A stretch of DNA of 64,000 nucleotides from Bradyrhizobium sp. Ash2021. GTDB lineage: Bacteria; Pseudomonadota; Alphaproteobacteria; Rhizobiales; Xanthobacteraceae. This document shows, one piece after another, positions 1-64,000 of this stretch (position 1 is the stretch's first letter; every line of letters starts with the position of its first letter). A program made the position numbers and the translations under genes. Location of the stretch: the NCBI RefSeq assembly GCF_031202265.1, contig NZ_CP100604.1, forward strand, positions 6,926,501 to 6,990,500. Reading direction: 5' to 3'. Under the pieces are notes generated by a model. The model saw only the letters and a program-made list of their open reading frames with translations. It was not told the origin of the DNA and ran no database searches.

Positions 1-451
1 CGACCATCGGGAGACGCTCGTCATCGCGAATCCGTGCCGCCGCTTGTCGAAGCCGCGAAAGAGGGACTTGCTTCTGCCCCTTCCACGGCTCGCCGGGCAG
101 GAACGTCCGCACATAGTGCTCCGGACAATTGTAGACGGCGCGGCCTGTGCCGCGATCAAAATCGAGTTCGAGGACGAGCAGATGGTCGGCATGCACCTCC
201 GAGTAGCTGAACGCGATGTTTTTGGTGGAAGGGCCTTTGGCCTTGACCTGAATGGTCCGCTTTCCGTCGGGCGTGTAGCCGTCGAACCCGGCGTTTGAAC
301 GAGCCTTGACGAGTTTCATGCCGTATTCCTCGACGGCGCAGGCCTCGCCCAAATCGCCGACCAAGTTGCCGTCGAACGAGAATTCGAGATTCAGTCCCTT
401 GCGACGATGGTAGTCGCGAACCGCGATCCGGGCGTCGGTTAGCGGGCGCAC
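1..451 (-). CDS. PD-(D/E)XK nuclease-like hypothetical protein, partial
   Basis: Reading the minus strand gives an open frame that runs off the left edge, so the C-terminus is missing. The visible 150 residues contain GDLGEA, then GFDGYTPDGKR, then IQVKAK. This spacing of an acidic residue, an Asp and a QVKAK strand is the usual shape of the PD-(D/E)XK nuclease core; no enzyme activity is proven. I chose the GTG at 451 because no ATG lies between it and an in-frame TGA at 497-499. The frame upstream of the GTG (FQLPLEVRPLTD) reads like coding sequence, so the natural N-terminus may have been lost where a dispersed repeat abuts the gene. It may function alone or in DNA processing; no partner gene is visible. 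Confidence 0.55.
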   Translation of the reverse strand, partial: MRPLTDARIAVRDYHRRKGLNLEFSFDGNLVGDLGEACAVEEYGMKLVKARSNAGFDGYTPDGKRTIQVKAKGPSTKNIAFSYSEVHADHLLVLELDFDRGTGRAVYNCPEHYVRTFLPGEPWKGQKQVPLSRLRQAAARIRDDERLPMV

Positions 452-483
452 TTCGAGTGGAAGCTGGAATAAAGCGACGGTTT

Positions 484-552
484 GGCACCCGGTCCGTCAC
501 TTCCGCTCTACCCCTATCAACGGACATCGCGATTTATCATGAGCGCCTTATA
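484..552 (+). repeat. Degenerate dispersed intergenic repeat, copy 1 (partial)
   Basis: Contains the repeat's core, cttccgctctacccctatc followed by aacggacatcg, which recurs near 8625, 19408 and 24506 in the same orientation. It sits between the 5' end of the nuclease-like gene and the 3' end of the SulP gene. Confidence 0.55.
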
Positions 553-599
553 TCCGGGACGGCTTTGCAACGGCTGCCCGGGCCTTGCGAATGTACAAC

Positions 600-2810
600 T
601 CAAGTTTCCAGCTGGTGAATGGTCTGGTTGGCGCGGCGAAGCCTTCTGCTCAGTTCGCGCCCAAGACCCGAAAGTAGCTTGATGGCGACAGCAGGCGCAT
701 CCTTTGCAAGAGCGGCGAATTGCTGCTCGCTGAGAACGTAGCAAATAACGTCATCGTCGGCGACGACGGAAGCTGAGCGCGGTCCCGTATCGAGAATGGC
801 GAGTTCGCCGAATATGGTGCCCGGAGCGAACGTTGCGAGACGAATATCCCCACCGTTGATCAGGTTGAGATAGGCACTGGTGCGGCCCTTGGTGACGATA
901 AAAAGTTCGCTGCCCGGATCGCCTTCTCGGAAAATGACTTTCCCGCGGGGAAAGGTTTCACGCCGCGTGTGGTGTTCTATGGCTTCGAGTTCCGCGGAGG
1001 TCAAGGTTGAAAGCAGATCGACGCTGGCGAGCGGAATCTCGTTGCTCTTCGTATCCTTGGCGTCAGTTCGGATCAGCTCATCCTCGGCCCACTCCATGGC
1101 CCGATCGATGTCCTCGAACAGGCAACCGGCCCCCATCGCCTCAATAATACCGGCCTCAGAAAGACGTGCGGCAGTCTCGCTATTTTTGGCGAGCGCAAGC
1201 ACTAGGTGCTGATTTTTGCGAGCGAGTGAGACCTGAATGTCGGCCAATATTCGAGCGCCGGTCGCGTCGATTTCTGTCACACGCCGCAGGTCGAGGATGA
1301 TCGTACGAAGGCCGGCGGCGGACGCGCGCTCGATGTCGTCACTGAGCATTTCGGCGCTGCCGAAAAAGAGCACGCCCTGGAGCTCAAGTCCTAGAATATC
1401 TCCGCCCCGCTTCTCAAGTAACGCCGCCTCTTCCGGTGTCCGCGCCTTGCGTGAATGGATCTTGTCGCAGTTATACCGTCGGCGAATGTTTGAACGGCTC
1501 ATGCGCACGATGAAAAGCGCTATCGCGATGACAATCCCAAGGAAGACAGCGGTTACTATATTGATAATTACGGAGAGAGCGGTCACGACCGCTACCACCA
1601 ACAGATCGAGCAGCATCAAACCTCGGTGGCGCGATGCGCTCGTGCTTATGCGGCGAACGAGGTCAATCGACCAGGGGTCGATGTGCTGGACTGCGATGAC
1701 CATGATGGTGGCCGAAAGTACGACACGAGGTATGTAGCTTACGACCGGGGACAGCACGCTGCTCATCAGAAGCAAAACCGTCACGTTGATCAGGACCGAA
1801 AGCGATGTCTTTGCGCCAAAAGCACGGTTGGCAAGGCTCGGTCCGATGTTGATGCCGCTCGTGATTCCGCCGACACAGGCTGAGAGCACATTTCCGATAC
1901 CGAGCCGCATCAGCAGCCGGTTGCCGTCGGCTTTCTTCGCACCAGCCGGCGTGACAAGTTTGGCGCAAAGAAGCGCGTCGATTGCAGCTACAAGCGCAAG
2001 CGCGAAAGCGCCACCGACGATGAACGGAAAAAGTTCGGCAAAGTCTCCGAGGTGGATCTGATCGCTGATGGCCCTGTAAGGCGTTGGACTTTCCACCGCA
2101 ACCGGCACGCCGATCACAGGACCGAGCTGCGCGCCGAACCCCGTCAGCACAAGTACAAAATAAAGCACGGTGCCGATGCCGAGGCCGACCAGCAGCGGGG
2201 GGATTTTCGTAGTATTGACGCGCGCCTTCCACATCACGACGAATGTAACAAGGGCCACCGCCAAACTGAGAGGCTTCACCTCCGCCAGATGTCCCAAGAC
2301 CGCCTTGAAGGGGATGTTGTGGTCGAAGCCGCACACATCTCCCAACTGTACGAGAAAGAGGAGCGCTGCTGCGGCATTTTGCAGGCCGGCCATAACAGGA
2401 TGCGGCGCAAATCGGATCAGTGAACCAAGCCGAGCCAAGCCGAATAATGCCTGGAACACGCCGCCAAGAAAAATAATCGAGAAGAAGGCGATGACAATGA
2501 GGTGCACATTACCACCACGCAGGACTTCTGCGTCGGAATGCACCAGGTCGTATAGCAACGCGCCGAGCAAAAACGTAGTGGTCACACGCGGTGCGTAAAC
2601 CGTTGTGGTGCGATCGCCCAGTCCGACGCAAACAACACCGGCCACAATCGCAGCGTAGAGGCCCGCAAGCGCACCATGTGCAAAATAGCTGTCACCGAGA
2701 GCGGTGAAAGCAAACATACCGTAGCCCATGGCGAGCGGGATCGCGAGGGAGACGGAGACAAGCCCCCCGAATAAGTCGTCGCGGAGCGTGGATTGTCGGA
2801 ATTCCCCCAT
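600..2810 (-). CDS. SulP-family anion transporter with STAS and cyclic-nucleotide-binding domains
   Basis: A 736-residue inner-membrane protein. Residues 1 to about 440 form the multi-spanning SulP core, with many hydrophobic helices after the short MGEFRQSTLRDDL N-terminus. Residues about 470-570 are a STAS domain (GLELQGVLFFGSAEML, then ILDLRRVTEIDATGA). Residues about 600-720 form a CAP-type cyclic-nucleotide-binding domain, seen in FREGDPGSELFIV, then FGELAILDTGPRSASV with the phosphate-binding GELA and PRSAS signature. SulP proteins carry sulfate, bicarbonate or dicarboxylates; the substrate cannot be told here. The C-terminal domain suggests gating by a cyclic nucleotide, which is inference. 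No carbonic anhydrase or sulfur gene is adjacent. The ATG at 2810 has no obvious Shine-Dalgarno sequence. Confidence 0.9.
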   Translation of the reverse strand: MGEFRQSTLRDDLFGGLVSVSLAIPLAMGYGMFAFTALGDSYFAHGALAGLYAAIVAGVVCVGLGDRTTTVYAPRVTTTFLLGALLYDLVHSDAEVLRGGNVHLIVIAFFSIIFLGGVFQALFGLARLGSLIRFAPHPVMAGLQNAAAALLFLVQLGDVCGFDHNIPFKAVLGHLAEVKPLSLAVALVTFVVMWKARVNTTKIPPLLVGLGIGTVLYFVLVLTGFGAQLGPVIGVPVAVESPTPYRAISDQIHLGDFAELFPFIVGGAFALALVAAIDALLCAKLVTPAGAKKADGNRLLMRLGIGNVLSACVGGITSGINIGPSLANRAFGAKTSLSVLINVTVLLLMSSVLSPVVSYIPRVVLSATIMVIAVQHIDPWSIDLVRRISTSASRHRGLMLLDLLVVAVVTALSVIINIVTAVFLGIVIAIALFIVRMSRSNIRRRYNCDKIHSRKARTPEEAALLEKRGGDILGLELQGVLFFGSAEMLSDDIERASAAGLRTIILDLRRVTEIDATGARILADIQVSLARKNQHLVLALAKNSETAARLSEAGIIEAMGAGCLFEDIDRAMEWAEDELIRTDAKDTKSNEIPLASVDLLSTLTSAELEAIEHHTRRETFPRGKVIFREGDPGSELFIVTKGRTSAYLNLINGGDIRLATFAPGTIFGELAILDTGPRSASVVADDDVICYVLSEQQFAALAKDAPAVAIKLLSGLGRELSRRLRRANQTIHQLET

Positions 2811-2994
2811 GCAGTGTTTTTATACTGCCATACCTCACTTGTATATCTGCATCGTTGCGAAGACGTCAGACGACGCATCCAGCTCCATCGTCTCATCATT
2901 ATGGTGGAGAACCCAATGCTGGCATGTCTGCCTGGGTTGAAACAGCGGGCATTCAGTCGATTGGCCGTTTTGGGCAATCGCGTCGCTTTAGACG

Positions 2995-3090
2995 TTGGCC
3001 GATGACTTCCGGTCTTCCTCCGGGAACGGACATCCCCAGGGACGGTCTGTATGTCTCAAAAGTGCCAATTCCTGACTCATGCACCGCAGC
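2995..3090 (+). repeat. Degenerate dispersed intergenic repeat, copy 2
   Basis: Shows the elements of the family in order: gacttccggtcttcctcc, aacggacatcc, then tatgtctcaaaagtgccaat and a ctgactcatg tail. It ends at the stop codon of the solute-binding protein gene. Confidence 0.5.
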
Positions 3091-3095
3091 AAACT

Positions 3096-4088
3096 CTATT
3101 CGATCACCTGGTCGGCGCGCGCGAGGAAAGCCTCCGGAATGGCAAGCCCGAGGGCATTGGCAGTCTTAAGATTGACCACAAGATTAAACCTAGTGGGCTG
3201 CTCGACCGGAATGTCGGCTGGCTTCGCACCGCGCAGAATCTTGTCAACCAATTCGGCGGCGCGCCGGTACATACTGAGAACGTCCGGTCCATAGGAGATC
3301 AGGCCTCCGGCTTCCACGTAGTCCCGAGACCCATGCATCGTCGGCAGTCGCGCGCCAAGCGCCAAAGCGTTGATCCGAATTCGATTAGTGTTTACGAGCG
3401 GGTCGGTCACAACATAAAGTGCATCCGCACGGCCTTTGAGCGCCTCGAATGCAGGCGCGATATCCTCGGCTCGTCGAATTTCTGATGTGACGATCTCAAG
3501 CCCGAGCGTGCGCGCGGCTGCCTGAGCGTCGGCCATCTCCCGCACGGCACCGGGGCCGTCGGCGTTGCTCATGATCGCCAGCCGGTGAACAGAGGAGATG
3601 AGTTCGCGCAGAAGTTCGAGACGCTTCCCGGCAAGCTCCACTGTCAAGCTCGATATTCCGGTGACGTTGCCGCCCGGCCGGGACAGGCTCGCGACCAGTC
3701 CGTTGCTGACCGGGTCTGCAGCCGATGCGAACACGATGGGGATAACCGCTGTCGCCTGTTTTGCCGCTCTGACTGGCGCGGTCGCGTGTGTGACGATGAC
3801 ATCGACCTTGAGGCGGGCGAACTCATCCGCGATCGCAGCGAGCTGCTCGTCATGTTCGTCCGCCCAACGATACTGGATCGCCACGGTGCGACCTTCGATC
3901 CAGCCGAGTTCGCCCAGCCGCTGTACCAGTGCAGCAACCGAACGCCTCGCCGCCGCAGCCGAACGAGGGCTGAAGAACCCGATGGTTGGCAGCTTCCCGG
4001 CCTGCTGCGCGCGCGCAGCCATTGGCCATACCGCCGCGCCGCCGAGAAGCGCGATGAAGTCGCGGCGTTTGAGTTGATCGAATTGCAT
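3096..4088 (-). CDS. ABC transporter substrate-binding protein (PF04392 type), Tat-exported
   Basis: A 330-residue periplasmic protein of the ABC_sub_bind family. The N-terminus has a twin-arginine-like signal (KRRDFIALLGGAAVWPMA) with likely cleavage after ARA. The mature part reads LPTIGFFSPRSAAAARRSV, then VTHATAPVRAAKQAT, then FASAADPVSNGLVASLSRP and GGNVTGISSL. The AADPV and RPGGNVTG blocks are typical of this family, which is abundant in Bradyrhizobium and often stands alone. No permease or ATPase gene is adjacent, so it is probably an orphan. Repeat copies 2 and 3 flank it in the same orientation. The ligand is unknown. Confidence 0.85.
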   Translation of the reverse strand: MQFDQLKRRDFIALLGGAAVWPMAARAQQAGKLPTIGFFSPRSAAAARRSVAALVQRLGELGWIEGRTVAIQYRWADEHDEQLAAIADEFARLKVDVIVTHATAPVRAAKQATAVIPIVFASAADPVSNGLVASLSRPGGNVTGISSLTVELAGKRLELLRELISSVHRLAIMSNADGPGAVREMADAQAAARTLGLEIVTSEIRRAEDIAPAFEALKGRADALYVVTDPLVNTNRIRINALALGARLPTMHGSRDYVEAGGLISYGPDVLSMYRRAAELVDKILRGAKPADIPVEQPTRFNLVVNLKTANALGLAIPEAFLARADQVIE

Positions 4089-4149
4089 CCGACCCTCTCA
4101 ACGAGCCAAGGATCGCACCTTAGAATACCCATTTTGCGACCATCAGTCA

Positions 4150-4275
4150 GCGGCAATGTCGGAGTCGGGTCAAAACCGGTCCTGACGAGCCTGAAACGGG
4201 ACTTCCGAAATAGCCCAGAAAGCAGACATTGCCGGCGTCAGTCGGCATGTCTCAAACGTGCCGACAGCGGAAGAA
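4150..4275 (+). repeat. Degenerate dispersed intergenic repeat, copy 3
   Basis: Contains gggtcaaaaccggtcctgac, gaaacgggacttccg, cagacattgcc and cggcatgtctcaaacgtgcc. It closely parallels the copy near 24455-24580, block for block. Confidence 0.6.
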
Positions 4276-4347
4276 CACCATTCACATTGCGATGCGTCGC
4301 AGCGTGGGATTTACTAGCAGCCTCCGCAGTAATTGAGGGAGGTCGAT

Positions 4348-4734
4348 ATGAGCCAAGGGCAGTCAATTCGGGACGCCAGTCATCTTTACGAAGTGGAGCG
4401 TCGCGTTCAGCATGCCGCGCGCCCCGGCTTTCGCATTATGGAGTTGCAGCTCTCGCCGACGCAGAAGGTGCCGTGGCACAGCCACACCAATATCACCGAT
4501 ACTTTTTACGTTTTGGAAGGCCACATGAGGCTGTTCTTGCAGGACCCGAAAGAGGAAGTGAATCTGAAGCCCGGCGAAATCCGTGTTGTTAGGGCAGCGC
4601 GACCTCATCTAGTGACCAACGGTGGCACCAAGTCGCTCACGTTTTTGGTTCTACAGGGTATCGGTGAATACGATTATGTTCCTCTCACATCGGGTTATCT
4701 TCTCGCCGCCGCACTTACGCCCGAACCGGAATAG
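4348..4734 (+). CDS. Small cupin-domain protein
   Basis: A 128-residue single-domain cupin. Motif 1 is seen in PWHSHTNITDTFYVLEGH (two His and a downstream acidic region), and motif 2 in PGEIRVVRAARPHLVTNGG. Such proteins bind a metal and are used as dioxygenases, sugar isomerases or sensors; the exact role cannot be assigned. I start at the ATG at 4348 because a strong gagggaggt Shine-Dalgarno lies at 4335-4343, just ahead of it; an in-frame TTG at 4333 lies upstream of that site and is less likely. The gene sits alone between a repeat and a decayed gene. Confidence 0.8.
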   Translation: MSQGQSIRDASHLYEVERRVQHAARPGFRIMELQLSPTQKVPWHSHTNITDTFYVLEGHMRLFLQDPKEEVNLKPGEIRVVRAARPHLVTNGGTKSLTFLVLQGIGEYDYVPLTSGYLLAAALTPEPE

Positions 4735-4744
4735 CATCCGAGGA

Positions 4745-5562
4745 TTGGAGGAAATCATATTCAATCCTAGTCAAATTGTCATCCAAGCGTTTGTCGGGGA
4801 GTTTAAAAATAGGTACGGCTAAATCTATGGAATCCTTGAGCCCGCCTATCCGGACATCATTGGTTTTGTTGGGCGCCTCGCGCTAGAGAATATTGCCAAT
4901 AGTGAAGCGGCCTACCACGACATGAACCACACCATCATGGTGACGTTAGTCGGCCAGGAAATTTTACTTGGGAAACACACCAGCGAGGGCGGCGTTACCC
5001 CACGCGATTGGCTCCATTTTATGATTTCCCTCTGATGCCACGACATCGGCTATGTACGGAGGGTATGTCGGGGCGACCGTAATGGACATTATGTTTGTAA
5101 CGAAGACGGTGATCTCGTACCCATATCCGCGGGAGCTATCATGTCACGCGATCTAAAGTCTTTGTCCGCGAGCGTTGCGGGAAAGTGAGCTTAGCCCACA
5201 TCGATACGCGAGAAATTGAGGCAAACATCGAGCACACGCGGTTTCCGGTGCCGGAGGACGAGCAGCATACCAGCACGGCAGATTACCCAGGCCTGCTTCG
5301 TGCCGCGGACTTGATCGGCCAGTTGGCCGACATTGATTATCTGCGCAAGACGTCGGCGTTGTTTGCAGAATTCCAGGAAACCGGCGCGAGCGAGAAGCTC
5401 GGATATCAGACTCCGGATGATTTAAGAGCAGCGTACCCCGCTTTCTTCTGGCAGGCGGTCCGTCCCTATATCGGCGATGCACTCCGGTATTTGCAGGTCA
5501 CGCAGGAGGGCAAGCAATGGATAGCTAACCTCTATGCGCACGTGTTCTCAGAAGAACACCGG
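4745..5562 (+). pseudogene. Decayed HD-domain metal-dependent phosphohydrolase
   Basis: Translated pieces in two frames join into one protein: EEIIFNPSQIVIQAFVG, then PAYPDIIGFVGRLALENIAN, YHDMNHTIMVTLVGQEIL, GGVTPRDWLHFMISL, CHDIGYV and, after a shift, VSLAHIDTREIEANIEHTR to WIANLYAHVFSEEH. The YHxxxHT and CHDIGY blocks are the HD/PDEase metal ligands. It carries TAA at 4820-4822, TGA at 5033-5035 and a frame change near 5150-5185, so it cannot make the full protein. The 3' end runs into a dispersed repeat. A GTG at 5185 leaves a C-terminal frame that could still be read, but without the HD residues. Confidence 0.75.
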
Positions 5563-5619
5563 GGGCATTCGGGGCCCACTGAGGTGAGTCTCCACACCCG
5601 TGCGGTCTGCCTCAGGCAT

Positions 5620-5757
5620 CTCCGCTACTTCGGGTCATTCCTGACCGAATCGGCCTGTCCGCGTCATGTCCGGTTTACCCCCGATAGCGACTGTAGAGCG
5701 GACATCTCGGTTCGGCAGCTTCGTGCCAAAATCGGAAGTCCGCCAAATGTCATTTCT
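5620..5757 (+). repeat. Degenerate dispersed intergenic repeat, copy 4
   Basis: A diverged copy with gggtcattcctgaccgaatc, gtccggtttacccccgatag, gagcggacatc and cttcgtgccaaaatcggaag. It replaces the natural 3' end of the decayed phosphohydrolase. Confidence 0.4.
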
Positions 5758-5795
5758 TGATCCTCGTCGAGCAAAAAAGAAAGACCGCCTCCCGA

Positions 5796-6395
5796 TCAAG
5801 CAGCTCGCTTGAACGCTTCCCGCGCAGCCTCATTGGCGCGATCGAAGGCAGTTCGCGTTTCCGTCAAAGCCGCCATGAGTGCGGACCATGACTGGGTCCC
5901 CGCCTGGCTCAACTTCTCGAGTTTTTTCTCCGCCTCGACTGCATCGGCGTTCATACGCTTAACGGCGGCGTCGATATCGCCCCGACGCTCAGAAGCGAAT
6001 TTCTTGGCATCGCTGCCAAGCTTGTCGGCTGCTTCGCGCCACGCTTTCAATTGGGCATCGGCTTGAAGCTTGAACGTCGCATGCTGGTGCTCGATTTGCT
6101 TGCCGAAGCCTTCGATATATTTCTTGACCTCGGCCTCGAACAAGCGCCAGTCAGCATCTAGTTTTGCTTTTGCCTGGATCCAGGCGGCCTCGTTAGCTTC
6201 CGACTGCTTCTTCATGGTGTCGCGAAAGTCATCACGCTGCTTACGCAGGTCAGCAAGAACCTTCTTGGCCTTGTCCCGGACATCGGCCTGCACCTCGGCC
6301 GCCTTGCCCTCAAGCGATGTCACCGTTGCGTCCATTTCATCGAGACGCTCCTTGGCCCAATTTGTAAAGAAGTGGATATTGCTTTGCGTAACCAT
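5796..6395 (-). CDS. Charged coiled-coil protein, possible stress-response type
   Basis: A 199-residue protein rich in Ala, Glu, Lys and Arg with almost no Pro or Gly, so nearly all helix and coiled coil. It begins MVTQSNIHFFTNWAKERLDE and continues with LDEMDATVTSLEGKAAEVQA and similar heptads to the end (NEAAREAFKRAA). I recall similar proteins in Bradyrhizobium annotated as Sll1863-type stress-response proteins, but I cannot check this. No signal peptide or membrane segment is present. The ATG at 6395 has GGAG eight bases upstream; an in-frame extension to 6524 has a composition unlike the rest and was dropped. The 17 bases through its start codon nearly match those of the gene starting at 7130. 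Confidence 0.7.
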   Translation of the reverse strand: MVTQSNIHFFTNWAKERLDEMDATVTSLEGKAAEVQADVRDKAKKVLADLRKQRDDFRDTMKKQSEANEAAWIQAKAKLDADWRLFEAEVKKYIEGFGKQIEHQHATFKLQADAQLKAWREAADKLGSDAKKFASERRGDIDAAVKRMNADAVEAEKKLEKLSQAGTQSWSALMAALTETRTAFDRANEAAREAFKRAA

Positions 6396-6791
6396 TTGCT
6401 CGTCTCCATGAATGTCGAATGGTGCCGCCCCATGTTGTTGGTTAACACGCCCCGCCAAGCTATTTTTGATGTGAGTCAATATCAAACCTAAGAGTGGTCC
6501 GCGGTCTGACCGGACTTCACCCAAGAAGTTGCGAGTTCCGAAATGGGTCCAGGCTGTGTGAAAACTCCGAAGTCAAACTTTCGCGGAGAATATTTGTCTC
6601 GAATACGTTGAATAAGAAAAGGACTGCTCTGGCCGGCACCGCCGAAAGAAGAAAACAGAGAACACACTTCTCTGTTCGCTCTCCACGCGTGCACGTTTTC
6701 ACACAGGCTGGGTGTAGAGGTCGAAGAAGGCAGCGCCGGACAGACCGGGCTTTTCGCCCACCCATACGCGCTTTTAGTGTTACCTGGCGCC
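6396..6791. other. Intergenic stretch with repeats only
   Basis: About 400 bases without a credible gene. It holds a weak dispersed-repeat segment (about 6495-6545) and the palindromic element A. The last 70 bases before the secreted-protein gene show nothing I can name. Confidence 0.5.
6545..6711. repeat. Palindromic repeat element with ctgtgtgaaaac arms, copy A
   Basis: A 12-base arm ctgtgtgaaaac at 6554-6565 faces its exact reverse complement gttttcacacag at 6695-6706. The same arms occur in the shorter element at 19295-19370. The 129 bases between carry no gene. This fits a small non-autonomous element or REP-like structure. Confidence 0.6.
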
Positions 6792-7130
6792 TTAGCGCCA
6801 GGTTGCCGGTTCGCAGGGAGGATTATTCCACGAACCTCCGGCAAACTGGCCAACGTCCGGAGCCCGGATGCAGTGAACGACGCGGGAGGGATGGATGACT
6901 GCGCCGTTTTTGTCGTACCACGCCGCCCTGGTGCCTGAGCCCCGGGTTGCCGGTTCGCAGGGAGGATTATTCCACGAACCTCCGGCAAACTGGCCAACGT
7001 CTGGAGCCCGGATGCAGTGAACGACGCGGGAAGGATGGATGACTCCGCCGTTTTTGTCGTACCACGCCGCCATGGCCGGATTAGCGAACATGGCCGCGGC
7101 GATCAGTCCTACCGAAACAAGCTTACTCAT
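6792..7130 (-). CDS. Small secreted protein with an internal tandem duplication
   Basis: A 112-residue protein with a Sec signal peptide (MSKLVSVGLIAAAMFANPAMA, cleavage before AWYDKNG). The mature part is two copies of a 42-residue module beginning WYDKNG, with the landmarks VIHPSRVVHCIRAPDV and GGSWNNPPCEPAT. Each module has two Cys, probably forming disulfides in the periplasm. The family is unknown to me. The copies differ by only three bases over 127, so the duplication is recent. GGAG precedes the ATG by seven bases. A single-module protein was probably the ancestral form. Confidence 0.7.
   Translation of the reverse strand: MSKLVSVGLIAAAMFANPAMAAWYDKNGGVIHPSRVVHCIRAPDVGQFAGGSWNNPPCEPATRGSGTRAAWYDKNGAVIHPSRVVHCIRAPDVGQFAGGSWNNPPCEPATWR
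6801..7071. repeat. Recent tandem duplication, two 127-bp units with 144-bp period
   Basis: Unit one (6801-6927) and unit two (6945-7071) align base for base with three differences (cgtccgg/cgtctgg, gggaggg/gggaagg, actgcg/actccg). The 144-base period is 48 codons, so the reading frame of the secreted protein is kept. Confidence 0.85.
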
Positions 7131-7313
7131 TTGCGCGTCTCCATATGATATCAGTGATTGAACAACTGACTAACCCTTTGCTGCAGCTTATTTCTAGCGA
7201 AGAGACTACGAGCATCATTTTTACAGTACAGAGCCGGTCGCGGAAATCTGGACAGAACGATAAGTGGAATTTCTGCCTGACAGCGGCGATAATTGCCGTG
7301 AACAGGAGAGACC

Positions 7314-7622
7314 ATGAGCAGACGACCCCGGCGGAACCACTCACCGGCCTTCAAGGCGAAGGTGGCTCTGGCCGCCATCAAGGGCGATCGGACGATAGCC
7401 CAGCTGGCGGAGCATTTCGACGTTCACCCCAATCAGATTACGGCCTGGAAATCACAGCTTGAGGGCGGCGCCTCTGATATTTTCGGATCGGGGGGCGGGA
7501 CGCCGGCCACGCCCGCGGTCGATGTGAAGTCGCTGCATGCCAAGATCGGGGAGCTGACGCTGGAGAACGATTTTTTAGAAGGCGCGCTCACCAAGGCGGG
7601 ATTGCTGAGCGCAAAGCGATGA
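7314..7622 (+). CDS. IS3-family transposase OrfA
   Basis: A 102-residue DNA-binding subunit. The helix-turn-helix region is in FKAKVALAAIKGDRTIAQLA and HFDVHPNQITAWKSQL, and a leucine-rich helix follows (LHAKIGELTLENDFL) that usually drives oligomer formation. AGGAG lies eight bases ahead of the ATG. It overlaps orfB by four bases (ATGA) and contains the -1 slippery site at 7571-7577. Confidence 0.9.
   Translation: MSRRPRRNHSPAFKAKVALAAIKGDRTIAQLAEHFDVHPNQITAWKSQLEGGASDIFGSGGGTPATPAVDVKSLHAKIGELTLENDFLEGALTKAGLLSAKR
7571..7577 (+). promoter_or_regulatory. Programmed -1 frameshift site (T TTT TTA)
   Basis: In the OrfA frame the codons are GAT TTT TTA, giving an exact X XXY YYZ heptamer. Slipping back one base joins LENDF to an open orfB frame ([20 protein letters not shown]) with no stop before the orfB ATG. 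IS3 elements make their OrfAB transposase this way. Confidence 0.7.
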
Positions 7623-8446
7623 TCGACCGTAAGCACGATCTGTCGATCACCAAGCAGGCAGAGATTTTGAAGGTCAGTCGCGGCAGCGTGTACTATCTGC
7701 CGCGTCCAGTCTCTTCAGCCGACCTCGAGATCATGCAGCGTCTCGATCGGCTGCACCTGGAGTATCCCTTCGCCGGTTCGCGTATGTTGCGAGGCCTGCT
7801 GGCTTTGCAGGGGTGCAAGATCGGCCGCCGGCATGTGAAGACGCTCATGCGGCGGATGGGGATAGAGGCGCTCTATCGCCGTCCGCGCACCACCAAGCCC
7901 GAGCCCGGCCACAAGATCTATCCGTATCTGCTGCGCGGCATCGAGATCCGGCGGCCGAACCAGGTCTGGGCCATGGACATCACGTACATTCCGATGGCGC
8001 ACGGCTTCGTCTATCTCGCCGTGGTGCTGGACTGGGCGACACGTCGTGTTCTGTCGTGGCGGCTGTCGATCACGATGGAGGCGGCCTTCTGCGTCGAGAC
8101 CCTGGAAGATGCCTTGGCTCGCCACGGCAAGCCGGACATCTTCAACACCGATCAGGGCTCTCAGTTCACCGGCGCGGCGTTCACCGGCCTGCTCGCCAGC
8201 AATGGCATCGCCATCAGCATGGATGGCAAAGGGGCCTGGCGGGACAATGTGTTCGTCGAACGGCTGTGGCGCAGCGTCAAATACGAGGAGGTCTATCTGC
8301 GAGCCTACGAAACCGTCGGCGAGGCGCGACATTCGATCGGCCGGTATCTCGACTTTTACAACGGCCGACGTCCTCATTCGAGTCTTGACGACATGACCCC
8401 GGATCAAGCCTACTTCGATCTTCCGCCGCTCCGCGCGGCGGCCTAA
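7619..8446 (+). CDS. IS3-family transposase OrfB (DDE integrase core)
   Basis: A 275-residue catalytic part with an rve fold. The DDE triad is visible: Asp in AMDITYIPM (about residue 119), Asp in [11 protein letters not shown] (about 177) and Glu in [17 protein letters not shown] (about 213). The tail [19 protein letters not shown] is the usual IS3 ending. An N-terminal HTH_21-like region ([20 protein letters not shown]) precedes the core. In vivo it is probably made mainly as an OrfAB fusion through the slippery site in orfA. Confidence 0.9.
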
Positions 8447-8573
8447 CCTCGGCAGAGGCTCCACTTATCGACGCGGAATTTTTGTTCAGACAACCGGGGC
8501 CAGCTCAGTACCGACGATGCACTTCATCAAGTGTTGATCTATATCAACCTCGTTCCCGAATACGGCGGCTGAT

Positions 8574-8710
8574 GACCGCTCTGGGCCAAAAGCTGAAAAG
8601 TTCAATGGGAGCATATGTTTTCCGCTCTACCCCCAACAACGGACATAGAGCGACCACGGCGGTTTGTCCGAGTTGTGCCAACAAGAGACATCAACGGACC
8701 GGAGTGGCTA
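8574..8710 (+). repeat. Degenerate dispersed intergenic repeat, copy 5
   Basis: Contains tgggccaaaagctgaaaag, ttttccgctctaccccc, aacaacggacatagagcg and gttgtgccaacaagagacat. It lies just outside the right end of the IS and next to the amidohydrolase stop codon. Confidence 0.5.
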
Positions 8711-8713
8711 CGG

Positions 8714-10072
8714 TCACAGGGTGTTCTTGTATACCCGCCCATCCTTCATGATGACCTTGAAGTTCTTGGCAGGGTCGGCGATTAGATTGATGTTCTCCAG
8801 TGGATTGCCGTCGACCAGCAGCAGATCGGCAAGCGCGCCCTGTTCAACGACGCCGAGCTTCCCAGAATACGGATTGCGTTTGCCGGACAATGCTAGCAGT
8901 TCGGCGTTGGCGCCGGTTGCCATTGCGAGCGATTCGGCAGCGCTGTACCAGCGGACAAGCGAGGCCAGAATTGCCCCCTGTTGCTGCGCGAGCGCTTGGG
9001 AGAACAGGACATCGGTGCCCCACGCCGTCTTGATCTTGTACTTCTTCGCCAGTTCGTATGTCGCGGCTATGCCGGGCCAAACTTCATCAGCCTTGGCTCG
9101 TTGAACTGAGCCTACCGGAAAGCCTTGTCTCAACTCCTCGGGGAGGGGCTGCAGACTCAACCACACGCCCTTCTCGGCAATCAGCTTGGCAGTTGTCTCG
9201 TCCATCAGGAAGCCATGTTCGATACACTTCACACCAGCGGCAATGGCCCGCTGAATAGCCGCCGGCGTAAAGGCGTGTACGGTGACGTAAGTGCCCCAAT
9301 TCTCGGCCGCTTCGACAGCCGCCCGCAGTTCCGCCTCCGTGAAAGTCGACACGTCGATCGGGCTGAACGGCGAGGAAACACCGCCGCCGGCCGTCAATTT
9401 GATCTGGGAGGCGCCCTGCATGAGCTGCTCGCGGACGCGGACGCGGACCTCGTCAGGGCTGTCGGCGACCATACTGCCGCCAATCTGCTCCATGCGGCTG
9501 AGCATCCCGCCTATCGTGCGCGGCAGTTCCGACAACTGGCGGAAATCCCCGTGTCCGCTCGTCACCGTGATAAATGCCCCCGAGGGATAGATACGAGGCC
9601 CCGCGATCAACCCTGTGTCGATGGCGGTCTTTAGTCCGAATACCGGACCACCAACGTCGCGGACGGTGGTAAAGCCGCGCATCAGCGTGTCGGTTGCCTC
9701 AACGCTGGCCGCAATATTGTTGTATCCGACATCACCGACGATCGCCTGGGCAGGATTCGGCCGGATCAACATCGCATGCCAGTGCGCGTCGATCAGGCCG
9801 GGCATCAGCGTTCGCCCGCCGCCTGCGATCACGGTCATGCCGGGCTCGGCATCGATAGGCGCCGTCGAGATGCGTTCAAAGACGTTGCCCTTGATGAGGA
9901 CGCTGGACGGCGCAGAGAGCGAGCCGCTCTTACCGTCGAAAATCCGCACATTCTGAAAAAGTGTCACGCCAGCACTCACCGGCGAATTGCCTTGCGCGCG
10001 AACGGCGGACGCAAGGCTGACGGCCATAAGCGGAAGCGCGGCGACGAAAATCCTTCGGGAGATCGCGTTCAT
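8714..10072 (-). CDS. Secreted amidohydrolase-family metal-dependent hydrolase
   Basis: A 452-residue protein with an N-terminal export signal (SRRIFVAALPLMAVSLASAV, cleavage near VRAQ) that looks Tat-like. The metal ligands of the amidohydrolase barrel are present: DAHWH (about residue 97), a Lys in SQIKLTAGGG (about 226) that is probably carbamylated, His in TVHAFT (about 267), His in CIEHGF (about 286) and Asp in WGTDVL (about 353). The closest known relatives are prolidase- and imidazolonepropionase-like enzymes. The substrate, likely a peptide or cyclic amide, is unknown. No operon partner is visible; the neighbouring sequence on both sides is repeat. Confidence 0.88.
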   Translation of the reverse strand: MNAISRRIFVAALPLMAVSLASAVRAQGNSPVSAGVTLFQNVRIFDGKSGSLSAPSSVLIKGNVFERISTAPIDAEPGMTVIAGGGRTLMPGLIDAHWHAMLIRPNPAQAIVGDVGYNNIAASVEATDTLMRGFTTVRDVGGPVFGLKTAIDTGLIAGPRIYPSGAFITVTSGHGDFRQLSELPRTIGGMLSRMEQIGGSMVADSPDEVRVRVREQLMQGASQIKLTAGGGVSSPFSPIDVSTFTEAELRAAVEAAENWGTYVTVHAFTPAAIQRAIAAGVKCIEHGFLMDETTAKLIAEKGVWLSLQPLPEELRQGFPVGSVQRAKADEVWPGIAATYELAKKYKIKTAWGTDVLFSQALAQQQGAILASLVRWYSAAESLAMATGANAELLALSGKRNPYSGKLGVVEQGALADLLLVDGNPLENINLIADPAKNFKVIMKDGRVYKNTL

Positions 10073-10646
10073 TTAGCTCGCCCTCCTGGCAGACGTTTAC
10101 GAAGCCTTCACAACCTCTCGTCGAGCATAACTAGCCAAGCAGGACGGCTCAATGAGGCAGGGCTGCTGTCCCAAATAGGTCAGAATGCGAAGCGCTTGAA
10201 CCGAGCAAGTGTTTTTCCGCTTTACCTCCGAACTCAGACATTGGGCGCGCACCAGTCATGAATCTCACATTAAGTGGATTCTCCCATTTTTTTGAAATTT
10301 TGCGTACGAACCGGGGGAGACCGGTCGGACGGGAAGAGTAGCCTAGACTTTTGCCTACCCTCACCCCACCCGACAGTCGCTTTGCCCTTCGAAATGGACA
10401 TCAGTCGCGCGCATGTGCATAAGCGTATCAGGCCGACGACAGACAGTCCGCAGGTTGAAAGGCCTGTGCCAAAAGGCTGGGTACTCGCGCTGCTACGGGT
10501 TGGCCGACAGACGTCAGATGCTCTGAGATCTGCACTGGTGACCAATGGTGGGGTAGGGTTCCCCGCAGTGCTCTCTGGCTGATATTACAGCAAGAGGCCG
10601 ATAGCATGGGTTCCGCGGGAAAAACCCATCCCGCTACCGATGCAAG
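10073..10646. other. Intergenic region with a repeat copy and a possible transposase scrap
   Basis: About 570 bases. Positions 10150-10262 resemble the dispersed repeat (gtttttccgctttacctcc, gaactcagacattgggcg). On the minus strand near 10490-10560 a short frame reads GTLPHHWSPVQISEHL, which recalls IS30-type transposases but is too short to assign. The divergent starts at both ends imply promoters here, which I cannot place. Confidence 0.4.
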
Positions 10647-12452
10647 ATGTGGGCTCCCGTCATGACCAAGTCTACTGCGGGACGTGACTGGAATGCTAAA
10701 GACGGTGCGTTTCCGCTCGTTGATCCGCGTCAGGGCGATGTCGAGGACGACGCCGCGAGCCCCGGACAAAGGTCGCTGCTCGCGATCGCCGGGAATCTGT
10801 TAGTCGAAATCAGCCTGCCGAAACTACTGTTCGCTTGGACGGTCTCGCTGCTGCTGCCGGCGGTGCTGCTCGGCCTCACGCCGCTGGTGGCCACGGCGTG
10901 GCTTGCCACGGTGTCGGGGCATATTCTGGCGGTAACGGAAATTGGCGCCGCACTGGTACTGGTTGTCCTGGTCGCGTTGGGATGGATCGGATGGCGGCCT
11001 CTGTTGCGGATCGCCGAGGTCAACTTCTGGTCGCTCAACGCGCTTGCCGTCCAGCCGGGCTATGCATTTTGCCGTGAGGCGCTGCGCCAACTGGCGGAGC
11101 GGATGTTCGCCCGGCACTCCAACGCCGCCGGGCGGGCGCGGTTGCGCGCGGCGAGTTCCGCCGGCGCCGGCATCGTCCTGTGCGGATGCGCGGCATTGAT
11201 TGCCATTTTCATCTGGCCGGGCTCGCGCTGGATGGGCACCGTGACCGATCTCGCGGCACTGCATCGCTTGGTCTTGCCGACGCTTGCCAACGCCGTCGTG
11301 CTGGTGTCCAGTTATTTCGCGATCGCGGCGCTCGTCTGGGGCTTCGCGGATGCCAGCATGGATCAGCCGTTCGATCTCGCTGCATTCGATGACGCGCCGC
11401 CCGGTGGCCGCACCTGGCGCGTCGCGCATCTTTCGGACCTTCACACAGTCGGTGAGCGATATGGTTTTCGTATCGAAAGCGGACGCGGCGGCCCACGCGG
11501 CAACGAACGCCTCGACCGCGTCATGGCTCGGCTCGCGGCCATCCATACCGCACATCCGCTCGATCTCGTTCTTGTCAGCGGCGACATGACCGATGCCGGC
11601 CGCGCGACGGAATGGGCCGAATTCCTTGACACAGTGGCGCGGCACCCCGCCCTCGCGGTACGCATGATCGTGCTGCCAGGCAATCACGACGTGAACATCG
11701 TCGACCGCGCTAATCCAGCGCGGCTCGACTTGCCATTCAGCCCAGGCAAGCGGTTACGGCAGATGCGGACACTGTCGGCGATCGCGGCAGTGCAGGGCGA
11801 TCGCGTGCACGTCGTAGACGGCGCCAAGCAACGCGCGTCGACGCTCAATGAGGCGCTGGCACCGCATCGCCTACGGATCGCGGCCTTCGTGGATCGCGGC
11901 GGCCTGCGCCGCGCCGCCGGGCTCGGGCGTCTCTTCGACGATCAATTTCCGATGATCATGCCGCCCGATTCGGAGGACGGTCTCGGTGTCGCTATCCTCA
12001 ACTCCAACGCCGAAACCCATTTCTCCTTCACCAACGCGCTCGGATTTGTCTCCGTCGAACAAACGTATCGTCTCGCGGCTGCGCTCAACAAATTTTCAAA
12101 GGCCAGCTGGGTCGTCGCGCTGCATCACCACTTGTTGGAATATCCGATGCCGATGACGGCATTTTCCGAGCGGCTCGGCACTGCGCTCGTCAACGGCACC
12201 TGGTTCGTACGCAAGCTCAGGCCGTTGGCGGCCCGCATCGTGGTCATGCACGGCCACCGCCATATCGATTGGATCGGCGCCTGCGGCGCGATAAAAATCG
12301 TGTCCGCCCCGTCGCCGGTGATGGGCGCCACAGACGACGCACCCACGCACTTTCATATCCACACGCTCGCGGCAGCCCCCGACGGGCGGCTTTATTTGCT
12401 TCCGCCCGAGTGCATCGAGATTGCTGGCGTCGAAGCTCGATCCGCAGGTTAG
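10647..12452 (+). CDS. Membrane-anchored metallophosphoesterase
   Basis: A 601-residue protein with several membrane helices in residues about 50-240 (for example LLFAWTVSLLLPAVLLGLTP) and a calcineurin-like phosphoesterase domain in residues about 265-575. The five metal motifs are all there: SDLHT (264), GDMTD (311), LPGNHDVN (345), ALHHHL (492) and HGHRH (535). It is probably an inner-membrane enzyme acting on a phosphoester or diphosphate; the UDP-diacylglucosamine hydrolase LpxH/LpxG is one family parallel, but I have no direct evidence. An ATG at 10662 is an alternative start. It converges with, and overlaps by four bases, the AI-2E-family permease gene. Confidence 0.85.
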   Translation: MWAPVMTKSTAGRDWNAKDGAFPLVDPRQGDVEDDAASPGQRSLLAIAGNLLVEISLPKLLFAWTVSLLLPAVLLGLTPLVATAWLATVSGHILAVTEIGAALVLVVLVALGWIGWRPLLRIAEVNFWSLNALAVQPGYAFCREALRQLAERMFARHSNAAGRARLRAASSAGAGIVLCGCAALIAIFIWPGSRWMGTVTDLAALHRLVLPTLANAVVLVSSYFAIAALVWGFADASMDQPFDLAAFDDAPPGGRTWRVAHLSDLHTVGERYGFRIESGRGGPRGNERLDRVMARLAAIHTAHPLDLVLVSGDMTDAGRATEWAEFLDTVARHPALAVRMIVLPGNHDVNIVDRANPARLDLPFSPGKRLRQMRTLSAIAAVQGDRVHVVDGAKQRASTLNEALAPHRLRIAAFVDRGGLRRAAGLGRLFDDQFPMIMPPDSEDGLGVAILNSNAETHFSFTNALGFVSVEQTYRLAAALNKFSKASWVVALHHHLLEYPMPMTAFSERLGTALVNGTWFVRKLRPLAARIVVMHGHRHIDWIGACGAIKIVSAPSPVMGATDDAPTHFHIHTLAAAPDGRLYLLPPECIEIAGVEARSAG

Positions 12453-13489
12453 ATTTTACGGGTTTTAGTCTGTTCCGGTCCGCCGAGCAGATCGGCGAGC
12501 CAGCGGCTCGACGGATGCTGGCGGGAGAAACTCAGTATGGCGAGGGCGATGGGCACACCGATGAAGCTACCGAACAGGCCCCACAGGAACGTCCAGAAGA
12601 AGACCGCGAACAGCACGACCAATGGGGAGATCGAAAGAATGCTGCCAGACACGCGCGGCTCGATATAGCTACCGACTACGAACTGGATGATATTGAGGCA
12701 GACGAAGACGCCCAGAACCGTCTGCCAGCTGTCGAACTGGGTCATGGCCAGCAGGGTCGGAAACAGGGTTGCGATGAAAGGGCCGATGAACGGGATATAG
12801 TTCAGCGCGAAGGCGATTACGCCCCATTCAATCGCGAACGGCAACCCGGTGATCCAGGCGAAAACGCCGACGAGCAGGCCGGTCAAGGCGCTCATCTGCG
12901 TGCGCACCAGCATGTACTTTCTGAACTTCTCCGCGGTCGCAACGCTGCCGTCCAGAAGCATGCGCGCAGCCTCCCGGTTGTCGAGCGCCTCGATCTTGCG
13001 CCGCATATCGTCGACTTCCAGCAGTCCCAGGATGAGGTAGATCAGCGCGATCAGCCAGAAACTGAGGGTGGTATGGACGCGGCCCGCGATATGCTGCGTC
13101 GCACGCAATAGCCAGGCGACGTTGAAATGTTCGGCCCATAGCCCAGCGACGGAGACGCCGTGACTGTCGAGCCATGTCACCATGGCATCATACAGCGCCT
13201 GGTAGCGCGGCGCGTCCGCGACGAGCGATCGTGCCACCCGGCCGAAGCCCCAAGCGACCAGTGAGGCGAAGGTGAGACACACCGCGACCGTGACGACGAT
13301 CGTGATAGCAAGCGCCAGCAGCTTCGGCATCCGCCCCTGCAACCAGTGCTGCAACGGCCAAACAATTGCGATGATGAAAATTGCCAGCGCAAGCGGCGCA
13401 AATACGATGCTCGCCTGCGCCGCGGCGGCCGCGAGCAGCACTGCCGCAATGATCGCCACAGCGATCTTCAATGCAAGGCCAGCCACCAT
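12449..13489 (-). CDS. AI-2E-family (PF01594) transporter
   Basis: A 346-residue membrane protein with paired N-terminal helices (VAGLALKIAVAIIAAVLLAA, then IVFAPLALAIFIIAIVWPLQ) and the family signature region AFALNYIPFIGPFIATLFPT. The last part (FFWTFLWGLFGSFIGVPIAL) matches the family C-terminus. The name comes from E. coli TqsA; most members have other or unknown cargo, including sodium/proton exchange. I start at the ATG at 13489 because the longer GTG start at 13588 adds a Cys- and Arg-rich stretch unlike the family. The gene is divergent from hdeD-like. Confidence 0.85.
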   Translation of the reverse strand: MVAGLALKIAVAIIAAVLLAAAAAQASIVFAPLALAIFIIAIVWPLQHWLQGRMPKLLALAITIVVTVAVCLTFASLVAWGFGRVARSLVADAPRYQALYDAMVTWLDSHGVSVAGLWAEHFNVAWLLRATQHIAGRVHTTLSFWLIALIYLILGLLEVDDMRRKIEALDNREAARMLLDGSVATAEKFRKYMLVRTQMSALTGLLVGVFAWITGLPFAIEWGVIAFALNYIPFIGPFIATLFPTLLAMTQFDSWQTVLGVFVCLNIIQFVVGSYIEPRVSGSILSISPLVVLFAVFFWTFLWGLFGSFIGVPIALAILSFSRQHPSSRWLADLLGGPEQTKTRKI

Positions 13490-13758
13490 TCTCTTGGCGC
13501 TTTCAGAAAAATACCGGCTTCTGCCGGAGACCAGCTTAGGGCTTCGACAACAGCCCGGCAATGCATGACAACCCTGGGGAGAGCCCACGTCATTTCATTA
13601 GAATCGTCAGCATTGCGAACCCACATCGAAGACAGAAAAAGTCGAAATAGCAGAATTAGCGACTGTTGGCGGTCCTACTTTTTCGATATTCTAGCTTCGC
13701 TCACCTACCGTCTTTTGCAGACGCACGTCCAGATAGGTTTTCAAATTGGAGGACCATC

Positions 13759-14325
13759 ATGACAGACACTCTGATAAATCTTCAAGCCGGCTCAGATACG
13801 GCGCCTCTACGCGCCAAGTGGGGCTGGATCGTCGCACTCGGCGTCGTCTATCTCGTCGTCGGGTTTATCGCGCTGGGCAGCGTTGTGATGGCCACTGTCG
13901 CGAGCGTCCTCGTCGTCGGCGTGATGATGATCATCGCCGGCGTTGCCGAAGTATTCAGCGCCTTCCAGATCAAGAGCTGGGGCAAATTCTTGCTCTGGGC
14001 TCTGCTCGGTATGCTCTACATCATTGCCGGCTTCGTCACGTTCGAGAATCCGCTTCTTGCCGCTGCGCTGCTCACCCTCATTCTCGGCGCCTCACTTGTA
14101 GCCTCGGGCATCATGCGGATCATCCTTGCCTTCAGCATGAAGCGGGAAACGCCCTGGATCCTGGTGCTGGTGTCCGCCGTGATTACGCTGCTGCTCGGCC
14201 TCTTGATCTTGGCGCACTGGCCGGTCTCGAGTCTCTATATTCTCGGCCTGTTCCTTGGCATCGATCTGATCATGGCCGGCGCAGGCTGGATCGGATTGGG
14301 CTTCGGCCTGCGCCGCGCTCGTTGA
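13759..14325 (+). CDS. HdeD-family (DUF308) membrane protein
   Basis: A 188-residue inner-membrane protein with six helices in three repeated pairs, as in HdeD. The start MTDTLINLQAGSD is followed by KWGWIVALGVVYLVVGFIAL and MMIIAGVAEVFSAFQIKSWG, a block typical of the family. HdeD protects E. coli from acid at high cell density; here a general stress role is only inferred. The ATG at 13759 has ggagga six bases ahead; a longer frame from 13666 lacks this and was rejected. A LapA-like remnant, then patatin and GntP genes, follow on the same strand. Confidence 0.85.
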   Translation: MTDTLINLQAGSDTAPLRAKWGWIVALGVVYLVVGFIALGSVVMATVASVLVVGVMMIIAGVAEVFSAFQIKSWGKFLLWALLGMLYIIAGFVTFENPLLAAALLTLILGASLVASGIMRIILAFSMKRETPWILVLVSAVITLLLGLLILAHWPVSSLYILGLFLGIDLIMAGAGWIGLGFGLRRAR

Positions 14326-14386
14326 AGATTGAGCTGGCGGAATGCGCGCGATGCGGTCGTCTTGATCAACGACAAAGAGGTGCCGC

Positions 14387-14613
14387 ATGCGCTGGATCTG
14401 CCTCGCTGTCATCATTCTGTTTGCCGCTGCCATGACCGTTTTCGCACCGCTTCGAGATCGTCGCCATCTCTTTCCCGGGCCCCAACGTCCACGTGTCCCT
14501 CGAGCGGCTGGTTGGCGTCACCTACCTCCTGGGGCGGGGACGGGCTGCAGCCTGTTTGCGCTGCTGGTGAATCTTACGAAGGGTTGAAAAGAGGCGTAAT
14601 GGGCTCGACCTGA
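14387..14613 (+). pseudogene. Frameshifted LapA-like small membrane protein
   Basis: The first frame gives MRWICLAVIILFAAAMTVFA. The next frame continues FEIVAISFPGPNVHVSLERL and VGVTYLLG, then the first frame returns with GCSLFALL, and a third ends SYEGLKRG. Put together this is the two-helix pattern of LapA-domain proteins, including the helix, FEIV strand, helix and charged tail. At least two or three indels break it, near 14446, 14535 and 14570. agagg precedes the ATG. It may be recently lost, since all segments remain recognisable. Confidence 0.55.
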
Positions 14614-14650
14614 ATCAGCGTCGTTTGATCTCCAATCAAAGAGGGTAACG

Positions 14651-15679
14651 ATGGACGAAACAGTGCGTCAACCGGTTCCGGTGGACCTCGCTTTGCAGGG
14701 CGGTGGCTCGCACGGTGCGTTCACTTGGGGCGTCCTCGATCGACTGATCGAGGAGCCATGGCTGCGGATCGAGGCGATCTCCGGCACGTCGGCAGGCGCG
14801 ATGAATGCGGCCTTGGTGGCCGATGGATGGACACAAGGCGGGGCGGAAGGCGCCCGCGCAGCTCTCGAGACGTATTGGCGGCGTGTGTCGCAGGCTGCGG
14901 CGTTCAGCCCGCTGCAGCGCTCGCCGCTCGATCGGCTGATGGGCCGCTGGACGCTCGACACCTCCCCCGCCTATGTCGCCATGGACCTGATGACGCGCGT
15001 GCTCTCGCCCTACGATCTCAATCCGTTCGGGCTCAATCCGTTACGCACCATCCTTGGTGAAATCATCGATTTCGACCGGCTTGCGCGGGCGCCGATCTTG
15101 CTGTTCATCACCGCGACCAACGTGCGGACCGGCCGCGGCCGTGTCTTCCGCAACGCTGAAATCACGGCCGACGTCCTTCTTGCCTCGGCTTGTCTGCCGA
15201 CCATGTTCCAGGCGATCGAGATCGACGGCGAGCCCTATTGGGATGGCGGTTATGCCGGCAATCCGACCCTCACACCGCTGGTGCGCGAAAGCGACGCGCA
15301 CGACACCATCCTGGTGCAGATCAATCCGCGCGAACGGCGGGAGCCGCTGCGCACGGCAAACGAGATCCTCAACCGGCTCAACGAGATTTCCTTCAACTCA
15401 CCGTTGATGAAGGAATTGCGCATGATCGCGCTGCTGCGTCAGGTGGTGGATCCCGGACACGGCGAGGGCGCGCGCTGGGCCGGCATGCGCACCCACAGCA
15501 TCTGGACTGACAAGCTCGCCGACTTCGGCGCCTCTTCGAAACTCAATGCCGAGTGGAGTTTCGTGGGCATGTTGAAGGAGGAAGGGCGCCGCTGCGCCGA
15601 CGCATTCCTCGCCACGCATGGCGAGGATCTGGGCCAGCGCTCCACCGCCGACCTCGACGTGCTGCTGGCGGAGTGCTGA
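14651..15679 (+). CDS. Patatin-like phospholipase
   Basis: A 342-residue cytoplasmic acyl hydrolase. It has the oxyanion loop ALQGGGSHGAFTWG (about residues 14-27), the nucleophile elbow AISGTSAGAMNAA (Ser at about 46) and the catalytic Asp in YWDGGYAGNPT (about 198), so the Ser-Asp dyad is complete. A related arrangement in alphaproteobacteria puts a patatin and a GntP permease beside a hydroxybutyrate dehydrogenase, which would suggest a role in polyhydroxybutyrate turnover; that dehydrogenase is absent here. The GntP gene starts three bases after its stop codon. Confidence 0.9.
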   Translation: MDETVRQPVPVDLALQGGGSHGAFTWGVLDRLIEEPWLRIEAISGTSAGAMNAALVADGWTQGGAEGARAALETYWRRVSQAAAFSPLQRSPLDRLMGRWTLDTSPAYVAMDLMTRVLSPYDLNPFGLNPLRTILGEIIDFDRLARAPILLFITATNVRTGRGRVFRNAEITADVLLASACLPTMFQAIEIDGEPYWDGGYAGNPTLTPLVRESDAHDTILVQINPRERREPLRTANEILNRLNEISFNSPLMKELRMIALLRQVVDPGHGEGARWAGMRTHSIWTDKLADFGASSKLNAEWSFVGMLKEEGRRCADAFLATHGEDLGQRSTADLDVLLAEC

Positions 15680-15682
15680 GCG

Positions 15683-17146
15683 ATGACGCTTGTGGGCCTC
15701 GCTGGCATCCTGCTCGGGCTTGGCCTTCTGATCTGGCTTGCCTTCCGCGGCTGGAGCGTGCTGGTGCTCGCGCCGCTCGCCGCGCTGATTGCAGCCCTCA
15801 TGGCCGGTGAGCCGCTGCTCGCACACTGGACGCAGACCTTCATGGTCGGCGCGGCCGGGTTTCTGGCGCAGTTCTTTCCGTTGTTCCTGCTCGGCGCGCT
15901 GTTCGGAAAGCTGATGGAGGACTCAGGCTCAGTTAGTGCGATTGCAGCCTTCGTGACGCAAAAGCTCGGCACGCGGCGCGCGGTGCTGGCGGTGGTGCTC
16001 GCCGGCGCGCTCGTCACCTATGGCGGCGTCAGCCTGTTCGTCGCCTTCTTCGTGCTGGCGCCGATGGCGCACGAGCTGTTTCGCGCGGCCGGCATTCCGC
16101 GGCGGCTGATGCCGGCGGCGATCGTGCTCGGTACCTCGACATTCACTATGTCGGCACTGCCGGGCACGCCGTCGATTCAGAACGCGATCCCGATGCCGTT
16201 CTTCGGCACCACGCCGTTCGCCGCACCCGGCCTCGGCCTTCTGGCGTCGCTGATCATGCTCGGCTTCGGGCTATGGTGGCTCAATCGCGAGGAGGCAAAA
16301 GCAAGAGCAAGCGGCGAAGGCTTCGGCGACGGCACACCGATGCCGACCGAGCGGCTGACCGCCGATGAGGTGCTGCGTGAGCGCGCCACCACCGCGCGCG
16401 AATTCGATCCGGCCGAGATCGCGCATGGTGCCATGACGGACATCGCCCCAAAGGTCACGCGCGCCGCGCTGCCGCTTGTGGTCGTGATCATCGTCAATCT
16501 CGCGATGTCGCTTGTCATCATACCGGCACTAGACACGCATTATCTGGCCGAGACGCGTTTCGGCGAGACTTCGCTTGCCGCGGTCGGCGGCGTGTGGGCA
16601 GTGATCAGCGCGCTCGCTTGCGCCATCGTTACGGTGCTTGCGGCAAGCTATCGACGATTGCCGGCGTTGCGCGCGACCATCGATGCCGGCGCCAACGCCT
16701 CAGTGCTGCCGGCGGTGAGCGTGGCAAGCCTGGTCGGCTTCGGCGCCGTTGTGGCGGCGATGCCGGCCTTCGCGGTCGTGCGCGACGCCGTGCTCGGCGT
16801 CGGCGGCGGACCGTTGGTGTCGCTCGCGGTCGCGACCAACGTGCTCGCCGCCCTCACCGGTTCGGCGTCAGGCGGGCTGACCATCGCGCTCGACGCACTT
16901 GGGGCCACCTACATGACCCGCGCGGCGGAAATCGGCCTCAATCCCGCGCTGCTGCACCGCGTGGCGGTGATCGGCTCGGGCACGCTCGATAGCCTGCCGC
17001 ACAATGGAGCGGTGGTCACATTGCTCGCGGTCTGCGGATCGACGCACCGAGACAGCTATCGCGACATCGTTGTGGTCGGCATCATCGGGGCCCTTGTAGC
17101 CCTTGCCGCCGTCATCGGGCTTGGCTCTGTGGCAGGTTCGTTCTGA
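15683..17146 (+). CDS. GntP-family permease
   Basis: A 487-residue transporter with about 12 to 14 membrane helices. Family blocks include FFPLFLLGALFGKLMEDSG, ALVTYGGVSLFVAFFVLAPM and TMSALPGTPSIQNAIPMPFF near the N-half, and TGSASGGLTIALDALG and GTLDSLPHNGAVVTLL near the C-terminus. GntP members take up gluconate or other small hydroxy acids; beside a patatin gene, a hydroxybutyrate-type substrate is possible but not shown. Spacing of three bases to the upstream gene indicates one operon. No dehydrogenase follows; the next 470 bases are repeat-like. Confidence 0.88.
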   Translation: MTLVGLAGILLGLGLLIWLAFRGWSVLVLAPLAALIAALMAGEPLLAHWTQTFMVGAAGFLAQFFPLFLLGALFGKLMEDSGSVSAIAAFVTQKLGTRRAVLAVVLAGALVTYGGVSLFVAFFVLAPMAHELFRAAGIPRRLMPAAIVLGTSTFTMSALPGTPSIQNAIPMPFFGTTPFAAPGLGLLASLIMLGFGLWWLNREEAKARASGEGFGDGTPMPTERLTADEVLRERATTAREFDPAEIAHGAMTDIAPKVTRAALPLVVVIIVNLAMSLVIIPALDTHYLAETRFGETSLAAVGGVWAVISALACAIVTVLAASYRRLPALRATIDAGANASVLPAVSVASLVGFGAVVAAMPAFAVVRDAVLGVGGGPLVSLAVATNVLAALTGSASGGLTIALDALGATYMTRAAEIGLNPALLHRVAVIGSGTLDSLPHNGAVVTLLAVCGSTHRDSYRDIVVVGIIGALVALAAVIGLGSVAGSF

Positions 17147-17622
17147 GCCATCGGCGTGGGCCTGCGTCTTAACGGATGGACGATCCGGCGCGACGAGTGG
17201 CAAGTCTGCCAGCAAGGCTCTCAACTCCAGGCTCTGCGAGTGGAACCGAAAGGAACCGCAGCAATGCCGGTTTGCGAGAGGGCAACCTCGGGGGTCAGAG
17301 CGCGAGAGTGTCAGTTAGGTCTCGCATCCAGAATGTTGGATGCTAGGCGCGAACCGCTGCGGCGCAACCAAGACCGCTATGGGTCAAACTCAGAAGTCCG
17401 GGCGCGCAAGCGCCTAGTCAGCTTTGCCCCCAAGAGCCGACATGGTCCGACCGAACCCGTCAGGTCCGCTAAGTGCCAACAGCGACATCACCTCAATTAG
17501 TAGCGTCGCCACCCTTGTGACCTTCGGTCAGTCCATGCCCACTTAATCGTCCCGCTTTGAGCGGGTCGTGGGGCGGCAGCCGGATTTATCGTACAACGTG
17601 CAGGTCGAAAGGTCTGCATGCC
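17147..17622. other. Gene-free stretch with a dispersed-repeat copy
   Basis: About 475 bases without a credible gene. Positions 17380-17495 resemble the dispersed repeat (gggtcaaactcagaagtccg, ctttgcccccaagagccgac, ctaagtgccaacagcgacat). It separates the GntP gene from a decayed cyclase. Confidence 0.4.
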
Positions 17623-17965
17623 ATGGTGCAAGAGCGGCCAGTCCGGGTGGAGCGCAGGTTGTCGGCAATATTGGCCGCCGACGTGGCTGGCTACTCACGG
17701 CTCATGCATAGCAGCGAAGAGCTTACGCATGCCAAACTGACCGCGCTCCTAACGGAGGCCGTCAACCCCGCAATCGCCGAACACGGGGGCCGCATCGTTA
17801 AGAACACCGGGGACGGGTTCTTGGCGGAGTTTCCGAGTGCGGTCGAAGCGGTGCGGGCTGCGATGCTATTCCAGACCCGTATTCGTGAACTTACAATTGG
17901 CGACGCTGAGGACAGGCGCCTTTGCTTCCGTGTCGGCATCAACATCGGTGACATCATTGCTGAGT
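17623..17965 (+). pseudogene. Adenylate/guanylate cyclase, N-terminal fragment
   Basis: About 114 residues of a class III cyclase: RRLSAILAADVAGYSRLM (with the metal-binding Asp), HGGRIVKNTGDGFLAEFPSA and RVGINIGDIIAE. It stops where such proteins would go on with a GD.IYGDGVN region. From about 17965 the DNA is instead the start of an aldo/keto reductase gene on the other strand. The frame stays open to 18291, but the rest is antisense sequence and not cyclase. The fragment lacks the second half of the catalytic domain, so it should be inactive. Confidence 0.75.
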
Positions 17966-18105
17966 GGGCCGGCATTATAAATGGTCCTGTACGTTTCCAA
18001 CACGGCCTCACGATCGGCACGCCGCCACTTGTTCGTGCCGATCCCCAAGGGCCGCACATGGATGCCGGTTCGACCCAGGGGGCGCGTATCATGATCTGCG
18101 GGCAT
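17966..18105 (-). pseudogene. Aldo/keto reductase, N-terminal fragment
   Basis: Forty-six residues: an ATG at 18105, preceded by gagagg, then DTRPLGRTGIHVRPLGIGT and REAVLETYRTIYNAG. The LGRTG..V.PLGIGT and ...TYR.A.DAG pattern is the start of the aldo/keto reductase barrel. It is cut at the junction with the cyclase fragment, so only the first strand and helix remain. Confidence 0.6.
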
Positions 18106-18218
18106 CGCTGGACCTCTCACAAGGCGAAAGCGCAGTTTGCTGGTTGGTGTGATGACGCTGGCGTTTCAAAGGTTTACGCCATAGCGACTACGGCCGCATA
18201 CGGTTTTGAGATTGACAA

Positions 18219-19175
18219 TCACCTCAGCGTTCGCAGCGAGCTGCTGCTTAACGATAGGACATCTGAGGCTTGCTGTTCTTTCGCCTCGTAGTATTCGGCC
18301 GAGAACTTGATTGACCATCGCGAGAAGAACGATTGCAATTTCTGAGTGGGCTTCTCGACGCCGAAATGTTCGACAACGTGCGCGTTGCGCAGCCACCTCA
18401 CCGCCGATGCGATGCCGACGGTACGCTCGAGCCTCTCAACCACTGCGATGCCGACGACCTCTGCCTGCCGATAGCGAAAGCCGACCTTTTTGATCACATA
18501 CATGCGCTTGAGGGTTTCATAGCCCTTGAATACGAGCTGAACGAGGGGGTGTCTTTTAGCCTGTGGCCAGGCTGCCGGGTACACCGGCAGCACCAAGAGC
18601 TTGCTCTTCGCGATGACCGTTGCCAGCGGATGCAAGAGTTGCATCCACGCCGGCCAGGACGTGACCTTCGCAAACAATATCGCGTGCATCGCCGTTGCTG
18701 CCCCGAAAGAGATCGGGAGCCAAAGTACCGCGCCCAGGATCACGAGCAGTGCGGTGTTCGGCGTGAGATGCCGGCATTTCCGGAACACGCATGCCATGCC
18801 GCTCTCAAAGGCGGTATGCACAGCTCGTTCGAACGCCTGATAGCTAATCTTCCGCCGAAGCCACGACCAGTTCCGGCGGATCGAAATGCTCCAGCGCCGA
18901 CGATTCGTCTCGGAAAGGGGAACAAGACGTAACGCGCCGCTTATGGCAGTAACGATGACATTGCCAAGAACCCTGGCCGCGAAGAGCGGAAGCCAGACGA
19001 TCTGCATTGCCAAAGGGAAGGCGTAGTCGAGCAGCCGCATCAGGATCGAAAGGATGAAACGCAGGATTTTGTTGGCGGCGAGCGCGACAACAACGAGTGG
19101 GATGATAATCACATCGTCGAGGCTACCGCGGAAGCGGCTTTCCTTGGTCCATGCCGGATTATGATAATCGGTCAT
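18219..19175 (-). CDS. Hypothetical membrane protein
   Basis: A 318-residue protein I cannot assign. After MTDYHNPAWTKESRFRGS come three or four likely membrane segments (DVIIIPLVVVALAANKILRF, ALLVILGAVLWLPISFGAAT and others), then a basic, mostly hydrophilic C-terminal half. I start at the ATG at 19175; a longer start at 19220 adds 15 residues without a clear ribosome site. The C-terminus (SSSSLRTLR) is low in complexity. No neighbour suggests a role. Confidence 0.6.
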   Translation of the reverse strand: MTDYHNPAWTKESRFRGSLDDVIIIPLVVVALAANKILRFILSILMRLLDYAFPLAMQIVWLPLFAARVLGNVIVTAISGALRLVPLSETNRRRWSISIRRNWSWLRRKISYQAFERAVHTAFESGMACVFRKCRHLTPNTALLVILGAVLWLPISFGAATAMHAILFAKVTSWPAWMQLLHPLATVIAKSKLLVLPVYPAAWPQAKRHPLVQLVFKGYETLKRMYVIKKVGFRYRQAEVVGIAVVERLERTVGIASAVRWLRNAHVVEHFGVEKPTQKLQSFFSRWSIKFSAEYYEAKEQQASDVLSLSSSSLRTLR

Positions 19176-19288
19176 GGTGCAACGGTTCCGGGCTGAAGAC
19201 AGTGGATCGTGCCGGCTCAAATTAACACATTGGAAGAGCCTGGGGGCTTCACTTACCGGTCATTTAGCGACAACCCGACGTCCGCCAA

Positions 19289-19375
19289 GGGTCTTGGCTG
19301 TGTGAAAACGCGACGGCGCGCAAATTGCGGAGAAAAGCATTCCGCACGATTTCACGTTTTCACACAGCCAGGGTC
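19289..19375. repeat. Palindromic repeat element with tggctgtgtgaaaacg arms, copy B
   Basis: A perfect 16-base inverted repeat: tggctgtgtgaaaacg at 19295-19310 and its complement at 19355-19370. Inside is a second short inverted repeat (tgcgga and tccgca). The sequence gggtc flanks both sides (19289-19293 and 19371-19375), as a target duplication might. It shares its arms with the element at 6545-6711. Confidence 0.75.
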
Positions 19376-19380
19376 AATCG

Positions 19381-19475
19381 CGTCAGCTTGACGGTGCGCC
19401 GATCACTTCCACTCTTCCCCTATGAACAGACATCCGCAGCATCGGTCGGCATGTCTCAGAGGTGCCGATATTGTT
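19381..19475 (+). repeat. Degenerate dispersed intergenic repeat, copy 8
   Basis: Contains cacttccactcttcccctat, gaacagacatccgcag, cggtcggcatgtctcagagg and tgccgatattg. It begins directly after palindromic element B and leads into the truncated solute-binding protein. Confidence 0.6.
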
Positions 19476-19521
19476 GCAAAAGTCTTTTCGGGGTGGCGAA
19501 GGAAAATTTCTACAGCCGCTG

Positions 19522-20811
19522 ATGCGCTTTACGCGCGGCGACGTGAGGGACCATATCGTTTCATATGCGGCCGGCAGACTAACGGTCGGCATCTGGGACC
19601 ATTGGGTGCCGGGCGCGAACGCCGCGAGCACGTCACTGATCGAGAAATGGGCGGCCCAGGAAAAGGTCGAGGTGCAGATCGACCGTTTGACCAACTTAGG
19701 CAACAAGCTACTGGTCACCCTTGCCGCAGAGGCGCAAGCCAAGTCGGGCCACGACATCTTGTACATGACGACTTGGTCCCCGCACGACTACGCGATGAGC
19801 CTCGAACCGGTCGACGATGTGATGACCGAGTTGATCAAGCAGAACGGCCCTGTGAACGAAATCGCGACCTATCTCGGTCGAGCGCAAAGCCATTGGCTTG
19901 CGGCGCCGGCGACGATCGGCAATCAGATCCAGGGGCCTTGCTCGCGCATTGACCTGATGAAGCAATACGCCGGTATCGACGTCCAGGCCATGTACCCAGC
20001 CGGACGGCCGCCCAAGGCTGACGCTTGGACGCTCGAAACGTTCGTCAACGCCGCAGAAGCATGTCACAAGGCCGGATTCCCCTTCGGCATTGGGCTCGGC
20101 ACGACGGAGGATTCGGTTTGTGCCGCGGGTGCGTTCTTCCAGTGCCTTGGCGCCGCGCTCGTCGATGCCGAGGGGAAGATCACGGTCAAGAGCGACGCTG
20201 TACGCAAGGCGCTCGACTATTACACAAGGCTTGCCCGGTTCTTCCCGCAGGAGGCCCCGGCGTGGGACAACGCCTCCAACAACAAGTGGCTGATCTCGGG
20301 CCGCGGCACGCTAATTTTGAACCCGCCGAGCGCCTGGGCAGTCGCGAAGCGCGACGCACCACAAGTCGCCGAGCAGTGCTGGACCCACGGCATGCCTGCT
20401 GGGCCCGAAGGGCGCTTTGCGCCGTGCTTGCCGTTCTTCTGGGGCATCTGGAACTTCAGCAAGAACAAGGCGGCCGCCAAGAGCCTGCTGGTGCACCTGT
20501 CGCAACCATCGGCCATCGAGCAGCTTGTTACGGCAAGCGGCGGCTTTGACCTGCCGCCCTTTACTAAATTCTCGACGCTGAAGATCTGGGCCGAGGAAGG
20601 ACCACCGAAGGGCACCCTTTACCACTATCCGCACCCGTACCACCACCAGATCTTGTCGATTGCGGGTGCACCCGCGCCGCCCGAGATCGCAGCGCAGATC
20701 TTTACGCAGGGCGTTATGACCAAGATGACCGTGCGCCACATGCAGGGCGAGCCCATGGAAAGGACTCTCGCCTGGGCCGAGAGCGAGGTCGAAGGCTTCT
20801 TCCGCACGTGA
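19522..20811 (+). CDS. Extracellular solute-binding protein (family 1) lacking its export signal
   Basis: From about 19575 on, this is a full mature sugar-type ABC binding protein: GRLTVGIWDHWVPGAN, then GHDILYMTTWSPH, KADAWTLETFVNAAEACHK, FPFGIGLGTTEDSV, NNKWLISGRGTLILNPPSAW and TLAWAESEVEGFF at the end. Relatives start with a Tat signal. Here the 5' part (MRFTRGDVRDHIVSYAA) has no signal peptide and no match to the family, and repeat copy 8 lies just upstream, so the true 5' end seems lost. No permease or ATPase gene is adjacent. It is probably a nonfunctional remnant even though its frame is open; a GTG at 19462 is an alternative start. Confidence 0.65.
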   Translation: MRFTRGDVRDHIVSYAAGRLTVGIWDHWVPGANAASTSLIEKWAAQEKVEVQIDRLTNLGNKLLVTLAAEAQAKSGHDILYMTTWSPHDYAMSLEPVDDVMTELIKQNGPVNEIATYLGRAQSHWLAAPATIGNQIQGPCSRIDLMKQYAGIDVQAMYPAGRPPKADAWTLETFVNAAEACHKAGFPFGIGLGTTEDSVCAAGAFFQCLGAALVDAEGKITVKSDAVRKALDYYTRLARFFPQEAPAWDNASNNKWLISGRGTLILNPPSAWAVAKRDAPQVAEQCWTHGMPAGPEGRFAPCLPFFWGIWNFSKNKAAAKSLLVHLSQPSAIEQLVTASGGFDLPPFTKFSTLKIWAEEGPPKGTLYHYPHPYHHQILSIAGAPAPPEIAAQIFTQGVMTKMTVRHMQGEPMERTLAWAESEVEGFFRT

Positions 20812-20998
20812 GACCGAGTGTTCCGAAGCCTTACTTGTGGGCAAAGCCGTCGCTGCGGTCAAAACACGTCTGAGAGTGTAATGCCCGCCGACGGCAAAAT
20901 CGCCGCCCGTTCCCTCGCACGACGACTTCGGCAGCCCCACCGCAGTCGGCGGGTCCGTTTCGTGCCAAACCCAGAAGTTGCCGAACTCTTCGATTAGC

Positions 20999-23900
20999 TT
21001 ATGACGCCAGCGCATTGAGCAGCGCCCTGGCGTCTCTTAGATCGAGCGTGTCGAACCCTTCAGTGAACCCGCCGTAGACCGGAGCAAGCAATTCACGAGC
21101 TTGCCGCGGCTTGCCCTGGGAGCGCCAAAGACGGGCTAGGCTCATTGCGGAGCGGAGCTCCCAGGATTTGGCCTGTTGTTCGCGGGCTACCGCGAGGGCG
21201 CGCTCGAAATAGCGTTCTGACTTCGCGGTATCGCTATCGGCGGAGTTGAGCGCGAGTTCGCCTGCTATGCGATTGACCTCAGCCTCGTACCAGCGTTCAT
21301 CGGTACTTTCGACCGCCATCATGGCTTCGCGGATACAGCGTTCGGCATCCTCGAACTGACCGACTTTCAGATAGGCGCTGGCGAGATAGGACAGATCGGT
21401 CGGCACCCGTAAGGTTGAACCTGTTGACCGCCAAGCGTCGAGGCTAGAACGGATCATGCTGATAGCGTCGACTGCGCCGCCGGCTTCAGCCAAGAGGTAC
21501 CCTTGCGCTCGAATGCCATTTGCCTTCCAAAAGGGCGTGCCCTTCTCGTTCGCCAAGACGACGAGTTCGTCCGCCCGCATCTTTGCTATCGCGTACTTTC
21601 CGCACCAAATGTGGGGAAGGAATCCGTAAAATAGGGCCCACATCAAAGTGGCGGCTTGGCCAAACTCGCGTGCATTCTTTAAACCGTCCTCCGCATTTGC
21701 GAGCGCCGCATCCGGATAGCCAAGCAACCAAAAACTCCAAGATCGAAAGCCCAGACCGGATACCGCCGCATCGATAGCAAAGTGCGTCGCCAGAGAACGG
21801 TGCTCGGCCGGGTTATAGAGCGCAAGCGCCCGATTGTAGTGTGGTAAACTTCCGGCGATGTCTCCCGTCGTCATGAGGGAGACACCCGTGAGACGGCTCC
21901 CTATCATCAGTGGAGCCGGGGAGGGGCTTTTGTCAGCCAGCGCCAGGAACTGACGAGCAAGCTCGCGCATCGCCTTGCCATTGAAGGCCGCGTAGTTATG
22001 GACCCAGAAGCTATAGAGTACCGAGAACAACAAGAGGGGGTCTTCAGGGTGCTCTCCGAGCATTTCAGCTTGCTGGATTAGCGTGTACGCCTGTTCCGCC
22101 GCAGCCTTGGTCTCTGGCGCGGCGTACCCCTTCACATGAATAAGCGGCGTAATTAGCGCCACCTGAAGTCTGATTTGCTCACGGCGCTGCGCGGGCGTGC
22201 CGGGTAAACTGGCGATCTGGTCGAGAGCACGCGTAAACTGCTCTATGGCCTCGACTAGCGCCGAGCGCTCCAGCGACTGCTGTCCTGCCTTTGCCCACCA
22301 TTCGATGGCCGCTTCGGTGAGCCCTGCCTGTGTGAAGTGATGCGCCAACAGCTCCGGCGCGGCAAATTCATCGCGCAACGCTTCGCCGACGCGGCGGTGC
22401 AAAACCCGGCGCCGGCTCTTGAGCAAATTCTCGTAGGCCGCATCCTGGATGAGCCCATGCTTGAAGCGATATTCAGCTTCCGGCGGCAGGCCGCGTACAA
22501 GCAGAATGTCTGCCTCGGCGAGCCGTTCCAGCGCCCTCTGAAGCGGCACGTCGTCTGTCCCTGCCACGGTGCGAAGGAGCGGATAGGAAAAGTCGCGCCC
22601 GATAACGGCACCGATCTGCGCCACGTCGCGCGCTGGGCCAAGTCGGTCGAGCCTCGCCGCCAACGATTGTTGCAGTGTCGGCGGGATCGCATGGATGCCA
22701 CCGTGCTCGCCGCGCTCTAATAGAAGCCGTGTCACTTCCTCGATGAACAGCGGCACACCGCCGCTGCGCTTGGTCACGCCGTCAACCACTTCCTTTGGCA
22801 GCGCATGGCGAGCGGCAAGCTCGCCGACCATCTGACGCACCTGCAAGTGATCAAGCGGCGCCAGGGAGATTGTGCTGTGATGCGAGCGCATGCTCCAGGG
22901 AGGCCGGAACTCGGGCCGGGCTGTGATCAGAACGAACAAGGGCACCAGCGCGCCGCGCTCGGCGATACCGTGCAAGACATTGAGTGTGGTCGGATCAGCC
23001 CAATGCAAATCTTCAAATGCCAGCACCACCGGTTGAGTCCGCGCGCCGGCCATCAGCCAATTGGTTAGCGCCGTCAGCTGCCGGCGCCGCAACACCTCGG
23101 GCTCTAAAGTCGGTGCACGGTCCTGTGGCAAGGGGATGTCCAATAGCGGCGCCAGTAACGGGGCATTTTCCGCCGGATCGAGCTTGACCAGTTCCAGCGT
23201 ATGCTCCAGGTCCGCCAGACGCTGCTCGGCGGGTATGTCGGCGCCGCCGAAGCGCTGGCGGCCCCAATCGGCGATCGGGTGCAGTGGCGAGTTTTGCAGA
23301 AGCTGCGAGCAGCTCCATTCCACCCAAGTGTGCGGCACCTCGCGCAACCGAGGATGGAATTCTTCGATCAAGCGGGATTTTCCCAATCCCGGCTCGCCCA
23401 CGATCATCGCCAATTGACCGTCGCCCTGCCGCGCCCGCTCCCATCGTCGCATCAACATCGCGATCTCTTCCTCGCGACCCACCAGCGGCGTGAGATGGCG
23501 CTGTCTCGCGCGGCGCCCGCCGCCGCTCGCCCGTACGAGCCGGTATAGCGTCACCGGCTCCGGCACGCCCTTAAGTTCGTGGCTGCCACGTTCCTCAACG
23601 ACGAACAGACCGGCGATCTGGTGCTGCACCCGCGCCGTCATCACGATCGTAGCTGGCTCCGCTACCGCCTGCACCCGCGCCGCAATGTTAGGCGCGTCAC
23701 CGTAGATCTCGCCCGCCGCATCCACCACGACCTCGCCGCTTTCAATCCCGATGCGCGCGCTAAGCGCTGGCTTGCCAGCATCAGTATTCTTGCGGTTCAC
23801 CTCAGCGAGCGCCCGTTGGATCGAGAGCGCAGCCCGCGCCGCGCGTTCGGCGTCGTTCTCCTGCGCCACCGGATAACCGAACAGCACCATTAGCCCGTCG

Positions 23901-24367
23901 CCCAACTTTCTGGCGATATGGCCGCCCATCTCGGTCACAGCGGCGCAGGCGGCATCGAGATAAGCGCAGAGGAGGTCGCGCCACTCCTCGGCATCGAGCT
24001 GCGCGGCAATGCTGGTCGAGCCGACGAGATCACAGAACATCACCGTGACATAGCGGCGCTCACCGCTGACGCCGGCTGCGGCGGAGATCGGCCGTGGCGT
24101 TGCGGTCGGGACTGGCGCTGACGCGACAGTTGTGTGACGCGGCGCCGCAGTTGCCTTGACGGGCACGGCTGGTGCGTTCTTCTCGATTCCATCAATGTCG
24201 GCAATCGCGCGCAACATTTTTCGGCGATCACCGAGGACGACAGCAAGATCTTTTAGGTCCTGATCGGTCAGTTCGCGAAGGACCGAGAAATCAATGTGGT
24301 TGTCAGCAAAACGCTGAGCGTACTCGGACATGCCGAGCTTTTCGAGCCAGTCGGAAATTTGCTGCAT
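20999..24367 (-). CDS. SAM-domain adenylate/guanylate cyclase with AAA ATPase and TPR regions
   Basis: A 1122-residue multidomain protein. Residues 1-60 form a SAM domain (WLEKLGMSEYAQRFADNHID). Residues about 105-290 form a class III cyclase (YVTVMFCDLVGSTSIAAQLD, ARKLGDGLMVLFGYP, ARIGIESGEVVVD, IYGDAPNIAARVQ). Then comes an AAA-type ATPase (about 305-600) with Walker A GEPGLGKSRL and an AFEDLHWADP Walker B region, and a TPR-rich C-terminal half. This order is known in bacterial signalling proteins related to soluble adenylyl cyclase. It probably makes a cyclic nucleotide in response to an unknown cue. Whether the SulP cNMP domain is its target is speculation. Confidence 0.92.
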   Translation of the reverse strand: MQQISDWLEKLGMSEYAQRFADNHIDFSVLRELTDQDLKDLAVVLGDRRKMLRAIADIDGIEKNAPAVPVKATAAPRHTTVASAPVPTATPRPISAAAGVSGERRYVTVMFCDLVGSTSIAAQLDAEEWRDLLCAYLDAACAAVTEMGGHIARKLGDGLMVLFGYPVAQENDAERAARAALSIQRALAEVNRKNTDAGKPALSARIGIESGEVVVDAAGEIYGDAPNIAARVQAVAEPATIVMTARVQHQIAGLFVVEERGSHELKGVPEPVTLYRLVRASGGGRRARQRHLTPLVGREEEIAMLMRRWERARQGDGQLAMIVGEPGLGKSRLIEEFHPRLREVPHTWVEWSCSQLLQNSPLHPIADWGRQRFGGADIPAEQRLADLEHTLELVKLDPAENAPLLAPLLDIPLPQDRAPTLEPEVLRRRQLTALTNWLMAGARTQPVVLAFEDLHWADPTTLNVLHGIAERGALVPLFVLITARPEFRPPWSMRSHHSTISLAPLDHLQVRQMVGELAARHALPKEVVDGVTKRSGGVPLFIEEVTRLLLERGEHGGIHAIPPTLQQSLAARLDRLGPARDVAQIGAVIGRDFSYPLLRTVAGTDDVPLQRALERLAEADILLVRGLPPEAEYRFKHGLIQDAAYENLLKSRRRVLHRRVGEALRDEFAAPELLAHHFTQAGLTEAAIEWWAKAGQQSLERSALVEAIEQFTRALDQIASLPGTPAQRREQIRLQVALITPLIHVKGYAAPETKAAAEQAYTLIQQAEMLGEHPEDPLLLFSVLYSFWVHNYAAFNGKAMRELARQFLALADKSPSPAPLMIGSRLTGVSLMTTGDIAGSLPHYNRALALYNPAEHRSLATHFAIDAAVSGLGFRSWSFWLLGYPDAALANAEDGLKNAREFGQAATLMWALFYGFLPHIWCGKYAIAKMRADELVVLANEKGTPFWKANGIRAQGYLLAEAGGAVDAISMIRSSLDAWRSTGSTLRVPTDLSYLASAYLKVGQFEDAERCIREAMMAVESTDERWYEAEVNRIAGELALNSADSDTAKSERYFERALAVAREQQAKSWELRSAMSLARLWRSQGKPRQARELLAPVYGGFTEGFDTLDLRDARALLNALAS

Positions 24368-24454
24368 TGCGGCCCCCTACGGACTTAACGCTAAGCCGGT
24401 TTGGACCGACAGGAAGTCTACCACGATGCACCGACTTATTGCAGTCCCCGCGGG

Positions 24455-24582
24455 GGCATGTCCGGTCAGGATCAACAACGGTCCTGACGGCCCCGAAACG
24501 AGACTTCTGCTCTACCCCGATCAACGGACATCGTCAGACCGCCCGGCATGTCTCAAAGGTGCCAATAGCGGACTCCGCGAGG
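24455..24582 (+). repeat. Degenerate dispersed intergenic repeat, copy 9
   Basis: The best-preserved copy: aacggtcctgacggccccg, aaacgagacttctgctctac, cccgatcaacggacatcg, cggcatgtctcaaaggtgcc and aatagcggactcc. It lies between the cyclase start and the DUF1326 stop. Confidence 0.65.
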
Positions 24583-24651
24583 TGCGAGCACGATCGCGCA
24601 AGGCATTACCGAGTCGCCGCGTCGCCGATGTGCGAGAAGCGGCGTGAGCCA

Positions 24652-25296
24652 TCATGGGCCGGCCCAGTCGAACGAGATGTGTTTGCTCGAATTTGTCGTC
24701 CACTGAAACTTGTAGCCGAACGCATCGACGGAACAGATCGTCGATTTGCCCCAAGTCACGAGCTGTCCGGGTCCGGTCTCGGAGCCAGGCGGGTTCATGA
24801 GCTGCGGATATTTTCCCGGCAGGCTCGTCGGGCCGGTCAGGGCCGTGGCCCAGGCCTTCACTTTGCCGGCGATCTCCGTTCCCCACTTGGCGCGGTCGGG
24901 CGCGATCTCGAAGGTGATCTGTGCGCGTTCCACGCCCCGCACCTGCCGGCCTTCGGCGAACAGCGCAGCGACGAGAGCCGGAAATCCTCCGACTTGGCCG
25001 CCGAAAATGCGGGGAAGCGCTTCCGCTTGGCGCTCGTCGGCGCGGTCGTCAATGAAGATGCCGGCCGTCCCCTTGGCCTTCCCCGCCCAGAGATCGCCTT
25101 CCCATCTTCCCACCCGGACGAAGCTCAGACCGTCGAGATTGATATCGCCGTAATGGCCATGTCCGATGTGCCAGAACAGCACCGACTCGCAGAAGCCGTT
25201 GTCCGGGGCCTGGGCGAAGGTGCAGGGGCACGCGACAGCGCAGCTGCAATTGTCGAACCAGTCTCCGATGATGTGCCAGCTGGGAATCTCGGCCAT
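24652..25296 (-). CDS. DUF1326 domain protein
   Basis: A 214-residue cytoplasmic protein of the DUF1326 family. The Cys-rich start NCSCAVACPCTFAQAPDNGF, ending near residue 35, is the family signature and could bind metal. The rest includes WHIGHGHYGDINLDGLSFV and SVDAFGYKFQWTTNSSKHIS. The function of the family is unknown; it often accompanies a DUF2182 membrane gene, which I do not see here. The ATG at 25296 follows a clear cggaggtcgtc ribosome site. Confidence 0.85.
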   Translation of the reverse strand: MAEIPSWHIIGDWFDNCSCAVACPCTFAQAPDNGFCESVLFWHIGHGHYGDINLDGLSFVRVGRWEGDLWAGKAKGTAGIFIDDRADERQAEALPRIFGGQVGGFPALVAALFAEGRQVRGVERAQITFEIAPDRAKWGTEIAGKVKAWATALTGPTSLPGKYPQLMNPPGSETGPGQLVTWGKSTICSVDAFGYKFQWTTNSSKHISFDWAGP

Positions 25297-25502
25297 GACG
25301 ACCTCCGCTCACCCATGAACGACAATAAGGCGTTGACCGAGGTTATACCACCGGCGTGTGAACAGCATGCGGGTTGCTGCGGCGCAATGGGATGAACTAG
25401 CGCCCGAATGGATGTGAAAACCGGACCGGCAATGTGGCAGACTGCCTGCAACCCTTGGCTTAGGACTCGGCATTCCTGAAATGACCGTTATCACGTGCGG
25501 CC

Positions 25503-26171
25503 ATGGCGAATTTGACTTCCGAGTCGGGCTCATTCTCGACCGAATTGGGCTGTCTGCGCCATGTGGCGCTCAACCTGTCCTATACGCAGATTACCGCACC
25601 GGTCGACGGCACAGTCGGTGCGCGCTCGCTGCGGGTCGGCCAATATGTGCAGGCTGGCACGCAACTCATGGCGGTGGTGCCGCTGGATGCGGTCTATGTG
25701 GTCGCCAATTTCAAGGAGACCCAGCTCACCCATGTGCGCAACGGTCAGCCGGTCGAGCTGTACGTCGATAGCTTCGATTCGACCAGACTGAAGGGCCATG
25801 TCGACAGCTTGTCGCCGGCGAGTGGCCTGGAATTCGCGCTGCTGCCGCCGGACAACGCCACCGGCAACTTCACCAAGATCGTGCAGCGCTTGCCGGTGAA
25901 GATCGTGCTCGACGGCCAGAGCCTGAACGGCCTGCTGCGCCCGGGCATGTCGGCCGTGCCGACCGTCAACACCAAGGCCGCATACGCCCTGGGCTCCAAT
26001 CCGCCCTACGGGTTGGCGTACCCTGCACATTTACGGCAGGATTGTCAGCGGAGATTTCCGCGAGGCTCGCGTGCGGAGTGCAGCGCACGCATCCAAGCGA
26101 CTGCGATCAGCCCGCCTTGCGTCCGTGGTGGCTGTGCAGTTGCGATGACAGCATGCGCCGCCACGCGTTGA
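25503..26171 (+). pseudogene. HlyD/EmrA-type membrane fusion protein, C-terminal remnant
   Basis: From about 25570 to 25985 the frame reads LNLSYTQITAPVDGTVGARS, VGQYVQAGTQLMAVVPLDAV, YVVANFKETQLTHVRNGQPV and FALLPPDNATGNFTKIVQRL, the second half of an EmrA-like periplasmic adaptor. The membrane anchor, the first lipoyl half and the coiled coil are missing, and the tail after 25985 is noise that overlaps the ABC ATPase gene on the other strand. No partner pump gene is present. Confidence 0.7.
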
Positions 26172-26886
26172 ACTCGTTGCTTGCAGTATCGCGCGGCCGC
26201 GCAAGATCGATGCTGTACTCATTATCGATCCGGCCGGGTCCGGGCGACATGACCACGACCCGGTCGGCCAGGAAGATCGCCTCATCGATCGCGTGGGTGA
26301 CGAAGAGAACGGTGAGACCGGTTCGCGACCAGATCTCGACCAGCTCGTCCTGCAGCCGCTCGCGCGTCATCGCATCCAGCGCGCCGAACGGCTCATCCAT
26401 CAGCACGATTTCGGCATCATTGGCCAGCACGCGGGCGATGGCGACGCGCTGCTTCATGCCGCCGGAAAGCTGGTGCGGGTAGACATCGGCGAAATTCTGC
26501 AAACCGACGAGCTCGATGAAATGATCCGATGTTTCCCGGATTTCAGCCTTGGTGCGCCCCCGCGATTTCGGGCCGAAGCCAATGTTGTCGCGGACATTGA
26601 GCCAGGGAAACAATCCGTAATCCTGAAACACCATGCCGCGGCTCGGGCCCGGTCCCGATATCGGCATGCCCCACATCAAGGTATCGCCATGGGTTGCGGC
26701 CTCAAAGCCCGCGGCCATGCGCAGCAGCGTGGACTTGCCGCACCCGGATGCGCCGATCAGGCAGATGAATTCGCCTTTTTTGACGCGCAGATTGGCGCCG
26801 CGCAACGCCTCGATCGAGCGTCCATTCTGCGAATAGATCTTTCCGACATTCTTCATTTCCAGGATCGGGACCGTGGCTTCAGCCAT
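26107..26886 (-). CDS. ABC transporter ATP-binding protein, sulfonate/nitrate type
   Basis: A 259-residue ATPase of the SsuB/TauB/NrtD class. Walker A is LIGASGCGKSTLLRM, the signature is HQLSGGMKQRVAIAR and Walker B is EIVLMDEPFGALDAMTR, with the H-loop in FVTHAIDEAIFLADR. It should power the permease encoded just upstream, which overlaps it by eight bases, as the last gene of a three-gene operon. The transported compound is unknown. Confidence 0.92.
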   Translation of the reverse strand: MAEATVPILEMKNVGKIYSQNGRSIEALRGANLRVKKGEFICLIGASGCGKSTLLRMAAGFEAATHGDTLMWGMPISGPGPSRGMVFQDYGLFPWLNVRDNIGFGPKSRGRTKAEIRETSDHFIELVGLQNFADVYPHQLSGGMKQRVAIARVLANDAEIVLMDEPFGALDAMTRERLQDELVEIWSRTGLTVLFVTHAIDEAIFLADRVVVMSPGPGRIDNEYSIDLARPRDTASNEFNAWRRMLSSQLHSHHGRKAG

Positions 26887-27730
26887 GTGACGGACTCCAG
26901 GCCAAAAGCTGACGCCCGATCAGCATCACCAGTTGGTCGGAGAGAAAACCGAACGCGCCGATCACGATCATGCCGGAAATCACGATCTCGGTGCGCGAGA
27001 GCTGGCGCGCTTCCATGATGATGGCGCCGAGGCCGGTTTGTACGCCGGTCATTTCACCGACGACAATCACGACCCACGCAAAACCCAGTCCGAGCCGCAT
27101 GCCGGTGAAGATCGACGGCAGTGCGGCGGGCAGCACGACGCGGAAGAACTGCGCCGACCCGGTGCAGCCGAGCATCGAAGCCGCCTCGAACAACCTTGGC
27201 TCGACCGAACGCACGCCGAAGATGGTATTCACCAGAATCGGGTAGAACGCGCCGAGAAACACCAGAAAGAACGCCGAGCGCGGCCCGAGCCCGAAGATGA
27301 TCATCGCCAGCGGCAGCCACGCCGTGACCGGCACGGGGCGGAGAATCTGGATGGTCGGATCGATCAATTGCCGAACCAGCGGCACGCGCCCGATCAGCAT
27401 CCCGAGCGGGAGTGCCACGATCAGGGCCAGCGCGAAGCCGCCATAGACCCGGCTGATCGAGGCGAGCAAATGGATGTGCAGGGTTTTGCTGTAGGCATCG
27501 TCATTGATGCCGCCAAAGGCGAGATCCTTCAGCTCGAGCCAGACCTCGTAAGGCGGCGGGATCAGGCTGGCCGGCCGTCCCACCGTGGAAAAATGCCAAA
27601 TCGCCAGCAGGATGAGCGGGAACGTGACCGCGAGCAGCAAAGGCCGCAGGCGCGGCCACCATACCGTCACCCACGACCTCTCGCGTGCGGAGGAAGTCTC
27701 ATCCCCGGTATCGGACGTGAGCGTGGTCAC
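26879..27730 (-). CDS. ABC transporter permease, sulfonate/nitrate type
   Basis: A 283-residue inner-membrane subunit with about six helices. The cytoplasmic coupling motif is in EAASMLGCTGSAQFFRVVLP followed by ALPSIFTGMRLGLGFAWVVI, the usual EAA loop of this class. I place the start at the GTG at 27730, two bases after the stop of the binding-protein gene; a longer frame upstream is antisense to that gene. The spacing and the eight-base overlap with the ATPase gene indicate tight coupling. Confidence 0.88.
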   Translation of the reverse strand: MTTLTSDTGDETSSARERSWVTVWWPRLRPLLLAVTFPLILLAIWHFSTVGRPASLIPPPYEVWLELKDLAFGGINDDAYSKTLHIHLLASISRVYGGFALALIVALPLGMLIGRVPLVRQLIDPTIQILRPVPVTAWLPLAMIIFGLGPRSAFFLVFLGAFYPILVNTIFGVRSVEPRLFEAASMLGCTGSAQFFRVVLPAALPSIFTGMRLGLGFAWVVIVVGEMTGVQTGLGAIIMEARQLSRTEIVISGMIVIGAFGFLSDQLVMLIGRQLLAWSPSHG

Positions 27731-27732
27731 GA

Positions 27733-28692
27733 TCAGGTCGGTTTCACAGCATCGACGAAGCTGGTGTCGATGAAGGTTGCGAAATCGGGGATGCGCTTGA
27801 TCTGCTTCAGCGCCAGCATGTGATCGGCGTAAATCTTCGATTCCTCGATTTCCTTCGGCCCCAGTCGCCACGTCAGCTCGACATTGGGGACCGAGGCTTC
27901 GATCGCTTCCTTCTTCTGCCCGAGCTTGCTGGACGCCATCGCGACCATGGCGTCCTTGTTGGTGGCGGCGTAGTCGGTCGCCCGCTGGTGGATGCCGATC
28001 ATGACGCGGACCAGGTCCGGCTTTTCGGCGATCACGTCGCGGTGGGTGCCGAACACCATGTTGAGGGATCCCATCGTGGTCGAATAGGGATATTCGACCA
28101 GCGAACCGACACCACTGGACAAGGACACGCCGGGCCCCGGCTCGGCGCCTACATAGGCATCGATGTCGCCGCGCGACAGAGCGATATGCATTTCGCTGAA
28201 GGAGACGCGAACCGGCTCGACATCCCTGATGGTCATGCCCTCCATGCGCAACCGCTCCAGGAAGAAGACTTCCTGCGTGGTGCCCGGAAACACCGCGACG
28301 CGCTTGCCCTTGAGGTCCTTGATCGAGGCGATCCCGGAGTCCCTCCTGGCGATGATCGCCATGCCGCGGTTGCAGGTCGAGGCGATCACCACGACCGGCT
28401 CGCCGGCCGCGGCGCCGAGCAGCGCTGCGGCGATGCCGAACGCGCCGAAATCGACCGACTTGGTCACGACCACGTTCTTGCATTCGGTCGGCGTCTCGAA
28501 CGGCAGCACCTCGACCTTGTAGCCGGCGGGCACGAACTGCTCGTAGAAATAGGGCGCGATGGAGTGGATCAACTTGAGCGCGCCGGCCCGGATGACGACC
28601 GGCTGGCCTTCGGCACGCACGATCGCAGGCGCCGCGATAAGCCCGGCCCCAAGACCAGCAATGAATTCACGACGGCGGATCCTGGATGGCAT
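27733..28692 (-). CDS. ABC transporter substrate-binding protein, NMT1/SsuA type
   Basis: A 319-residue periplasmic protein with a Tat signal (RIRRREFIAGLGAGLIAAPA, cleavage near VRAEG). The core matches the NMT1/SsuA fold: VEVLPFETPTECKNVVVTKS, VDFGAFGIAAALLGAAAG and SIKDLKGKRVAVFPGTTQEV. It would deliver the ligand (a sulfonate, nitrate-like ion or small organic acid) to the permease. The ATG at 28692 is preceded by aagggag, and a longer start adds unlikely Arg-rich sequence. First gene of the operon. Confidence 0.9.
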   Translation of the reverse strand: MPSRIRRREFIAGLGAGLIAAPAIVRAEGQPVVIRAGALKLIHSIAPYFYEQFVPAGYKVEVLPFETPTECKNVVVTKSVDFGAFGIAAALLGAAAGEPVVVIASTCNRGMAIIARRDSGIASIKDLKGKRVAVFPGTTQEVFFLERLRMEGMTIRDVEPVRVSFSEMHIALSRGDIDAYVGAEPGPGVSLSSGVGSLVEYPYSTTMGSLNMVFGTHRDVIAEKPDLVRVMIGIHQRATDYAATNKDAMVAMASSKLGQKKEAIEASVPNVELTWRLGPKEIEESKIYADHMLALKQIKRIPDFATFIDTSFVDAVKPT

Positions 28693-28828
28693 CGGCACAC
28701 TCCCTTGTTGCCTCAAATAAATGCAACAAACGTGCCGAGTGACGGTGTTTCGGGCGAGATTCGCTCGTGGTCGTGGCCTCAAATGACGCTTTTTGGGCCC
28801 TGCCGGGGATATCGATGCGTGTTCCCGG

Positions 28829-28939
28829 TTAACTCGTCTTTCGATGATGGCGATAGAGGATCGTTGCAAGGATCGTCGACGCGAGAATGTAGAAGATGAT
28901 GACGTCGATGTTCGGGTGTCCCTCGACTAAAGCGAGCAT
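28829..28939 (-). CDS. Possible 36-residue membrane microprotein
   Basis: A short frame reads MLALVEGHPNIDVIIFYILA and then STILATILYRHHRKTS: one hydrophobic helix followed by a basic tail, as in many bacterial single-pass microproteins. A gaggag site lies about nine bases ahead of the ATG at 28939. It sits alone between the ABC operon and the epoxide hydrolase gene. It could be chance; I cannot tell its role. Confidence 0.4.
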   Translation of the reverse strand: MLALVEGHPNIDVIIFYILASTILATILYRHHRKTS

Positions 28940-29036
28940 GGCTATCCACTCCTCAAGTGGCGTGGCTTCTTCTTCCCCTCGGGCGAGCCTTGATTTCCGG
29001 AATCTAGCCGCGAACCCGGTGCCCCGATAGCCGACT

Positions 29037-30191
29037 TTATGCGGAGGGCCGGCGCAACAGCCGAAAGAAGTCCCGCACCTCCCGGACAAACAGGTCGGGC
29101 TGCTCGAAGGCCGCGAAGTGACCGCCCTTCGGCATTTCGTTCCAGTGTCGGATGTCGGTATAGCTCGCTTCCATCCAGCGCCGCACCGGTGCCACGATCT
29201 CCTTGGGAAAAACCGCGACGCCGCTGGGTATCGTGACCTTGTGGGCGGTCCGGCGTTTTGGCCCAAAACTCTCCCAATAGAGACGGGCGGACGAGGCGGC
29301 GGTCGCGGTCACCCAATACAGCATGACGTTATCGAGCAGTTCGTCCCGGCCGAGGATGTTCTCGGGGTGGCCGTCACAGTCGGTCCAGGCCCAGAATTTT
29401 TCCAAAATCCAGGCCGCCTGCCCGCTCGGCGAGTCCGTCAGCCCATAGGCAACAGTTTGCGGCCGGGTCGATTGCTGCTTGGAATAGCCGGAATCCCAGT
29501 CGGCGTAATACTGGATTCCCTGCAACGCCCGCGCCTCCTCCGGCGTCGGCTGGCCATCGACGTTGGGTCGCGCACTCATCGCTAGCGTAATGTGGATGCC
29601 GGCACAGTGCTCGCCGTCCTGCGCGCCGAGCGCGGTGGTCACCGCCGAGCCCCAGTCGCCGCCTTGCGCGCCGTACCTGACATAGCCGAGGCGATCCATC
29701 AGCACGGCCCAGCTTGAAGCAATGCGATCGACGCCCCAGCCGGTGGCGAGCGGTTTGGCCGAAAAGCCGAAGCCGGGCAGCGACGGGCAGACAACGTGGA
29801 ACGCATCGGCCGCGTTGCCGCCGTGGGCGCTCGGATTGGTCAACGGCTCGATCACCTTCTGGAATTCGACCACCGAACCCGGCCAGCCATGGGTGATGAT
29901 CAGCGGCATTGCTTCCGGATGTGGCGAACGGACGTGCAGAAAGTGAATGTCGAGCCCGTCAATCTCCGTCGTAAACTGTGCGAAGCGATTGAGCAGTGCT
30001 TCACGGCGGCGCCAATCGTACTGTTCAGCCCAATAACCGCAGACCTCCTGGATCCATTTCAGCGGCGCGCCCTGGCTCCAGTCATCGACCAGTTCGGCTT
30101 CCGGCCAGCGTGTCCTGCGCAATCTCGATTTGAGATCGTCGAGCACATCGTCGCCGACCGCGATACGAAACGGCTTGATCTCAGCACTCAT
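29037..30191 (-). CDS. Epoxide hydrolase, microsomal type
   Basis: A 384-residue alpha/beta hydrolase with an N-terminal EHN domain (PFRIAVGDDVLDDLKSRL, RRTRWPEAE). The oxyanion loop is HGWPGS (about residue 100), the nucleophile elbow GGDWGSAV puts an Asp at about 180, and the catalytic His is in KGGHFAAFEQP (about 358). Such enzymes open epoxides to diols. I use the ATG at 30191, where MSAEIKPFRI begins; a longer frame to 30401 lacks family similarity. The gene is monocistronic as far as I can see. Confidence 0.9.
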   Translation of the reverse strand: MSAEIKPFRIAVGDDVLDDLKSRLRRTRWPEAELVDDWSQGAPLKWIQEVCGYWAEQYDWRRREALLNRFAQFTTEIDGLDIHFLHVRSPHPEAMPLIITHGWPGSVVEFQKVIEPLTNPSAHGGNAADAFHVVCPSLPGFGFSAKPLATGWGVDRIASSWAVLMDRLGYVRYGAQGGDWGSAVTTALGAQDGEHCAGIHITLAMSARPNVDGQPTPEEARALQGIQYYADWDSGYSKQQSTRPQTVAYGLTDSPSGQAAWILEKFWAWTDCDGHPENILGRDELLDNVMLYWVTATAASSARLYWESFGPKRRTAHKVTIPSGVAVFPKEIVAPVRRWMEASYTDIRHWNEMPKGGHFAAFEQPDLFVREVRDFFRLLRRPSA

Positions 30192-30409
30192 GGAAAATTT
30201 CCTTCGATACCCGGCGATGGCGCGTGAAATCATACCCAATCCCACAACGAGCGTCAGCCTCTCAATACCGGCGTAATGCTTCGAAGCCATGCCCAGAGCG
30301 ACGATCGGCGTGATGATCGCCGACCGCAATCTGGTGAAGGTCAAACGCTCAGGCTTGAGGAATTTTTGTGCCAGCGCCGGCCCGGACCTGGGTCCTTGCA
30401 CAACTGACG

Positions 30410-31375
30410 CTATTTTCCGATCGCCGCCTCAAGCAGTGCCTGCGCCTGTTTTGTGGCCTGGGCGAACGAGGCCTGCTGCGGAGCGCGCTGGGTGAAACAG
30501 CGCCGGAAGGCGTCTTCGCCCTGCTGACGAAAGTCGCCGAGCTTGTCGTATGCCTTCCTGTCGATCTGGTTAAAGCGAAGCTTGTCGTCCGCTTCTTCCG
30601 CCCGTTTGTTGAAGCCGGCCCGGTCGGACGAGCATGCCGGAACCTGGACTGGAGGTTCGATCGAACCGTAGGCGACATACACCTTCCCGTTTATCTCGGC
30701 CGAAACGAAAACCTCGTCCGCCTCATTGGGGATGTCGGATTGGGTGCGGCCCGCCAGGAAGGCGTGGGCAAAGGTGGCGGAGGCCGGTCTGGCAATCGGC
30801 AAAGCATTGAAGTTGATCACCGCCGAGTCGGTCGAAATCGCCTGGGTATAGAAGCCTTCGAATTTCAACGCCGCGTCGATCTGCTGCGGCACATTCTTGA
30901 GGCCCTTGTCCCACCAGTCCTTGTGGGCGCGCAGCCAACGCGCGAACAGCCGCTCCGTCGTGACGATGATGTGAGCCTTGGGCTCGACATATTTGCCATC
31001 GGCGCCGTTGCTGCCCGCCTTCTCTCCGGTTATCCCGGTCTCGGCATCGAAGCGCAGGCCATCGAGCATGCCGAAACCCTCGTCACCTTTATAGAAGGTA
31101 TCGAGATTGAGCTTGGGCGGAGCAAATCCCTTGCGGGCTGAGTCGCCCACGATCTCACTCATCTGCGCCTGAAGTTCTCCGCGCGTCGCGTCCTCGGCCT
31201 TCTGCGCGCCTTCATCGAATTTGCCGGCGTCATAGAGCTTCGAAGATTTTTCAATCGCCGCATCGCGCGCCGCAATGTAACGATCCTCCGGCGAAGCCGC
31301 CGGCGGCGCGGCGCAGGCGTTCGAAAGCATCAAGATGGAGCCAAGGAAGGCAGCTAGCCTGGAAATGGTGCGCAT
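30410..31375 (-). CDS. Secreted protein of unknown function
   Basis: A 321-residue protein with a Sec signal peptide (SRLAAFLGSILMLSNACA, cleavage before APPAA). The mature part is soluble and charged, with PEDRYIAARDAAIEKSSKLY at the start and DWWDKGLKNVPQQIDAALKF midway. The Cys at the end of the signal does not fit a proper lipobox, so I do not call it a lipoprotein. I do not recognise the family. It lies between the epoxide hydrolase and manC genes, all on one strand, but gaps of 120 and more bases argue against one operon. Confidence 0.7.
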   Translation of the reverse strand: MRTISRLAAFLGSILMLSNACAAPPAASPEDRYIAARDAAIEKSSKLYDAGKFDEGAQKAEDATRGELQAQMSEIVGDSARKGFAPPKLNLDTFYKGDEGFGMLDGLRFDAETGITGEKAGSNGADGKYVEPKAHIIVTTERLFARWLRAHKDWWDKGLKNVPQQIDAALKFEGFYTQAISTDSAVINFNALPIARPASATFAHAFLAGRTQSDIPNEADEVFVSAEINGKVYVAYGSIEPPVQVPACSSDRAGFNKRAEEADDKLRFNQIDRKAYDKLGDFRQQGEDAFRRCFTQRAPQQASFAQATKQAQALLEAAIGK

Positions 31376-31496
31376 CCCCTGTGGTCAGTCGCAGGGGTCG
31401 TCAGGTTCAACGTCGAGCCGATCTCGCGATCGAAATTGGTCCGCCTTGTCGCGGAAACGGGTCAACATTGGACGACGGCGCGGCTGAGCGCCCGGT

Positions 31497-32945
31497 TCAG
31501 GCCCGCTGATAATCGTCCTCGATGCGGATGATATCGTCCTCGCCGAGATAGCTCCCGGTCTGCACCTCGATCAGCTCCAGCTGGATCTTGCCGGGGTTTT
31601 CCAGCCGGTGCACCGCGCCGATCGGGATGTAGATCGATTCGTTCTCGTGCACGGTCTTGACCAGCTCATTGACGGTGACGCGCGCGGCGCCACGGACCAC
31701 GATCCAGTGCTCGGAACGGTGGTGGTGCTTCTGCAGCGATAGCCGGCCGCCGGGCTTGACGATGATGCGCTTGACCTGGTGACGGTCGCCATTGTCGACC
31801 GATTGATACGAGCCCCAGGGCCGGTGCACCTTGATGTGGCTCTCGGTCACTTCGGGTGCGCTGGCCTTCAGTTTTGCGACCAGCCGCTTCAGCCCGTTGG
31901 CGTCCTTCTGCCGCGACACCAGCACCGCGTCCTGCGTTGCCACCACCACGAGGTCGTCGACGCCTTCGAGCGCGACCAGCGCGCGGTCGGTCGAGACGTT
32001 GCAATTGCGGGAATCCTCGAACACGGCAGCGCCCCGCGCCGCGTTGCCCTGGCCGTCCTTGTCGGACAATTCCCACACCGCATGCCAGGAGCCGACATCG
32101 GACCAGCCGCACGCCACCGGCACCACGGCGGCGCGCGCGGTTTTCTCCATCACCGCGTAATCGATCGAGATCGCCTTGGCCGATCCGAAGGCTTTTTCAT
32201 CGAGCTTGACGAAGCCGAGATCGGTTCCGGCGTTGCTCACGGCATCGGTGATCGCCTGCACGCTTGCCGGATCGACATTGCGATATTCATCCGATAGCAC
32301 CGCGGCGCGGAACATGAAGTTGCCGCTGTTCCAGAGATAACCGGACTCGATGTAGGTGGCGGCGGTCGCGGGATCCGGCTTCTCGACGAACTTTGCCACC
32401 GCGCGAACCGCGCCGGAAATCGTCTCGCCGGGGCTGATGTAACCGTATTCGGTGGCGGCGCGTTCGGGCTGCACGCCAAAGGTCACGATACGGCCGGCTT
32501 CCGCGGCGGCAAGCCCCTCGCGGCAGGCGGCGACGAACGCGGCGACATCGCGGACGACGTGATCGGCGGCCAGGGCCAGGACGATCGCGTCCTTGTCGCG
32601 GGTCTGCGCAAAGGCCGCCCCCGCTGCGATCGCAGGCCCGGAGTCGCGCCGCATCGGCTCCAGCAGCACATCGGCCTCGAGCCCGATCTCGGCCAATTGC
32701 TCCAGCACCATGAAACGATAGGCATTGTTGGTGATGACGATCGGCCGCTCGAACAGCGCGGCATCCGAAACCCTGAGCAACGTCTCCTGAAAGGTCGAGC
32801 GTGTCCCGAACAACGGCAGGAACTGCTTGGGATGGACCTCGCGCGAAGCCGGCCACAGCCGCGTCCCGGCGCCGCCGCACATGATCAGGGGAAAAATTCG
32901 ATGACCGGCTGTTGACGTAACCATTGACGAGGGGATCTGAGCCAT
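31497..32945 (-). CDS. manC: Mannose-1-phosphate guanylyltransferase / mannose-6-phosphate isomerase
   Basis: A 482-residue bifunctional enzyme that makes GDP-mannose from fructose-6-phosphate by way of mannose-1-phosphate (with a phosphomannomutase elsewhere). The nucleotidyltransferase signature GGAGTRLWPASREVHPKQF is near residue 24, and FVEKPDPATA is a further family block. The C-terminal cupin isomerase domain is marked by HRPWGSYQSVDNGDRHQVKR and QKHHHRSEHWIVVRGAARV. GDP-mannose would feed the GDP-mannose epimerase-like enzyme at 54176 and the glycosyltransferases of the locus. Confidence 0.93.
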   Translation of the reverse strand: MAQIPSSMVTSTAGHRIFPLIMCGGAGTRLWPASREVHPKQFLPLFGTRSTFQETLLRVSDAALFERPIVITNNAYRFMVLEQLAEIGLEADVLLEPMRRDSGPAIAAGAAFAQTRDKDAIVLALAADHVVRDVAAFVAACREGLAAAEAGRIVTFGVQPERAATEYGYISPGETISGAVRAVAKFVEKPDPATAATYIESGYLWNSGNFMFRAAVLSDEYRNVDPASVQAITDAVSNAGTDLGFVKLDEKAFGSAKAISIDYAVMEKTARAAVVPVACGWSDVGSWHAVWELSDKDGQGNAARGAAVFEDSRNCNVSTDRALVALEGVDDLVVVATQDAVLVSRQKDANGLKRLVAKLKASAPEVTESHIKVHRPWGSYQSVDNGDRHQVKRIIVKPGGRLSLQKHHHRSEHWIVVRGAARVTVNELVKTVHENESIYIPIGAVHRLENPGKIQLELIEVQTGSYLGEDDIIRIEDDYQRA

Positions 32946-33047
32946 TGTTTACCTTCCGATATTCTAGAGTCACTCGAATTCCAGCCCAACACATTGCATT
33001 GGCAGCCAGCAAACATTTTCGCGCGTGCCAAGAACGACACGAAAGCC

Positions 33048-34664
<1,617 letters not shown>

Positions 34665-35049
34665 GAAGGATTCTCCCACCACTCGAACTCAATCTGCACG
34701 CGGCTTACGAACTGCCGATGACAAGATTGGATACGCAAAAATGGTGCCATGACCTCCGATATTGTCCGCAAAATGACGGGTAGATATGCGATCAACTCAT
34801 ATAGCCCATATTTTACCCAGAACAGGCCTGCTGAAATTTTTGATTGAGCTATATGATCTGCAACCGGGCTTCGTTCATTCCATTGGCAGTCGCCGACAAA
34901 TCAAGCCGCGTCAGATCATGATCCTCAAACCAGCGCAGCTTAAGATGCACATGAAGGCGAACAACCGTGCCTTCAAATAGTCAACTACGGGATATAGACA
35001 GCAGCAGGCGGGCTTTGGGGCAGAATGGTGAGAGCACACGTATAGTTTG
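34665..35049. other. Regulatory region between pckA and a divergent small gene
   Basis: About 385 bases, AT-richer than the genes. The pckA promoter must lie here, but I cannot place its boxes with confidence. A 64-codon frame at 34786-34980 has no family features and I do not call it. Confidence 0.4.
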
Positions 35050-35460
35050 ATGGTAGGGCTGCTTATCATAATTGTTCTGCTCGCGATTGGTTTCGCCGCC
35101 GGCTATGGCACGCGCGGACTGATCTCCCGCAAGCGGCACGCGGAATACCTGAAATTCCACGCCTACATTTCGCCCACGCTCAGACCCCGGCAACCATCTT
35201 CGTATCAAGGCACGAGGACGCGAGATGCAGCGTCAGAACCGCCAATGACGGAAAGACGGCGAGCGAACCACGACATCACGCGCTCATTTCAGGACGTATC
35301 CATTCACGGGTTGAAGCCTGCGAAGCCCGCCGGCGCAAACTTGCACCTCGTCCAGGCTCATCGACCTGCGCCGGATGTCGGTCCTTTGCAGCCCGCAAGC
35401 ATCGAGCAAAGCCTCGAGGAATTGGTCGCACTTTGGCAGCGACGCAGGCATGAGGGCTAA
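35050..35460 (+). CDS. Small membrane-anchored hypothetical protein
   Basis: A 136-residue protein: one N-terminal helix (MVGLLIIIVLLAIGFAAGYG), a basic stretch (LISRKRHAEYL), then a Pro-, Arg- and Ser-rich soluble tail likely to be disordered. It recalls short YtxH-like single-helix proteins, but those end earlier, so the tail could be extended by a frame change. The ATG at 35050 follows a weak site; a TTG at 35047 is adjacent. Function unknown. Confidence 0.45.
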   Translation: MVGLLIIIVLLAIGFAAGYGTRGLISRKRHAEYLKFHAYISPTLRPRQPSSYQGTRTRDAASEPPMTERRRANHDITRSFQDVSIHGLKPAKPAGANLHLVQAHRPAPDVGPLQPASIEQSLEELVALWQRRRHEG

Positions 35461-36055
35461 GCCTGCACTCCGGTTTGATCGAAAGTCTCTCTCGCCCTGT
35501 ACGCGAGTTCGCACTTTGCGGACCTCGACTTGAGATCGCCCTGGACTTGCCTTCATGCGGGAAGCGGACTTGTCCCGGTCGACTGTTTGAACGATAAAAA
35601 TACTTGAGAACAATGTTTCAGAACAATGCTTCCTGGGACGCGAGACGTTTCTGGTCGATTGCGTCGCTTGTTTTACCGCGCGAGATAAGTCCGCCCCATG
35701 GGTCATTTTCGTACCCCGCCGGCTAAATCAGAGCCACACATGCAGCGTGGCGTTCCGGGGGTGACGGCCGACGCACAGCAGGGCGAGAACGAAACCGAAC
35801 AGGCCGCATAGTCCCGGCATGCGCCTTCGCGCAGAGAAATACTCCAATGCGGCCACGACCTGCGGGATGAAGTTAGTAAATGGCTGAGGATGTTCCAGGA
35901 AACTGCTCCGCTGTCCGCCCCAGCGAAGTGACAGGCGCACCAATCGACTAGTCGGCGCAGCCGGAAAGTGGTATCTTTTCAGCAGTTCTGTGGTTGAAAT
36001 GCGACGATGCCCGTGCCTTGGGCGTCGCTGACGCAAAGGCGGGAGGGGGTGGATC
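35461..36055. other. Gene-free stretch
   Basis: About 595 bases with open frames on the minus strand (for example 35728-36150) that show no family features, no good start and unlikely composition. I see no repeat or insertion element. Confidence 0.4.
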
Positions 36056-36346
36056 TTGGTCTCACTGATAATCGCAAGCGGCATAGCCGGTGTTCTTTTG
36101 GGACGTTTTTTTCGCGGATACGCGGTTGTTCCAGCAACAATTCTGATCATGGTTCCAGCGGGATATCTGGGCTATGAGCAGGGTTTCGCCACCGGCGTGA
36201 CGGCATTCGTCGTCAGCGCAATGGTGATGCAAGTTTTTTATTTCGCGATCGTGGTGACCTATATGCTCATCGAAAGCCTTTCGGTGATCGACCGGGTGCA
36301 GTCGGAGGCATCCGCACAGCTGCCTGAATCACGAACCGCGTTTTAG
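36056..36346 (+). CDS. Small three-helix membrane protein
   Basis: A 96-residue protein with three likely helices (SLIIASGIAGVLLGRF, YAVVPATILIMVPAGYLGY and VTAFVVSAMVMQVFYFAIVV) and a short polar tail (VQSEASAQLPESRTAF). The start is a TTG at 36056 preceded by a strong gggagggggtgg site. Similar short proteins exist in Bradyrhizobium as I recall; function unknown. Confidence 0.6.
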   Translation: MVSLIIASGIAGVLLGRFFRGYAVVPATILIMVPAGYLGYEQGFATGVTAFVVSAMVMQVFYFAIVVTYMLIESLSVIDRVQSEASAQLPESRTAF

Positions 36347-36740
36347 CCAAATCGTTTGCCGCGAAAGCAGGCGAATGCCGCGGATTTCGTCGCATTGCAG
36401 TACCTTGCGTTGCGACTTCTTCAAATTCCCATCTGCTCGACACCTGCTGATGATCGTGCGCGATGCGGATGATGCGGTCCGCGCCGAAGAACTGCCGGTC
36501 TGGCCCCTCGATCACAAAGACCTAGGCTGCCTCGTTGCTGGACGAAAATTCTCTGACCGGGTTGGCGACGCTGCTGGCCCTGTCCTACTCCTCATATCTC
36601 ATTGCCATCCTGTACTTCGCACCGAAAAGGGCGCTCGCAAAGCGTCTGTTGCGCTACGGTTACGGAAAAACGGCAGCCCAGATCTAAGGGAGCTTTCCCC
36701 GATTACAGGTAAGACGGTCGGCTTGCCTGCTTGCGTCGGA
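36347..36740 (+). other. Intergenic stretch with a possible membrane-protein fragment
   Basis: Within it, 36535-36687 reads SLTGLATLLALSYSSYLIAI, then LYFAPKRALAKRLLRYGYGK and a stop: a helix and a basic tail with a TTG start and no ribosome site. It may be a leftover of a longer gene, or a small gene. The rest shows nothing I can name. Confidence 0.3.
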
Positions 36741-36998
36741 TCACTTAGCGTTATCATCGTCTACCTTGCCGCCATTCGCGACGCACTTGTTGAAAAAGTC
36801 GTGCTGTGCGCGGCCGGATCCTTTCGCGCTTCCCGCCGCCGGGTTACCGGGCTCTCGGGGCGGAAATTGTTTGGTGGTCAGTGCATTACACTTTCGGGCA
36901 ATTTCGGCGGTTATCGCCGACGCAGAATCGGTGACCAAGCCGAGCGCGATGCAGACCAATGCGAGCAATACGCATCCAGACTTCAACCCGGCGAACAT
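36741..36998 (-). CDS. Small secreted protein
   Basis: An 85-residue protein with a signal peptide (MFAGLKSGCVLLALVCIALG, cleavage after DSASA) and a mature part with two Cys (IARKCNALTTKQFPPREPGN, then FFNKCVANGGKVDDDNAK). Short periplasmic proteins of this pattern are common in Bradyrhizobium. The ATG at 36998 follows ggagaagg; a GTG/ATG start at 37031 would add 11 residues before the signal. Confidence 0.65.
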   Translation of the reverse strand: MFAGLKSGCVLLALVCIALGLVTDSASAITAEIARKCNALTTKQFPPREPGNPAAGSAKGSGRAQHDFFNKCVANGGKVDDDNAK

Positions 36999-37157
36999 GT
37001 CATCCTTCTCCTTGCCTGCCGCAAACGACACGCTGCCTTCCGCGTCGATTACGGGTCATTGTAGTCAGAACGCTGAATTTGGTACAGGCGAAAGTCCGTG
37101 TTCAGGGCGCATGGGTTGGATTAATCTGCAACTGCGCGCAAGGACGCAGCCAAACCG

Positions 37158-37373
37158 ATGAGTTCGGGAGATTTGATACCGAACGATCACGACCACGTTG
37201 AGCCGGGCGCCAACGAGGTCCAGTTCGCGCTCGTCATCGCCCGCATACGCGCTTGTCCTGAAAACCAGGCCCATGATTTCACCGTTGAGGGCAAACCCGT
37301 CGATCCCAAGCAATGCATCGAGCGGATCGTCGCTACTAACGGCACCTTTTATACCGATTGCAAGAAGCCGTGA
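37158..37373 (+). CDS. Small hypothetical protein
   Basis: A 71-residue polar protein (MSSGDLIPNDHDHVEPGANE, then VQFALVIARIRACPENQAHD). I recall short Bradyrhizobium proteins starting in the same way (a DLIP.N..PV.PGAN.VQFALV pattern), but the second half differs, so a fusion or frame change is possible. aaggacg lies upstream of the ATG. Role unknown. Confidence 0.45.
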   Translation: MSSGDLIPNDHDHVEPGANEVQFALVIARIRACPENQAHDFTVEGKPVDPKQCIERIVATNGTFYTDCKKP

Positions 37374-37459
37374 TCTCTTCCCGGACCCGGACCGGGAACT
37401 TAAGTGAGAAACACGAACTTGTCTTTTGACCGCCCTGGTTCGGGCAGATGGAGGCTTCA

Positions 37460-37696
37460 ATGTTGCCGCTGCGAACTTTACTGATCGTTCCGCTCGTCCT
37501 TGCCGCACCCGCGCTTGCGCAAGGGACAAAGCAAGGTACCACGAACCGCTCACAACATGTCACGACCGGCTCGCGCACGCCCGTAGCCACTCACCCCAGC
37601 AACAATCCGTTCCAAAATCCGATCGGCCAGGGTGTTCCTCCGGCTGTCTCCGCGAACCCCAACCTGAACAGTAACAGGACGAATGTCCCTCGGTGA
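37460..37696 (+). CDS. Small secreted Asn/Pro-rich protein
   Basis: A 78-residue protein: a Sec signal (MLPLRTLLIVPLVLAAPALA) and a polar, unstructured mature part rich in Asn, Thr and Pro (NPFQNPIGQGVPPAVSANPN). The ATG at 37460 is chosen because ggagg lies five bases ahead; the ATG at 37448 overlaps that site. Unknown function; it lies next to the RTX glycanase gene but on the other strand. Confidence 0.6.
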   Translation: MLPLRTLLIVPLVLAAPALAQGTKQGTTNRSQHVTTGSRTPVATHPSNNPFQNPIGQGVPPAVSANPNLNSNRTNVPR

Positions 37697-37795
37697 GCGA
37701 GCGATCATTTCGTTCATTTGAATTGCCGGCGGCGATCGGACGGCGCCGGCTTGCTTCTACCGGTCCGGACCGCTCGGTGCCGCGGCATCCGAGCG

Positions 37796-40700
37796 CTACT
37801 GGTGAAGCATGAAATTGTGGAACTCCGCGAAGTGGACATCTGCCGGCGTCGCGGTGTTAGTTAGTTCCAGATGATAGCTGCCAGCATCGAGCGCTGATCG
37901 GAGGCTATCCGCCATCGACATCCATTTGGTCCCTGCGTCATTGACGGTTTCGATGGCGAGGCTATCCGGGCCTCCAAAGGCGTCGGCATGGCCAAAGACA
38001 AAGCCATCCCCTCCCAAACCCGCGAGCGCAACGGGTTGCGCGGCCGGTGCCGGTTGCTGCGCCGCGACGGGCGCAAAATCGAATCTCTCCTTGGGCGGAT
38101 CAATCACCAGCGTGCCGCCGCTTCCATCGTTGGACAGATTAAACGTCGAGTGGGTGTAGTCTCCGAGAAGCGAAAGGTGCGCCGCATGATTTTGGGCATC
38201 GACCACGGTCAACACGCCGCCGGACGTGTTCCCGGAAAAGGAAGCCGACGTTCCCGTTGCGTAAGTGATATCCTTCAGATCGATGTGGCTGGAGTTGGAC
38301 GCGGTACCGTCCCCGGTCAGACCGATCAACGTTCCAGTGAACTGGGAAGCGTGGTCGAGCACTAGATTGCCGGTCGAGGCGTTGAAGGTGATTGATCCGG
38401 AAACGGCACCGGTCGACTCGAGGGTTGCGCCAGCCTCGATGGTAGCCGCTTGCGTCATGTTGCTTAGGTTCAACACGATTTTTCCGGAGATATCGAGGAC
38501 GGTGGACGAAGTATTGATCACGCCGTCGCCATTGAGGTCCTGGTAGAAAACAGCCTCGATCGATTTAAGTGACGTGTCTGTTCCCGACACGTTGTTCAGA
38601 ATTTTGGATATGAAATTGCCGTTGCTGTCTGTGGCCCACACCGCGTAATTGCCGGTGGCCGGATCCTTCCAGGCCACATCGTAGCCGCTCGACGTTGCCT
38701 CTGCGCCCACTGGCGCCCATGTGCCAAACTGCCCCGAGACGACCGCGGCGCCGCCATACTTTAACGTGGGTCCATTGCTGCCAGCAGTCGGATCGAGCAA
38801 GTAATTGCTGCCGGCCCGAACCAGTATAGTCGAGCCAGATATCTCAATTGTCGTGGTCAGAGGCGCGGGAAGGCCGATCACGCCATCGCCATTGAGATCC
38901 TGGTGGAAAACGGTCTCGATCGATTCAAGCGTCGAGTCCGTTCCGGATACGTTGTTCAGAATCTTGGATATGAAGTTGCCGTTGCTATCGGTGCTCCACA
39001 CCGCGTACTTGCCGGTGGCCGGATCCTTCCAGGCCAGATCGTAACCGCCTGACGTCGCCTCTGCACCCACCGGCGCCCATGTGCCAAACTGCCCTGCCAC
39101 AACGCTCGCGCCGCCACTTTTCAGCAAGACGGCGGCACCGGCTTTCGACAGATAAAAGTTGTTTCCAGCCTCAGTAAGCGTCGTGGTGCCAGCCGCCTCG
39201 ATTACCGTGCCGACAACCGCGTCCAGGACACCGGAGAGCTGGCTTGAATTGCCGGCTGCGTCTGTTGCGGTCGCAGTAAGATTATGCGGACCTCCGGTCA
39301 GCGCTCCGGTATAGATACTCCAGGCTCCGCTGGACGCCGCCAAGCCCGTGCCCAGCAAGGTCGTCCCTTCATATAATTTAACGGTGCTTCCCACCTCCGC
39401 CGTACCGGAAACAATCATTGCATTCGCAGAGACGAGCGTATCGGAGATAAGGCTAGGTGCATTGGGCGCGACAGTATCTACGGTGACATTCAATGCCGCC
39501 GAGGCCGCACTCACGTTACCTGCGGCATCCACAGCTTTGCCGGTGAACGTGTGGCTACCGTTGACCAGCGCTCCCGTTGCAAACGACCAGACGCCACTGC
39601 CATTGACGGTCGTCGTGCCGATCTGGGTAGCACCGTCAAGCACCTGTACCATGCTCCCCGCCAATGCGGTTCCGGTTAGGGTCACATTATTGACGTTGGT
39701 GATGCCATCGCCGACGACATTGCTGTCGGGAGAGAACGACGCCACTGTGGGCGCGGCCGGGGCGACGGTGTCGACAGTGACGTCGAGCTCGGCTGAGGGC
39801 GCGCTCAGATTGCCGCCACCATCCGCCGCGACCGCCTTAAACGCGTGGCTGCCATCGACCAGCGTTGCGGTAGCAAAGCTCCAGGTACCATTGTTGTCGG
39901 CGCTCGCTGTGCCGATCTGACTTGCTCCGTCGAATACAATGACGGTGACGCCTGCCTGCGCATAGCCGGTCAGGGTAAGATGATTTGCATTGGTGAGGCC
40001 CGCCCCGGTCGATCCGCTGCCAGCGCCGAACGAAATTGTTGGCGCGGAGAGGGCTGTCATAGTCATCGACGCGCCCGTCGCGGAGACGAACGAATAGTCC
40101 GAAGCCGTCAGCTGGGTCGTGCCCACAATATGCAGGGTATCCGCTCCTCCCGCGTAGTGAATGGTCCATACGTCGTTCACATTGGTCAGGTAGGCGCCGG
40201 CGTCGTAACCCTTCAGTATCAGCTTGTCATGCTCGGAACTCGTGCTTGTCGGAACGTGGAAGTCGGCGATCGTAACGTTACCGCTGCCCGTGCTGTAGAT
40301 GAACGTGTCGTTGCCCGCGCCTCCGTAAATCCAGTCATTGCCGCCGCCGCCATTGAGGATGTCGGCACCGCTCGAGCCCACGATGCGGTTGGCCAGCTGG
40401 TTGCCGGTGCCGGTGAGCCCGCCCATCATCAAGGTCAGGTTTTCGACGTTGGCGGGCAGGGTATAGGAGGTCCAGGCCTCGACACTATCTATGCCGCCGC
40501 CGGGATTCTCGACTATTTTCTGGTTCGCATTGTTGATGACGTAGGTATCGTCGCCGGTCCATCCGACCAGCGTGTCATCGGTATTCACGGCGGTGATCTT
40601 GTCGTTGGCCGACGTGCCGTAGACCGTGTGGCTGCTCGCGCTTCCGTTGATCCAGGATGTGATCGTGCCGCCGACCGGAAGAGATCCAGGCAGCTGGAAA

Positions 40701-43048
40701 TCATCACTGGTAAAGGCCGAGATCGTGGTGTTGCGAAAGACCAGCGTATCCTGATTTGTCAGCGCCAGATAGACGTCGTTCCCAACCTGCGTCATGGCCG
40801 CGCTGACGTCGCTGAACGAAGTGAAGGCAAAGCCGTTGAGCTGAACGACGTCGTGCCCCGCCCCCGAACCCGGCGTGAAATCGGTGATGATGTCCGAACC
40901 GTCGCCGGCATTGATGACAAAGGTATCCGCGCCACCGCCGCCGGTCAGGATGTCGTTGCCGAGCCCGCCGGTGATGACGTTCGCGGCATCATTGCCGATG
41001 ATGATGTTGGACTGCGAGTTGCCGGTGGCGTTGATGGCGGCCGAGCCCGTGAGCGTCAGGTTCTCGACATAGTCGGGAAGCTTGTAGGTGACGGACGACT
41101 TTACCGTGTCGACGCCGCCGCCATAGCCTTCGACGACCTTGGCGTTCGAATCGGAGACGATATAGGTGTCGTCGCCGCCGCCGCCGGTCATGGTGTCGGC
41201 GCCTCCTGCTCCGTCGATCAGATCGTTGCCCGATGTGCCGGTCAGCGTGTCGGCACTCGCGGTCCCGGTGATCGTGCTGGTCGGAGTTCCGCTGGTGAGC
41301 AGCGTATAATTCGCGAGCGTGTATTCCGGCAATTGATACGCGGTGATCGAATCGATGCTCACCGTCGCCGTCGCGTCGGGCGCGGCATTGCCGGCCCAGC
41401 TCCCGCCCATGGCAAGGTTGGCGATCATGTACATCGCCGTGTTCATATCGGAGGGGGTGGCCACCTGCCCCACTTCGGCGCCATCCACCAAAAAGGTCAG
41501 CGTGTACGGTGTCCATTCCACCGCGAACGTATGCTGGCCCGCGGTCAGGTTGGCGGTATTCGACCAATATCCCTGGTCAGGTGTGGTCGAGGATCGGAAG
41601 CCCCAATGCGACTGGTCGGGATGCGTGCCGAGCGCTTCGAGCACGTCGAGTTCGGTCGAGAGACCGTGCGGGTTGGTGGGCAACATCCAGAAGGCAGGCC
41701 ACGCGCCGGGCGTGCCGGACAGCGTGGCCGTCATCTGAAAATGCCCGTAGGTCTGAGCGAAGCTGTTCTGGGTCGAGATCATGCCCGACGAGAACTGGTG
41801 GCCACCGGCATAGGCCGCGTCGCTCGCAGGCAGCGGCTGCGCGGTAATGACGAGATGGCCGTTCTGGATCGAGAACGGATTGAGGCCGAGCGGCGCCGAA
41901 GCTTGGGTTCCCGGCAATCCCGAAAAGCTCGGGTCGACGTAGATCTGCTGCTCGCCCGCCAGCGAGTAACTCGCCGCACCGCTCCAGGCATAGCTTGTGC
42001 GCCATGTCAGATGCGGGTCCTGGCCCGCGGAGAGCGCGTTGAAATCGTCGTTGAAGGTCTGCACCAGCCCGGTGGGCTGCGTGACGATATTGACGTTGGC
42101 CGCGGTGAAGTTCTCGACTTTGGTGTTGTTGAGCCTGAGGGTTTCGCCGCTGATTAGCGTAAGGACGGTGTCGGTCCCGACCTGCTTCATGGCGGCGGTG
42201 ACGTCGGACAGCGTCCGGAAACCGGTGCCGTTGAGTTGCAGGATGTCGCCGCCGGCGCCGGTCGTGAAGTCGGTAATGATATCGTTGCCGTTGCCCACGG
42301 CGATGACAAAGGTGTCGATGCCGCCGCCGCCGTGGAGCACGTCATTGCCCTTGCCGCCGTCGATGACGTTGTTGCCGGCATTTCCGATGATGATGTTGTC
42401 GAGATCGTTGCCGGTCGCAGGCGATGCGTAGCTGCCGCCCAGGATCAGGTTTTCGACGTTCGGCGCGTTGACGAGGCTGTAGCCGTCGATCATCCCATCG
42501 TTGATGGTATCGATACCCTGGCCGCCCTGCTCGACGACCTTGGTGTTGTGGTCGTACATGAAGTAGGTATCGTCTCCCGCGCCCCCGATCAGGGTGACCC
42601 CGGTTCCGAGCGCCTGCAGGGAGTCATTCATCGCACTTCCGGTCAGCGTGCCGCCGGCCTGGACCGTTAGCGCCGCCGTGTTCGGCGAGGCGCTGCCCTG
42701 AAGCGGATTGTCGAGGACGACATTGGACGCGACGAGAGAGGAGAGCGCGATGTTCTGCAACGTCAGCGTTTCAGTACTCGACAGGGTGACGACCGTATCG
42801 GAGCCCACCTGCGTGGCGGCTGCAACGAACTTTGCGAAGTTCGCAAACCCGTAATTCTGGACGCGCAGGACGTCACCGCCGACGCCGGCCTGGAAGTCGC
42901 TGATGGTGTCCGAGCCGTAGCCCTTCGAAATCGCGAAAATGTCACTGCCGGCTCCTCCGGTGAGAAGGTCATTTCCGGTGCCGCCGAAGAGAATGTCGGA
43001 TCCAGAAGTTCCGACGATGACGCTCGCGTAGGTTGGGTTTGTTGTCAT
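37796..43048 (-). CDS. RTX-type secreted GH16 glycanase with Ig-like and Trp-rich repeats
   Basis: About 1750 residues. RTX calcium-binding nonapeptides (GGTGNDLLTGGAGSD, GGKGNDVLHGGGG and later GGLGNDILTGGGGAD, GGGGNDWIYGGAGND) recur in blocks near residues 10-30, 215-250, 605-715 and 890-915. A GH16 domain lies at about 350-600, with the catalytic ELDVLEALG near 467. Then come three Ig-like repeats (about 1000-1320) and two repeats resembling W_rich_C (GYDLAWKDPATGKYAVW, FHQDLNGDGVIG). No N-terminal signal is present, so type I secretion through a C-terminal signal is expected, but no exporter of that kind is next to it. It probably cleaves an exopolysaccharide, like ExsH or PlyA. The start is the ATG at 43048 with aaaggag 13 bases upstream. 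Confidence 0.88.
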   Translation of the reverse strand: MTTNPTYASVIVGTSGSDILFGGTGNDLLTGGAGSDIFAISKGYGSDTISDFQAGVGGDVLRVQNYGFANFAKFVAAATQVGSDTVVTLSSTETLTLQNIALSSLVASNVVLDNPLQGSASPNTAALTVQAGGTLTGSAMNDSLQALGTGVTLIGGAGDDTYFMYDHNTKVVEQGGQGIDTINDGMIDGYSLVNAPNVENLILGGSYASPATGNDLDNIIIGNAGNNVIDGGKGNDVLHGGGGIDTFVIAVGNGNDIITDFTTGAGGDILQLNGTGFRTLSDVTAAMKQVGTDTVLTLISGETLRLNNTKVENFTAANVNIVTQPTGLVQTFNDDFNALSAGQDPHLTWRTSYAWSGAASYSLAGEQQIYVDPSFSGLPGTQASAPLGLNPFSIQNGHLVITAQPLPASDAAYAGGHQFSSGMISTQNSFAQTYGHFQMTATLSGTPGAWPAFWMLPTNPHGLSTELDVLEALGTHPDQSHWGFRSSTTPDQGYWSNTANLTAGQHTFAVEWTPYTLTFLVDGAEVGQVATPSDMNTAMYMIANLAMGGSWAGNAAPDATATVSIDSITAYQLPEYTLANYTLLTSGTPTSTITGTASADTLTGTSGNDLIDGAGGADTMTGGGGDDTYIVSDSNAKVVEGYGGGVDTVKSSVTYKLPDYVENLTLTGSAAINATGNSQSNIIIGNDAANVITGGLGNDILTGGGGADTFVINAGDGSDIITDFTPGSGAGHDVVQLNGFAFTSFSDVSAAMTQVGNDVYLALTNQDTLVFRNTTISAFTSDDFQLPGSLPVGGTITSWINGSASSHTVYGTSANDKITAVNTDDTLVGWTGDDTYVINNANQKIVENPGGGIDSVEAWTSYTLPANVENLTLMMGGLTGTGNQLANRIVGSSGADILNGGGGNDWIYGGAGNDTFIYSTGSGNVTIADFHVPTSTSSEHDKLILKGYDAGAYLTNVNDVWTIHYAGGADTLHIVGTTQLTASDYSFVSATGASMTMTALSAPTISFGAGSGSTGAGLTNANHLTLTGYAQAGVTVIVFDGASQIGTASADNNGTWSFATATLVDGSHAFKAVAADGGGNLSAPSAELDVTVDTVAPAAPTVASFSPDSNVVGDGITNVNNVTLTGTALAGSMVQVLDGATQIGTTTVNGSGVWSFATGALVNGSHTFTGKAVDAAGNVSAASAALNVTVDTVAPNAPSLISDTLVSANAMIVSGTAEVGSTVKLYEGTTLLGTGLAASSGAWSIYTGALTGGPHNLTATATDAAGNSSQLSGVLDAVVGTVIEAAGTTTLTEAGNNFYLSKAGAAVLLKSGGASVVAGQFGTWAPVGAEATSGGYDLAWKDPATGKYAVWSTDSNGNFISKILNNVSGTDSTLESIETVFHQDLNGDGVIGLPAPLTTTIEISGSTILVRAGSNYLLDPTAGSNGPTLKYGGAAVVSGQFGTWAPVGAEATSSGYDVAWKDPATGNYAVWATDSNGNFISKILNNVSGTDTSLKSIEAVFYQDLNGDGVINTSSTVLDISGKIVLNLSNMTQAATIEAGATLESTGAVSGSITFNASTGNLVLDHASQFTGTLIGLTGDGTASNSSHIDLKDITYATGTSASFSGNTSGGVLTVVDAQNHAAHLSLLGDYTHSTFNLSNDGSGGTLVIDPPKERFDFAPVAAQQPAPAAQPVALAGLGGDGFVFGHADAFGGPDSLAIETVNDAGTKWMSMADSLRSALDAGSYHLELTNTATPADVHFAEFHNFMLHQ

Positions 43049-43418
43049 GATGGATTGTGTGCTCCTTTGCGCCACAACCATCACAAAGGCGTTCAAGCCG
43101 GTTTATGAATTTCGGGAAAAATTGAAGCATGCGGAAGAAGGCGCGGTGCCTCGTTCAAGTTTCTTCCAAGTGCACGCGCTCACGCGCAATCCATTGCGGG
43201 CAAGTTCCTGGAGAGGAACAGCGTGTGCAACAACAGTTTAGACCAAATCAGAGCGTGAATCCCGATCGTTCGCGAAACGCCGGCTTCACGGTCGCGCCTT
43301 CAGCTCCAGACCTGATCCGTAGTACTACGGGCCCAGGAAACGACGGCGCGATCTCGACGCACGTCGTCGCGGAATTTTCGAATTCCTGGTTTGCGCTGAG
43401 TTGCCGCGCAAGGGAAGT
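43049..43418. other. Intergenic region between RTX glycanase and ABC exporter genes
   Basis: About 370 bases without a credible gene. It should hold the promoter of the RTX glycanase gene and the end of the transcript of the ABC exporter operon. I see no clear terminator hairpin. Confidence 0.4.
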
Positions 43419-45248
43419 TCAACGTCCGGTTCGGAGGGCTTCCACCCGAAGGTTCCGCGCAAAGGGGCTGCCGGAGTCCGCCCGCAGCTTCGCCGGAGAT
43501 CCCTGCGCGCAAACCCGGCCGGCCTCGAGGCACACCACGTGATCCGCGTCGAGCACGGATTCCAGGCGGTGGGTAATGAGCAGCAAGGTCCGGCCCTTGA
43601 ACTGCTGCTGGATTGCTCGCTTGACACTCTCCTCCAACGAGCGATCGAGCGCGCTCATGGCCTCGTCAAGGATCAGGAACTCAGGATTACGGACAATCGC
43701 GCGGGCAAGTCCAATACGCTGACGCTGTCCGCCCGAAAAGCGCATGCCGCGCTGCCCGATCCAGGTGTCGTACTTGTCGGGCAAGGCTTCAACGATGTCC
43801 GAAATACCCGCTACGCGCAACGCGTGCAAAATCTCCTCCTCCGAGGCGTCGTTCTTCGACATCCGCACATTGTCGATCACGGTGCCTTCAACAAGATCGA
43901 CGTCCTGGCCGGCAATCGCGAGCAGACCGAGCCAGTCGGTTCGGCGGAGATCTTCAAGGGGACGACCATCAACCCTGATGCTTCCCTCGGTCGCCGAATA
44001 AAGTCCAAGCAGAAGGTTCACGACCGTGGTCTTGCCCGCCCCGCTGGCGCCGACGAGCGCGGTGATCTTGCCTGCCGGAATGTCAAAGGAGACATCGTGA
44101 AGCGCGGAATCCGATTCTGCGTCGTAGCGGAAGGAGACATTGCGAAACGAGATGTTGCCGCTAAGCCCGCTGATCGCGACGTGTCCCGGCTTCGGGTATT
44201 CCTTGTCGTCCTTCGCCAGCATGAGGCGGATGGAACGCAGCTGTGGCTCGATTTGCGCCATATATAACAGGCTGGTCTCGAGCTCTCGCATGTGTGGCTG
44301 CAATCGATAGAGCAAGGCTACCGCTGTAAGGCTGGTCGCAAACCCGATTCCCCACATGTCGGCGGAAGCGATAACGAGGCAAAGCACCACCAGATATCCA
44401 ACTTCCGTAAGCGGAGACACCAGCGCGGAAAGGCGCGCAAGTCCAAGTGCGACCCGGCGCGCCTCCGCTGACGCACCCTCGAAGCGCTCCTGATGCACCT
44501 TCTCCTGGCCATACGCACGGATCGTACGCATGCCCTGAAGGGTCATCAGCATATGCTCTCCCAGTTTCTGATGGACCACCTTCACCCCGCCGCCGAGCTC
44601 CTGCATCGGCCTCGAAAGGCGACGCAGCCCGGCAGATACGACCAACGATGCAGCGATAGCCATAACCGTGATCTTCAGCGAGAGCGCAAAGAGAAATGAC
44701 ACGAAGAGAAAGATCGAACAGGAGCTGACGATGATGCGGGTAAGGCTGCTGTAGGCCCCCGCGATCAACCATGTCTCGGTCCCCAGGACCTCCATGAGGT
44801 AGGCCTCGTCATGGCGCTGAAAGAACGAATATGAGGTCGACAGATATTGCAGGTGAACGCGGTTGCGCGCGACCTCATTGATCTGCTCGCCAACGCGCGC
44901 GCTGATCAGCGTATTGGCGAAAGCCAGGGCGCCGCGCACAACGATCAGAAGAAGCACCACCAGAGCGGTCTCGGTCGAGCTGTGAAACCAGGTGGTCGCG
45001 TGCCGCAGCGCATCGCCCAGGACGCCGCTTGTCGACGTGGCGAGCTCGACCTGCCCCATGGCGAGATAGAAGAAAAGCAGCACGAGCGTGATGCCAACCG
45101 TTTCCGCCAGCGACGAGGCCAGGCCAAGGATGATCAGCAGAGGCGTTGCCCAACGCGGCAGCGGAGTCACCTTGAGGAGCCGCCACAGCTCGGCCAATGC
45201 CGCGCGTCGCGCGGCTCTCGGCCTGTTCATGTCGCCAGCGTCTAACAT
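43419..45248 (-). CDS. ABC exporter (fused membrane and ATPase domains)
   Basis: A 609-residue half-transporter of the MsbA/ABCB class. Residues about 40-330 hold six helices (for example WATPLLIILGLASSLAETVG). The ATPase has Walker A GASGAGKTTVV (about 403), signature RFSGGQRQRIGLARA (about 504) and Walker B EFLILDEAMSALD (about 525). As the last gene of the operon, it probably exports a lipid-linked glycan or its modified subunit. Two starts compete: ATG 45248, which overlaps the preceding stop (atgttag), and ATG 45230. An upstream extension of the frame is antisense to the GT2 gene. Confidence 0.88.
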   Translation of the reverse strand: MLDAGDMNRPRAARRAALAELWRLLKVTPLPRWATPLLIILGLASSLAETVGITLVLLFFYLAMGQVELATSTSGVLGDALRHATTWFHSSTETALVVLLLIVVRGALAFANTLISARVGEQINEVARNRVHLQYLSTSYSFFQRHDEAYLMEVLGTETWLIAGAYSSLTRIIVSSCSIFLFVSFLFALSLKITVMAIAASLVVSAGLRRLSRPMQELGGGVKVVHQKLGEHMLMTLQGMRTIRAYGQEKVHQERFEGASAEARRVALGLARLSALVSPLTEVGYLVVLCLVIASADMWGIGFATSLTAVALLYRLQPHMRELETSLLYMAQIEPQLRSIRLMLAKDDKEYPKPGHVAISGLSGNISFRNVSFRYDAESDSALHDVSFDIPAGKITALVGASGAGKTTVVNLLLGLYSATEGSIRVDGRPLEDLRRTDWLGLLAIAGQDVDLVEGTVIDNVRMSKNDASEEEILHALRVAGISDIVEALPDKYDTWIGQRGMRFSGGQRQRIGLARAIVRNPEFLILDEAMSALDRSLEESVKRAIQQQFKGRTLLLITHRLESVLDADHVVCLEAGRVCAQGSPAKLRADSGSPFARNLRVEALRTGR

Positions 45249-46240
45249 CGAGATTGATTGGGGTCGCCGATCAGAAACGACGGCGGCGGCCGTCGGAGCT
45301 CTCTGTGCCGCAGACCGCGGGACATCCACCACGCCGCAGAGGCAATATCCCGCGGCAGACCGAGCGCGACGACCTTGACGGCCAACAAGGGGTTCCGCCG
45401 GCCTAACAGCGCGAGGACCGATGCAAAGTACCCCAATCGGCCGCCGATCAGCGCTCTTCGAAGCAGCCATCGGGCGTAGTTGCTGATTCCCCGATCCAGC
45501 AGGGCAACGCGATCGGGATGGCGAGCCGCCATCTCGTCCGCAACCAGCATCCAGGAGCGGAACATCCGAGTCATGTCGCTGGACATATTGTTCGGCAGGT
45601 AACGGTAGCCGATCTCATATTCAGGAACCACCGCGAAGTGATACGCTTCCGCAACCCGGCAATAGAACAGCAGATCTTCGCACCCCTGCGCACCCGACGC
45701 CCGGAGGCCGCTCTCGAACCCATTTGCAGCAACCAGGGCTTCTCGGCGGACCATTGCCGAACTTCCGTTGCCGATGAAATTGCCTTCGAACAGATAGTCC
45801 AGCACCTCGCCCGCATGGTAGACCGGATCGGATTTGACGTTCACGCGGCTCTTCGCATCAATCCAGGCGTACCAACTGTAGACGAGGCCCGTCCGCTCTC
45901 CTCCATCAATCATCACCTGGAGCTGTCGCTCGATCTTGGACGGCGCCCACAGATCATCGGCGTCGATGAACGCAATGAATTCCGCACGAGCTGCCTGCCA
46001 TCCGACGTTGCGAGCCGCCGCCACGCCTGCGTTGCCCTGCCTCATGATCTTGATACGGGGATCCTGGTCCGCATGCCGCTCGGCGACGGCGAGCGTGTCA
46101 TCGGTCGAGCCGTCGTCCACCACGATGATTTCGAGCCGTTCGTGCGACTGGGATCGGACGCTGCGAAGCGTTTCGTCGATCGTCGCGCCGGCGTTGAAGG
46201 CCGGAATGACTACACTGACCAGGTGCGTACCGGTACTCAT
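45242..46240 (-). CDS. GT2 glycosyltransferase
   Basis: A 332-residue family-2 transferase. The GT-A core begins VSVVIPAFNAGATIDETLRS, with the nucleotide-binding VVDDGSTDDT and the metal-binding IDADD (about residue 94). Its C-terminal part holds a basic helix-rich region. It adds a sugar of unknown identity to the growing glycan. It overlaps the trifunctional gene by four bases (ATGA) and the ABC exporter start by seven, showing translational coupling. Confidence 0.9.
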   Translation of the reverse strand: MSTGTHLVSVVIPAFNAGATIDETLRSVRSQSHERLEIIVVDDGSTDDTLAVAERHADQDPRIKIMRQGNAGVAAARNVGWQAARAEFIAFIDADDLWAPSKIERQLQVMIDGGERTGLVYSWYAWIDAKSRVNVKSDPVYHAGEVLDYLFEGNFIGNGSSAMVRREALVAANGFESGLRASGAQGCEDLLFYCRVAEAYHFAVVPEYEIGYRYLPNNMSSDMTRMFRSWMLVADEMAARHPDRVALLDRGISNYARWLLRRALIGGRLGYFASVLALLGRRNPLLAVKVVALGLPRDIASAAWWMSRGLRHRELRRPPPSFLIGDPNQSRC

Positions 46241-49170
46241 TGATACTGCTCCAGGCAGTGCACAAACGCGTCCAGACTACGATCTCCTCTGACTTCGATA
46301 CGCGGCAAATCGAGCAGATCATCTTTCAAACTGGCAGCCCGGTCGGCCGTGTTGAATACGGATTTATAGCCGCACTCCGCCGCAAGAATTCTGAACCGCT
46401 GATCGGTGCATCCAAACGGAGCCGCAAGCGACGTCGTCGGCCGCCCCAGCCACGTCTCCAGCTGAATACGAGACCGTAGCAGTTCTTCCGCAAGTTCCGA
46501 GCTTGAGAGCCGATCGCTTCGAGGATGGCGCGCAAGGTGACTGCCAAACATTGCACCTTCGCCGGCAAGCGCGACAATCCTGTCGGCATCCATCAGCGGC
46601 GCAGGCGTTCCGAACGATGTATCCCACTCCGCCCGCCGGCCCGCCAGATCAGTGACAATGAACACCTCGGCGGACAGATCATTGGCTTTCAATACAGGCC
46701 ACGCCTGTTCGGCAAAATCCTCATATCCGTCGTCGAAGGTGATCAGCAGCGGCCTGCCCTCAAACGGGCAATCGTTTGCGACAAACCATGCCAGTTGCTC
46801 CGAGTTGATCGTATGGTAGCCGTTTCTGCGCAACCACAACATCTGCTGCGCAAACGCATCCGGATCGACGCGATAGCGCGCGAGCTCTTCCGGTCCATCG
46901 GTCGCGATCCGATGGTACATCAAGATAGGAACGTGCGTGCGCCGCTCCGATTGCACGACCTCCGATCGGAGCCTAACAGCGCCATTCCACACGATGAATC
47001 GCGCAACCTCGCTTTCAATCGGCGCCTCTATTCGCGCAATCGTGACCTGCGGACCCGGCGCGACCTCGCCCGGCTTCAGTCGCCTGTAGCGATCGACGCG
47101 ATAGAGCTCGGTTTGTATCGATGCTTCAAGCGCAAGATCGGGCAGCTGTGCCATCACCCGCGCAATCGTCTCGGCCCCGTACGGATTCTCCCAATCGAAC
47201 CCGGTCCGGTCTCTGTTGTCCTTCAAGACGAAACTGTGCGCCGTTATGAGATGACCGCCAGGACGCAAAGCCGCCGCGATTCTTTGTGCGACAAGCGCCA
47301 ATTCGGCTTGGTCATTCAGGTAGTAAAGCACCTCGGAGCAGCAGATGAGATCCATCTCGCCGGGGAGAGGGTCGGCCGACAGATCAAGCTTGAGAAAATC
47401 CACATTGCAAATTCCGCTGCATCGCAGGCGAGCCCGCTCGAGCGCTTTTGGTGAAATGTCGGATGCCAGTAGGTGCCCGACTTTCGTCGCCAGTGGCCGG
47501 CTAAAATGCCCTTCCGCGCATGCCAGCTCGATGGCGCGTTCCGCCGGTTCAGGCGGCAGCAATTCCAGTTGCCGCCGATATTTCTCCTGCTCGTAGGGCG
47601 AGCCGTAGTTCCAGGGGTCTTCTTTTTGAAAGAACCTTTCCCAGAACAACTCACGTCCAACGTCGCGTGGGCCTTCTTCAACGGCATGGCTCTCCCTGCC
47701 ACCAGACATCGGGGCGCTTGAAGCGGGCCTTGACTTGGCTTCGCTCGACACACGGTCCTGCAACACCTGCAGACGATGCTGATGACCATCCGGGTTGCTG
47801 CGCGCAAGCTGCCGAAAACGTCTCATCAACTTGGCTGGTCGGCTCGGAGATCGCCGGCGCTTGCGGACTTGAATATGCAAATGAGCGAGGTGCTCGTGAA
47901 CAAGCTTCGTCCAGAACTCGACATCCACCGCGCCGAGCAGCCCGACGTCGAGCAAAGCCAGTATTTGCGGTCCATCGCAAATGTAGACGTAAAGCCGGTC
48001 CACATGATTGGGCGGGCAGAACGCCGGAAGCTGCCGAAGATCGACGCGGAGGCCGAGTGTCAGAGCAAGTTCGCGCGGAGCCGAAAGGTCGTCGTAGTCG
48101 AGCAGCATGCGCTCAAATCGGTACTGGACCTTTCGGGCTTCCGCCGGATCGTTCCAGGCCCGTCCGATTGCGCTGATCAGTTCGGTCACATGCGCGCCAA
48201 ACAGCGTCCAGCGACTGGCCAACTTCGCCGGCGTTGCCCGGGCACCCACCGCGATTGCGTCCAGCAGGCAAAAGGCGATCTGATCCGCCGCTGTCTCTGA
48301 TTGCGGTATGTCGGCAAAAACTTCGCTTGAAGGACGGCTCCCCGTCCCGCGGACGCAATTTATGCCGCGGCACCAAAGTGCAAAATAGGCATGTGCTGCC
48401 GCCTGCGATCTTCCGTGCGCGGCAGATGCTCCGTTTTGATGCTCCGGCGCCGGGTTCTCCACCCGTTCGTCGATGGAAAATCCGCGAGCAATAACAACAT
48501 TCCCATCAGCCAGCATTTGCCGGAGGTCGCTGGACAGGGAATGCTCGCTTGACCAATAATAGCTCAGCAACTCATCGACATGGATCCAGCTGCCGCCGGT
48601 TCGCGCAACCCGCTGCCACAGGTCCCATTCCTCGCAGGTGCGAAGTTTGACGTCAAAACCACCAACTCCCAGGACGGCGCTTTTCTTGACAAGGACGCTG
48701 TGAACGGCAACTGGGCAGCTGCGCGCGAAAGCTTCAAATGGATTGATAGCAACTCGTGCATTGCTGTAGCGAGGCGTTTGGTCGCCGTCAGGCGTGACTC
48801 GACAATGATCGCAGCACGCGGCGATCGCAGAAGGATTTTCATCCAGCGCCGCGTTCATTTTGACCAGAAATTGCTCGTCAATCCAGTCGTCGCTATCGAG
48901 GAACAGAAGCCGTTCTCCGTTTGCGTTAGAAAGGCCGACATTGCGGGCCGTCGATACACCCCGCCCATCGGATTTGAGGGCAACAAAGCGGGCATCTCGC
49001 ACCGCATACCCGTCAACGATAGCGGGCGTTGCATCGACAGAGCCGTCGTCAACGATCAGGGCTTCCCATCTCGGGTCGGTTTGGGCCAGCAGGCTTTCGA
49101 GGGTACGAGCGATGGTTTTCTCGGCGTCGCGAGCGGGGATTACGATCGACGTGAGCGAACCGGCCGTCAT
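46237..49170 (-). CDS. GT2 glycosyltransferase / NodS-like methyltransferase / polysaccharide deacetylase fusion
   Basis: A 977-residue protein with three catalytic modules. Residues 1-230: GT2 (TSIVIPARDAEKTIARTLES, LFLDSDDWIDEQF). Residues about 505-690: SAM-dependent methyltransferase like NodS (EDPWNYGSPYEQEKYRRQLE, AIELACAEGHFSRPLATKVG, LICCSEVLYYL). Residues about 750-960: NodB-type deacetylase, with the metal Asp pair in LLITFDDGYEDF, the two His in GSHLARHPRSDR and the LAAPFGCTDQ loop. All three motif sets look complete. The 230-505 link has no known domain. In Nod factor synthesis, the same three activities (chain glycosyltransferase, N-methyltransferase, deacetylase) are separate proteins. 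Substrate here is unknown. It overlaps genes on both sides by four bases. Confidence 0.9.
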   Translation of the reverse strand: MTAGSLTSIVIPARDAEKTIARTLESLLAQTDPRWEALIVDDGSVDATPAIVDGYAVRDARFVALKSDGRGVSTARNVGLSNANGERLLFLDSDDWIDEQFLVKMNAALDENPSAIAACCDHCRVTPDGDQTPRYSNARVAINPFEAFARSCPVAVHSVLVKKSAVLGVGGFDVKLRTCEEWDLWQRVARTGGSWIHVDELLSYYWSSEHSLSSDLRQMLADGNVVIARGFSIDERVENPAPEHQNGASAAHGRSQAAAHAYFALWCRGINCVRGTGSRPSSEVFADIPQSETAADQIAFCLLDAIAVGARATPAKLASRWTLFGAHVTELISAIGRAWNDPAEARKVQYRFERMLLDYDDLSAPRELALTLGLRVDLRQLPAFCPPNHVDRLYVYICDGPQILALLDVGLLGAVDVEFWTKLVHEHLAHLHIQVRKRRRSPSRPAKLMRRFRQLARSNPDGHQHRLQVLQDRVSSEAKSRPASSAPMSGGRESHAVEEGPRDVGRELFWERFFQKEDPWNYGSPYEQEKYRRQLELLPPEPAERAIELACAEGHFSRPLATKVGHLLASDISPKALERARLRCSGICNVDFLKLDLSADPLPGEMDLICCSEVLYYLNDQAELALVAQRIAAALRPGGHLITAHSFVLKDNRDRTGFDWENPYGAETIARVMAQLPDLALEASIQTELYRVDRYRRLKPGEVAPGPQVTIARIEAPIESEVARFIVWNGAVRLRSEVVQSERRTHVPILMYHRIATDGPEELARYRVDPDAFAQQMLWLRRNGYHTINSEQLAWFVANDCPFEGRPLLITFDDGYEDFAEQAWPVLKANDLSAEVFIVTDLAGRRAEWDTSFGTPAPLMDADRIVALAGEGAMFGSHLARHPRSDRLSSSELAEELLRSRIQLETWLGRPTTSLAAPFGCTDQRFRILAAECGYKSVFNTADRAASLKDDLLDLPRIEVRGDRSLDAFVHCLEQYQ

Positions 49171-50318
49171 TTCCGCTTCCCCTCGTGGTGATAGAAGCGA
49201 ATGCCGGACACACAGCCGGCTATCTCCTCGTTGAGAAAACGGTCGTCAATGCGCTTGCGACCGATGGCTCTGCGAAGCAGCCGATAAGAATACCAGGCCG
49301 GAAGATACAGGTACGCACGCACCCGGTTTTCTGCGAGCGCCGTTCGTTCATATTGGACCAGTAGGGCCGCAACGTGGCCTCGCATGTAATAATAGATTTG
49401 GCTTGCGAGCGCCTCCATTGTCCGTCGGTGAGAATGGAAGGCCACAGCAGAAGGTGCGTAGCGGCACTTATGGCCACTTGCGAGCAGTCGGTACCAATAT
49501 TCCGAATCTCCAGAGCAGCCCGCTTGGCCTACATCGAGACGCTCGTCGAAAAGACCGACCTTTTCAAACACGTCGCGGCGGAAAGCCATGCTGGCTCCGG
49601 CACCGACATCCCACGCGGGGAAAGCGCCGCTGAAGCATGAGCTATCGAAGTCTTGCTCCCGATAGCCTTTGCCAAATCCCCAATAGGTCTCGAAGTGCCG
49701 TTGCGCCTCGGTTGCGAGTTCTGCCGGAAGCACGAGCCCGGTCACGGCGGCGACCTGTGGCTGATCGAATGCGGCCACCAGCCGCTCCAGCCAGTGGGGG
49801 TGAAGCAGGACGTCGTCGTCGGTAAAGGCCACAATGTCGCTGGTTGCGCGAAGCACGCCGGTATTGCGGGCGACATCGAGCCCTGGCCTGTCTTCGCGTA
49901 TATAGATGACTCCCTCGGCCAGCGCGACATCCCGCGTCCGCCGATCCCGTGACGCATTATCGACCACGATGATCTCACGCGGCCGGCAGCTCTGCCTGGG
50001 CAACGACGCAAGGCATGCGGCCAGCTCATCCGGCCGGTCCCGCGTGCAGATCACCACACTTGCCGAGACAGTCGGCCTGACTTGCCTTTGCAGTTCATCC
50101 TTGATTGCCAGCAGGTAGTCGGCGTCGACGTGATCGATGTTCGAGCCGGTCCGTTGCCCCTCGTGCACCAGCACGTGGCCGATCGGACGGTCACCGTGCC
50201 AAAACACGGTCATGCCCTCGCGCAATGTTGTTTCGGCAATGTCCGCGGGCAACGTCACCGCCACGTGCGTGACGCCCTCCCCTAACGGCAGGCATGCGAT
50301 GGAAGCGAGCGTGGTCAT
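49167..50318 (-). CDS. GT2 glycosyltransferase with N-terminal extension
   Basis: A 383-residue transferase. About 85 residues of unknown fold precede the GT2 core (ASVVICTRDRPDELAACLAS, VVDNASRDRRTRDV, FTDDDVLLHPHWLERLVAAF). An aromatic acceptor region near 230 (GFGKGYREQDFDSSCFSGAF) may define the sugar specificity. It overlaps the trifunctional gene by four bases and starts 12 bases after galE, so they form one operon. Confidence 0.88.
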   Translation of the reverse strand: MTTLASIACLPLGEGVTHVAVTLPADIAETTLREGMTVFWHGDRPIGHVLVHEGQRTGSNIDHVDADYLLAIKDELQRQVRPTVSASVVICTRDRPDELAACLASLPRQSCRPREIIVVDNASRDRRTRDVALAEGVIYIREDRPGLDVARNTGVLRATSDIVAFTDDDVLLHPHWLERLVAAFDQPQVAAVTGLVLPAELATEAQRHFETYWGFGKGYREQDFDSSCFSGAFPAWDVGAGASMAFRRDVFEKVGLFDERLDVGQAGCSGDSEYWYRLLASGHKCRYAPSAVAFHSHRRTMEALASQIYYYMRGHVAALLVQYERTALAENRVRAYLYLPAWYSYRLLRRAIGRKRIDDRFLNEEIAGCVSGIRFYHHEGKRK

Positions 50319-50330
50319 TTCGTTGCTGCT

Positions 50331-51314
50331 TCAAACGGGCGGATGACGGTCCCGCCACTCAAGGGCGGTCTCGATGATGAACTCGATATGGGAGTGCTGC
50401 GGCCGCCAGCCGAGCTCTCGCTCGGCCTTTGCGAACGATGCAACGAGCTTGGGGGGATCGCCCTCACGACGCGGACCGCGGCGCACGACCAGCTCGGTCC
50501 TGGCGACACGCCTCACCGCCTCGATCAATTCGAGCACGCTGGTGCCGACGCCGGTACCCAGATTGAACACATGAGTGCCGCCCCGCTCGACCAGCATTTC
50601 GCCTGCGAGCAAGTGGGCTCGCGCGAGATCGTTGACGTGGACATAATCCCTGATGGCGCTGCCGTCGGGCGTCGGAAAATTCGTGCCCAGGACTGTAAAT
50701 GGCCGATCGGTTCGGCGCGCGGCCTCGATCGCGAGGGGGATGACGTGGGTTTCGGGCTCGTGTCGCTCGCCAATTTCTCCCTCCGGATCAGCACCAGCGG
50801 CGTTGAAATAGCGCAAGGAAACAGATCCGATGCCGTAGGCCCTGCCAAAGTCCTCCAACATTCGCTCGATGATCATCTTCGACCAACCGTAGGGGTTGAT
50901 CGGCGCCTGCGGATGGCTTTCATCGATGGGAATGTGCTGGGGGACGCCGTAACTGGCGCAAGTGCTTGAGAACAGGATATGGCGGCATCCCGCCGCACGC
51001 ATGCCATTCAGCAGCGCAAGCGTGCCAGCGGTGTTGTTCTCGTAGTACATCGCCGGATTTTCTACCGACTCGCCAACGTAGGCGAACGCCGCAAAATGCG
51101 CGACCAGATCCGGCTCATACTTTTCCAGCGCGCCACGCACCTCGAGTGGATCGCGAACATCGCATTCCACGAGGGGGCCCCAACGCACCGCGTCGCGCCA
51201 GCCGCGCGAGAGGTTATCGAGCGTCACCACATTCCAGCCAGCCTTGGCGAACGCCTTGCAGCAGTGGGAGCCCACATATCCGGCACCGCCGGTGACCAAT
51301 ACCGTCCTGGTCAT
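50331..51314 (-). CDS. galE: UDP-glucose 4-epimerase
   Basis: A 327-residue SDR epimerase that interconverts UDP-glucose and UDP-galactose. The NAD-binding VLVTGGAGYVGSHCCKAF is at residues 5-22, and the catalytic SSTCASYGVP and YGWSKMIIE pair is near 116-150. A GalE-type C-terminal part (SIRYFNAAGADPEGEIGER, RDYVHVNDLA) follows. ggagagg precedes the ATG. It is first of the operon and would supply UDP-galactose for the glycan. Assigned by motif; closely related epimerases could use other UDP-sugars. Confidence 0.85.
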   Translation of the reverse strand: MTRTVLVTGGAGYVGSHCCKAFAKAGWNVVTLDNLSRGWRDAVRWGPLVECDVRDPLEVRGALEKYEPDLVAHFAAFAYVGESVENPAMYYENNTAGTLALLNGMRAAGCRHILFSSTCASYGVPQHIPIDESHPQAPINPYGWSKMIIERMLEDFGRAYGIGSVSLRYFNAAGADPEGEIGERHEPETHVIPLAIEAARRTDRPFTVLGTNFPTPDGSAIRDYVHVNDLARAHLLAGEMLVERGGTHVFNLGTGVGTSVLELIEAVRRVARTELVVRRGPRREGDPPKLVASFAKAERELGWRPQHSHIEFIIETALEWRDRHPPV

Positions 51315-52137
51315 GCCGCCTCTCCGGCGCGATGGCGGCTGGGCAGGCTGTCAAAACAGGCGATCGACCCTACAAGTCGTTGACGCAACTGCGCGCACGC
51401 CGACCACGAGACGCTTTCGCGCACATACATCATGACGGGCTGGCCTTCGAAAAATGGAAACAGGCTGAACTTGATACTCGGATTTTCCGCCTAAATTCGA
51501 TGGGCCCAACTCCTCGCGCAATATTCTCTTTCAAAGTAGCTCGGCGGTGACCCCGGGCGGAATACCAACCTATCGATTCAAAATACGGCTTCTTCGCGAT
51601 CCAGGAACAGACGGCAATTGCGGCTCCTCTGCCCCGGATGCAAGGAGCGAACAGCTATCGCTCGCGCGCACTTCGGGCGAGCAACAAACGTGCAAGGAAC
51701 TTGTGCATGTCGGCACGCGTCCGCCGAGTTCCTTTGCAGAGGTCGCCTGAAAATCAAGCACGTCCGCGCGAGCGGATGAGCCGCAGCATGCAAAATCCGC
51801 AAGTCAGGCTCGCGTGGCTTAGCTAGCTTGCGTGGAACCCAGACTCGTTCCGTCGGTAAGGGGGTGACGTTTCGGCGGTGGAAGAATACGGCGAGTTCCC
51901 CCGAGCAGGTCCGAATTGATCATGCGACGATGACAGTGACATGATTTGCATTTGCGCTCCGCACGACTGCAGGAAAATGTCGCAACAAGGGGACGTCGCG
52001 AGATGTGGAACTCGGGAGATCGATTCGACGATTTGTTCGACGCCATTGAAGCCCCGTTCGCAATCGCGGGGACAATACGGCGCACGTTCAAGGACGTGTC
52101 ATATGCAAATTTTTCCCGGACCTGACTAGGCCGGGGG
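51315..52137. other. Large intergenic region upstream of the EPS operon
   Basis: About 820 bases without a gene I can support; short frames are scattered and have no family features. The galE operon promoter should be at its left end. The centre (about 51930-52110) is AT-richer. Confidence 0.4.
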
Positions 52138-52533
52138 TCAAGGTTTGTCCTGCGCAAGCTCATCGGTTGGATAGAAGCGCGCCTGACGCGCCTCGGAAAG
52201 AACCTGTCCGGTCGCCGATTTGACCTGCGCCGTCCATTGGTACACGGCAGGATTGCATGGGCCGAAAGTTCGGAATGTCCCGGACGGCAGAATGCCGTCC
52301 ACCGGAATCGGCAATTCCTGCCCGCCCATTTCCCTTACACCTTGGGTCAGCGTAATTGACAGAATTCTGGCGCCTTCGGGAATGTTGCGAAGATGGAATT
52401 CCGGATTTGGGAACAGCGTGACGCAGCCCGTGGACCCGCGCCAGGAAAAATCCAGCGTCATCGGATCGGCAAAGGCCGCTTGGCACGCTGCGAGCCATCC
52501 GACCAGCGCGGCAGCAATGAACCTAGATGACAT
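52138..52533 (-). CDS. Secreted protein, possibly PEBP-like
   Basis: A 131-residue protein with a signal peptide (FIAAALVGWLAACQAAFA, cleavage before DPMTL). The mature part starts LTLDFSWRGSTGC-like (TLDFSWRGSTGCVTLFPNPE), continues RNIPEGARILSITLTQGV and ends with FRTFGPCNPAVYQWTAQVKS. These patches resemble YbhB/PEBP proteins (FSW.G, PEGT..L, GPC.P), but the fit is loose. I use the ATG at 52531-52533; the longer start adds a non-signal N-terminus. It is divergent from the GT4 gene. Confidence 0.6.
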   Translation of the reverse strand: MSSRFIAAALVGWLAACQAAFADPMTLDFSWRGSTGCVTLFPNPEFHLRNIPEGARILSITLTQGVREMGGQELPIPVDGILPSGTFRTFGPCNPAVYQWTAQVKSATGQVLSEARQARFYPTDELAQDKP

Positions 52534-52961
52534 AGGGACCCCAAAAAATTGGATCTGCTCCAACGGCACACTGCGCGCGCAGTCGCTTCGTAGACCTGCC
52601 TATGTGGCCGCTTTGAGGCAAGAACGCATGCCTCGACGACTTTTGGGCACGTGCCAGTGGCGCTGCTTGGGTGTTGCTCGCCGCTCCCGCCACTTGGCAC
52701 CGAATTTGAATTCACAATCGACACAAGAATTTCTTACTCGTCGAATAGAAGCCGCAACTATGAAGCAGTCCGCTGATGTCCAATATTCAAGCAGTGTGCC
52801 CGCAGGCACGCCAAACCATGCGGCGTTCGACAAGGTTCGAAATTGAAGATAATGCAGACCAAAGGCAAACAACTCCGATCCATCGACACATGGCTGGCGA
52901 TCTCGCGTCGCGAGCATTCTCATAACGGCCACGTTTCGGTTGCGAGATTGGTGCGACTATC
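52534..52961. other. Divergent intergenic region, probable promoters
   Basis: About 430 bases between divergent genes, with no credible gene. It must drive the plus-strand glycan operon starting at 52962. I cannot place -35 and -10 boxes with confidence; the ATG at 52962 has only a weak ribosome site. Confidence 0.4.
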
Positions 52962-54176
52962 ATGAAGATCTTCGTCCACGACTACGCGGGGCACCCGTTC
53001 CAGGTCGATCTCAGCCGCGAACTGGCCGTTCGCGGACATGAAGTCAGCCACGCGTATTTCCACGGCGACCTCGGCCCGAAGGGCAAGCTCGAGAGATCGT
53101 CCGTCGATCCCGATCGCCTGTCCTTTACCGGAGTGAAGCTGTCCCGCCCCTACGACAAAGCGTCCTTCGTGCGCCGCAGGTTCGACGATGTCGCCTACGG
53201 AAAGGCGGTTGCAAAACTGGTGCATTCGGACAAGCCGGACATCGTTATCTCCGGCAATACGCCGACGGAGGCGCAATCGGCCATCGTCAACGCGTGCAAG
53301 CGGACCGACTCGAAGTTCGTGTTCTGGGTCCAGGATTTCTACAGCGTCGCCGTATCGCAGCTGTTGCGCAAGAAGCTGGGGCCACCTGGCGCCATGATCG
53401 GAGCCTACTATCGGTTTCTTGAGCGGCGGCAGTTCCAGAGCTCCGATGCGGTCGTCGTCATCACGAACGCCTTCTCGCCTCTCGCTGCGAGATGGACCGG
53501 CACCGAAGCCAACGTCTTTGTGATCGAGAATTGGGGTGCGCTGAACGATATCGCGCCTTATCCGAAGGACAACGAGTGGGCACGCCGATACGGGCTGTAC
53601 AACTCGTTCAACTTTCTCTATTCGGGCACGCTTGGGCTGAAGCACAATCCGGACCTCCTGGTACAGCTCGCCAGGGCGGTGAAGGGACGCGCCAACGTTG
53701 TGACCGTCAGCCAGGGCGTTGGTGTCGCACATCTCGAGCAAGCCAAGGCCGAGCTCGGGCTCGACAATCTCATCCTGCTGCCGCTGCAGCCTTTTGCGGA
53801 TCTTCCCCTGGTGCTCGCCACCGCGGACGTCGCCGTTGCGACGATCGAACCGGAAGCGGGAATATTCTCGGTGCCTTCAAAGGTTCAATCCTATTTCTGC
53901 GCCGGACGTCCAGTCCTGCTTGCAGCACCCAGGGAGAATCTTGCTTCCGATCTCGTTCGCCGCAATGGCGCCGGATTGGTCGTTGATCCCGTCGATCAGC
54001 CGGCCTTTGTAAAGGCTGCCTTGCAGCTTCTCAATGACGAAACCTTGAGAGCAAATGCCGCGGCCAAGGCGAGGTCATTTGCGCTCGAAAATTACGACAT
54101 CAAAGCGGTAACGGACCGATTCGAAACAGTATTTGACTATGCTATCGATGCGACAACTGCGAAAAGGAAAATCTAA
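52962..54176 (+). CDS. GT4-type (WbuB-like) glycosyltransferase
   Basis: A 404-residue GT-B transferase. The N-terminal half has MKIFVHDYAGHPFQVDLSRE, where the Gly-rich substrate loop is reduced. The C-terminal half has FLYSGTLGLKHNPDLLVQLA and VPSKVQSYFCAGRPVLLAAP, the EX7E-like and PSK...Y..AG.P region seen in WbuB/WcaI relatives. It is the first gene of an operon; its stop codon overlaps the next ATG (taatg), so the two are coupled. Confidence 0.85.
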   Translation: MKIFVHDYAGHPFQVDLSRELAVRGHEVSHAYFHGDLGPKGKLERSSVDPDRLSFTGVKLSRPYDKASFVRRRFDDVAYGKAVAKLVHSDKPDIVISGNTPTEAQSAIVNACKRTDSKFVFWVQDFYSVAVSQLLRKKLGPPGAMIGAYYRFLERRQFQSSDAVVVITNAFSPLAARWTGTEANVFVIENWGALNDIAPYPKDNEWARRYGLYNSFNFLYSGTLGLKHNPDLLVQLARAVKGRANVVTVSQGVGVAHLEQAKAELGLDNLILLPLQPFADLPLVLATADVAVATIEPEAGIFSVPSKVQSYFCAGRPVLLAAPRENLASDLVRRNGAGLVVDPVDQPAFVKAALQLLNDETLRANAAAKARSFALENYDIKAVTDRFETVFDYAIDATTAKRKI

Positions 54177-55168
54177 TGGCGACGAAGAACATACCCACCG
54201 CTCTTGTCTGCGGCGCAGGTGGTTTCATTGGTGGGCACCTCGTCAAGCGGCTAAGGCGTGAAGGCTTCTGGGTGCGTGGCGTCGACCTGAAATTTCCGCC
54301 ATTCGCGGAGACCGAGGCCGATGATTTCGTGGTCGGCGATCTTCGTGATCAGAATTTTTGCCGACAGATCACCGACCGAAAGTTTGACGAGGTGTATCAG
54401 CTCGCCGCCGACATGGGCGGCGCCGGCTACATCTTCACTGGCGAACATGATGCCGACGTGATGCACAATTCGGCAACCATCAATCTCAACATGCTGGACG
54501 CCTGCCAGAAGCGGAACGTGCGTGGAATGTTCTATTCGTCGTCGGCCTGCATGTATCCGGAGCATAACCAGAAGGATCCCGACAATCCGAACTGCGCGGA
54601 AGATTCGGCCTATCCGGCGGCGCCCGACAGCGAATATGGCTGGGAGAAGCTGTTTTCGGAGAGATTGTATCTCGCCTACAACCGAAACTATGGAATGCGA
54701 AACCGCGTCGCGCGCTATCATAACATCTTCGGGCCCGAGGGCACCTGGGAAGGCGGCAAGGAGAAGGCGCCCGCTGCGGTCTGCCGCAAGGTTGCCCAGG
54801 CCTCCAATCATGGCGAGGTCGAGATTTGGGGCGACGGCACCCAGACGCGCTCGTTCCTCTATATCGATGAATGCCTGGAAGGCACGATCCGCCTGACGCG
54901 GTCGGACTTCGAAGGTCCCGTCAACGTCGGGTCGGAGGAGATGGTCACGATCAACCAGCTCGTCGATCTCGTCTCCGACATCGCCGGCAAGAAGGTGATC
55001 AAGAAGCACATCCCCGGTCCGCTCGGCGTGCGCGGCCGCAATTCGGACAACCGCCTGATCGGCCAGAAGCTTGGCTGGAAGCCGTCCGCGACACTCCGCT
55101 CCGGTCTCGAGAAGACCTATGAATGGATCGAACGGCAAGTTCGCAGCAATACCAGGGCGGCCGCTTAA
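54176..55168 (+). CDS. GDP-mannose 3,5-epimerase-like NAD-dependent epimerase
   Basis: A 330-residue extended SDR. NAD binding is in VCGAGGFIGGHLVKRLRREG, the active site in SSSACMYPEHN (about residue 120) and YGWEKLFSERLYLAYNRNYG (Tyr about 154). The blocks ADMGGAGYIFTGEHDADVM, RVARYHNIFGPEGTWEGGKE and GPLGVRGRNSDNRL match the pattern of plant GDP-mannose 3,5-epimerase, which makes GDP-L-galactose and GDP-L-gulose. I infer the same chemistry; other GDP-sugar epimerases are possible. manC at 31497 can supply GDP-mannose. It starts inside the stop codon of the GT4 gene. Confidence 0.8.
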   Translation: MATKNIPTALVCGAGGFIGGHLVKRLRREGFWVRGVDLKFPPFAETEADDFVVGDLRDQNFCRQITDRKFDEVYQLAADMGGAGYIFTGEHDADVMHNSATINLNMLDACQKRNVRGMFYSSSACMYPEHNQKDPDNPNCAEDSAYPAAPDSEYGWEKLFSERLYLAYNRNYGMRNRVARYHNIFGPEGTWEGGKEKAPAAVCRKVAQASNHGEVEIWGDGTQTRSFLYIDECLEGTIRLTRSDFEGPVNVGSEEMVTINQLVDLVSDIAGKKVIKKHIPGPLGVRGRNSDNRLIGQKLGWKPSATLRSGLEKTYEWIERQVRSNTRAAA

Positions 55169-55253
55169 GGCGGCGGCCCAAAGCCGGCCACGTTCACAAG
55201 ACGATGGCCGGCACGATCATTTGGAGGCCTTGATGTAACAAGCAGGTGCTTCA

Positions 55254-56081
55254 ATGGTTGCAGACTTGATCTACGACGTTGGACTGCACAAGGGCGAAGA
55301 CACGGCGTTCTATCTCAAGAAGGGGTTCAGGGTTCTCGGGATCGAGGCCAACCCTGAGCTCGTCCAGCACTGCCAGGCGCGGTTTCGCAACGAAGTCGCG
55401 AGCGGGCAATTGCGGATCATCGAGGGAGCAATCGCGCCGGAGTCCGAGGGACCCACGATCACCTTCTACAAGAGTTCGGACTCCGTGCTGAGCACGATCA
55501 ACAGGAACAGGGCCGAGCGCACCGAGAAATTGGGCCACAAGAGCGAATGCATCGTGCTGCCGCGCCTTGACGTTGTCGAAATCTATCGCTCCTGCGGCGT
55601 GCCATATTTCCTCAAGGTCGACGTCGAGGGAGCCGACCAGCTGGTATTGCAGGGACTGAAGCAGCAGCCTAACCGCCCTCAATATGTCTCGGTCGAGTCC
55701 GACAAGGTCGACTTTGACGAGGTTGAGGCGCAGCTCGGCCTGCTGCGCGAGCTTGGCTACCGGAAGTTCAAAGCCGTGCAACAGCAGCGAATTCCGGGAT
55801 CGCGGGTTGAGACCAGGGCGCTTGACGGCTCAAAGGTCGCGCATGTCTTCGAAGGCGGCGCCTCCGGTCCGTTTGGCGAGGATCTCGGCGGTGATTGGCT
55901 GGACTTTGACGGCATCATCCGCCGCTACCGATCGATATTCCGCGACTATCGGTTCTTCGGCGACGACTCCTTGCTGGCCAAGTTTCCTGTTTTGGCCTTG
56001 CCGTTCAAGGCCGCCTATAAGCTCTTTACGGGCCAACGCGGCTCGCTGCCCGGATGGTACGATACCCATGCCAGCCTGTAG
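55254..56081 (+). CDS. FkbM-family methyltransferase
   Basis: A 275-residue protein with an FkbM SAM-binding fold: LIYDVGLHKGEDTAFYLKKG (motif I), FRVLGIEANPELVQ and the PYFLKVDVEGADQLVLQGLK block that marks the family. It likely O-methylates a sugar of the glycan. A gap of 85 bases separates it from the epimerase gene. aggtg lies eight bases before the ATG. Acceptor unknown. Confidence 0.85.
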   Translation: MVADLIYDVGLHKGEDTAFYLKKGFRVLGIEANPELVQHCQARFRNEVASGQLRIIEGAIAPESEGPTITFYKSSDSVLSTINRNRAERTEKLGHKSECIVLPRLDVVEIYRSCGVPYFLKVDVEGADQLVLQGLKQQPNRPQYVSVESDKVDFDEVEAQLGLLRELGYRKFKAVQQQRIPGSRVETRALDGSKVAHVFEGGASGPFGEDLGGDWLDFDGIIRRYRSIFRDYRFFGDDSLLAKFPVLALPFKAAYKLFTGQRGSLPGWYDTHASL

Positions 56082-56164
56082 ACAGCGCTCCGAGATCGCC
56101 GCCGCCGGGAGGAGAACACCGGCTGTCATTCTCCCCCGCCTTTTGACATGCGCAGGACCTGATT

Positions 56165-57142
56165 GTGGATGCTGATCCAACCACCGAGATCGAGGTATCG
56201 ATCGTAATCTGCACGCGCAATCGTGCGAGCCGCCTGTCGGGAACGCTGGGCGCGCTGCGGGCGCTGAGCACCAGTCACGGCTACGAGGTGATCTGGGTGG
56301 ACAATGCATCGACCGACGATACGGCGGCCGTGCTGCAGCGTGCGTTCGCCGACGACACGGTTTCGAGATACATTCTCGGCCGGCGAATAGGACTGGGCGC
56401 TGCCCGCAATCTTGGCTGGAAAAACGCGCGCGGCAGGATCGTCGCCTTCACGGATGACGACTGCTATCCTTCGCCCGACTATGTTGACGCCATCCTCGCG
56501 GCGTTTGCCGATCATCCCGGCGCAGGGGTGATCGGAGGCCGTATTCTGCTCTACAATCCGAACCACGCCAGGATCACGATCGAGGAAAGTGAAGCAACGC
56601 GCGTTTATCCAAAGCGGACCTTTGTCAGGGCTGGGACGCTGCAGGGCGCAAACCTCGCATTTCGGCGCGAGGCGCTGCAGGCCATCGGCGGCATCGATCC
56701 CGAGCTCGGCGCGGGCACGCGCTTCCCCTGCGAGGACATTGATGCGGTGACTGCGGTGCTATGGGCGGGATTCGATGCCTGCTTCGACCCCCGTCCGACC
56801 GTGCAGCACGACCATGGCCGCTCCGCAGCGGAGGTTCCGGCGTTGCTCCATTCCTATGATCGCGGCCGCGGCAGCTTCTATGCCAAGTACATCCTGCGGC
56901 CCGACACCCGCGCGACCTTCATCCTGCGCTGGCTCAGCTCGACCTGGCGCCGGCGCGACTGGCAAGGGCTTCGTACACTGCGGACCGAGCTGCGCACAGC
57001 GGCGCAATACGCGATCGCCAAACGCAGATTTGGAGCGCTTGCCCTCGCTGTCCCGCTGGGCCTCATTGCGCTCGCAGTGCAATCTGTCGTGTCATTTGGC
57101 TTCTCTTCCGGGCGTCACTTTCGGGAGACAAGGAGCCGGTGA
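56165..57142 (+). CDS. GT2 glycosyltransferase
   Basis: A 325-residue transferase with a GT2 core (VSIVICTRNRASRLSGTLGA, VDNASTDDTAAVLQ, FTDDDCYPSPDYVDAILAAF). After the core come basic residues and a C-terminal hydrophobic helix that may bind the membrane (LALAVPLGLIALAVQSVVSF). The start is a GTG at 56165; no ATG is close. It belongs to the operon begun at 52962. Confidence 0.85.
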   Translation: MDADPTTEIEVSIVICTRNRASRLSGTLGALRALSTSHGYEVIWVDNASTDDTAAVLQRAFADDTVSRYILGRRIGLGAARNLGWKNARGRIVAFTDDDCYPSPDYVDAILAAFADHPGAGVIGGRILLYNPNHARITIEESEATRVYPKRTFVRAGTLQGANLAFRREALQAIGGIDPELGAGTRFPCEDIDAVTAVLWAGFDACFDPRPTVQHDHGRSAAEVPALLHSYDRGRGSFYAKYILRPDTRATFILRWLSSTWRRRDWQGLRTLRTELRTAAQYAIAKRRFGALALAVPLGLIALAVQSVVSFGFSSGRHFRETRSR

Positions 57143-57206
57143 CAGCGTGGCGGGCAAATAGCCGTGAGCCGCTCGGGCCTGTTCGTTCTGGCGTAAGAAA
57201 GCCGAG

Positions 57207-58541
57207 ATGACGCGAGCAACGCGACGAACACTGCTCAAGGGGTCGATCGGACTTGCAGTGACGACTGTCGGCCCGCTAACGCTCTTCGGCGCGCCGGCCG
57301 CGGCGGACGGCGCGCTGTCGATCGGCGACGCCACCATCGCCGTCGTGGATACGACGGTCGGACCCGCAGAGCTCTGGGCGGAAGTGCCCGTCAGGCTCAA
57401 CGCGACCACCGCCTGCACGATCGTGCTGGAGTATGAAACGCTCAACGGAATCGGAACGATCGGGGTCTTGCCGGGCGAGGCGACGGCCGGCGCCGACTTC
57501 ATCGTCGCCAAAGGTTTTCTGATCTTTCATCCCGGCGAGCAGGTCAAATTGGTGAAGATCCGCCTTGTGCGGCCGCTTGAAGCGGGCAAGTCAATCGTCT
57601 TCCGGATATCGGACTTTGGATATCCCCTTTTCGGTCTTGCGCGCGCCGGTGGTGAGGTGAGACTGGGCGACCGGCACTCGATCGCGACCTCCTATGTCAG
57701 TGACGAAGTGCTACTGCCACAGCTTCCTTCGCACGGCTCGGTGATATTCTCCGATCGACTGCTCGACCGCGATTTCGCCAGCGACGAGGGATTTACGGCC
57801 GGCGGCGTGCCATGCTGGCAAAGCCGTCTTGCCAGCGGACGCCGTCAGGATGGCAACAAGGAATTGGGCTACTATGCCGACCCCTCGCTCAATCCGGAAA
57901 CGATGGTGTGGGGAATAGACGCGGCAACAGGTTGCCGCTTCATTCAGGCCGAGTACCACCAGGACGGGCTGTCGGATGGGCAAGGCGGCAAACTGGTGCC
58001 GGGCTGGCAGAAGGAGACGTCGTTCAAATTTTCCGCTGCGATGGTGACATCACGTACCTTGTTCAACCGCATTACGCTCGACAGTTACGTTGAGTTCAAT
58101 GTCAGGCTGACGAAAATTCCAGGCAGCTGGCCAGCGCTGTGGCTGTTACCCGTCAGCCCCGGCTGGCCGCCGGAAATCGATGTCCTCGAGGCCTACATCA
58201 TCACATCGCCGCGGTATCGGGACGACGTCATATTCTCCAGCATTCACTGGCAGGGCGAGAAGGGACCCGACGCCCGCGGCGCGGCGATGCCTCTCAGCCT
58301 GGTTGAAAAAGGCGTCGACCTTTTTTCCCGGTTCAACCGCTTCGGCTGCCACGTCGGTAGGCAGCAGATCGTCTACTACCTCAACGACAAGCCTTATTGC
58401 GCCATGCCGAACCTGGTCGGCGCCGGGCCGTGGTACATGCTGATGGACGTTGCCGTCGGCGGTCCGGCGGGCGAGCCGGGCGATCCCGGCGCTTTTCCCG
58501 CCAGAATGTACATCGCCGGCGTCAAAGTCATCCAGTTCTGA
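57207..58541 (+). CDS. Tat-exported GH16 glycanase with Calx-beta-like domain
   Basis: A 444-residue secreted enzyme. The N-terminus is Tat-like (RRTLLKGSIGLAVTTVGPLT). Residues about 40-140 look like a Calx-beta repeat (VRLNATTACTIVLEYETLNG, GEATAGADFIVAKGFLIFHP, GEQVKLVKI). The catalytic GH16 part includes GSWPALWLLPVSPGW and the active-site motif PPEIDVLEAYI (about residue 324). It probably trims or releases the glycan made by this locus. The partner enzyme at 37796 uses a different export route. Confidence 0.85.
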   Translation: MTRATRRTLLKGSIGLAVTTVGPLTLFGAPAAADGALSIGDATIAVVDTTVGPAELWAEVPVRLNATTACTIVLEYETLNGIGTIGVLPGEATAGADFIVAKGFLIFHPGEQVKLVKIRLVRPLEAGKSIVFRISDFGYPLFGLARAGGEVRLGDRHSIATSYVSDEVLLPQLPSHGSVIFSDRLLDRDFASDEGFTAGGVPCWQSRLASGRRQDGNKELGYYADPSLNPETMVWGIDAATGCRFIQAEYHQDGLSDGQGGKLVPGWQKETSFKFSAAMVTSRTLFNRITLDSYVEFNVRLTKIPGSWPALWLLPVSPGWPPEIDVLEAYIITSPRYRDDVIFSSIHWQGEKGPDARGAAMPLSLVEKGVDLFSRFNRFGCHVGRQQIVYYLNDKPYCAMPNLVGAGPWYMLMDVAVGGPAGEPGDPGAFPARMYIAGVKVIQF

Positions 58542-58567
58542 GATTCTCGAGACGCGGCGCGTCTCGT

Positions 58568-59449
58568 TCAACGATGAAAATCCCGCCGGATCTGATCGGC
58601 TGCTTCCTCGAGCTTCGCGACGGCCTTTGCGAGTGCAACATCTGAACTGAGCACGGGCTCCATTTCGCTCAGCCGCCGCAGTCCGCGCGCGGCGATATAG
58701 GGCAGCGCGTTATTGGCCGCTCCGACGGTCAGTTGAACCAGCCTGTTGTTGCTGGACATCCAGTTGCCATCTCTGCCCGTCCTCGAAACCCAGAGGTCGT
58801 GCAATGTCGCAGGAAAGGTGGCGTAGGGCTTGAGATCGATCTCGAGAGCGCCGGCCCAATCCGACCATTTGAATCGATGAGATCGGTGGAACGGAAGAAC
58901 CGGCACCCACGGCACCCGCAGCGCATCCGCGACAATGGCGCCGTGCATCGCCTCGGTAATGACCGTGTGCGAGGCCTGGATCATTTCGAGGACCCGATCA
59001 ACCGGCCAACGTGGATCGATCAGCTCGACGTCGGCCAATTCACAGGCCTTGGGCCAGTTGCCATTCAAGAGGCTCTGCCAATGCGGAATGTAACTGACCT
59101 TGAAGCGTTTCGGGACTTCTTTCCTCAAGTGACGATTGACCAGCACGGCCGCATCGGCCGCGACCAGGCGCGCGTCCAGTCCCAACGCTTCCGCGGTGAG
59201 CGGCCCACGCACGCAATAGAACCTCCAACGGTCGTCGAGCCGGGGAGCCGCGGTGTACTGCCCAAATCCCGACCCAAAGACCACTTTCAGCGCCCGTTGC
59301 GGATGATGGTCGAAGAGCACTGAGCCAATCGCAAGAAACAGGGTCAGATCGTCTTCATCAAAGAAGTGCGGGAAAACTTTCGGCATGAGCACATTGTTCA
59401 GATCGTCACCGAAGTTGGGTGCGGCGCTCCGATAGTAGTAGAGTTTCAT
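58568..59449 (-). CDS. Polysaccharide pyruvyltransferase-family protein
   Basis: A 293-residue protein of the PF04230 family. The start MKLYYYRSAAPNFGDDLNNV is typical (NFGDD binds the acceptor region), as are AIGSVLFDHHPQRALKVVFGS, and ASHTVITEAMHGAIVADALR, a block with the catalytic-region His. It would add a pyruvyl ketal to a sugar of the polymer, using phosphoenolpyruvate. It overlaps the GT2 gene by four bases and converges with the GH16 gene 26 bases away. Confidence 0.82.
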   Translation of the reverse strand: MKLYYYRSAAPNFGDDLNNVLMPKVFPHFFDEDDLTLFLAIGSVLFDHHPQRALKVVFGSGFGQYTAAPRLDDRWRFYCVRGPLTAEALGLDARLVAADAAVLVNRHLRKEVPKRFKVSYIPHWQSLLNGNWPKACELADVELIDPRWPVDRVLEMIQASHTVITEAMHGAIVADALRVPWVPVLPFHRSHRFKWSDWAGALEIDLKPYATFPATLHDLWVSRTGRDGNWMSSNNRLVQLTVGAANNALPYIAARGLRRLSEMEPVLSSDVALAKAVAKLEEAADQIRRDFHR

Positions 59450-60303
59450 GATCGCGCCTGACGCAGCATGGTCGAGTAATATTGCACCGCGCCCCCGAAC
59501 AGCGGGCCCACGGCGGCACGCTTCCTGATCTGTCTGCGGATGTCCCGCGCGATCTCGACGACAGTCGCAGGCGCGTGCGCGGTCAAAAGGTGCTTGGCGT
59601 AGACGGCGCCCGCGCCGATGTCGTAGTAGTGCCCGCGAACGAACGCCTCGTTGTCAAAACGGCCATGATCATGGGCCACGCTTGGCTCCGGGAAATACCC
59701 GCCCGTCCAGCCGGCATATGACGCCCTGACGGCGACTTCCCATTCCTCGCCGGCAAACGGAGTGCCGGCGCCAAAGCGGTCATCAAACATGCCGGCATCG
59801 ATCAAGCACCGGCGCCTGAACGCCATGTTGGAGCCTTGGACAAACCCTCGCTGGACGAAGGTGGACGAGGCAAGAATTTGTGTCGTGGTGCTGGTATTGC
59901 AACCAAGCGGCGACTGCCGTGCGTCGTACGGCAGGATCCTTCCGGAGCCAAAGCCCAGCCCGGGATCTTGCGCGAATACCGTTTTCCAGGCGGATGCAAA
60001 ATCCCGGTCTGGATAACAATCGTCGTCGATGAACAGGATGATTTCGCCGGAAGACGCCGCGATCCCGGTATTTCGACCGGCCGAATTACCCGGCTTCGTT
60101 TCCTGCATGGCACGCCACAGATTTGGGTTGGCCCGGCAGAACTCCTGCATGGCGGTGAAGGTGCCATCCGTCGAGCCGTTGTCGACCAGCACAACCTCGA
60201 TGGCATCCGCGCCGCCCATCGCGCGAATATGATCCAGGCATTTTTCGACGGTCCTCATTCCGTTTCGGGAACACAGGACCAACGTTAGCGCAACTTCGTG
60301 CAT
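59446..60303 (-). CDS. GT2 glycosyltransferase
   Basis: A 285-residue transferase with the GT2 pattern VALTLVLCSRNGMRTVEKCL, VLVDNGSTDGTF and LFIDDDCYPDRDFASAWKTV. The start is the ATG at 60303, which gives a normal family N-terminus; an ATG at 60324 adds seven residues. It ends with a four-base overlap with the pyruvyltransferase-like gene, indicating one operon. Confidence 0.85.
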   Translation of the reverse strand: MHEVALTLVLCSRNGMRTVEKCLDHIRAMGGADAIEVVLVDNGSTDGTFTAMQEFCRANPNLWRAMQETKPGNSAGRNTGIAASSGEIILFIDDDCYPDRDFASAWKTVFAQDPGLGFGSGRILPYDARQSPLGCNTSTTTQILASSTFVQRGFVQGSNMAFRRRCLIDAGMFDDRFGAGTPFAGEEWEVAVRASYAGWTGGYFPEPSVAHDHGRFDNEAFVRGHYYDIGAGAVYAKHLLTAHAPATVVEIARDIRRQIRKRAAVGPLFGGAVQYYSTMLRQARS

Positions 60304-60408
60304 TCTACTTGCTCGGGCCTTCATCAGGTTCGAGAACCGACGGACACATGATGCAATGGACGTCGGATGACATTAAGGTGATTGCGTCAGGGGACGCAAC
60401 CAAACTGT

Positions 60409-61914
60409 TCAACCAGGCTTCGACACAACTCTGCGCTGGCCCGGCGGCTGGAACCTGATCGACCCCGCGAGCAGCTTCGCGACGTCCATCGTCTGCTCCC
60501 TGGCGATCACCAGCATCGCCCCGAGATACGACACCGCTCCAACCGCAACGTTGATACCTAGCGCAATCACGGGCGGAAGCTCCGGAAGAAGGTGCCTGAT
60601 GGCGACGATGCAGACGACCATGACAATGCAGGAGCCGACCGGGCCGACGAAGACCTGCAAATACTCCGACACCGGTTCCGCCAAGAGCCGAGACGTCTTT
60701 ATCACCGCAAACGGCCATCTGGCGATGGTCGCGATCAGAACGGCCGCCAGCAGCGCGGTCACGCCGAATCTCGACATCAGCAGCAAGATCGCCAATGTGA
60801 CTATTCCTGCGGCAAGTTGGTAATAAAACCACCAATGAGCATGACCGCGGCTGTTGATGAGGCTTCCCTGAATCACGCCGATGCAGGCCATCGTGCCAAG
60901 GCCACAATACAGCCGGATGGGCTCAACCGTATCGACCCAGCGCGATCCGAATATGACAGGGACCGCAAGGTCCGCCACCATTGCAAACCCGATGAAGACC
61001 GGAAACGATAACGCCGACGAAAGAAACGTCGCCAGCAAATAGCCTTTCTTGACTCGATCCACATTCTCCTGAATGGCCGAGAACATCGGATGAGCTACCG
61101 CGCCAATCGGCGTCGCCAGGACGTTGAGGATCATCTGGAACAGGTTCCGCGAAAAAGCATAGATGCCCGCTTGATGCGGTCCCAGGAAAAGTCCCACGAT
61201 CGCGGGATCCGCCTGGGTTGTCAGGGCCTGCATGGCCCGAGTGCCCGATGAAAACGCGCCATAGCGTGCGAGCGATGTGAGCGCGTCCAGGCTGATCCGC
61301 AATTTCGGCCGCCACCCTGCTCCCCACATGGCGGCCACGGCCGCGGTGACCGATGACGACAGTTGCGCGATGAGGAGAGCCCAAACCCCATAGCCGGCGA
61401 CGAGAAGGAGCACCGTCAGCGCCGCCGATACCACCGTGGCGAGCAATGTCCGGCCGGCGATCAACTTAAAGGACATTCTTCGCGTGATGATGGCCTGCGG
61501 AACTATGCCGGCGGCGTCTGCGAACAGCCTGAGCCCGGCGACGGGCAGCAACACGGCGATCCATTCGGAGCCGAGCATTCGGCTGAACAATCCACTGCAG
61601 ACGGCGAGCAAGGCGTACGCGACGAGCGCGCAGATCGATGCCACCCAGAACGTCGAGTCGAGATGGATGTCGTCCACGGACGACCTCTGAACGATCGCCT
61701 CCGCGAAACCGGTCGGCAACAGCACTGCGAGCAGCGCCACCAGACTGCCGGCAAGGGCCACGACACCGAACTCGGCCGGACCGAGGTAGCGCGAGGTCAC
61801 CAGGAAAACGAGAAAGCCGACGAGCGACGGTATGATCGAGTTGACGCCCGACCAAAACACGCCCCTGATCGCGCGAACAGCGTGTGTAGGGTTGCCGGGT
61901 TCATTGTCTACCAT
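60409..61914 (-). CDS. Wzx-type oligosaccharide flippase
   Basis: A 501-residue inner-membrane protein with 12 to 14 helices, of the polysaccharide_synt/MurJ-like flippase class. The start HAVRAIRGVFWSGVNSIIPS and the block YLGPAEFGVVALAGSLVALL are typical of Wzx and ExoT-like proteins. It moves undecaprenyl-linked repeat units across the membrane. Its presence points to a Wzx/Wzy route for this glycan, although no Wzy polymerase is visible in the window. Confidence 0.88.
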   Translation of the reverse strand: MVDNEPGNPTHAVRAIRGVFWSGVNSIIPSLVGFLVFLVTSRYLGPAEFGVVALAGSLVALLAVLLPTGFAEAIVQRSSVDDIHLDSTFWVASICALVAYALLAVCSGLFSRMLGSEWIAVLLPVAGLRLFADAAGIVPQAIITRRMSFKLIAGRTLLATVVSAALTVLLLVAGYGVWALLIAQLSSSVTAAVAAMWGAGWRPKLRISLDALTSLARYGAFSSGTRAMQALTTQADPAIVGLFLGPHQAGIYAFSRNLFQMILNVLATPIGAVAHPMFSAIQENVDRVKKGYLLATFLSSALSFPVFIGFAMVADLAVPVIFGSRWVDTVEPIRLYCGLGTMACIGVIQGSLINSRGHAHWWFYYQLAAGIVTLAILLLMSRFGVTALLAAVLIATIARWPFAVIKTSRLLAEPVSEYLQVFVGPVGSCIVMVVCIVAIRHLLPELPPVIALGINVAVGAVSYLGAMLVIAREQTMDVAKLLAGSIRFQPPGQRRVVSKPG

Positions 61915-62196
61915 TTGCAGATTTCTTCCCGGATCGTCATGTTCCCGGCGCCATAGCGGGCAGTCATCTCAATGCATGGAACCACGCGATACATCCACTG
62001 CCAACCAACCGGACCAACAATTGGCACGCTATCACAGTCGCAGATGAAGAGGCACGCCTGCACTTCGCTACTCCGGTCCGGAACAAGTTTCTGCGTTTCA
62101 ACCAGCGCCGAAATGCGACCAAATTGTAGCCGAAGACACCAGACGCGACATGATCTCTAAGATCATAACCGCCGCAGGCAATGCGACAGCAGCGCG

Positions 62197-63102
62197 TCAT
62201 CTGCCGGAATTCCGCTGCTGGATCATGACCGCAAGCCGGTCCGCGATGGCGGTGTCCGTGACCTTGCGGCAAAACAACAATTCGCCGGAGCCGTAGATGC
62301 CATCTATCTTCATGCGCGGATTGGCGCGAAACATCGCGATGTGGCGCTCGCCGATCTCCGCCGGGTTTGCCCCGCCCCCGCTCCAATCCGAATAGGTGAC
62401 ACTGCGCCGCATGTTTGAACGAAACGGCGAGTTCGCAAGGATGGTCTGGAACACCATTTCATCCGGGATATGGGTGTTCTCATAAAATTTCATGATCCTC
62501 GGATTGTCGGCTGCGAATTTCTGGATGTAGATACAAGCATCGCGCGTCAGCGCCCACCATTGGTTGCCGGCGTGAGGGACCAGTTCGCCGAAATACTTCT
62601 TGTAGTCGCGCGCGTTTGGCATCAGGCCCAGTGCGCCAAGCAGCCGGCGGCTCTTACCGATGCACCAACCAAGCGGCCCAGGACGGCCCTTGTAGATCGT
62701 CAGGCGAGACAGGGGTTTCGCGGCGGCCGTGGAGGGCATCGCCACCGAATCGATGAATTCACTTCCCTGGTTCTCACGGAAGAAATTTTCGATTTCAGTC
62801 GCCGAACGCAGCGGATAGTCCGCGCCGCTGATCAAAACCAGATAATCGTAGCGGCGGGGCGCCGCCAACGCCTCCTCCATGAGCACAAACGCCGCCCTGA
62901 TCAGCGAATAGTCGCCCCAACAGACCGGAATTCGTCTCGCCGTGAAATGGGCATCGGAACCGGTCGCCCGCAGGAACGGAGCAATGTCCGCCTGGGCATC
63001 GATATGCACGAACATGTCCGCAGCCGGAGACTGCAGCTGATGGATCAGCCGAGAAAGCAGCTCCGGATGCCTGTGGGCGAGAACGAGATAGGCAACAATC
63101 AT
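62197..63102 (-). CDS. Core-2/I-branching-type beta-1,6-N-acetylglucosaminyltransferase-like protein
   Basis: A 301-residue member of PF02485. It begins MIVAYLVLAHRHPELLSRLI, then MFVHIDAQADI, YDYLVLISGADYPLRSATEI and YKGRPGPLGWCIG. The HAGNQWWALTRDACIYI block is typical. In eukaryotes this family adds branching GlcNAc; bacterial members form glycan branches or unknown linkages. I use the ATG at 63102, since the longer start adds residues without match. Confidence 0.8.
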   Translation of the reverse strand: MIVAYLVLAHRHPELLSRLIHQLQSPAADMFVHIDAQADIAPFLRATGSDAHFTARRIPVCWGDYSLIRAAFVLMEEALAAPRRYDYLVLISGADYPLRSATEIENFFRENQGSEFIDSVAMPSTAAAKPLSRLTIYKGRPGPLGWCIGKSRRLLGALGLMPNARDYKKYFGELVPHAGNQWWALTRDACIYIQKFAADNPRIMKFYENTHIPDEMVFQTILANSPFRSNMRRSVTYSDWSGGGANPAEIGERHIAMFRANPRMKIDGIYGSGELLFCRKVTDTAIADRLAVMIQQRNSGR

Positions 63103-63445
63103 CTTCTGGTCGTCCCGGTATAGCCACACTATCACTGATGAGCGCTGGATTCAGTAACGAAGTCACAATGTTGGTGCCCGGAAATCGTTATGAGAGTTGC
63201 CGGTTCCGACAACTTGGTCACGCAATAGACAGCTAGCGGCTCAAAGACCACTCACGCTTTAGGACAGCGCACTGCTTAACGCCCCGAGGCCCAAGGGGAT
63301 CCCGCAGCCCCGCGGCCTGAGGGCCGCTTGATTGCAGAGCGCCGCTGCGCCACGCGCATGCATGACCTGGTCGGTCGGTTGAAAGGCGGGACGCAGACTC
63401 CGTGCAAGTTTGCTCAAGGAGTAGACATGAGCGCTCGCGTATTGA
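63103..63445. other. Intergenic region with a GC-rich hairpin
   Basis: About 340 bases without a gene. A short hairpin gcggcc-tgag-ggccgc lies at 63312-63327 but has no run of T after it on either strand, so I do not call a terminator. Confidence 0.4.
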
Positions 63446-64000
63446 TCACTCGGCGGCGGGGCCCACGGCGACAGACGAACCGGTCTCCCTCAATCGCTGG
63501 CCTGCAACTCCGCGCTTGGCCGCGAAGGTCGCAAGGAATTGCGAGCGCAGCCAGCGCGTCATTGGACGCTCGATCTTGAAGTAGACGAAAAATCCAACCA
63601 GCAACGAGGCTGTTGCGGCGAGAATCGCGAACAACGCAAACTGCAGAGCGCCTTCCAATGGCAGCCGAAGAAAGACCCGGCGAAACACGAAAAGCGTCAA
63701 CGCGTGCGTCAGATAGATCGAATAGCTCGCATCCCCAAGCAACCGCAGCGAGCGAATTTCGGGAATCTTGAATGATCGCTCGGTGGCGACCGCGCCGATC
63801 ATGATCAACGCCGCGCACAATCCATTTTGCAGAAACAGGTTCGGAAAGCGCAGAACATGTGCCGCGAACAACGCCAAAACGCCTGCCGGCAAAAGCAGCC
63901 AGACGTTGGGAATATTCCCGTTCAGGAACAACCATCCCAACACGATGCCTGCGGCAAATTCCAGCATCAGGGGATGCGTATACATCAATAGCGGGTGCGT
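63446..64000 (-). CDS. Acyltransferase-3 family protein, partial (C-terminal part)
   Basis: The frame continues off the right edge, so the N-terminal half, with the catalytic His, is not visible. The visible 184 residues hold several helices (LEFAAGIVLGWLFLNGNIPN, WLLLPAGVLALFAAHVLRF, FALFAILAATASLLVGFFVY) and the family block LRLLGDASYSIYLTHALTLF with the late-helix pattern, then YFKIERPMTRWLRS. It likely acylates a sugar of the exported polymer. Confidence 0.8.
   Translation of the reverse strand, partial: THPLLMYTHPLMLEFAAGIVLGWLFLNGNIPNVWLLLPAGVLALFAAHVLRFPNLFLQNGLCAALIMIGAVATERSFKIPEIRSLRLLGDASYSIYLTHALTLFVFRRVFLRLPLEGALQFALFAILAATASLLVGFFVYFKIERPMTRWLRSQFLATFAAKRGVAGQRLRETGSSVAVGPAAE

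Follow-up and report, generated by a model that had tools for sequence, protein, structure and literature searches.

A fused glycosyltransferase, NodS-like methyltransferase and CE4 deacetylase in Bradyrhizobium and its possible role in N-methylating an amino sugar before glycan export

In rhizobia, NodC, NodB and NodS are separate proteins. A 64,000-nucleotide stretch of the Bradyrhizobium sp. Ash2021 genome (contig NZ_CP100604.1, positions 6,926,501 to 6,990,500; hereafter the window) encodes a single protein in which a GT2 glycosyltransferase that is not NodC is joined to a NodS-like methyltransferase and a CE4 polysaccharide deacetylase. This raises the question of what such a protein makes, and whether it belongs to the Nod machinery. 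The original prediction, made from the DNA letters and their translations, described its chemistry as lipochitooligosaccharide-like.

The fusion gene forms one intact frame, running from ATG to stop without an internal stop, on the minus strand (Table 1), which the original prediction had not specified. All motifs quoted there, LFLDSDD, AIELACAEGHFS, TFDDG and HLARHP, were found in the 977-residue protein, and Pfam matches over cut-off bear out the three modules in one chain: PF00535 at residues 8–120, PF05401 (NodS) at 511–672 (65.1 bits, superfamily cut-off 24) and PF01522 at 805–937 (68.3 bits, cut-off 23.1). Conservation was read from an alignment of 55 sequences, namely 50 of the best 120 homologues and five loci, the window's own protein included. 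Residues D92, D94, D95 and E180 of the GT2 module and D813 and D814 of the CE4 module are present in 55/55, H878 and H882 of the CE4 module in 54/55 (the remaining row is gapped), and E548, D571, E613 and Y616 of the methyltransferase in all 52 rows that keep this domain. No clear loss of catalytic residues was seen.

Table 1. Coordinates of the fusion gene, its modules and its neighbours, counted from the first nucleotide of the window.
Feature	Position	Strand	Basis
GH16/RTX/W_rich_C protein, downstream	37796..43096	-	domain matches
MsbA/HepA-type ABC exporter, membrane and ATPase domains fused	43419..45470	-	PF00664, PF00005
GT2 gene (GT2a), 4-bp overlap (ATGA) with fusion gene end	45242..46240	-	recurrent neighbour
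Trifunctional fusion protein (TRI), 977 aa	46237..49170	-	ORF, Pfam domains, homologues
CE4 polysaccharide deacetylase domain, residues 740–977	46240..46953	-	PF01522
NodS-like class I SAM methyltransferase domain, residues 506–700	47071..47655	-	PF05401
Linker, residues 436–505, poorly ordered except helix 463–477	47656..47865	-	pLDDT
Middle region, residues 226–435, helical part then small beta part	47866..48495	-	no Pfam family
GT2 glycosyltransferase domain, residues 8–225	48496..49149	-	PF00535, 1.5e-28
GT2 gene (GT2b), 4-bp overlap (ATGA) with fusion gene start	49167..50318	-	recurrent neighbour
UDP-glucose 4-epimerase GalE, upstream in same gene run	50331..51314	-	TIGR01179, 393 bits (cut-off 262.3)

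Residues 230–505 had been called a linker with no recognised domain. No Pfam family matches this stretch, but most of it is folded: the predicted structure is confident over residues of about 216–430, with helices within 216–359 and strands within 371–410. The pLDDT of the middle region is mostly 76–96 up to residue 430 (80.7 when predicted alone), and within 230–505 values under 50 are limited to 436–457 and 483–505. A Foldseek search of the PDB with the middle region alone gave no match at E <= 0.001, which does not imply a new fold; its helical part is homologous to Calothrix proteins (hhalign, E 2.1e-7). A beta subdomain common to the middle region and the GT2b N-terminus was considered on a likeness seen by eye and rejected, as hhalign gave no support.

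The modules resemble enzymes of several glycan pathways. The GT2 domain has VIA matches to K4CP, heparosan synthase, WrtF and TarS/TarP. Among solved structures, the methyltransferase is closest in sequence to NodS and next to phospho(methyl)ethanolamine N-methyltransferases; the deacetylase is closest to PplD, PgaB and IcaB, with which it has the CE4 fold and the metal-binding residues in common. These three deacetylases act outside the cytoplasm, whereas the CE4 module here is a domain of a protein in which hydropathy analysis shows no segment above the transmembrane threshold. The protein is therefore more likely to act in the cytoplasm, ahead of export, and a modification at export, one of the options first raised, is not favoured.

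The surroundings of the gene fit a role in glycan synthesis. Two GT2 genes and the ABC exporter recur beside fusion genes, Calothrix included, and the GH16/RTX/W_rich_C protein is present in 8/9 Bradyrhizobium loci (L021–L029). Domains, residues and neighbours thus support the proposal of three joined, apparently intact catalytic modules amid glycan genes. In genus g66, however, the module neighbours are missing around the fusion gene in three of the four stretches examined (L107–L109), which counts against the reading proposed below.

Our preferred reading, held at just under even confidence, is that one soluble protein would carry out sugar transfer, de-N-acetylation and then N-methylation on a lipid-linked glycan before its export. 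In this reading the enzyme is located in the cytoplasm, all three of its modules are active, and their joint product is a single modified sugar residue. Its GT2 module would transfer a putative N-acetylhexosamine to a lipid-linked glycan begun by other transferases, the CE4 module would take the acetyl group off the transferred sugar, and the NodS-like module would N-methylate the freed amine. The ABC exporter, encoded two genes downstream, would then carry the finished glycan across the inner membrane. The identity of the sugar, the order of the steps, methylation at nitrogen rather than oxygen and the lipid-linked acceptor are what we infer here. Among the best 120 of 1440 homologues, three (P0052, P0073 and P0078) keep the GT2 and deacetylase modules and lack the methyltransferase alone; in the aligned protein rows this absence is in-frame, with three different junctions, as would be expected if methylation were the last, optional step.

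We then asked how NodS-like methyltransferases are distributed relative to de-N-acetylases. A search of 397 genomes of the order, with at most seven candidates scored per genome, gave 53 NodS-like matches at E <= 1e-11. Eleven of these are the CE4 fusion described here. True NodS has a CE4 motif within 2.3 kb in 5/6 cases, and 27 of the 36 other NodS-like genes lie within 1 kb of a PIG-L motif on the same strand; these counts are motif-based and uncorrected for shared ancestry, and six of the 27 PIG-L motifs are located in regions matched by PF02585. PIG-L is uncommon (59 matches in 101 genomes), and at 30 control loci, drawn from 123 matches to FkbM methyltransferases, neither a CE4 nor a PIG-L motif was found (0/30). 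Within the order, NodS-like methyltransferases are thus strongly tied to de-N-acetylases of two types. This association is new here; in a literature collection with few subscription journals, we found nothing on PIG-L together with NodS. PIG-L deacetylases are unrelated in fold to CE4. The PIG-L gene pairs resemble the fusion in placing a NodS-like methyltransferase beside a de-N-acetylase motif, and differ from it in the type of deacetylase; their methyltransferases, together with the nine genes that lack a nearby de-N-acetylase motif, form a tree group of their own (95/96), separate from that of the fusion. The same family turns up at 18/36 of the other NodS-like loci; the member of it that was scanned is a GT2. 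Deacetylation followed by methylation in one machine, as originally proposed, thus draws support from the association in the order and from the methyltransferase-less homologues, and none from other orders of the class, where 0/3 NodS-like loci examined (L123, L125 and L126) have either motif within about 1.5 kb; this count leaves out one further match, and L124 duplicates a gene counted before as L161.

The same counts bear on an unlikely alternative, in which the methyltransferase would methylate a sugar hydroxyl independently of the deacetylase's chemistry, three decorations being simply fused. The nine of 36 genes in the order and the three loci outside it that lack a de-N-acetylase motif fit this alternative and weaken the N-methylation reading. 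The fold is no proof of N-methylation either, since MMAR_2193, labelled NodS-like, O-methylates polyketides (PMC8730385), and RumA, a C-methyltransferase, is among the weaker sequence matches of the module. O-methyl sugars are also described in rhizobial O-antigens (PMC4153317). Against O-methylation stand the strong tie to two types of de-N-acetylase within the order and the residues D518-P519-W520, E527, E613 and Y616, which true NodS has in common with the methyltransferases of the fusion and of the PIG-L group.

The fusion might instead be a chain terminator, attaching and labelling the final residue of a polymer for recognition of completed chains by the ABC exporter, as WbdD does for the E. 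coli O9a antigen. WbdD joins a methyltransferase with NodS as its closest structure to another glycan-modifying enzyme, a kinase, and gates ABC-dependent export (PMC3482155); it differs in carrying that kinase, methylating a phosphate and terminating chains, whereas the window's protein has a GT2 and a deacetylase. In one cyanobacterium, the fusion gene adjoins Wzm- and Wzt-type genes with a Wzt_C domain. The window's exporter, however, is of the MsbA/HepA type without a match to Wzt_C, some fusion genes have no neighbouring exporter, and the methyltransferase can be absent from proteins that keep the other modules, an unexpected pattern if it served as an essential stop signal. We therefore regard termination as improbable.

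The best NCBIfam match of the window's exporter is HepA (NF045513), at 347.8 bits below the cut-off of 725. Membership in the HEP island of the heterocyst envelope was considered and rejected, given this score and the presence of a true hepA elsewhere in Calothrix-group genomes; in one of them, Calothrix G397, the module lies 4.6 Mb away from it. The gene alr2836 likewise speaks against this idea (PMC2211374, PMC4390870): it spans 969 bases (PMC2211374) and is thus no fusion. As a separate observation, in each of the three Calothrix-group genomes searched, the exporter adjoining the fusion ranks second among the HepA matches.

That the fusion makes a Nod-factor-like lipochitooligosaccharide, as NodC, NodB and NodS in a single protein, is very improbable. 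The three types of activity are the same, and no solved protein matches the methyltransferase better than NodS. However, a genome rated 100% complete yielded no NodC above cut-off, its best match reaching 104 of 550 bits, the methyltransferase misses the NodS equivalog model NF041650 (79.6 of 300 bits), the fusion occurs in cyanobacteria, and the Pfam scan found no acyltransferase family among the module genes. In the tree, NodS (100/100) and the fusion (80/86, moderate) form separate groups, and the fusion falls outside the NodS clade. The test of NodS as sister of the fusion's methyltransferase gave p-AU 0.53, with outgroups on very long branches; the methyltransferases of L171 and L144, themselves on very long branches, were left out of the second tree and kept in the first tree and all counts, and L117 gave no usable outgroup. 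With NodC absent over cut-off and the NodS model missed, the fusion is, judged from its sequence, not Nod machinery, and the lipochitooligosaccharide label holds as an analogy rather than an identity.

The original prediction also allowed that such fusions may exist elsewhere. They do: all three domains (GT2, class I methyltransferase and CE4) are found in 114/120 rows when the best 120 of 1440 homologues are read, the query's row included (the exceptions are P0014, P0026, P0052, P0073, P0078 and P0099). NCBI already uses the name 'trifunctional glycosyltransferase/class I SAM-dependent methyltransferase/polysaccharide deacet...' for proteins like the window's in length and domains, with at most 84% identity among the named rows of these 120. 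Their architecture is no different and they belong to the same family, so the fusion is already known to databases and is not new. A full-length relative in Bradyrhizobium erythrophlei is 96% identical. Many assemblies encode full-length relatives with this architecture, which makes an assembly accident unlikely; as the catalytic residues are also near-invariant, an artefactual frame, or an inactive fusion or module, is hardly credible. Thirty proteins are free-standing relatives of the fusion's methyltransferase: the 18 on contigs under 5 kb may be fragments, and the 12 on longer contigs (P0124, P0127, P0130, P0132 and others) may be either genuine stand-alone genes or the result of split frames. 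No functional study of the fusion was found in a literature collection with few subscription journals.

A wider proposal is possible rather than probable. NodS-type methyltransferases may generally make N-methyl amino sugars, and may have come together with de-N-acetylases of two unrelated folds on more than one occasion. The fusion would be the most compact form, common to rhizobia and cyanobacteria: one protein that adds an amino sugar to a glycan destined for export, frees its amine and N-methylates it. Its methyl module would have been lost repeatedly, cleanly and in-frame. If this is true, a large, already named family would gain a testable function, and N-methylated amino sugars would be predicted in glycans of rhizobia and some cyanobacteria. 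The symbiosis enzyme NodS would join a wider class of methyltransferases acting after de-N-acetylases, and the N-methylation of Nod factors would be a particular instance of a broader glycan chemistry.

The trifunctional gene is an intact reading frame in which all three Pfam domains score above their cut-offs (table), so the original prediction of a single fused protein is borne out, and every catalytic motif cited for it was found. Residues 230-505 had been regarded as a linker with no recognised domain. A fold is predicted through most of this region: pLDDT stays confident as far as roughly residue 430 and drops below 50 only at 436-457 and 483-505. Predicted by itself, the middle region reached a pLDDT of 80.7, and no PDB match was found for it at E ≤ 0.001. 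Comparison by hhalign shows homology between its helical part and the one in the Calothrix proteins (probability 93.6, E = 2.1e-7), and the chain of GT2, helical part, methyltransferase and deacetylase therefore looks like one ancestral fusion.

Coordinates of the fusion, its parts and related features
Feature	Position	Basis or content
Fusion gene	window 46237-49170, minus strand	977 residues, from an ATG to a stop codon
GT2	residues 8-120	Pfam, above cut-off
Helices of middle region	inside residues 216-359	predicted structure
Strands of middle region	inside residues 371-410	predicted structure
NodS-type methyltransferase	residues 511-672	Pfam, above cut-off
Polysaccharide deacetylase	residues 805-937	Pfam, above cut-off
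Second glycan block	window 52962-63135	
GT2-deacetylase protein, cyanobacterium	L207:4566-7511	981 aa
GT2 and deacetylase frames, Nitrospinae MAG	L035:9719-12800	separate frames

A homologue search returned 1440 proteins at E ≤ 0.001. Such fusions, which had been thought possible elsewhere, do exist: by our reading of the homologue table, all three domains co-occur in 114 of the best 120 of the 1440 (query included). Many of these are annotated by NCBI as 'trifunctional glycosyltransferase/class I SAM-dependent methyltransferase/polysaccharide deacet...'. Named hosts among the best 120 of 1440 include many Bradyrhizobium and Mesorhizobium, and genome contigs added Chthonobacter and the Calothrix group. 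The fusion was matched in 11 of 397 genomes of the Rhizobiales (E ≤ 1e-60) and in 2 of 194 of the phylum of Calothrix (E ≤ 1e-40). It is thus real, widespread and already named; a literature search found no paper on the trifunctional family. Methyltransferase-only relatives on long contigs (P0124, P0127, P0130, P0132) may be free-standing genes or split fusion frames.

In the window, genes run GalE, GT2b, fusion, GT2a, ABC exporter, and the fusion gene overlaps its GT2 neighbour by 4 bp at either end. A GH16/RTX protein gene follows the exporter and is present in eight of nine Bradyrhizobium loci (L021-L029). GT2a-type and ABC neighbours recur in five of eight alphaproteobacterial stretches (L106, L110-L113) and are absent within about 20 kb in L107, L108 and L109, the last with a 741-aa frame without the GT2 part. 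In each of three Calothrix-group genomes (G397-G399), the ABC exporter beside the fusion ranks second to true HepA against the HepA model. The second glycan block encodes a group-1 glycosyltransferase, a sugar epimerase, an FkbM methyltransferase, GT2 proteins, a pyruvyltransferase-like protein, a MOP flippase and a Branch-type transferase; its genes as far as 59449 are present in most of L021-L027, the remainder lying mostly outside the fetched flanks.

The Calothrix locus (L031) has the order GT2a, ABC, GT2b, GT2b, fusion. Identities to the window genes are 41% (GT2a), 35% (ABC), 34% and 50% (GT2b), and 44%, 47% and 42% for the fusion's GT2, methyltransferase and deacetylase parts. The corresponding values for L112, from another genus of the order (g28), are 48% (GT2a), 35% (ABC) and 49% (GT2b), and 35%, 55% and 46% for the same three parts of the fusion. 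The cyanobacterial copy is thus little more distant than that of another genus, which suggests, from sequence comparison, transfer between phyla. The fusion gene of a second cyanobacterium (L207) adjoins Wzm/Wzt-type genes, which encode an ABC-2 permease and an ATPase carrying a Wzt_C domain; near these lies a protein composed of GT2, the middle region, a stretch of about 340 aa that matches no Pfam family, and deacetylase, without methyltransferase. The Nitrospinae frames, also lacking a methyltransferase, are separated by a 208-aa frame without a Pfam match and likewise adjoin an ABC-2 permease.

The fusion is not Nod machinery, and the lipochitooligosaccharide-like chemistry originally envisaged is an analogy. 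The best NodC match in the genome, rated 100% complete, scored 104 of 550 bits and the fusion methyltransferase 79.6 of 300 bits against the NodS model, both short of the cut-offs. In the methyltransferase tree, the fusion sequences cluster together at moderate support (80/86, or 87/94 once outgroups are added), apart from the true NodS group (100/100); the two groups may or may not be sisters (p-AU 0.53).

Sugar transfer, de-N-acetylation and N-methylation, carried out in this order by one chain and completed before export, is a proposal worth testing. The reactions should be cytoplasmic, as no segment of the protein, N-terminus included, exceeded the hydropathy threshold; this makes the modification during export once suggested less likely. 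Three homologues (P0052, P0073, P0078) lack the methyltransferase alone, in frame and with three different junctions, and keep GT2, middle region and deacetylase. The deacetylase family is absent only from P0026 among the best 120 of 1440; this protein is probably cut short, since half the deacetylase part is there on a contig of 3980 bases. This pattern fits deacetylation followed by optional methylation. An N-methylated product is plausible because rhizobial O-antigens are reported to contain N-methyl 6-deoxy sugars commonly (PMC4153317), but MMAR_2193, labelled NodS-like, is an O-methyltransferase (PMC8730385), which counts against N-methylation. By analogy with WbdD, a methyltransferase fusion able to terminate chains for ABC export (PMC3482155), the fusion might instead be a chain terminator, a role we consider less probable.

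PF05401 matches (E ≤ 1e-11, at most seven candidates scored per genome) in the 397 genomes of the order numbered 53 in 46 genomes: six true NodS (≥ 250 bits), 11 trifunctional fusions and 36 others. The 42 non-fusion matches were taken with 6 kb flanks, contig permitting. A CE4 motif lies within 2.3 kb of five true NodS; the sixth, with an internal stop, has none in the fetched stretch. PIG-L and CE4 de-N-acetylases have unrelated folds. A PIG-L motif on the same strand and no more than 1 kb from the methyltransferase frame midpoint occurs at 27 of the 36 other loci (L136-L171) and is missing at nine; a CE4 motif occurs at none of them. Six of the 27 motifs (L142, L145, L147, L151, L166, L171) coincide with PF02585 matches. 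Two further families recur, each at 18 of the 36 loci: the member scanned for the first is a GT2, that for the second has 412 aa and no Pfam match.

As controls, 59 PIG-L matches were found in 101 genomes, no PIG-L motif in 223 kb of other stretches, and neither motif at 30 FkbM loci (mean 3.4 kb; 30 of 123 matches). The pairing counts are motif-based and include related, non-independent loci, and test and control loci have unequal flanks. Outside the SAM motifs, residues D518-P519-W520, E527, E613 and Y616 occur alike in the fusion, in NodS and in the PIG-L group, which suggests a single type of substrate pocket. Successive deacetylation and methylation by one machine is supported by association within the order, but at three NodS-like loci elsewhere in the class (L123, L125, L126), in orders other than this one, neither motif lies within about 1.5 kb per side, and the pairing may hence be a habit of one order. 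The pairing of NodS-type methyltransferases with de-N-acetylases, unproven outside the Rhizobiales, is clear within them, where it is a new observation.
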